Virus record (IMG/VR): IMGVR_UViG_3300032288_001236
Coordinates: 1 to 25,759 of that record
Length of the DNA stretch: 25,759 nucleotides
Strand: one strand, 5' to 3'
Origin: a virus
Numbering within the stretch: the first letter of the stretch is position 1; every line of letters starts with the position of its first letter. Both the position numbers and the translations under genes were made by a program. The notes beneath the pieces are model-generated. The model searched no databases. It was given only the letters and a program-made list of their open reading frames with translations, and had not been told where the DNA came from. This document shows positions 1-25,759 of this stretch, in pieces.

Positions 1-1
1 C

Positions 2-703
2 TGGAAGACGATCTCCCCGTCGGACATCAACACTCAGTATGGTTCGTTTTTCTTCGACTTCAGCACCACGCTGAGTGCGAACATCAGCAACACTGACACC
101 ACGATTCCGGTGGTGACAACTAGCGGCTTCTCTGCCACGGGCGCAATCTTCATCGGCGCCGAGTTGATCACTTACACCGGCATCACGGCCACATCCTTCA
201 CGGGGTGCACCCGTGGTGCGGCAGGCTCTCAGAATGTGTCGCATCTTTCTGGTGCGGCTGTCAATGGCGCTCAAGTAGCGATTGCCAACACGCCCACGCT
301 GCTGCAACTGAACACTCAGGACTTGAGCAACGGCGTTACGCTGAACACCGCAACCAGTGAGATCACTGTTGCGGTTGCCGGGAAGTACAACTTTGCCTTC
401 AGCGGCCAGTTGAACAATTCTTCAACTGGTCAAAGCCTCGTGACGATCTGGTTTGCCATCAACGGAAACGACGTAGCCAACTCCGGCAGTTGGGTGACGG
501 TCGCTTCTCGTGAAAACTCAACGACTCCGGCTTCTGCTTTGATGGCCGCGAACGTGTTCTTGTCGCTGAATGCAGGTGATAAGGTAACCATGAGGTGGCT
601 TTCGGTGGACGGGCACGGCGCTCTTGTGACTTATCCGGCAAGCGCCAGTCCTGCGTACCCTGCTGCTCCTGCAATGATCTTGACCGTCAATCAGGTGTCG
701 TGA
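2..703 (+). CDS. C1q-like virion structural protein, 5'-truncated
   Basis: The frame is open from base 2, so the start lies upstream of the window; the GTG at 110 is only an internal codon. The N-terminal part seen here (bases 2 to about 285) resembles a beta-rich module common in phage structural proteins, ending in the motif [11 protein letters not shown]. Bases about 290-700 encode an all-beta region with alternating hydrophobic residues and the pattern [11 protein letters not shown] followed by [14 protein letters not shown]. This matches the C1q/TNF-like jelly-roll found at the C terminus of many phage decoration or fibre proteins; such domains usually trimerise and are surface exposed. 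The stop overlaps the next start (TGATG), suggesting coupled translation. The structural role is family-based inference, and a decoration or receptor-contact role cannot be separated here. Confidence 0.65.
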
Positions 704-1083
704 TGCCGCTCATCAAAGGCAAGTCAGAAAAGGCTTTTAAGCAGAACATCCGCACGGAAGTGAAGGCCGGAAAGCCTGTGAAGCAGGCTGTGGCCATCGC
801 CTACGATGTTCAGCGTCGCGCTCAGGGCAAGAAGGACGGCGGAAACGTCTCTCTGGCCGTTGGTCGGGGCGAAAAACTGCCTGTTTCCAAGGGTGCGGGC
901 CTGACCCAGAAGGGTCGGGAGAAGTACAACCGCGAGACGGGCAGCAATTTGAAGGCTCCGCAGCCTCAAGGAGGGGCTCGGAAGGACTCTTTCTGCGCCC
1001 GGATGCGTCCGATTGCCGAAAAAAGCGAGCCTGGAAGCCGCGCAAGGGCTTCGATGAAGCGTTGGAAGTGCTCAGGCTTCTGA
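703..1083 (+). CDS. Small basic phage protein, DUF6321-like
   Basis: The frame is open further upstream, to 595, but the ATG at 703 overlaps the previous stop (TGATG) and begins a typical [13 protein letters not shown] terminus, so I start here (126 aa). It is strongly basic. Residues about 1-40 contain a conserved [20 protein letters not shown] helix. Residues about 65-105 contain the block [19 protein letters not shown] followed by [16 protein letters not shown], which I recognise as the DUF6321-type block seen in phages and large DNA viruses. Function is unknown. The charge suggests nucleic-acid binding or a packaged role, which is inference only. It sits among virion genes, directly before an adaptor. 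Confidence 0.7.
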
Positions 1084-1089
1084 AGGAGA
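1083..1089 (+). promoter_or_regulatory. Strong Shine-Dalgarno for the gp4-like adaptor gene
   Basis: AAGGAGA begins on the last base of the preceding stop codon and lies 4 bases before the ATG at 1094. It fixes that start. Confidence 0.7.
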
Positions 1090-1093
1090 TCAA

Positions 1094-2164
1094 ATGGCCT
1101 ACTCAGACGCCTACGGACAGGTCTACAACGTCCAAACTTTGATCGATCACGGGGCCAGAAGGTGCGGAAAACTGGCCGAAGAACTGACTTCTGAGCAAAT
1201 TTTGAGTGCTCGGGAGTCTCTTGGCTTCGTTTTGACGAACCTGATCAACATTGGCATCCAATACTGGGCCATTGAGAAGAAAGTCTTCGGTCTGACCCCC
1301 GAAAACTACATCTACACCCTCCCAACGGGTGCAAATGACGTTCTCAACGCCCTGTATCGCACGATGCAGCGCCCAAATGGGTCTTACACGACCTCCGCAG
1401 GGGGTACGGTGGCCTTTGTGGGCGACTCCAACACCGCAACCTACTGCCAACAGACCTCCGCCAACGGCAACATCTCGATCAACTTCGGCACGGACAACCC
1501 AATCTACGCCGGATCGATCGGTTTGCTGCCTTACATCGCAGGCGGCGGATCTGGAACGTGGAATCTGACCCTGGAATACAGCACTGACGGCCTTTCCTGG
1601 TCCACTTTGGAGGATCTGGGGGCTACTGCTGTCAGGGACAACGAGTGGATCTGGACGGACATCAATCCTGGCCAGAGCGTCCAGTATTACCGTGTCCGGG
1701 CCTACGGCGGCACGACCCTGGCTCTGCGTGAGTTCTGGGTCGGCAACATGAGCCAAGAGATCACGATGGCTCGCCTGAACCGGGACGACTACACGAACCT
1801 GCCCAACAAGAACTTCACGGCCAATCAGCCCTACCAGTTCTGGTTCAACCGCACGGTTCCGGATCCGCAGATCTATCTGTGGCCAGTGCCCTCGAACCCG
1901 TTCGTGCAGATGACGGTGTGGTACTCCAAGCAGATCATGGATGTGGGTGACCTCACGGATGAACTGCAGATCCCGCAGCGATGGTACATGGCGGTGGTCA
2001 ATATGCTTGCCCACCAGATGGCCATGGAACTGCCCGCGGTTCCTCTGGAGCGCATTACCTATCTTGAGCAGCAGGCCGAGAAGTACCTGAACTTGGCAGA
2101 AGCAGAAGAGCGCGACAAGTCGCCCATCTACCTCGCGCCGAACATCAGCGTGTACACGAAGTAA
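1094..2164 (+). CDS. Head-tail adaptor, gp4/tail tubular protein A-like, with inserted beta-sandwich
   Basis: Likely a ring-forming neck protein below the portal. Residues 1-60 are helical, with TLIDHGARRCGKLAEELTSE. Residues about 60-90 run into YTLPTGANDVLNALYRTM, a hallmark of the P22 gp4/T7 gp11-like adaptor class. The C-terminal half has EITMARLNRDDYTNLPNKNF, then PQIYLWPVPSNPFVQMTVWY and an amphipathic helical end. Between these halves, residues about 95-215 form a separate all-beta domain (for example GTWNLTLEYSTDGLSWSTL and VQYYRVRAY) that looks like a discoidin/carbohydrate-binding-like sandwich inserted into a loop. At 356 aa it is longer than a plain adaptor because of this insert. 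Family assignment is from pattern recognition. Confidence 0.7.
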   Translation: MAYSDAYGQVYNVQTLIDHGARRCGKLAEELTSEQILSARESLGFVLTNLINIGIQYWAIEKKVFGLTPENYIYTLPTGANDVLNALYRTMQRPNGSYTTSAGGTVAFVGDSNTATYCQQTSANGNISINFGTDNPIYAGSIGLLPYIAGGGSGTWNLTLEYSTDGLSWSTLEDLGATAVRDNEWIWTDINPGQSVQYYRVRAYGGTTLALREFWVGNMSQEITMARLNRDDYTNLPNKNFTANQPYQFWFNRTVPDPQIYLWPVPSNPFVQMTVWYSKQIMDVGDLTDELQIPQRWYMAVVNMLAHQMAMELPAVPLERITYLEQQAEKYLNLAEAEERDKSPIYLAPNISVYTK

Positions 2165-2166
2165 AG

Positions 2167-2514
2167 ATGCCCGTCTTTCTTGACACCTTCGGCAACGCCA
2201 CCCTAGCGATCTTCATCTGCGACAGATGCAAGATGAAGCGTCCTATGGACGAGCAGATCTCGGACTTCAACTTTCCGGGTCTGAAGGTGTGCTCTCAGGG
2301 GTGCGCTGACGAGAAGGATCCGTATCGCCTTCCTGCACGCAAGACGGAGCGCATCAACCTGCGGTTCCCGCGTCCTGATGTGAGTGTGGCTCTAGACCCG
2401 AACAACCTCGTCACCGACAATGACGGGGACTACATCATCTCGACCGAGGGCAACACGGACACGCCCGAGAACAACGGCAACCTCGACGGAATTTCGGTGA
2501 CACCAGATGGCTAA
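2167..2514 (+). CDS. Small zinc-ribbon-like virion-associated protein
   Basis: This 115-aa protein starts at an ATG two bases after the adaptor stop. Cys18, Cys21, Cys42 and Cys46 form a C-x2-C ... C-x3-C arrangement suited to binding one zinc ion (ICDRC ... VCSQGC). It is followed by DPYRLPARKTERINLRFPRP, a block I associate with small structural proteins of short-tailed phages. The last 40 residues are acidic and Asn/Asp-rich and probably flexible. Its last 8 bases overlap the next gene (fibre 1). The location between adaptor and fibre suggests a neck or fibre-attachment role; this is inference and no enzymatic motif is visible. Confidence 0.6.
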   Translation: MPVFLDTFGNATLAIFICDRCKMKRPMDEQISDFNFPGLKVCSQGCADEKDPYRLPARKTERINLRFPRPDVSVALDPNNLVTDNDGDYIISTEGNTDTPENNGNLDGISVTPDG

Positions 2515-5500
2515 TCAAACCATTTCCCAACTTCCGGCAGCCGGCCCCATCACGGGCACGGAACTGGTGCCTATCGTCCAAAACGGCGGTACTTATCAGA
2601 CCACGACCGCGGCGATTGCCAACAGTCCTACGCTGACCCAGACTTTTCTGACGCAGTCGCAGGAGATTACCCTCAACAACAGCCGGTACCTGACCGCCGA
2701 CACCGGCTTGCAGTTGACGGATGGCGGGGCTACCTCTTTCCTGCGCATAGGGATGACGGGGGCCGCCAACAGCCTGAACTCAGCATCCACAGGCTTCATC
2801 GTCAAGGATGGCGCGGGAACGGTCGTTTCTCGCACGCTGACGACCTCTGGCCCAGGCATCTCGATCTCCAACGCAGATGGAACGGGCGCAAACCCAATTT
2901 TCTCCGTCAATGGGGTGCTGTCTTCCCTGGCCAACTTTTCTGGCCTTGGCGTCTTGGGTCTTCGTCCTGGTGGAACGATTGCCGGCCTTACGGTTACTGG
3001 CACAGCCAACCAGATCAGCATCACCAACGGCGATGGCCAGTTGGGCGACCCGACAATCGCTCTGGCCAACAACCCCGTGCTTCCTGGCACTGGATCAGTC
3101 AAGGTGCCTGCCGGCACGACTGCGCAGCAGCCTGTCGGATCTGACGGCGAACTCCGCTACAACACCGATCTCGCAGCCTTTGAAGGCTATGCGGGCGGGT
3201 CGTGGTTGGCTTTCCCAATCGGAACTGGTGTCAATACTTTCAGCGCAGGCACAACGGGCTTCTCGCCCTCGTCGCCCACGACTGGCTCCATTGTTCTGTC
3301 CGGCACGCTAAATGTTTCTAACGGGGGCACTGGCGCAAACAGCCTCACGGGCTATGTCAAAGGAAGCGGCACCTCAGCCTTTACGGCTTCTGCAACGATC
3401 CCAACGACTGACCTTAGCGGCACCATCAGCAATGGCCAGTTGGCCAACAGTTCTCTAACGGTCAATGGCACCACGATTGCGTTGGGAGCCTCTGGCACGA
3501 TTACCGCCACAGCATCTAATCCGCTGACGATCGGCACGGGCCTTAACGGAACCAGTTACAACGGCTCAACGCCTGTCACGATTGAGATCGCCAATACTGG
3601 CGTAGTGGCGGCATCTGTGGGCGCTGCCAATAAGACGCTGACGGCGACTGTCAACGCTCAAGGCCAACTGACCGCTCTGGCTGATACGCCGATTGCAATC
3701 GCCAACACTCAAGTGTCTGGCCTGGGCACGATGTCTACGCAGAACGCATCTGCTGTGGCCATCACCGGTGGGGCGATCAACGGAACGACTATCGGCGGAT
3801 CCACTCCGGCGGCAGGCACTTTCACTTCGCTGACGACCACTACCGGCACGATCAGCACGACCCCGACCAACGCGACCGACATTGCTAACAAGCAGTATGT
3901 CGACAACCTCGTCTCCACCGGCTTGACCTACCACACGGCGGTCAAGTACGAGGTTCCAAGTACCACAGGCAACCTGAATGCCCTGTACAACCAACCCGGA
4001 GGCCCTGGCGTTGGTGTTGGCGCAACCCTGACCAACAACGGCACTCTGGCTGCTTTCGCGCCGGATGGCCCCACAGCATCTCCTGGCGACCGAATTCTCA
4101 TCTACAACCAAACCAACGCCTTTGAGAATGGTGTCTATACGGTTACTACGGTTGGTAATGGCTCTACACCGTGGGTGCTGACTCGCGCCACGGACGCGGA
4201 TTCTTATGGCGTCAAAGATCCGAATGCCTTGGGGCAGGGAGACGCATTTTTCGTCACCTCCGGAAACACTGGGGCAGGCGAGACATACGAGTGCAACACG
4301 GTCGGAACTATCACTTTTGGCACGACCGCGATCACTTTCACGCAGATTTCGTCGGCTCAGGTCTACAGCGCCGGTACTGGCCTTACTCTGTCCGGAACTC
4401 AGTTCAGCATCACCAACACGGGCGTGAGCGCGGCTTCCTACGGGACGGCTTCCAGTGTTCCGACCCTGGCCATCAATGCCCAAGGGCAGGTGACGAGCGC
4501 ATCCAATACTGCGATCGCCATCAACGCCAACCAGATCACCTCTGGAACAATCACCAACAGTCAACTGCAGAACAGTGCGGTTACCGTCAATGGCACCTCC
4601 ATCAGCCTGGGCGGATCCGGCACCATCACGGCAGCCAACCCGAATGCGCTGACGATTGGTACTGGGCTGACCGGCGCGAGTTATGACGGCTCTGCGCCGA
4701 TCACGATCGCTTTGGCATCGTCTGGCGTCACGCCTGCAACTTACGGCTCCGCCTCTCAGGTTCCCGTTTTTGCGGTGGACACCTATGGACGGGTGACTTC
4801 TGTCACCAACACCTCCATCGCCATCGCCGCAGGCGCGGTATCTGGTCTGGCGGCTTCCGCAACAACCGACACGACCAACGCCAACAACATCACCTCCGGG
4901 ACGCTGAACACGGCTCGGTTGAGCGGCTCCTACACAGGGATCACGGGTGTTGGCACGCTGACTGCCGGAACCTGGAATGCCAACGCCATCGGCGTGGCTT
5001 ATGGCGGTACGGGCCTGACTTCTACGCCCACGAACGGCCAACTGCCTATTGGTAACGGGACTGGCTACACCCTGGCAACCTTGACCGCGGGCACCAATGT
5101 GGCCATCACCAACTCTGCCGGCGGGATCACCATCTCGGCAACTCCGGCGGCAGGTGGAACCGTAACCTCTGTGGATGTCTCCGGCGGCACAACCGGTTTG
5201 ACGACCTCCGGGGGCCCAATCACGGTCAGCGGCACGATTACCCTGGCCGGAACCCTTGTGGTGGCCAACGGCGGTACTGGAGCCACTACCCTGACGGGTT
5301 ATGTGAAGGGTAACGGAACAAGTGCATTCACGGCATCTTCTTCTATTCCCAACACCGACATCACCGGCCTGGGGACGATGTCGACCCAGAATGCCAACTC
5401 CGTGGCAATCACGGGCGGAAGCATCGAGGGAACGACTGTTGGATCCACCACGGCCACGACTGTTCGCGGCACGACGATTACGGCGACAACGCAGTTCTCG

Positions 5501-5761
5501 GGCCCAGGAACGGGCCTTACGGGCACTGCAAGCGGTCTCTCTATTGGAGGCAATGCCGCCACAGCGACGAGTGCAACGACCGCCACTACAGCAACAAATG
5601 CGACCAATGTAGCAATCACGGCCAACTCGACCAACGCCACCAATTACCTGACCTTCGTTAGCAATACCACAGGCAACCTCCCCGCACTGGTGAATTCTGG
5701 TATTGCGTGCAACCCTTCTACCGGCAAAATCACTGCCGGTATCTCAGGCGGAACTTTCTGA
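2507..5761 (+). CDS. Large modular tail fibre protein (fibre 1)
   Basis: A 1084-aa protein dominated by Gly, Thr, Ser, Asn and Ala in beta-strand patterns, with no catalytic motif seen. The N terminus (MANQTISQLPAAGPITGTEL VPIVQNG) is typical of phage fibres. Around residue 214 is GELRYNTDLAAFEGYAGGSW, a common fibre module. Residues about 475-625 form a domain with GDRILIYNQTNAFENGVYTV and WVLTRATDAD, also frequent in phage fibres. The flanking regions repeat NGGTGA-LTGYVKG, ISNGQL and GLGTMSTQNA units, and a 98-residue module occurs twice. It ends in GISGGTF, as does the 413-aa fibre-like protein downstream. The ATG overlaps the previous gene by 8 bases. Likely role: trimeric host-recognition fibre. 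Confidence 0.8.
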   Translation: MANQTISQLPAAGPITGTELVPIVQNGGTYQTTTAAIANSPTLTQTFLTQSQEITLNNSRYLTADTGLQLTDGGATSFLRIGMTGAANSLNSASTGFIVKDGAGTVVSRTLTTSGPGISISNADGTGANPIFSVNGVLSSLANFSGLGVLGLRPGGTIAGLTVTGTANQISITNGDGQLGDPTIALANNPVLPGTGSVKVPAGTTAQQPVGSDGELRYNTDLAAFEGYAGGSWLAFPIGTGVNTFSAGTTGFSPSSPTTGSIVLSGTLNVSNGGTGANSLTGYVKGSGTSAFTASATIPTTDLSGTISNGQLANSSLTVNGTTIALGASGTITATASNPLTIGTGLNGTSYNGSTPVTIEIANTGVVAASVGAANKTLTATVNAQGQLTALADTPIAIANTQVSGLGTMSTQNASAVAITGGAINGTTIGGSTPAAGTFTSLTTTTGTISTTPTNATDIANKQYVDNLVSTGLTYHTAVKYEVPSTTGNLNALYNQPGGPGVGVGATLTNNGTLAAFAPDGPTASPGDRILIYNQTNAFENGVYTVTTVGNGSTPWVLTRATDADSYGVKDPNALGQGDAFFVTSGNTGAGETYECNTVGTITFGTTAITFTQISSAQVYSAGTGLTLSGTQFSITNTGVSAASYGTASSVPTLAINAQGQVTSASNTAIAINANQITSGTITNSQLQNSAVTVNGTSISLGGSGTITAANPNALTIGTGLTGASYDGSAPITIALASSGVTPATYGSASQVPVFAVDTYGRVTSVTNTSIAIAAGAVSGLAASATTDTTNANNITSGTLNTARLSGSYTGITGVGTLTAGTWNANAIGVAYGGTGLTSTPTNGQLPIGNGTGYTLATLTAGTNVAITNSAGGITISATPAAGGTVTSVDVSGGTTGLTTSGGPITVSGTITLAGTLVVANGGTGATTLTGYVKGNGTSAFTASSSIPNTDITGLGTMSTQNANSVAITGGSIEGTTVGSTTATTVRGTTITATTQFSGPGTGLTGTASGLSIGGNAATATSATTATTATNATNVAITANSTNATNYLTFVSNTTGNLPALVNSGIACNPSTGKITAGISGGTF
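3425..4843 (+). repeat. Duplicated 98-residue module inside fibre 1
   Basis: Bases 3425-3718 and 4550-4843 encode two equal-length copies (98 codons, offset 1125 bases). Both begin I(S/T)N-QL-NS and run through TVNGT-I-LG-SGTITA, LTIGTGL-G-SY-GS-P-TI and VSG. By eye about half the residues are identical with no net gap. Between them lies the central NQT/ENGVY domain. The entry spans both copies. Confidence 0.7.
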
Positions 5762-5765
5762 GGAA
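5760..5765 (+). promoter_or_regulatory. Ribosome binding site of fibre 2
   Basis: GAGGAA overlaps the fibre 1 stop codon and lies 5 bases before the ATG at 5771, the only start with the conserved fibre N terminus. Confidence 0.55.
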
Positions 5766-5770
5766 AAAAC

Positions 5771-8700
5771 ATGGCTCAAACCGGCTTTACCCCCATCCAG
5801 ATCTACTACTCCACCACGGCATCAAATGTGCCAACGGCGGGCAATTTGGTGGATGGTGAACTGGCCATCAACACCAATGACGGTCGCCTGTACTACAAAG
5901 ACAGCGGCGGAGTGGTGCAAACCATCGGCGCAAAACTTGGCACCAATGTGGCCACGGCACTGGGCACCGCTGTGGGGTCTGCGGGGGCGTTCGTCGTCAA
6001 CGGCGGCGCTCTGGGAACGCCTTCTTCCGGCACGGTGACCAACCTGACCGGCACGGCCAGTATCAACATCAACGGCACCGTAGGTGCTACGACTCCCAAC
6101 ACGGGGGCATTTACATCCGTTACCTCTACCAGTGCATCGGGCATTTTGACCCGTGCTGCCGCTACTCAAGACGGCGTGGAGTTGATTGGTCGGGCAGGCG
6201 GCACCTCTTCTTACAAGGTCACCTTCACCCCCACAACGCTGACGGCATCTCGGACAGTCACGCTGCCCAATGCTGACATCAACTTCACCACGGGTTTGGG
6301 CGTGGCTCAGGGTGGTACTGGAACCACCTCCCTCACAGCCAACAATGTGATCTTGGGCAACGGCACCTCTGCGGTGCAGTTTGTCGCCCCCGGCACTGCC
6401 GGTAATGTCCTGACCAGTAACGGTACGACATGGACTTCTGCTGCGGCAGGGGCTTCGCTGACGGGTGTTACTCAGTCAGTCTCGCCGTTTGAAACTGCGT
6501 TGGGTTTTGATGCCGGTCTGAATACGACTGGCGCAAATAATACTTGGATTGGTTACTACGCAGGTCGAGCAAACACAACTGGAGTTAGTAATTCTGCTCT
6601 TGGGTACTATGCCCTTAATGCAAACACAACAGGCGCTAGAAATATTGCTGTTGGTTTTGAAGCACTTGTTGGCAACACCACCGGCTCTGACAATGTGGCT
6701 ATTGGTTGGAGGTCGCTGCAATCTAACAATACTGGAACAAACAATGTTGCAGTTGGTCAGGGCTCTTTGTTTTCAACAACAAACTCTGAGAATGTTGGCA
6801 TCGGACAGGGCGCAGGACAGTTTAATACTACCGGATCGGTAACTGCTGTTGGCACTCGCGCGTTGTACTTTAATAGCACGGGCACAGCCAACACTGCCCT
6901 TGGCTATCAAACTTTGTACGCCAACACCACCGGCACAAACAACACCGCTGTTGGTTATCAGGCTCTGGATGCAAATACTATTGGCGGTTCAAACACCGCA
7001 ATAGGTGTAGACGCACTTGGAGCAAATACCACCGGCCTTTCAAATACGGCAGTGGGTAGAAGTGCGCTACTAAGCAATACCACCGGGTCAAATAATACTG
7101 CTGTTGGTAATGATGCTCTTAGGCTTAATACAACAGCCTACGATAACACTGCGTTTGGTGAGGGCGCGCTACGCAGCAACACTACCGGCGAAAGAAACAC
7201 CGCCCTTGGTAGGCTTGCGCTGTGGAACAACACAATCGCTAATAACAATGTAGCGGTTGGGTACAACACCCTGTACGCCAACACCACCGGCACAGAAAAC
7301 ACCGCCGTTGGCTATCAGGCTTTGGATGCCAACACTACTGGATCGTTTAACACTGCGTTAGGTTCGGGTTCGCTTGGCGCAAATACTACTGGCAGTCAAA
7401 ACACCGCAGTTGGTTATCAGGCGTTACCAGTAAGCACCACTGCACAATACAACACTGCGGTGGGTTTTAGGGCTGCGTATGCAAATACAACCGGGCAAAA
7501 TATTGTTGCTGTTGGTTGGTATGCACTTGCGTCCAACACCACTGGCGCTAATAATGTTGCGGTTGGTAATTCCGCGCTGTATACCAACGATATAGGCCAA
7601 GACAATGTGGCTGTCGGCCACAATAGTATGTATAGCAACACCACTGGCTCAAACAATGTAGCGGTGGGGCGCAACTCTCTAAACGCCAACACAACCGGAA
7701 CTGACAACACCGCCGTTGGATACTCCGCACTAAATCTTAATACCACCGGCCAATACAATGTGGCGATTGGGCGAGAGGCTTTGTCCCGCGCCACCACGGC
7801 CAGTGGTAACAACGCAGTTGGCCGTTTTGCTGCGTATCTCACTACCACCGGCGCAGAAAACAATGCGTTTGGTAACCGTGCGCTGTTTAGCAACACCACC
7901 GGCAACTACAACATCGCCCTTGGTGGAGATGCCCTGTATGCCAACACCACCGGCACAAACAACACTGCTGTTGGTTTTCAGGCTTTGGATGCCAATACCA
8001 TAGGCTATCAGAATGTAGCAGTTGGCACAGAGGCCCTCGGCGCAAATACCACCGGAAGAGACAATACAGCAGTTGGATACAATGCTTTAATTACCAACAC
8101 AGTTGGTTACGATATAACCGCAGTTGGTTCAAATGCTCTTTATGCAAACACTACTGGCGACAGTAATGTTGCGATGGGCAAGTACGCTGTTGGCGCAAAT
8201 ACAACTGGTTCTCGCAATTCTGGTTTGGGTTGGTATGCCCTTGGTGCAAATACTACTGGAACAGATAATACGGCAGTTGGTGACACCGCCGGTGACAAAA
8301 TCACCACTGGGCAGTACAACACCATTCTTGGGGCGTCCGCAGCCTCCTCTGGAACCAACGACCTAACCACCGGCTCCAACAACACCATCATCGGCTACAA
8401 CGCCGCTGCGTCCAGCGCCACGGTCAGTAACGAAATCACGCTTGGCAACTCCAGTATCACCACCATCCGAGCGCAAGTCACCACCATCACCAGTCTGTCG
8501 GATGCGCGAGACAAGACCAACATCAGCGATCTGCCTGCGGGGCTGACCTTCGTCAAAGCCTTGCGCCCAGTCGAGTTTGACTGGAACATGCGTGACGGCG
8601 GCAAGGTGGGTGAGCACGACACCGGCTTCATTGCACAAGACCTCAAGGCTGCGCAAGAATCCACTGGCGTCAACATCCCCGGTCTGGTGTATGAGAGCAA

Positions 8701-8812
8701 CCCCGACCGTCTGGAAGCAGGCTACGGTAAATTGATCCCGGTCTTGGTCAAGGCGATCCAAGAACTTAGTGCAGAGGTGCAGAGCCTCAAGTCTCAACTG
8801 AAAGGAAACTGA
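5771..8812 (+). CDS. YadA-head-like repeat fibre with C-terminal Peptidase_S74 chaperone (fibre 2)
   Basis: A 1013-aa fibre or tailspike. Residues 1-55 carry the virion-attachment motif TPIQIYYSTTASNVPTAGNL then GELAINTNDGRLYYKDSGG, typical of many phage fibres. Residues about 100-235 are beta modules including VAQGGTGTTSLTANN. Residues 251 to about 880 are about 37 repeats of 17 residues, consensus NTTG-xN-NTAVG-xx-AL-xA, resembling the left-handed beta-roll of YadA-type adhesin heads. Residues about 910-1013 are an intramolecular chaperone (Peptidase_S74): SDARDKTNI, ALRPVEFDW, TGFIAQDL, and a final coiled coil. In this family the Ser-Asp pair (here Ser910-Asp911) performs self-cleavage that releases the chaperone after trimer folding. 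This strongly supports a trimeric receptor-binding protein. Confidence 0.88.
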   Translation: MAQTGFTPIQIYYSTTASNVPTAGNLVDGELAINTNDGRLYYKDSGGVVQTIGAKLGTNVATALGTAVGSAGAFVVNGGALGTPSSGTVTNLTGTASININGTVGATTPNTGAFTSVTSTSASGILTRAAATQDGVELIGRAGGTSSYKVTFTPTTLTASRTVTLPNADINFTTGLGVAQGGTGTTSLTANNVILGNGTSAVQFVAPGTAGNVLTSNGTTWTSAAAGASLTGVTQSVSPFETALGFDAGLNTTGANNTWIGYYAGRANTTGVSNSALGYYALNANTTGARNIAVGFEALVGNTTGSDNVAIGWRSLQSNNTGTNNVAVGQGSLFSTTNSENVGIGQGAGQFNTTGSVTAVGTRALYFNSTGTANTALGYQTLYANTTGTNNTAVGYQALDANTIGGSNTAIGVDALGANTTGLSNTAVGRSALLSNTTGSNNTAVGNDALRLNTTAYDNTAFGEGALRSNTTGERNTALGRLALWNNTIANNNVAVGYNTLYANTTGTENTAVGYQALDANTTGSFNTALGSGSLGANTTGSQNTAVGYQALPVSTTAQYNTAVGFRAAYANTTGQNIVAVGWYALASNTTGANNVAVGNSALYTNDIGQDNVAVGHNSMYSNTTGSNNVAVGRNSLNANTTGTDNTAVGYSALNLNTTGQYNVAIGREALSRATTASGNNAVGRFAAYLTTTGAENNAFGNRALFSNTTGNYNIALGGDALYANTTGTNNTAVGFQALDANTIGYQNVAVGTEALGANTTGRDNTAVGYNALITNTVGYDITAVGSNALYANTTGDSNVAMGKYAVGANTTGSRNSGLGWYALGANTTGTDNTAVGDTAGDKITTGQYNTILGASAASSGTNDLTTGSNNTIIGYNAAASSATVSNEITLGNSSITTIRAQVTTITSLSDARDKTNISDLPAGLTFVKALRPVEFDWNMRDGGKVGEHDTGFIAQDLKAAQESTGVNIPGLVYESNPDRLEAGYGKLIPVLVKAIQELSAEVQSLKSQLKGN
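6521..8410 (+). repeat. About 37 in-frame 51-base (17-residue) repeats in fibre 2
   Basis: Each unit encodes NTTGxxNxAVGxxALxx. Near-identical longer blocks starting LYANTTGT recur at 6914, 7271 and 7934. Their offsets are 357 and 663 bases, exactly 7 and 13 units, so the register is maintained throughout. Two hand-counted 60-base samples (6541-6600 and 7081-7140) are 42-43% G+C, against 58% in a sample of the S74 region (8701-8760). Confidence 0.85.
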
Positions 8813-8813
8813 G

Positions 8814-9053
8814 ATGGAAAACCAAACCCCCGAGCAGATCGCTCAACACTACAAGGCTATGGGCGACAGCGTGTGGCTCATCAACGCCATCATTTCCGGT
8901 GAAACCATGTCGGAAGAGTCGGAGGCCAATAAGAAGGCTACCGTGGAGCGCAATGTCGCCCACCTTGAACTGATGCGGGCCAAGGACCTCTGGACGACAG
9001 AAGACATGACTGCCGTGGACGCTGCCATCGCTGCCGGTAAAGCCTATGTCTGA
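8814..9053 (+). CDS. Small conserved phage protein following the fibre gene
   Basis: A 79-aa acidic protein. The ATG lies one base after the fibre 2 stop. It looks helical, with MENQTPEQIAQHYKAMGDSV at the start and the conserved-looking block VERNVAHLELMRAKDLWTTE at residues about 45-64. It ends DMTAVDAAIAAGKAYV. I recognise the pattern as recurring downstream of phage fibre genes but know no assigned function. It has no signal peptide, membrane segment or catalytic motif. The position suggests a fibre assembly factor, which is inference. Its last 8 bases overlap the glycosyltransferase gene. Confidence 0.6.
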   Translation: MENQTPEQIAQHYKAMGDSVWLINAIISGETMSEESEANKKATVERNVAHLELMRAKDLWTTEDMTAVDAAIAAGKAYV

Positions 9054-9711
9054 GGAGAAGGTACGCAAGGTACTGATCGCCACCCCTGCCTATGACGGCA
9101 GGTTGGATGTCTGGTACACCAACGCTTTGGTGAACACCATCCGGGTGGCGCAGGCCAACGGTATCTTCGTTCATCCCGTCTTCATGTCCTACGACGCGCT
9201 CATCCAACGGGCGCGTAACGATCTCTTTGCCTTGGCGGTGGAGGGTGAGTATGACGACATGATCTTCATCGACTCGGACATGGAGTGGGCTCCTGAGTGG
9301 GTCATGGAACTCCTGAGCCGGGAAGAAGATGTGGTTGGCGGCACGGCGCGTAAGAAGACCGACGATGCGGAAATCTATGTTGCCAAGACCAAAGACCTGA
9401 CGGTGCATGAGAACGGTCTAATCAAGTGCGAAGGTTTGGGAACGGGCTTCGTCAGACTCAGCCGCAAGGCGTTCATGGCTTTGTGGGAGATCAGCCCCGA
9501 GTATCAGAACGAAGGCAAGACGCGCAGGATGATCTGTGATGTGCAAGTGGTAGACGGCCAGTTGTACTCTGAAGACACGGTGCTGTTCAAGAAGTTGGCA
9601 GAACTGGGCTTCGACATCTGGCTTGACCCCAAGATGACCTGTGTGCACATCGGCACCAAGAAGTTCTACGGCAACCTACAGGCATTTTTGAACCGGGTAA
9701 AAGGCGAATGA
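9046..9711 (+). CDS. GT-A fold glycosyltransferase, family 2-like
   Basis: A 221-aa soluble enzyme candidate. The N terminus has the Rossmann-like start KVLIATPAYDGRLDVWYTNAL. A run of hydrophobic residues leads to the metal-binding DxD motif MIFIDSDMEW (Asp76-Ser-Asp78). Then come ARKK, a GLGTGFVRLSRKAF acceptor-loop-like segment at about 130-143, YSEDTVLFKKLAELGFDIWL with an ED pair at 176-177, and a late His201. This order is that of compact phage glycosyltransferases that use nucleotide sugars. The acceptor is not deducible; host surface glycans, virion proteins and DNA are all possible. The ATG at 9046 sits inside the previous gene, and its end overlaps the next start (ATGA). Confidence 0.75.
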   Translation: MSEEKVRKVLIATPAYDGRLDVWYTNALVNTIRVAQANGIFVHPVFMSYDALIQRARNDLFALAVEGEYDDMIFIDSDMEWAPEWVMELLSREEDVVGGTARKKTDDAEIYVAKTKDLTVHENGLIKCEGLGTGFVRLSRKAFMALWEISPEYQNEGKTRRMICDVQVVDGQLYSEDTVLFKKLAELGFDIWLDPKMTCVHIGTKKFYGNLQAFLNRVKGE

Positions 9712-9902
9712 TCAACATCAACAACCTCACCATTGAAGAAGTAAACCTCATCCTGGCCGGCCTGAGCGAACTTCCCACGAAGTCGGGCGCATATCCGGTG
9801 GCCATGAAGGTAAAGACACAGACTGAAGCCCAACTTCAAGGAGCGCAAGATGGCGGGCAAGTGGATCAGCAAGGCGATCAAGAAGCCGGGAGCCCTGCGT
9901 GA
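9708..9902 (+). CDS. Small phage protein starting MININNLTIEEVNLIL
   Basis: A 64-aa protein coupled to the glycosyltransferase by an ATGA overlap. Residues 1 to about 45 (INNLTIEEVNLILAGLSELP, then KVKTQTEAQLQ) form a helical block I associate with small phage proteins of this neighbourhood. The last 20 residues are Gln/Gly/Asp-rich and are read from the same DNA as the N terminus of the next gene in another frame (53-base overlap). This suggests the original stop lay near residue 45 and was lost. Function is unknown. Confidence 0.6.
   Translation: MININNLTIEEVNLILAGLSELPTKSGAYPVAMKVKTQTEAQLQGAQDGGQVDQQGDQEAGSPA
9838..9843 (+). promoter_or_regulatory. Shine-Dalgarno identifying the 57-aa gene
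   Basis: AAGGAG lies 6 bases before the ATG at 9850, inside the 3' part of the preceding gene. It is among the best ribosome-binding sites in the window and supports the short gene. Confidence 0.65.
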
Positions 9903-10023
9903 GGCTCTAGGCGTTAAGGAAGGGAAGAAGATTCCTGCCAAAAAGTTGGCGGTGAAGGAGTCTGACTCCCCGTTGATGAAGAAGCGCAAGACTCTGGCCA
10001 AAACTTTGAGAGGTTTCGATTGA
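9850..10023 (+). CDS. 57-aa lysine-rich phage protein
   Basis: A short, very basic protein (57 aa) with MAGKWISKAIKKPGALREAL followed by GVKEGKKIPAKKL and a KKRKTLAKTLRGFD end. I recognise this arrangement as a recurrent small phage protein; its role is unknown. Support comes from the strong AAGGAG 6 bases upstream, the fact that it fills the otherwise empty space up to the next gene, and its coding-like amino acid pattern. A nucleic-acid- or membrane-binding role is possible from charge alone. It overlaps the preceding gene by 53 bases in a different frame. Confidence 0.7.
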   Translation: MAGKWISKAIKKPGALREALGVKEGKKIPAKKLAVKESDSPLMKKRKTLAKTLRGFD

Positions 10024-10025
10024 CC

Positions 10026-10247
10026 ATGGAAATGCAAGTGATCTTCAACCTCGTTGTTGGGGTTGCAGCCTTCTTTGGGGGGTGGGTTCTCAACAACATC
10101 ACCAAGGCCATCGAGCGCCTGGACAAAGATGTCCGTGAGATGCCTCGTAACTATGTCTCGCGGGAGGACTTCCACCGTGACATCGACGAGATCAAGGACA
10201 TCTGCAAGCAGATCTTCGCCAAGTTGGACAACAAGGCCGACAAGTAA
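10026..10247 (+). CDS. Membrane-anchored coiled-coil protein of the lysis cassette
   Basis: 73 aa from the ATG at 10026, two bases after the previous stop (a second ATG follows at 10032). Residues about 5-22 (VIFNLVVGVAAFFGGWVL) form one transmembrane segment. Residues 25-73 are charged and helical, including NYVSREDFHRDIDEIKDICK, which resembles a family of small phage proteins with an N-terminal anchor and a cytoplasmic or periplasmic coiled coil. Its place just before two holin-like genes and a lysozyme suggests a lysis accessory such as a holin regulator or spanin-like protein. It lacks a lipobox. The stop overlaps the next ATG (TAATG). Confidence 0.6.
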   Translation: MEMQVIFNLVVGVAAFFGGWVLNNITKAIERLDKDVREMPRNYVSREDFHRDIDEIKDICKQIFAKLDNKADK

Positions 10248-10615
10248 TGGAAGAGACCAAGCCTACTGGGGAGACGGCCAAGGAAGTTGCCGGTAAGTCC
10301 ATCGGCAGGTTTGGCCTTTTCTACATCACCTTGATCGTGCTGATCGGGGTGGGCTCCTCCTACTTCCTGTCTGACTCCGCTATCACTGCTGTGATGACGA
10401 TGATCGGTGGTGCCTTGGTGGCCCTCATCAATATGATGAACGGCATCGCCGGGACGGCAGAGAAGCAGGAGAAGCCCGAATTCAAGGTCATCCAGACTTT
10501 GATTGAAAAACTCGATCGGCTCGACAAGCCTGAGCAACCCATGCGCGTGACAGTGCAAGGGGAGAAAGTCACGGTCACCAAAGGTGATGATGTGGTCACC
10601 ACATCGAGGGAGTAA
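10247..10615 (+). CDS. Putative holin, two transmembrane segments
   Basis: 122 aa. A polar N terminus is followed by two hydrophobic helices at about residues 22-41 (FGLFYITLIVLIGVGSSYF) and 45-65 (AITAVMTMIGGALVALINMM), joined by a short turn. A charged tail contains a helix (FKVIQTLIEKLDRLDK) and a small beta-like end. Two close helices and a charged tail fit a class II holin topology. No specific family is recognised. Neighbours on both sides are membrane proteins, with a lysozyme two genes downstream. It may alternatively be an antiholin paired with the 164-aa protein. Confidence 0.6.
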   Translation: MEETKPTGETAKEVAGKSIGRFGLFYITLIVLIGVGSSYFLSDSAITAVMTMIGGALVALINMMNGIAGTAEKQEKPEFKVIQTLIEKLDRLDKPEQPMRVTVQGEKVTVTKGDDVVTTSRE

Positions 10616-10617
10616 CC

Positions 10618-11112
10618 ATGCTTGAACTACTCAGCGGCGGTATCTTCGGCTCCCTCCTCGGGGGCATTTTTCGTCTGGCCCCGGAAGTCCTGAAGTTCTT
10701 CGACAAGAAGAACGAGCGGCAGCATGAACTGCTGATGTTCCAACGCCAGTGCGACCTTGAACAGATTCGCGGGCAGCAGAAACTGGCTGAGATTGGCGCA
10801 GCGCGTGATGCGGCTATTGATGTCGGCGTGATGGATGCCTTCAACGCAGCCATCAATCAACAGGCTGAGATGGCCAAGGCTGCGGGCGGGTGGGCTGCAT
10901 CTCTGTCGGCTTCTGTCCGTCCAGTGGTGACCTACTGGGTGATCGCCCTGTGGTCGTTCGTGCACCTCTGGTACGCCTGGAACGCCTGGACAAACGGCGC
11001 TCTGCCCAAGGAAGTGTTTGAGACCATGATGACTGCTGACTTCATGGCTCTTGTCTCCGGAACCATCAACTACTGGTTCCTCGACCGCACCTTGAAGCAG
11101 CGTGGGCTATGA
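10618..11112 (+). CDS. Holin of the GTA_holin_3TM type
   Basis: 164 aa. An N-terminal hydrophobic Gly-rich segment (LLSGGIFGSLLGGIFRLAPE) is followed by a charged coiled coil at residues 30-65. A membrane block at about 98-121 (ASVRPVVTYWVIALWSFVHL) and a last hydrophobic stretch at about 138-154 complete it. The SVRP-TY-x-hydrophobic pattern is that of the three-transmembrane holin family first named from gene transfer agents. The stop overlaps the lysozyme start (ATGA), the classical holin-endolysin coupling. I am fairly sure of the family and less sure which of the two neighbouring membrane proteins times lysis. Confidence 0.72.
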   Translation: MLELLSGGIFGSLLGGIFRLAPEVLKFFDKKNERQHELLMFQRQCDLEQIRGQQKLAEIGAARDAAIDVGVMDAFNAAINQQAEMAKAAGGWAASLSASVRPVVTYWVIALWSFVHLWYAWNAWTNGALPKEVFETMMTADFMALVSGTINYWFLDRTLKQRGL

Positions 11113-11591
11113 AACTGGACATTGCAGAAGAACTCTGCAAGCGGTTTGAAGGCCTGCATCGTGTCGGTTCTGATGGGCTGATCTATCCCTACATCTGTCC
11201 TGCCGGATTTCCTACGCAGGGCTACGGAACTGTCTTCCGTCCTGACGGGAAGAAGGTATCCATGGACGACCCGCCGATCACCCGCGAGACGGCGGAGCAG
11301 TGGCTCAAACTGGAACTGCTGCACACCTACGCTCCTGGGGTTGTGCGTCAGTGCCCAATTCTGCTGTCTCTGGCCATGACGACCAAGGACTGGGGCAAGT
11401 TCAACGCGATTGTGGATTTTGCGTACAACTTAGGGGTTGGCAGGTTGCAGACCTCCACTCTTCGGCGCAAGATCAACGCTCAGGATTGGGTCGGTGCCAA
11501 GGAACAGTTGCGCCTGTGGGTTCGAGGCGGCGGACGGGTTCTTCCTGGCCTCGTCAAGCGCCGAGAGGCTGAAATTCGAGTTATGGGGTGA
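11109..11591 (+). CDS. Endolysin, GH24 lysozyme (muramidase)
   Basis: 160 aa, the usual size of T4/P22-type lysozymes, which cleave the MurNAc-GlcNAc bond of peptidoglycan. The catalytic Glu14 is in CKRFEGLHRV. The segment PYICPAGFPTQGYGT gives Cys30 where T4 has the catalytic Asp, and Thr36 after the usual five residues (C-x5-T), a variant common in phage R-type enzymes. DFAYNLGVG and STLRRKI (residues about 105-125) and VLPGLVKRREAE complete the family pattern. Fifteen residues separate Glu14 from Cys30 rather than the canonical eight. There is no signal peptide or SAR anchor, so export depends on the holin upstream. Confidence 0.9.
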   Translation: MKLDIAEELCKRFEGLHRVGSDGLIYPYICPAGFPTQGYGTVFRPDGKKVSMDDPPITRETAEQWLKLELLHTYAPGVVRQCPILLSLAMTTKDWGKFNAIVDFAYNLGVGRLQTSTLRRKINAQDWVGAKEQLRLWVRGGGRVLPGLVKRREAEIRVMG

Positions 11592-11594
11592 AGC

Positions 11595-11987
11595 ATGAGT
11601 TCAGCAACCAAGTCTGATCCTGGCAAGTGGAAGCGCATCGTGGCGTCCGTCAAGGCGTCTGGGAAGGGTGGTTCTCCGGGTCAGTGGAGCGCTCGCAAAG
11701 CCCAACTAGCAACCCAGAAGTACAAAGCCTCTGGAGGGGGTTACAAGGGCCCCAAGAAAGCCGATAATTCCCTAGCCAAATGGACGAGGGAAGATTGGGG
11801 CACGAAGTCTGGAAAGCCCTCTACTCAAGGCCCTAAAGCAACTGGTGAGCGTTATCTGCCCAAGGCCAAGATTGAGAAACTGACTCCGGCCGAATATGGG
11901 GCGACAACCCGAGCCAAGCGAGAGGGCATGAAACAGGGCAAACAGTTCGTTTCTCAGCCTGAGTCGATCAAGAAGAAGGTGTGGTGA
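11595..11987 (+). CDS. DUF5872-like small basic protein
   Basis: 130 aa and very basic. Residues about 8-75 contain GGSPGQWSARKAQLATQKYK, then ASGGGYKGPKK and SLAKWTREDWGTK, a block I recognise as the DUF5872 type found in phages and in large eukaryotic DNA viruses. Residues 80-130 (ERYLPKAKIEKLTPAEYG, then KREGMKQGKQF) form a second short basic module. The ATG lies 3 bases after the lysozyme stop. Function is unknown. Its charge and its place between lysis and neck genes would suit a packaged DNA-binding protein, which is inference. Confidence 0.7.
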   Translation: MSSATKSDPGKWKRIVASVKASGKGGSPGQWSARKAQLATQKYKASGGGYKGPKKADNSLAKWTREDWGTKSGKPSTQGPKATGERYLPKAKIEKLTPAEYGATTRAKREGMKQGKQFVSQPESIKKKVW

Positions 11988-11988
11988 T

Positions 11989-12624
11989 ATGCCGACTGCC
12001 GCCGTCATGACTTACGACAGTTTGGTCGAGAACATCCAGACCTATCTGGAGCGTACCGACCAAGCGACTCTGGACAAGATTCCTCTGTTCATCATGCTTG
12101 CGGAGCAGGTTATTGCTTCGCAGATCAAGTTTCTGGGCAACCTGACGGTGCAGACAAGCGCGATGGTGCAGGGGGCCAACATCATCGACAAGCCCGCCCG
12201 GTGGCACAAGACTGTGTCGATGAACATCACGGTGGCCGGCAAGCGGTATCCAGTGCTCCTTCGCAAGTACGAGTATCTGCGGGAGTATTGGCCTGACCCT
12301 GCTCAGGAAAGCATCCCGAAGTTCTACTGCGACTACGACTACACCCACTGGCTCGTGGCTCCGACGCCTGATACGGCGTACAACTTTGAGGTGCTGTATT
12401 ACGAGCGGATTCAGCCGCTAGACAGCAGCAACCAGACCAACTGGTTCACCATCTACGCCCCGCAGGCCCTCCTGTACGGCTCTCTGTTGCAGGCGATGCC
12501 GTTCCTCAAGAACGATGAGCGCATGGTGATGTGGCAGGAACAGTACAACAACATCATGCAGACGCTGATGGCGGAGGACAAACTCCGGATTGCAGACCGT
12601 CAAGCGGTCGCTGTTGACAGTTAA
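11989..12624 (+). CDS. Head-tail adaptor, phage SU10 adaptor/gp6-like
   Basis: 211 aa. N-terminal helices (MTYDSLVENIQTYLERTDQA, then IPLFIMLAEQVIASQIKFLG) are followed by a beta centre (KPARWHKTVSMNITVAGKRY), a YEYLREYWPDP motif and IPKFYCDYDYTHWLVAPTPD. C-terminal helices include LLYGSLLQAMPFLKNDERM. This order is that of the adaptor proteins forming the ring beneath the portal in podoviruses such as SU10. It starts one base after the previous stop. It is the second adaptor-like protein in the window. The fibre-like gene and nozzle gene follow in order, as expected for a neck cluster. Confidence 0.75.
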   Translation: MPTAAVMTYDSLVENIQTYLERTDQATLDKIPLFIMLAEQVIASQIKFLGNLTVQTSAMVQGANIIDKPARWHKTVSMNITVAGKRYPVLLRKYEYLREYWPDPAQESIPKFYCDYDYTHWLVAPTPDTAYNFEVLYYERIQPLDSSNQTNWFTIYAPQALLYGSLLQAMPFLKNDERMVMWQEQYNNIMQTLMAEDKLRIADRQAVAVDS

Positions 12625-12634
12625 GAGGTAGAAG

Positions 12635-13876
12635 ATGCCCAGTTTCAATAGCCCGTTCACCGGCACGGTGGTGCAGCCCACGGATGTTTCTTTCCGGGCG
12701 ATTACTCTGACTGCTGACACGCAGTTGGAGTGGCCAATCAACGGCAATGCCACCGATGACGCTGCGGCGCGGATCATGAATGTGACGGCCTCCTCTGGAG
12801 GTCTTGCGCTGTGGATGCCGCCGGCCAACCAGACTTCTGTGGGCAACGATGCGTTGATCCGCAATGTCGGGGCCAACACCTTTACGGTCAAGGATTACGC
12901 CGGCACCAACACGATCATTACGATCGCTGCAGGTGAAGCCAAGTACATCTACATCACCTCTAACGCAACGGCTCAAGGCACTTGGGGCAACATCGCTTTC
13001 GGCACTGGCACATCCGCCGCAGATGCAGCCTCATTGGCCGGGTATGGGCTTGTGGCAAGCGGCTCTACGCTAAATCAAAGTCATCCCACTCAGTCTTTGA
13101 TCGCGGCATACACCTTTGCAGCCTCTGACCGCGCTCAGACCTACATCTGGTCTGGCGGCACGACAACAGCGACTCTTCCGCTGTCTTCGGTAACCGGCAA
13201 TAACTGGTTTGTGCTGTTCAAGAACAACGGCACGGGCACGGTCACGATTGGCACCTCTGGGGGCGAGTTGATTGACGGGCTGTCTTCAAAAGCGTTTGCG
13301 CCTGGGGAGTCGGCCTTCATCGTCTCTTCTGGTTCTTCGTATGTGACGATTGGCTACGGGACGAGTACAGAGTTCGAGTTTGGCGTGTTGACCAAGCCTG
13401 TAACGACTGGCTCCTACACGCTGACGGCCTCGGAGGCATCAAACACAATCCAGTTCTATACAGGAACCTTGTCGGGCAATGTGACGGTCACTTACCCGCC
13501 GGTTGTGAACCTGTATGTCATCTCCAACCAAACTAGCGCCGGCGGCTACACGCTGACGGTAACTACTGGGATTGGCGGATCTGCAACCGCGACGGTTCCC
13601 GCATCTGGTCAGGCAACACTGATCTGCGACGGGACGAACTTCTACAACGCCAACACAACTCAAGCGGGCTCAATCTCTTTCAGCCTTGTTAATGGCTCGG
13701 CAGCGTCTCCCTCGGTCTACTTTGGATCGGAGACGAACACTGGCATCTATCGCCCTGGCGCGGGGCGGTTTGGCATCTCCATACTTGGAAGTCTGATTGC
13801 AGACATCACCGCAAGCGGGCTTGCCATCACCGGCACCGGAACTTTCTCCGGCGGCATCTCTGGCGGGGCATTCTGA
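12635..13876 (+). CDS. Fibre-like virion structural protein, 413 aa
   Basis: An all-beta, Gly/Thr/Ser-rich protein. Residues 1-125 (VQPTDVSFRAITLTADTQLE, then LWMPPANQTSVGNDALIRNV) match an N-terminal module seen in many uncultured-phage tail proteins. The middle has repeated beta hairpins. Residues about 350-395 contain SVYFGSETNTGIYRPGAGRF, a motif that in other phage proteins usually precedes an S74 chaperone; here no chaperone follows and the protein ends GISGGAF. That end is nearly the same as that of fibre 1 (GISGGTF). The stop overlaps the nozzle ATG. Probable role: a short tail fibre or a support for the longer fibres. Confidence 0.7.
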   Translation: MPSFNSPFTGTVVQPTDVSFRAITLTADTQLEWPINGNATDDAAARIMNVTASSGGLALWMPPANQTSVGNDALIRNVGANTFTVKDYAGTNTIITIAAGEAKYIYITSNATAQGTWGNIAFGTGTSAADAASLAGYGLVASGSTLNQSHPTQSLIAAYTFAASDRAQTYIWSGGTTTATLPLSSVTGNNWFVLFKNNGTGTVTIGTSGGELIDGLSSKAFAPGESAFIVSSGSSYVTIGYGTSTEFEFGVLTKPVTTGSYTLTASEASNTIQFYTGTLSGNVTVTYPPVVNLYVISNQTSAGGYTLTVTTGIGGSATATVPASGQATLICDGTNFYNANTTQAGSISFSLVNGSAASPSVYFGSETNTGIYRPGAGRFGISILGSLIADITASGLAITGTGTFSGGISGGAF

Positions 13877-16146
13877 TGACCAAGAAGGTCTTCGCTCTTG
13901 ACACCAAGCCCGGAATTCAACGGGATGGAACTCTGTTTGACAAAGAGTTTTATGTTGACGGCCGATGGGTAAGATTTCAGCGGGGGCGCCCCCGTAAGAT
14001 CGGCGGGTATAAGCAGATTACAGACAGGATGTCTGGGCCATCTCGGGGCATCTATGTGGTGCCCCGAAACGCTTTCAACAACATCTACAACGGCTACTCT
14101 GACGGGCTGCAGGTCATCCCTGTCGACGACAACGGCACTGGTTCAGGCATCACGGACTTCACCTTTGGCGGCCCGATTCTGACCACGAATGTGCTTGTTG
14201 GAGGCACTGGCTACACCAATGGCACCTACGCCGGCGTGCCCCTGTCTTATGTGACATCTGGCACTGGAACTGGTGCTTCCGCCACGATTGTGGTGGCCGG
14301 TGGCGTGGTGACAACGGTAACTATTACCGGTGGTGGCTACGGCTATCTCGCATACGATCGACTGACTGCTGCTGCCTCGTTGATTGGCGGCACTGGCTCG
14401 GGGTTTTCTTTTCAGGTGGCAACGGTCAACAGTTGTTTCACCCCATCTGTGAACAACCTGTGGCAGTTTGATACCTTCACGGATTCATCCGGAGCAAATG
14501 TCAACCTGCTGTTGGCTCATCCGTCTCAGGATCTTGCGCAGATTGATGACGAGACCAACACCAAGGTTCTTTGCGGGAACCTACTTGGAACCTCTTTGCG
14601 TCCTGTGGGCGTCTTTACTGAAGTAGCCGCGACGATTACCAGTGGATCCAATAGCGTCACCCTGGCGTCGGCCAACACCAACATCGGCGTAAACCAACTC
14701 ATCACTGGGCCCGGAATTCCCGCGGGAACATTTGTTCAGGCCATCTCAACCACAACGCTGACTTTGAGCCAGAACGCTACCGCAAATGGCACAAATGTGA
14801 CCTTGGTGTTCGACAACCAAGTCTCCGTGTCTGGCGGGGTTGTTTCCCTGCACCCGTATGTGTTCGTGTACGGCAACGATGGACTGATCAAGAACTGCGC
14901 AGCCGGGAACATTGACGACTGGGTGTCTGCGGATGCCAACGAGGTCAATGTGGCTACCGGCAAGATTGTTCAGGCGCTTCCTGTTCGGGGTGGCTCTAAC
15001 GCGCCTTCCGGGCTGTTTTGGAGCCTAGATTCCTTGGTTCGGGTGTCTTATGCTCCGACCAATATCGTGGTGGGCGGGACTACGATCACTCAATACTGGC
15101 GCTACGATGTCATCACCTCGCAGTCTTCCATCTTGTCGTCTCAATGTGTGATTGAGTACGACGGCGTGTATTTCTGGTGCGGAACTGACCGGTTCCTGCT
15201 GTACAACGGTGTGGTCAAAGAGATCCCCAACAGCATGAATCAGAACTACTTCTTTGACAATCTGAACTACACGCAGCGCCAGAAGGTATTCGCCACCAAG
15301 GTTCCTCGGTTTGGTGAGATCTGGTGGTTCTACCCCCGCGGCAACTCAACCGAGTGCAATGACGCGATCATCTACAACATCCGAGAAAATGTTTGGTACG
15401 ACCTTGGGACAGCCTTGGGCGCTCGGCGATCTGCAGGCTACTTCTCTCAAGTGTTTAGATTCCCGGTGAATGCGGGATGGCAAACCAACTACGCGGGGGG
15501 CCTCAACACGCTGTCCATCTCCAATGCGGGTTCTGGCTACACAAACGGAACCTACTCTTTCCAGGCGCTTACTGGAGGAACTGGAACCGGAGCAACCGCC
15601 ACGATCGTCATCTCCGGGGGAGTGGCCACTTCTGTCGTCTTGAAAGATAAGGGTCAAGGCTATACGGTGGGCGACACGCTGTCTGCATCCATCCCTGGCG
15701 GGACAAACTTGGAGTTGACGGTCGGCACTACGACAGACTTCGTAACTCTTTGGCAGCACGAGGTCGGAACGGACGAAGTGGCTTTCTCTCAAGTGAACGC
15801 CATTGAGTCATTCTTTGAGACCTCTGACCTCGGTTGGGTTGCGGGCGGCCCCTCCGAGCCATCTCCTGTGGGTGAAAATCGGTGGCTAAGAATCGAGCGT
15901 GTAGAGCCTGACTTTATTCAGTCTGGCAGCATGGACTTGTACATCACGGGTCGTCCCTACGCTCAAGAGCAAGATAAGACTACCGGGCCCTATACCTTTG
16001 CTCCCGGCACTGGCAAGATTGACATGAAAGAACAGCGCCGCGAGTTGCGCATGAAGTTTGTGTCAAACGAGGCCGGTGGAAATTATCAGTTGGGCAAGGT
16101 AATTGTCAATGCCGATGTGGGCGATGTCCGCGGATACTCAACATGA
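13876..16146 (+). CDS. Tail nozzle / tubular protein B-like protein with inserted beta modules
   Basis: 756 aa, in the size range of podovirus nozzle proteins that form the short tail tube and gate the DNA. The N terminus (GIQRDGTLFDKEFYVDGRWV, then KIGGYK) is diagnostic of the class. The core at about residues 315-540 has repeated blades (YVFVYGNDGLIKN, YDGVYFWCGTDRFLLYNGVV, VPRFGEIWWFYPRG, NVWYDLG), consistent with a beta-propeller. The C terminus (MDLYITGRPYAQEQ, then RRELRMKFVSN) is also typical. Three insertions stand out: residues about 105-185 and 544-620, which are related to each other (GYTNGTY ... GTGTGA-ATIV), and about 248-315 (GPGIPAG type). The stop overlaps the next ATG (ATGA). 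Confidence 0.8.
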   Translation: MTKKVFALDTKPGIQRDGTLFDKEFYVDGRWVRFQRGRPRKIGGYKQITDRMSGPSRGIYVVPRNAFNNIYNGYSDGLQVIPVDDNGTGSGITDFTFGGPILTTNVLVGGTGYTNGTYAGVPLSYVTSGTGTGASATIVVAGGVVTTVTITGGGYGYLAYDRLTAAASLIGGTGSGFSFQVATVNSCFTPSVNNLWQFDTFTDSSGANVNLLLAHPSQDLAQIDDETNTKVLCGNLLGTSLRPVGVFTEVAATITSGSNSVTLASANTNIGVNQLITGPGIPAGTFVQAISTTTLTLSQNATANGTNVTLVFDNQVSVSGGVVSLHPYVFVYGNDGLIKNCAAGNIDDWVSADANEVNVATGKIVQALPVRGGSNAPSGLFWSLDSLVRVSYAPTNIVVGGTTITQYWRYDVITSQSSILSSQCVIEYDGVYFWCGTDRFLLYNGVVKEIPNSMNQNYFFDNLNYTQRQKVFATKVPRFGEIWWFYPRGNSTECNDAIIYNIRENVWYDLGTALGARRSAGYFSQVFRFPVNAGWQTNYAGGLNTLSISNAGSGYTNGTYSFQALTGGTGTGATATIVISGGVATSVVLKDKGQGYTVGDTLSASIPGGTNLELTVGTTTDFVTLWQHEVGTDEVAFSQVNAIESFFETSDLGWVAGGPSEPSPVGENRWLRIERVEPDFIQSGSMDLYITGRPYAQEQDKTTGPYTFAPGTGKIDMKEQRRELRMKFVSNEAGGNYQLGKVIVNADVGDVRGYST

Positions 16147-16388
16147 GCGTCGGGCTGATTTATGACCCCCGGTATCACTCTTTTGAGTCATGGGCATCTT
16201 TGATGTGTGAACTTTACGCTGCGCAGCAACTGCAGATCCCAGGGCCTACGGTGGACTGGAAGTCATGGGCGGCCGGATTGAAAGCGATCGACATCTTTGC
16301 CAACGAAGGCGTCCCCGAACCTTACAACTTTGACGACTGGCAAGAATGGGCACAGGCTGTAGTCGGTGCCGTCAACCCGAGAACCTGA
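16143..16388 (+). CDS. Small conserved protein after the nozzle
   Basis: 81 aa, translationally coupled to the nozzle (ATGA). It is Trp-rich and helical, with a repeated W-x2-W/WA pattern: HSFESWASLMCELYAAQQ, VDWKSWAAGLKAID and FDDWQEWAQAVVG. It contains no catalytic motif or membrane segment. The repeated pattern suggests three similar helical hairpins packing together. I recognise similar proteins between nozzle and internal-protein genes in other phages but no function is known. A minor virion component or assembly factor is the likeliest role. Confidence 0.6.
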   Translation: MSVGLIYDPRYHSFESWASLMCELYAAQQLQIPGPTVDWKSWAAGLKAIDIFANEGVPEPYNFDDWQEWAQAVVGAVNPRT

Positions 16389-16389
16389 C

Positions 16390-19300
16390 ATGAACGGTTT
16401 CATGCAAGAAAAGGAAGTGCCCTTGTTTGATGACGGAGGGTATCTGGATCTTCTGGGCGGAACTCAGACCCAGACTACGCCTGCGCAGACTCAACAGCCG
16501 GTTCAAACAACGGCACCTCTTTCGCAGGCCCCTCTTTCTCAAGTCCCCGCTCCTGCCGGAGTGCTGACTCAGCCGTCCGTTGGGCAACGGTATTTTGATC
16601 TGTACCCAGACATTGCTCAGGCCTACGCTCAAGACTCGTATGGTTTGACTCCTGACCAGTTTGCGCAGACGCACTACGATCGTTTCGGCAAGGCAGAGGG
16701 GCGATTGTTTGACATCCCGCCTCCGACAACGCCTGCGGCCGCTCAATCACAAGTGGCCAATCTTGGTGCTGAGGCCGGCGCTCTGGACATGGCTCAGGTG
16801 TCGGCGACTGCCGCAGATGATCCTGCTGTGGCGGCTCAGAACCCCCTGCTGACCGAATACTCGACAGCACCAAAAACCATCACGCCGTTCAAGCCCACTG
16901 CGGTGGTGTTTGGCGACTCCATGAGTGGCGCGGTTGGCTACAACCCTGCCGACAACAAGCCTGACATCAAGTACGGCGTGACCGTGGCTGATGTCCTGGC
17001 CAACAACCTTGGCGTGGATGTTTACAACCTTGCGTCTGGTGGCGAGACCTCCAACGAGGCTCTCAGCCCTATTGGCAAGCACGGCGGGTTTGAGAACTAC
17101 ATCACCCAGTATCAGCCTCAGTACGCCATCCTGCGGTACGGGGCGGCGGATGCGATCCGCAATAAGGACGGCATCCAGAGCACCATCGATTCCATGACTC
17201 AGATGGTGGATACCGCTTTGAAAAACGGTACCGTTCCTGTGATCGTTGGGGTTTCTGAACTCTACAGCAATCCTAACGACAAGACGGGGTTCATCATTGA
17301 CTACATTGATCCCGGCGCTGAAGCGCGGGCCAACCAGATTAATGATTTTTTGAGAAACCTTGCGATTCAGAAAGGTGTACCGTTCATTGATGTTCGTGGA
17401 CTGGTTCAGGCCGGTCAAGGCGACCTCTTCGACGGCGTCCATGCGAATGTGGAGTTCGGCAAGAAGATGGCGGATGCCATCTCGGGCGCTATCTCAACGC
17501 TTGGCATCATTCCTGGCGCAAAGCAGTTTGGCATGGCGCAACAGCCATCGGGGGCTTTGGGTCAAGTTGCGACATCTGGACAACAGGCCGCGACCGGTCA
17601 GGATGTTTTTGGTCAAGAGGGCATTGGATTCCAACCGGGTGCCGGCGGATTGCCTTCGGACATCCCTCCTGCAGCACTTCCTCCCGCAGAGCCGCCCAAG
17701 GCCACTGAATCTGCCACTGCACCAATTACCCCAAACATCGGCGGCGACTTATCTGGCATTGATTTTTCCAAACTTAATTTAGACCAGGAAGGCTTAAAAA
17801 CTTACATTGCGCAGCAAGATGCGCCAGACTATCCGGTTGCGTCAGCATCAGAAGCCATGGATCTGATGCTAAGGACTCCGGGCAATGCGATTCGTCAATA
17901 CGGGCAGTACACGGTTATTCCTGTCAGTAGTCTTGCTCGCCTGCACGAGGGTTTAGATGTACCGGTAGGAATGTTTGAATACACCCCTGACTCTTACGAA
18001 GTCAGTGGTATGAAAGGTGTAACCGACAAGGGCGTCAACTACGAAGCAACCGACTTCTTTGACGCAAAAGGAGGCTTTACCGGACGACAGGTTAATTACA
18101 GGACTGGCGGCGACAGTGGTGTTTATGTTACTTACGATGCCAAAGGGAACATCACCAGTCAGTATGCCTACGATGAATCAGAGTCGTGGCGATCTCCTGC
18201 CGCGCTAGGTTTGTCCTTTCTCGGGGCCACCGTGGGCCTACCCGGTATCGGTGCCGCTCTTTCTGGAGGCGCTTTGTCAGGAGCATCGGCGGCAGCCCTT
18301 GGTGGCGCTGCGCTAGGAGGCGCGGGCGCTGCTGTTTCAGGAGCGGAAGGGTCTGACATCCTCAAAGGCGCTGCACTTGGAGGTCTTGGAGCGGGCGCAG
18401 GACAACTTGCTCAAGGCTTGGGTACGGCAGTAGGAAATGCAGTAGGCCCCGGCATCGCCGGCGATATTGCATCTGGTGCAGTTAAGGGTGCTGTTGGCGC
18501 TTTGCCGGCCGCAATTTCGACTGGCGATCTGAGCATCATTGGGATTGGCGCACTTACGGGTGGCGTTGCAGGCGGCGCGGGATCAGCCTTGCAAGATTTG
18601 GGGCTGTCGCCAACACAAATTCAGGGCGCGGCCACGATTGTCAATCAGTTGGCTTCTGGCAACCCCAATGTCAACAGCATGATCAACGCCGCAGGGCAGT
18701 TGGTGGACTCCCCGAATGCGTCCATCGCCGCCAAAGCCGGCGTGATGTTCAATCTCGCCCGCACTGGGGCGTCTCCAAGCGCTCTTATCAGCGCCGCGGT
18801 GGATCTTGCCAAAACAATCAGTACCGCTGAACAGTACAAAGTTGACAAAGCGCTGTTTGAGGCCGGCAAGGAAGCGGGTAAGGCTTTCCCGCCTGCAGCG
18901 CCTGCGACTGAGAAAGATGTCTTTGAGTCGATCGCACGCGATCAGACGCTGAAGATTGGAGCGGGTGAAGCGGATGATCTGCAGCAGGCTTCTGCGCTTG
19001 CTCAAGCCCGCGGTTTTAACAGGTTTGAGTTCCCTGTTGGGTCAGGCACGACCTACACGGTTGGCGACATCGCCTTCACGGATCCTGAGTCTGGAGAAGT
19101 AATCCGCACCAACCGCGAAGGCATTGAACTGGCGGATGCAAATCGTCGCTTCATGGAGCAAGAGCGTCAGGCAAAGTTGCCCGACTACTCGTCATCCGAC
19201 ACGCTTTCTTCTGCGGCCATGAAGGCCTACACGGAAGGCAACACCGGCACCTTCATGTACAAGGGGGCGGAGTACCGTACCCCGGATGCGATCGACATCG

Positions 19301-22300
19301 CTACCGGTCAGGCGACTGCTCTGCCGATTACCCAGATGGGCATCCCGTCCGTCACGGTTGGCGGAAGGACTACGCCTCCTGCGGAGGGCGGAACCTTCAC
19401 GGCTCCTGACATTCCGATCCCGTCTGTCACGATCGACTACGGCGGGGTTCCGCTCGACTACACCGCGCTGTCTCCAGAGTCTGGGGCTGCTGCTACCGAG
19501 ACGATTACGGCTGAGGATGTGCCTGATCAAGGCCCCATCAAGGCTGATCAGACGGTTCAAGTTACCGGCAAGCGACTCAACGAGTTTGAGCGTTGGTCTG
19601 ACTACATCGACAAATACTTCCCTGGCGGCACGGCCCAGAAGGACTCGCTTGGCAACATCCTGACGCCTCCCACCTTTGAAGAGTGGCAGGCTATGGGTGG
19701 GCGTACTCAGCCCGCAGAAGTCGCTCAGATCGGCAGCGATGTGCTTAAGAGCGCCGTTGCAGGCGCTGCTGATGTGGCCAAGGCTCCGTTCGTCCTGGCC
19801 AATCTGATTGCAGGCAAGTCAAGCAGCGGCATCTCTGAGAGTCTGGCGTCTTACATCAACTCTGTTGAGCAGAGTATGTCGCCGGAGTTCAAGGCCAATC
19901 AAGCCTTGATGAACAAGGTTCTTGGCACTGACCCCAATGCGTGGGAGACCCTCAAAGCCTACGCGGTAAACCCACAGCAGGTTCTGAACTTCCTGGCCCG
20001 CACTTCTCCGACCATGCTTGCAGGTGGCGCGGCAGGCCTTGGCGCTCGCCTTATGGGCGCGGGGATGTCCGGCATTGAAACTGCCGCAATCATGGCCAAC
20101 GCGGGCGTTCACGCGGCTCAGAGCGCAGACAGCGCCATGGAGCAAGCCCGTCAGTTGGGTTACTCCGACGCGCAGGCTTTGGGAATCGGCCGGACGGTTG
20201 CGGCGCTGTCGTCCATGATCTCTGCCGGCGCTCAGAAGATCGTCCCTGGCGCGATGTCTATCGAAGCCAAGATTGCGGGCGCAAATGTTCCTTCGCTGAT
20301 CGGCCGCGAGACTGGTGAAGCAATGCTTTCCACCGGTCAGAGCGCACTCAGGAACGCCTTGGTTCGATATGGCGGCGAGATCGGCAGCGAGAACATTGAG
20401 GAAGGCTCCTCTCGGGTAATGACCAACCTTGCTGTTGGCCGTCCGTGGGATGAAGGCCTGAGCAGAACTTTTGTAGAAGCAACGCTCGCAAGCGGCGGCC
20501 TGACTGCGGCGGTGGATGCCATCTCCAAAGTCCCGACCTTTGAGAGTCTGCTCACGCAAGCCCAGGCTGATCCGGAAGGCAAGGAGTTTGCCGACCTTAT
20601 CTTCTTGGGCCGCAGCACGCCGACCCTGATGACCTTTGAGTCTGGGCCGCCTGCAATCGGCATGGATGTGGCTGCAGTTGATCCAGATCTCGCCACTGCG
20701 CCTGATCTTTTGACCGGTCAGCGGCCATTGCTGACGGATAAGACCGGAACTCAAGTGGCCACAGGCACGGCTCTTGATGAGCAGATCGCTCGTGAGCAGC
20801 GCGTTTCTGACATCGTTGGCGACCGCACCTCAACCACTCAAGCGCCGACCACTCTGCCTCCTGGCGCTACGCCTGACATGGTGACCTTCTTCGACGAGAA
20901 GGGGACGCCGGTTACCTATCGAGACATCGGACTTACTCAGCCTGCTACTCAGCCGCCGACAACCGATCAGGCCACGACGCCTGCCGCCGATCGGGGCGTG
21001 ATTGATGTTGAGACTAGGCCTGCCGGCACTCCTGCCGTCAGCCCTGCTGAGGAGGTTTCCGGGCAGCAGGTGTCTGTTGCAGAGAGGTCTGTCGAACTGG
21101 ACAACCTGCAGAAGTTGTTCGACCAAGCCTTGTTTGAGACTTCCGCTCCTGGAGTGTCCATCTCCAACGGCGCGATAACGGATGTCACGACCAACCCGAC
21201 GACCAACACAAACATCACTCAGGTGGTGAACCCAGTCACGGGGCAAACGCAAGTCACGATCACGGATGCCGCCGGCAATCCTGCTGCTCCGACTACGGTT
21301 GTGGGCACTGACGCGACAGGAAACCCCGTAACCGCGGGGGCGGCGCAGAGCATCGTGTCTGGCCAGACGACTGGGTCTGTGGTGGTGGGCAACACCACGA
21401 TCGCGTCTACCGTTGACCCCAACACCAACACTTCAACGGTGGTGAAGACTGACGCGGATACGGGCGTCAGGACTGAGACGGTTGTGGACTCCAACACCGG
21501 GACGACCACTAAGACGGTGACCGACCCGACCACCAACACCACGACCCAAGTGGTGACGGATGTTGCTTCTGGAACTACCACGGTTGTTCAAAGCACGACT
21601 GATGCGGCCACGAAGGTTGAGACCAATACCGCCACGAATGTCTCGACGGTCACGACCACTGACATCAACACCGGGACGACGACTCAAGTCGTTACCGACC
21701 CGGCAACCAACCAGACGGTCAGAACCGAGACGACTGGCAACACGACTACGCAAGTCACGACCGATCCCGCCACCAATCTTGAGGTCACGACCAAGACCAA
21801 CACCAACACCGGTGTGACGACTCAGACCACGGTTGATCCTGGCACGAACACCACGACTCAGGTCACCACAAACCCCAACACCAACACGACGATTGTGACG
21901 GTGACGGATCCTGCTTCTGGGCTTGAGGCTACGACCAAGATCGACCTGAACACCGGCACTCAAACAACCTTGATTGTCGACATTAGTACCGGAACTGTGG
22001 TCAACGAGTTAGTGACCTCGGTGACGGATCCCGTTTCGGTTCCGCCTGTTGATCCGGTTCCGCCTGTGACCACTCCGGTTGGGCCGTCAGTTGATGCCGG
22101 AACGCCTGGAGTGCCCGCAGGGGTTGAGACGCCGGAGCCCAAGGTCGTAACTCCGGAAGGGGTGACCACAACGGCAGTTCCCACTCCGGTGAGTTCGATT
22201 GATCAGCAGGTAACTTCGACGCCGACAACAACGCCGACAGAGACCAAGCCCGGAACCACCACCAAGCCTCCGACAGTTTCTCCGAGTCTTAACTTGGCGG

Positions 22301-22989
22301 CACTGGCTCCACTTGCTGCTGCAGGTGCTGCAGTTCCGCGAGAAAGTATTGGCCCGCAGTTCCTGAAATCTTGGGAAACTCAGAAATATATTGACCCGCT
22401 TGCCGAAGTCAAACAGGCGCAGGCAGAACTATCAGGTGACAGTCTTATGCAGCAAATCGACCCCCGACTGGCTTCCATTCTTCAGCAGCGTATGGGTGAA
22501 CAGAAGGCCGAAGATCCGATCGGAGCCCTTGCTCGGATGCTGTCTGGTGAAGCGGAAGAGCCCTCAAACTCTCCGTACTATTCCTACGGCGAGGAAGAGT
22601 CAATTGACGACATCCTTGGCGGCAAGGCCGCCGGTTTCGCTCAGGGAGGCTATGTTGCTCCCCTGCAGATGGCCGGAGGTGGTGAGATGCCGATGGCTCT
22701 GATGGCCAAGGAAGGCGGGCGTGCCCGAGAAGACTTCCGTCACGGAAAGCATGTTGCCGGAGATGGCGATGGCCAGTCGGACGACATCCCGGCATGGCTT
22801 GCTGATGGCGAGTTTGTCTTCCCGGCGGATGTGGTTTCTGCCCTCGGGAACGGCTCTACAAAGGCCGGAACGGACAAGTTGTACGAGATGATGCACGGCA
22901 TCCGTGAGCGTGCTCGTTCTAAGGGCCCGAAAGATCTTCCACCACCCGCTTTGAAATCTCCTCTTGACTACTTAAAATCCAAACGGTAA
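16390..22989 (+). CDS. Giant virion/ejection protein with SGNH hydrolase domain
   Basis: 2199 aa from the ATG at 16390, one base after the previous stop; GTG 16366 and ATG 16402 are alternatives, and no strong ribosome-binding site decides. Residues 67-107 are a YPDIAQAY ... HYDRFGKAEGR module. Residues 168-375 are an SGNH/GDSL hydrolase: FGDSMSG (Ser177), ASGGET (Gly217), YGAAD at 250-254 and FDGVHAN (Asp348, His351). The usual block III Asn is Ala253. Residues about 601-739 are Gly/Ala-rich and hydrophobic, suiting membrane insertion. Residues about 1110-1380 resemble domains of large phage polyvalent or internal proteins. Residues 1676-1877 are 12-residue Thr-rich repeats. A Pro/Thr linker and a C-terminal domain (DDIPAWLADGEFVFPADVVS) common in phage virion proteins follow. 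Best reading: an ejected or internal virion protein with esterase activity. Confidence 0.75.
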   Translation: MNGFMQEKEVPLFDDGGYLDLLGGTQTQTTPAQTQQPVQTTAPLSQAPLSQVPAPAGVLTQPSVGQRYFDLYPDIAQAYAQDSYGLTPDQFAQTHYDRFGKAEGRLFDIPPPTTPAAAQSQVANLGAEAGALDMAQVSATAADDPAVAAQNPLLTEYSTAPKTITPFKPTAVVFGDSMSGAVGYNPADNKPDIKYGVTVADVLANNLGVDVYNLASGGETSNEALSPIGKHGGFENYITQYQPQYAILRYGAADAIRNKDGIQSTIDSMTQMVDTALKNGTVPVIVGVSELYSNPNDKTGFIIDYIDPGAEARANQINDFLRNLAIQKGVPFIDVRGLVQAGQGDLFDGVHANVEFGKKMADAISGAISTLGIIPGAKQFGMAQQPSGALGQVATSGQQAATGQDVFGQEGIGFQPGAGGLPSDIPPAALPPAEPPKATESATAPITPNIGGDLSGIDFSKLNLDQEGLKTYIAQQDAPDYPVASASEAMDLMLRTPGNAIRQYGQYTVIPVSSLARLHEGLDVPVGMFEYTPDSYEVSGMKGVTDKGVNYEATDFFDAKGGFTGRQVNYRTGGDSGVYVTYDAKGNITSQYAYDESESWRSPAALGLSFLGATVGLPGIGAALSGGALSGASAAALGGAALGGAGAAVSGAEGSDILKGAALGGLGAGAGQLAQGLGTAVGNAVGPGIAGDIASGAVKGAVGALPAAISTGDLSIIGIGALTGGVAGGAGSALQDLGLSPTQIQGAATIVNQLASGNPNVNSMINAAGQLVDSPNASIAAKAGVMFNLARTGASPSALISAAVDLAKTISTAEQYKVDKALFEAGKEAGKAFPPAAPATEKDVFESIARDQTLKIGAGEADDLQQASALAQARGFNRFEFPVGSGTTYTVGDIAFTDPESGEVIRTNREGIELADANRRFMEQERQAKLPDYSSSDTLSSAAMKAYTEGNTGTFMYKGAEYRTPDAIDIATGQATALPITQMGIPSVTVGGRTTPPAEGGTFTAPDIPIPSVTIDYGGVPLDYTALSPESGAAATETITAEDVPDQGPIKADQTVQVTGKRLNEFERWSDYIDKYFPGGTAQKDSLGNILTPPTFEEWQAMGGRTQPAEVAQIGSDVLKSAVAGAADVAKAPFVLANLIAGKSSSGISESLASYINSVEQSMSPEFKANQALMNKVLGTDPNAWETLKAYAVNPQQVLNFLARTSPTMLAGGAAGLGARLMGAGMSGIETAAIMANAGVHAAQSADSAMEQARQLGYSDAQALGIGRTVAALSSMISAGAQKIVPGAMSIEAKIAGANVPSLIGRETGEAMLSTGQSALRNALVRYGGEIGSENIEEGSSRVMTNLAVGRPWDEGLSRTFVEATLASGGLTAAVDAISKVPTFESLLTQAQADPEGKEFADLIFLGRSTPTLMTFESGPPAIGMDVAAVDPDLATAPDLLTGQRPLLTDKTGTQVATGTALDEQIAREQRVSDIVGDRTSTTQAPTTLPPGATPDMVTFFDEKGTPVTYRDIGLTQPATQPPTTDQATTPAADRGVIDVETRPAGTPAVSPAEEVSGQQVSVAERSVELDNLQKLFDQALFETSAPGVSISNGAITDVTTNPTTNTNITQVVNPVTGQTQVTITDAAGNPAAPTTVVGTDATGNPVTAGAAQSIVSGQTTGSVVVGNTTIASTVDPNTNTSTVVKTDADTGVRTETVVDSNTGTTTKTVTDPTTNTTTQVVTDVASGTTTVVQSTTDAATKVETNTATNVSTVTTTDINTGTTTQVVTDPATNQTVRTETTGNTTTQVTTDPATNLEVTTKTNTNTGVTTQTTVDPGTNTTTQVTTNPNTNTTIVTVTDPASGLEATTKIDLNTGTQTTLIVDISTGTVVNELVTSVTDPVSVPPVDPVPPVTTPVGPSVDAGTPGVPAGVETPEPKVVTPEGVTTTAVPTPVSSIDQQVTSTPTTTPTETKPGTTTKPPTVSPSLNLAALAPLAAAGAAVPRESIGPQFLKSWETQKYIDPLAEVKQAQAELSGDSLMQQIDPRLASILQQRMGEQKAEDPIGALARMLSGEAEEPSNSPYYSYGEEESIDDILGGKAAGFAQGGYVAPLQMAGGGEMPMALMAKEGGRAREDFRHGKHVAGDGDGQSDDIPAWLADGEFVFPADVVSALGNGSTKAGTDKLYEMMHGIRERARSKGPKDLPPPALKSPLDYLKSKR
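21415..22020 (+). repeat. About 17 Thr-rich 12-residue repeats in the giant protein
   Basis: In-frame repeats with consensus D-P-x-T-N/G-x-T-T-x-x-V-T, for example DPTTNTTTQVVT, DINTGTTTQVVT and DPGTNTTTQVTT. Most units are exactly 12 residues (36 bases), with one longer and one shorter unit. Such regular Thr/Asn repeats suit a beta-solenoid or extended spacer. Confidence 0.75.
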
Positions 22990-22994
22990 AGGAG
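22988..22994 (+). promoter_or_regulatory. Shine-Dalgarno of the 321-aa internal protein gene
   Basis: AAAGGAG overlaps the stop codon of the giant gene and lies 7 bases before the ATG at 23002, fixing that start. Confidence 0.65.
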
Positions 22995-23001
22995 CAAGTC
23001 C

Positions 23002-23967
23002 ATGTCACTATTTGAAGGCACCGCGCCGCCGAACATCAAGTCCACAGAGACAGTCGCGGCGACAGCGCCGCAGTACCTGACGGACTACCTGACGAAACTT
23101 TCCCAGTCTGGGATGACCAGTCTGGATGTTCCTGCGGGGCAACTGGTTGCTCCTGAGTCTCCTCTGACGCAACAGGCTCGGGGTGAGGCTGCAACCACTC
23201 TTGGTCGGTATCAGCAGCCTTTGGGGACGGCATTTACGGCGGGTCAGGCCGCTGCGGCTCCGATCACTCAGGCTGACATCTCTGCCTTCTACAACCCCTA
23301 TGAGCAGCAAGTGGTCTCTGACATGGCTCGTCAGAGTTCAGAGAATGTTCAACGAGGCCTGTTGCCTCAACTTCGCGGGGCATTTGCAGGCACTGGCGCT
23401 TTTGGAAGCCAACGATATGCAGGAGCAGCGGGGCAGGCGTTGGCGGATGTTCAGCAAGATCTTCTGGCGCAGCAAGGAAAACTCAGGGCTGCGGGGTTCC
23501 AATCCGCCCTTGATGCTGCTCTGCGTCAAAAGTCTGGTCAGGCACAGGCCGCTTCTGCGCTAGGAGGCTTGGGCACTGCTGAAGCGTCGGGAGCCAAGAC
23601 CTACCTGGACATCCTGTCCGGGCTCGGCAAAGGCGAGCAGGAATACGATCAGGCTCAGATTGAAGCCCCGTTGGTTCGAGCCCAGAATGTGGCGCAGATT
23701 CTTCGCGGTTATACCTACCCGACGACCACCAAGAAAGAGTACGAAGGCCCAGGAAACATCTATGGGCCCTCTCCGCTGTCGCAGATTGCCGGCCTGGGGT
23801 CTCTGATTGGTTCAGCATTTGGTAGCCCGGTAGATCCCAGGACTGGCCGCCCGACTGGCCAGGGTTGGGGTGATCGTCTGTTTGACTTCATTGGTGGGAA
23901 GTTGGGGTCTCTTGGTGGGACTGCATTCCCCGCCATGCCTACCTACGGAACCAGTGAGGGCGAGTAA
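23002..23967 (+). CDS. Internal/ejection-type virion protein, 321 aa
   Basis: A helical Ala/Gln/Gly-rich protein. Residues about 93-145 (FYNPYEQQVVSDMARQSSEN, then LRGAFAGTGAFGSQRYAGA) form a block I recognise in many phage proteins located with ejected or internal head proteins. A long amphipathic helix follows (about 145-200, ALADVQQDLLAQQGKLRAAG). The C terminus is Gly-rich with a hydrophobic stretch (LSQIAGLGSLIGSAFGS, about 258-275). There is no signal peptide or catalytic motif. Position between the giant SGNH protein and another helical protein supports a role in the ejected assembly. The specific function is inferred, not shown. Confidence 0.6.
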   Translation: MSLFEGTAPPNIKSTETVAATAPQYLTDYLTKLSQSGMTSLDVPAGQLVAPESPLTQQARGEAATTLGRYQQPLGTAFTAGQAAAAPITQADISAFYNPYEQQVVSDMARQSSENVQRGLLPQLRGAFAGTGAFGSQRYAGAAGQALADVQQDLLAQQGKLRAAGFQSALDAALRQKSGQAQAASALGGLGTAEASGAKTYLDILSGLGKGEQEYDQAQIEAPLVRAQNVAQILRGYTYPTTTKKEYEGPGNIYGPSPLSQIAGLGSLIGSAFGSPVDPRTGRPTGQGWGDRLFDFIGGKLGSLGGTAFPAMPTYGTSEGE

Positions 23968-23969
23968 TC

Positions 23970-25637
23970 ATGGCAACAGCCCCCAAGACTGGCGCACTTT
24001 CTTATTACGCGGGGTCTCCTGAAGAAGAGGCTTCTGCCGAAAAACTACGGCAGGCTCAGGCTGCATTGACGGAGGCTCTCACAAGCCGTCAGCAACTGTT
24101 TGACCCGGTTCTCCTGGCCATGGCTCAGGGGTTCTTGGCTCCGACCAGAAGCGGTTCTTTTGGGGAATCCATAGGCAACGCTGCGGGCGCAGTCGCTCCC
24201 GTACAGGCAGCCGAAGACAAGCGTGCGCGTGAGATCGCCCAGTTGCGCTACGAGTTGGCTGCTCAAGAGCATGGCATGACGCAGCAGACTCGCCGTCAAC
24301 GCAGCGCCGAACAGCAGATGCGCCGTTTGACGGGAGAAGAGCCCGCAGCCGCCCCCGCTCAAGGCATTACTCCTGTGGAGCGCGGTATTGCTACCGGGGC
24401 ACCTTCTGCGCCTGGCGCAGCACCGGCGGGACAGCCTGCGGCGGGAGGGGCTGCACCTGCTGCACCTACTGCACCTGCCGCACCCTCTTCTGCCGCTACT
24501 GGCGGGCTTCGTCCGATCATGGAGTCGGACATCCTGGCCATGTCTCAGGTTGACCCTGAACTTGCCGGCACGCTCGAAAAGTTGATGAAGTCTCAGCGTG
24601 ATCGAATCGTGATCACGCAGGGCGGGCTTCCATACGACCGAGTTCGTCAGCAATATGTTGGCGGCCCGATCCCGAGCCAAGACCAGAAGGCTTACCGGAC
24701 TGCGTTTGGCCAGTTCTATATGCTGCCTTGGCAGCACGATATGTTTATTGAGGCCTCTCAGAGAGGTCAGGGCAAGGAGTGGATGGAAAGATTCCAGTCC
24801 ACTGGCATCGCCTCTTCTCTTAGCGAACTTCCTGCTGCAGGCGCTCGCGCTCCTGGTGCGCCTGGTGCAGCACCGGGAACAACGCCCCGCATGAAGACCG
24901 TTGAAGAAGAAAAGGCAGAAGAATCTGCTCAAAAGATTCTGGCCGAAGAGCGTGCGAAAGGTATGGCCAAGCGCACGGAAGAAGCGCTTAACGCAGGCGA
25001 AGGTTATGCGAGTCGCATGGCCACCTACAACAGCCTTGGCAAGATCGCAAGTCGTCCAGATGCCACCAAGATTTTTGGTCTGCTAGAGCGTCCTGGCGTT
25101 CCTGAGGCCATCCTTGGTTTGGTGCGTGACACTATTAAGGCCCCCGGCACTGGTAGTTCAATCTCCGTCCCAGGCTTGGAAAGCGCATTGCGGAATGTTG
25201 GTCTAGATCAAAATCTAATCAACCAGTACCAGTTTGCGCTTTCTCAAATGGCCAATCTGCAGTTGCAGCAGTCTCGCATTACCGAGGGCCAAGGCGCAGT
25301 TTCTGACCGAGAGCGTGAGTTGTTTGCTACAGCCGCGATCACGAGTCGTGACAACCCGGCGACGATCAATGCCAAATTGGATATGTACCGCGCTCGTGCG
25401 GAACTTGACCGAGACATCGCAAGCGAACTCCGCAAGAGCGGCATGACGATTGATCAGTTCAAGACGGAGCGCAAGGACTGGTACGACAGCAGAGTTGATC
25501 GCTACCTAAGCCGGGTTGAGACGATTGTTGATAAGTTGGGTGGTGCTCCCGGCGCTCCTGTTAAGCGTAGTGCTGCAGCAGTTGCGCCGTCAAGCAATGC
25601 GGGTCAAACTCTGCGGCAAGAACTCGGCATCAAGTAA
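23970..25637 (+). CDS. Internal/ejection-type virion protein, 555 aa
   Basis: A mainly helical protein whose ATG lies two bases after the previous stop. Residues 1-120 (FGESIGNAAGAVAPVQAAED, then long Gln/Arg-rich helices) form a coiled-coil-like N domain. Residues about 124-180 are an Ala/Pro/Gly linker and about 289-307 a second one. Residues 310-525 are a helical C domain with GAVSDRERELFATAAITSRD and YSLE-like long helices around MYRARAELDRDIASELRKSG. This domain resembles structural proteins placed next to ejected proteins in other aquatic phages. No enzyme motif is visible. Low-complexity linkers between helical domains suit a protein that unfolds to pass the tail. The assignment is by pattern and context. 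Confidence 0.55.
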   Translation: MATAPKTGALSYYAGSPEEEASAEKLRQAQAALTEALTSRQQLFDPVLLAMAQGFLAPTRSGSFGESIGNAAGAVAPVQAAEDKRAREIAQLRYELAAQEHGMTQQTRRQRSAEQQMRRLTGEEPAAAPAQGITPVERGIATGAPSAPGAAPAGQPAAGGAAPAAPTAPAAPSSAATGGLRPIMESDILAMSQVDPELAGTLEKLMKSQRDRIVITQGGLPYDRVRQQYVGGPIPSQDQKAYRTAFGQFYMLPWQHDMFIEASQRGQGKEWMERFQSTGIASSLSELPAAGARAPGAPGAAPGTTPRMKTVEEEKAEESAQKILAEERAKGMAKRTEEALNAGEGYASRMATYNSLGKIASRPDATKIFGLLERPGVPEAILGLVRDTIKAPGTGSSISVPGLESALRNVGLDQNLINQYQFALSQMANLQLQQSRITEGQGAVSDRERELFATAAITSRDNPATINAKLDMYRARAELDRDIASELRKSGMTIDQFKTERKDWYDSRVDRYLSRVETIVDKLGGAPGAPVKRSAAAVAPSSNAGQTLRQELGIK

Positions 25638-25640
25638 GGG
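25635..25640 (+). promoter_or_regulatory. Ribosome binding site of the last, frameshifted gene
   Basis: AAGGGA overlaps the previous stop codon and lies 5 bases before the ATG at 25646. It supports that ATG as the original start although its frame closes after 16 codons. Confidence 0.5.
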
Positions 25641-25645
25641 ACATC

Positions 25646-25759
25646 ATGGAATTTCTTGATCGCCTGGATAAGAGCAAGAGCAGAACGCCCTGTTGACTGC
25701 CCGCAAGGCAAAGCAAATGGGCATAGAGCCTCGGCTTGCTGTTGCTCTTGCGTATCAAG
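25646..25759 (+). pseudogene. Probable lytic transglycosylase, N-terminal fragment with apparent frameshift
   Basis: The ATG at 25646 reads MEFLDRLDKSKSRTPC and stops at 25694. The neighbouring frame is open from 25672 to the window edge and reads EQEQNALLTARKAKQMGIEP then RLAVALAYQ. The helix ending LAVALAYQ followed by a codon starting with G is what precedes the catalytic Glu of SLT-type transglycosylases, so an E would be expected just past the edge. One extra base at about 25669-25670 would join the frames. The SLT assignment rests on about 30 residues and is tentative, but a muralytic enzyme fits next to ejected proteins. Alternatives are a sequencing error or a later start at ATG 25717. 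Confidence 0.45.

Follow-up and report, generated by a model that had tools for sequence, protein, structure and literature searches.

An enzyme fold near the start of a giant phage protein raises the question of where that enzyme would act: on the cell surface before entry, in the envelope while DNA is being delivered, or in the host afterwards. We addressed this question in a 25,759-base IMG/VR fragment from an uncultured bacterial virus (the window, meaning the whole stretch that was analyzed). The original prediction had placed in it, at 16390-22989, a single 2199-residue protein joining an SGNH hydrolase to membrane-like, repeat and virion parts. The open reading frame, here called P0001, does run for 2199 residues plus a stop from ATG 16390. 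Since the stop of an upstream 81-aa gene lies one base away and the relatives L003, L011 and L012 begin at the same position, this start is plausible. From the N terminus, P0001 consists of a slot occupied by the SGNH domain, a Gly/Ala hydrophobic block, a variable middle, a Thr-rich spacer and a conserved C terminus, with the following features:

16390..22989, plus strand: P0001, modular open reading frame of 2199 aa (ORF calling, Pfam, alignments)
16558..16575, plus strand: GVLTQP, aa 57-62, linker motif of the GAL.Q[AV] type before the SGNH domain (motif scan)
16567..16734, plus strand: helical-looking module YFxxxPDxAxAY...EGR, aa 60-115 (alignment)
16882..17523, plus strand: SGNH-fold domain, aa 165-378 (Pfam, AF2, Foldseek/VIA, alignment)
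16912..16920, plus strand: block I GDS, aa 175-177, with Ser177 as predicted nucleophile (invariant in alignment)
17038..17040, plus strand: block II Gly217 (alignment)
17140..17151, plus strand: block III GAAD, aa 251-254, the canonical Asn replaced by Ala253 (alignment, HMMER)
17431..17442, plus strand: block V DGVH, with Asp348 and His351 (alignment)
17551..17568, plus strand: GALGQV, aa 388-393, linker motif on the C-terminal side of the SGNH domain (motif scan)
18190..18789, plus strand: Gly/Ala-rich hydrophobic block, aa 601-800 (composition, Kyte-Doolittle)
21160..22179, plus strand: Thr-rich low-complexity spacer, aa 1591-1930 (composition)
22342..22986, plus strand: conserved C-terminal region, aa 1985-2199, core SDDIPAWLADGEFVFPADVVSALGNGSTKAGTDKLYEMMH (alignment)

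The proposed fusion is supported: besides the SGNH domain, P0001 has a block of membrane-like character, repeats of low complexity and a C terminus of virion type. Glycine and alanine make up 35-55% of residues across aa 601-800, as expected of the Gly/Ala-rich hydrophobic block, whose membrane propensity is borderline (one Kyte-Doolittle 19-residue window at or above 1.6, with 1.62 at aa 606-624). The predicted Thr-rich repeats correspond to a threonine content of 26-42% over aa 1601-1900, and no tandem DNA repeats over the TRF threshold were found in this part. The module at aa 60-115 is also present in L035, L042, L044, L047 and L063. The stretch of the putative polyvalent-like helices (aa ~1090-1440) matched only L002, which is near-identical, and the protein of L003/L015. 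Pfam and NCBIfam recognized no enzyme domain in P0001 other than SGNH, and the protein has no PHROG at E<=1 and no NCBIfam match.

The assignment of the SGNH fold stands on Pfam and on an AF2 model, because matches of the SGNH profile to PDB sequences are weak (best E 4e-4, to a designed protein). PF13472 (E 4.1e-15, 57.2 bits against a cut-off of 32.9, aa 173-354) and PF00657 (E 7.7e-12, 46.2 bits against a cut-off of 23.6) together span aa 172-364. The model of aa 165-378, built from 17 sequences, reaches a pLDDT of 84.1 and a pTM of 0.85 and matches SGNH esterases along its full length at Z ~20, so that the structural check proposed for this region came out in favor of the fold. SGNH/GDSL proteins dominate among the Foldseek/VIA matches listed, which include the carbohydrate acetylesterase Est24 (5hoe; Foldseek E ~2e-9; VIA Z 20.8, rmsd 2.7, 189 aligned). 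The GDS at 175-177, Gly217 and the Asp348/His351 pair are all where they had been predicted, and the Ser, both block II Gly, the Asp and the His are invariant across nine aligned domains.

Block III holds a substitution that the original prediction had overlooked. In the HMMER profile alignment, Ala253 falls exactly on the Asn of TesA (GGND) and of GTND proteins, a residue that is, to our knowledge, nearly universal in the SGNH family. GAADAI is invariant in nine phage-borne domains (the window, L086, L003, L011, L091, L092, L093, L096 and L097), and four SGNH pairs with unsaturated dS give dN/dS values of 0.053-0.074; between the window and L086, pN is 0.089 with pS saturated at 0.79. Because of this invariance and of dN/dS values of 0.05-0.07, the GAAD domain is, on the evidence of its sequence, a maintained variant rather than a product of decay, and its motifs place the P0001 domain as a non-canonical SGNH fold and not as a canonical SGNH hydrolase. 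A more distant SGNH set, with 18-21% identity to the window domain, has GGND (L044, L052) or GGLD/GGVD (L040-L042, L046) in block III, and L040, L041, L042 and L046 have GAS instead of GDS in block I. The window domain had no match among 50,697 phage records. No cellular origin of the GAADAI clade came to light: a scan of 84,980 prokaryotic genomes, which reaches only sequences with a shared conserved peptide, gave no confirmed copy.

The opposite end of the protein points to the kind of particle component that P0001 could be. Its last ~215 residues recur at ~80 viral loci with 45-71% identity, in support of the virion C-terminal domain claimed for it, and the proteins that share them are 900-3000 aa long and mostly hypervariable elsewhere. 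The C-terminal core, SDDIPAWLADGEFVFPADVV..., also recurs in prokaryotic genomes inside tape-measure proteins identified by PHROGs, and all six tested prokaryotic carriers of the core motif SDDIPAxL(S/A)xGEFV are tape-measure proteins. A search of P0001 for the body profile of a tape-measure PHROG found none. The AF2 model of the C-terminal region is of low confidence (pLDDT 57, pTM 0.20).

The gene neighborhood bears on the same question, with these markers on either side of P0001:

11989..12624, plus strand: tail tubular protein A (TTPA)-like gene, upstream syntenic marker (family match, synteny)
13876..16146, plus strand: phage stabilization / nozzle-type virion protein (family match, synteny)
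16143..16388, plus strand: conserved 81-aa gene directly upstream of P0001 (synteny)
23002..23967, plus strand: 321-aa downstream gene, with homologues in the ejection clusters of MW202545 and GB2A (synteny)
23970..25637, plus strand: 555-aa downstream gene, kept in the cluster (synteny)

The short-tail genes of the window are TTPA and an SU10-type adaptor. The order TTPA, 413-aa gene, nozzle, 81-aa gene, P0001 type, 321-aa gene and 555-aa gene was found in 17/17 tabulated metagenomic representatives, whole or cut only at contig ends. Caulobacter phage GB2A has the same order, with a 580-aa counterpart annotated as 'tail length tape measure' and, next in line, a 'lytic tail protein'. In MW202545, the counterpart has 639 aa, small extra genes are added to the same order, and the last gene of the cluster encodes an SLT transglycosylase. 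Fibre (2507-5761) and spike (5771-8812) genes are separate in the window, the latter being of tailspike type and including an intramolecular chaperone of the Peptidase_S74 family (E 4e-12). Tape-measure and ejection proteins exit the virion during DNA entry. Given the synteny, the tape-measure C-terminal motif and the separate fibre and spike genes, we infer that P0001 is best regarded as an ejected protein rather than a tailspike, which agrees with its predicted place among internal or ejected proteins.

The cluster varies in some of its details. The nozzle-type gene of L003 (4730-9310) encodes 1526 aa, about twice the length seen in the window and most relatives; L052 has ~516 nt extra (~4947-5449) between the nozzle and 81-aa genes relative to the near-identical L055; and L098 and MW202545 have additional genes near this position too. 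A weak hint of a Burkholderiales host for the family comes from L098, whose contig carries the whole cluster and has been assigned to a Limnohabitans MAG. Of the records of 47 relatives, many of them fragments, 24 contain SLT, and the window stops short of the SLT position. SLT and SGNH occur together in L040, L041, L042 and L046, and SLT was not found in the L003/L015 or L011/L014 records, which carry the window-type SGNH. A partnership of the two as a general rule was rejected on this ground; their pairing through O-acetyl removal is an attractive idea that would not hold generally.

Across the family, proteins typically have a variable N-terminal part, the Gly/Ala hydrophobic block, a variable middle, a low-complexity spacer and the fixed C terminus. 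The spacer differs in composition from phage to phage, with Thr repeats in the window, Glu/Thr in L025, SGFSG in L057 and Pro/Thr in L060. Among 59 aligned proteins, SGNH domains occur in nine distinct phages and are always N-terminal. When SGNH presence is mapped on the tree of the neighboring 413-aa tail gene, it changes eight times, at least six of these changes being forced by well-supported branches, and its scatter equals that of shuffled labels (mean 8.6). The most direct evidence comes from blastn comparison of L052 and L055, which share 97% identity across 4.9 kb of upstream DNA and 99.6% over 283 nt, after which L052 alone has an in-frame SGNH segment of 711 nt; past this segment, identity is back at 96.6%. 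The edges of the segment share CTGGTG, and its right edge coincides with the motif GALQQV. At the sequence level, then, SGNH behaves like a cassette that close relatives gain and lose, its edges lying in frame at GAL.Q linkers. Additionally, L003 and L011 have a helical-looking module of ~60 aa ahead of the SGNH domain, and L092-L097 show it more weakly. In L006, L013 and a second copy in L003, the same module precedes another domain, of ~205 aa, so the N-terminal slot accepts more than one cassette. The ~205-aa domain (L003 aa 465-668, L006 aa 219-422, L013 aa 236-440) stands in tandem with SGNH in L003. It gave no convincing Pfam or PDB sequence match in the three proteins, and the L013 copy had none in NCBIfam.

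The motif at the right edge of the L052/L055 cassette belongs to a recurrent type. GAL.Q[AV] was counted 49 times in 106,840 aa of the family and 18 times in the remaining proteins of the same loci (264,488 aa), a ~7-fold enrichment that ignores kinship, and a broader form of the motif gives 70 matches against 5.9 in shuffles, again with kinship ignored. In many family members, GAL.Q[AV] sits at or near module edges. Since the motif is written in 46 distinct DNA spellings, conservation appears to act on the peptide rather than the DNA, and possible roles include a linker, a processing site or a docking peptide. We tentatively propose, with more doubt than conviction, that short-tailed phages have, at the N terminus of a tape-measure-like ejection protein, a dedicated slot bounded by GAL.Q linkers. 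Envelope-acting domains (two SGNH lineages, the ~205-aa domain and DUF4214) would be swapped into it in frame, and one SGNH lineage, not found in the cellular genomes searched, would work with an oxyanion hole lacking Asn.

Domains of the same clade are also found in other phage proteins. In L094 and L097, SGNH stands at the start of a ~1000-aa protein whose gene comes directly behind an SU10-type portal gene and ahead of scaffold and capsid genes (families of these neighbors were tested in L097). MW202710 encodes this protein at the equivalent position in a form that lacks SGNH (508 aa). In L091 (3-3998), an ORF of 1331 aa combines a GAADAI SGNH domain with ART-PolyVal and is immediately upstream of a portal-like gene. 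A literature search, largely without subscription papers, returned SGNH domains in tail fibres and spikes and none in ejection proteins.

Taken together, these data lead us to favor, with modest confidence, a reading of P0001 as a giant ejection-type protein of a short-tailed phage, internal to the virion and tape-measure-like, with an exchangeable SGNH domain that would deacylate the envelope. P0001 would exit the virion together with the DNA or before it, and its hydrophobic block and C terminus may help to form a conduit through the envelope. The SGNH domain could then strip acyl groups, most likely O-acetyl, from a polymer of the envelope, for example peptidoglycan or a surface polysaccharide, and thereby ease passage, and the variable N-terminal slot may adapt the phage to the local envelope. 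The predicted esterase is probably active, and catalysis without the oxyanion-hole Asn would proceed through Ser177-His351-Asp348 together with backbone amides.

One rival reading is that the GAAD clade has lost its esterase chemistry and that its SGNH fold, now non-catalytic, persists as a structural module or as one that binds glycans or lipids, which would be compatible with ejection. The replacement of Asn by Ala253 in all nine domains fits such a module, as do the GGLD/GGVD and GAS motifs of L040, L041, L042 and L046, and replacing the Asn in the PatB and OatA transferases destroyed activity (PMC6174289). The backbone amides of Ser and Gly also contribute to oxyanion stabilization, however (PMC6174289), and a non-catalytic role sits uneasily with the invariance of the Ser, both block II Gly, the Asp and the His. 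Strong purifying selection is consistent with an active or an inactive domain. Overall, we consider a non-catalytic module somewhat unlikely.

Two further explanations accept an enzyme and move its site of action. P0001 could be a surface-exposed appendage of the tail tip or head whose N-terminal domains, SGNH included, hit acetyl groups of capsule or LPS before entry. Tail fibres are a familiar home of SGNH domains (PMC4925675, PMC10684548, PMC3853054), and N-terminal hypervariability together with DUF4214, collagen-like and Thr-rich parts is also typical of exposed adhesins. We nonetheless regard an appendage as improbable: the fibre and S74 spike genes of the window are separate, P0001 is syntenic with ejection-type genes and shares its C-terminal motif with tape-measure proteins, and Pfam and PHROG searches found no fibre domains in it. 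More improbable still is an ejected cytoplasmic effector, in which SGNH, as part of an injected cargo of the polyvalent type, would target acyl or ester metabolites within the host. Polyvalent proteins have been described as injected cargo (PMC5512222), and the L091 fusion to ART-PolyVal beside a portal gene would suit such an effector. Against it, P0001 has no second recognizable enzyme domain, in many relatives its neighbors include a wall-acting enzyme (SLT), and the text of the polyvalent survey contains no word starting with 'SGNH', 'lipase' or 'esterase' (PMC5512222).

What is new here, the phage-borne SGNH clade lacking the Asn and the direct evidence that cassettes are exchanged in a protein of ejection type, is best seen against known systems. 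P0001 resembles Est24 (5hoe), TesA and Ape1-type peptidoglycan O-acetylesterases in fold, Ser-Asp-His residues and block II Gly, and differs from them in the block III change from Asn to Ala, in being part of a virion-type protein and in an identity of ~16-20%; the conserved GAAD variant offers a natural test of the need for this Asn in SGNH chemistry. Like the SGNH esterases of tail fibres, its domain is phage-borne and plausibly acts on acetylated glycans, but, unlike those of fibres and tailspikes, it is encoded in an ejection-type cluster with fibres as separate genes. Polyvalent proteins combine several unrelated enzyme domains in one polypeptide that is injected, whereas P0001 has one recognizable enzyme domain; the sister SGNH of the same clade in L091, fused to ART-PolyVal near a portal gene, does show that combination.

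With siphophage tape-measure proteins (phrog_6090 and others), P0001 shares the SDDIPAxL(S/A)xGEFV C-terminal motif, great length, and hydrophobic and low-complexity parts; it differs from them in lacking a tape-measure body, in having an N-terminal SGNH cassette and in belonging to a phage with short-tail genes. T7 gp16 has an N-terminal transglycosylase, and ejection proteins swap N-terminal wall-degrading domains (PMC8954989). P0001 is likewise a large ejection-type protein with an N-terminal candidate envelope enzyme, is encoded after tail-nozzle genes, and belongs to a family whose N-terminal enzyme domains are exchanged between phages, as in proteins of the gp16 type (PMC8954989). The predicted enzyme of P0001, in contrast, has an SGNH fold and is not a wall glycosidase, no sequence match to the gp14-gp16 families was obtained, and in its relatives SLT is a separate downstream gene. 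If our reading is correct, the enzymes that short-tailed phages deliver through the envelope, known as wall-cleaving ones, are joined by an acyl-ester hydrolase, and close relatives exchange the delivered domain as a cassette. L052 and L055, a near-identical pair of which one has the SGNH cassette and the other does not, make the benefit of such an ejected accessory domain testable.
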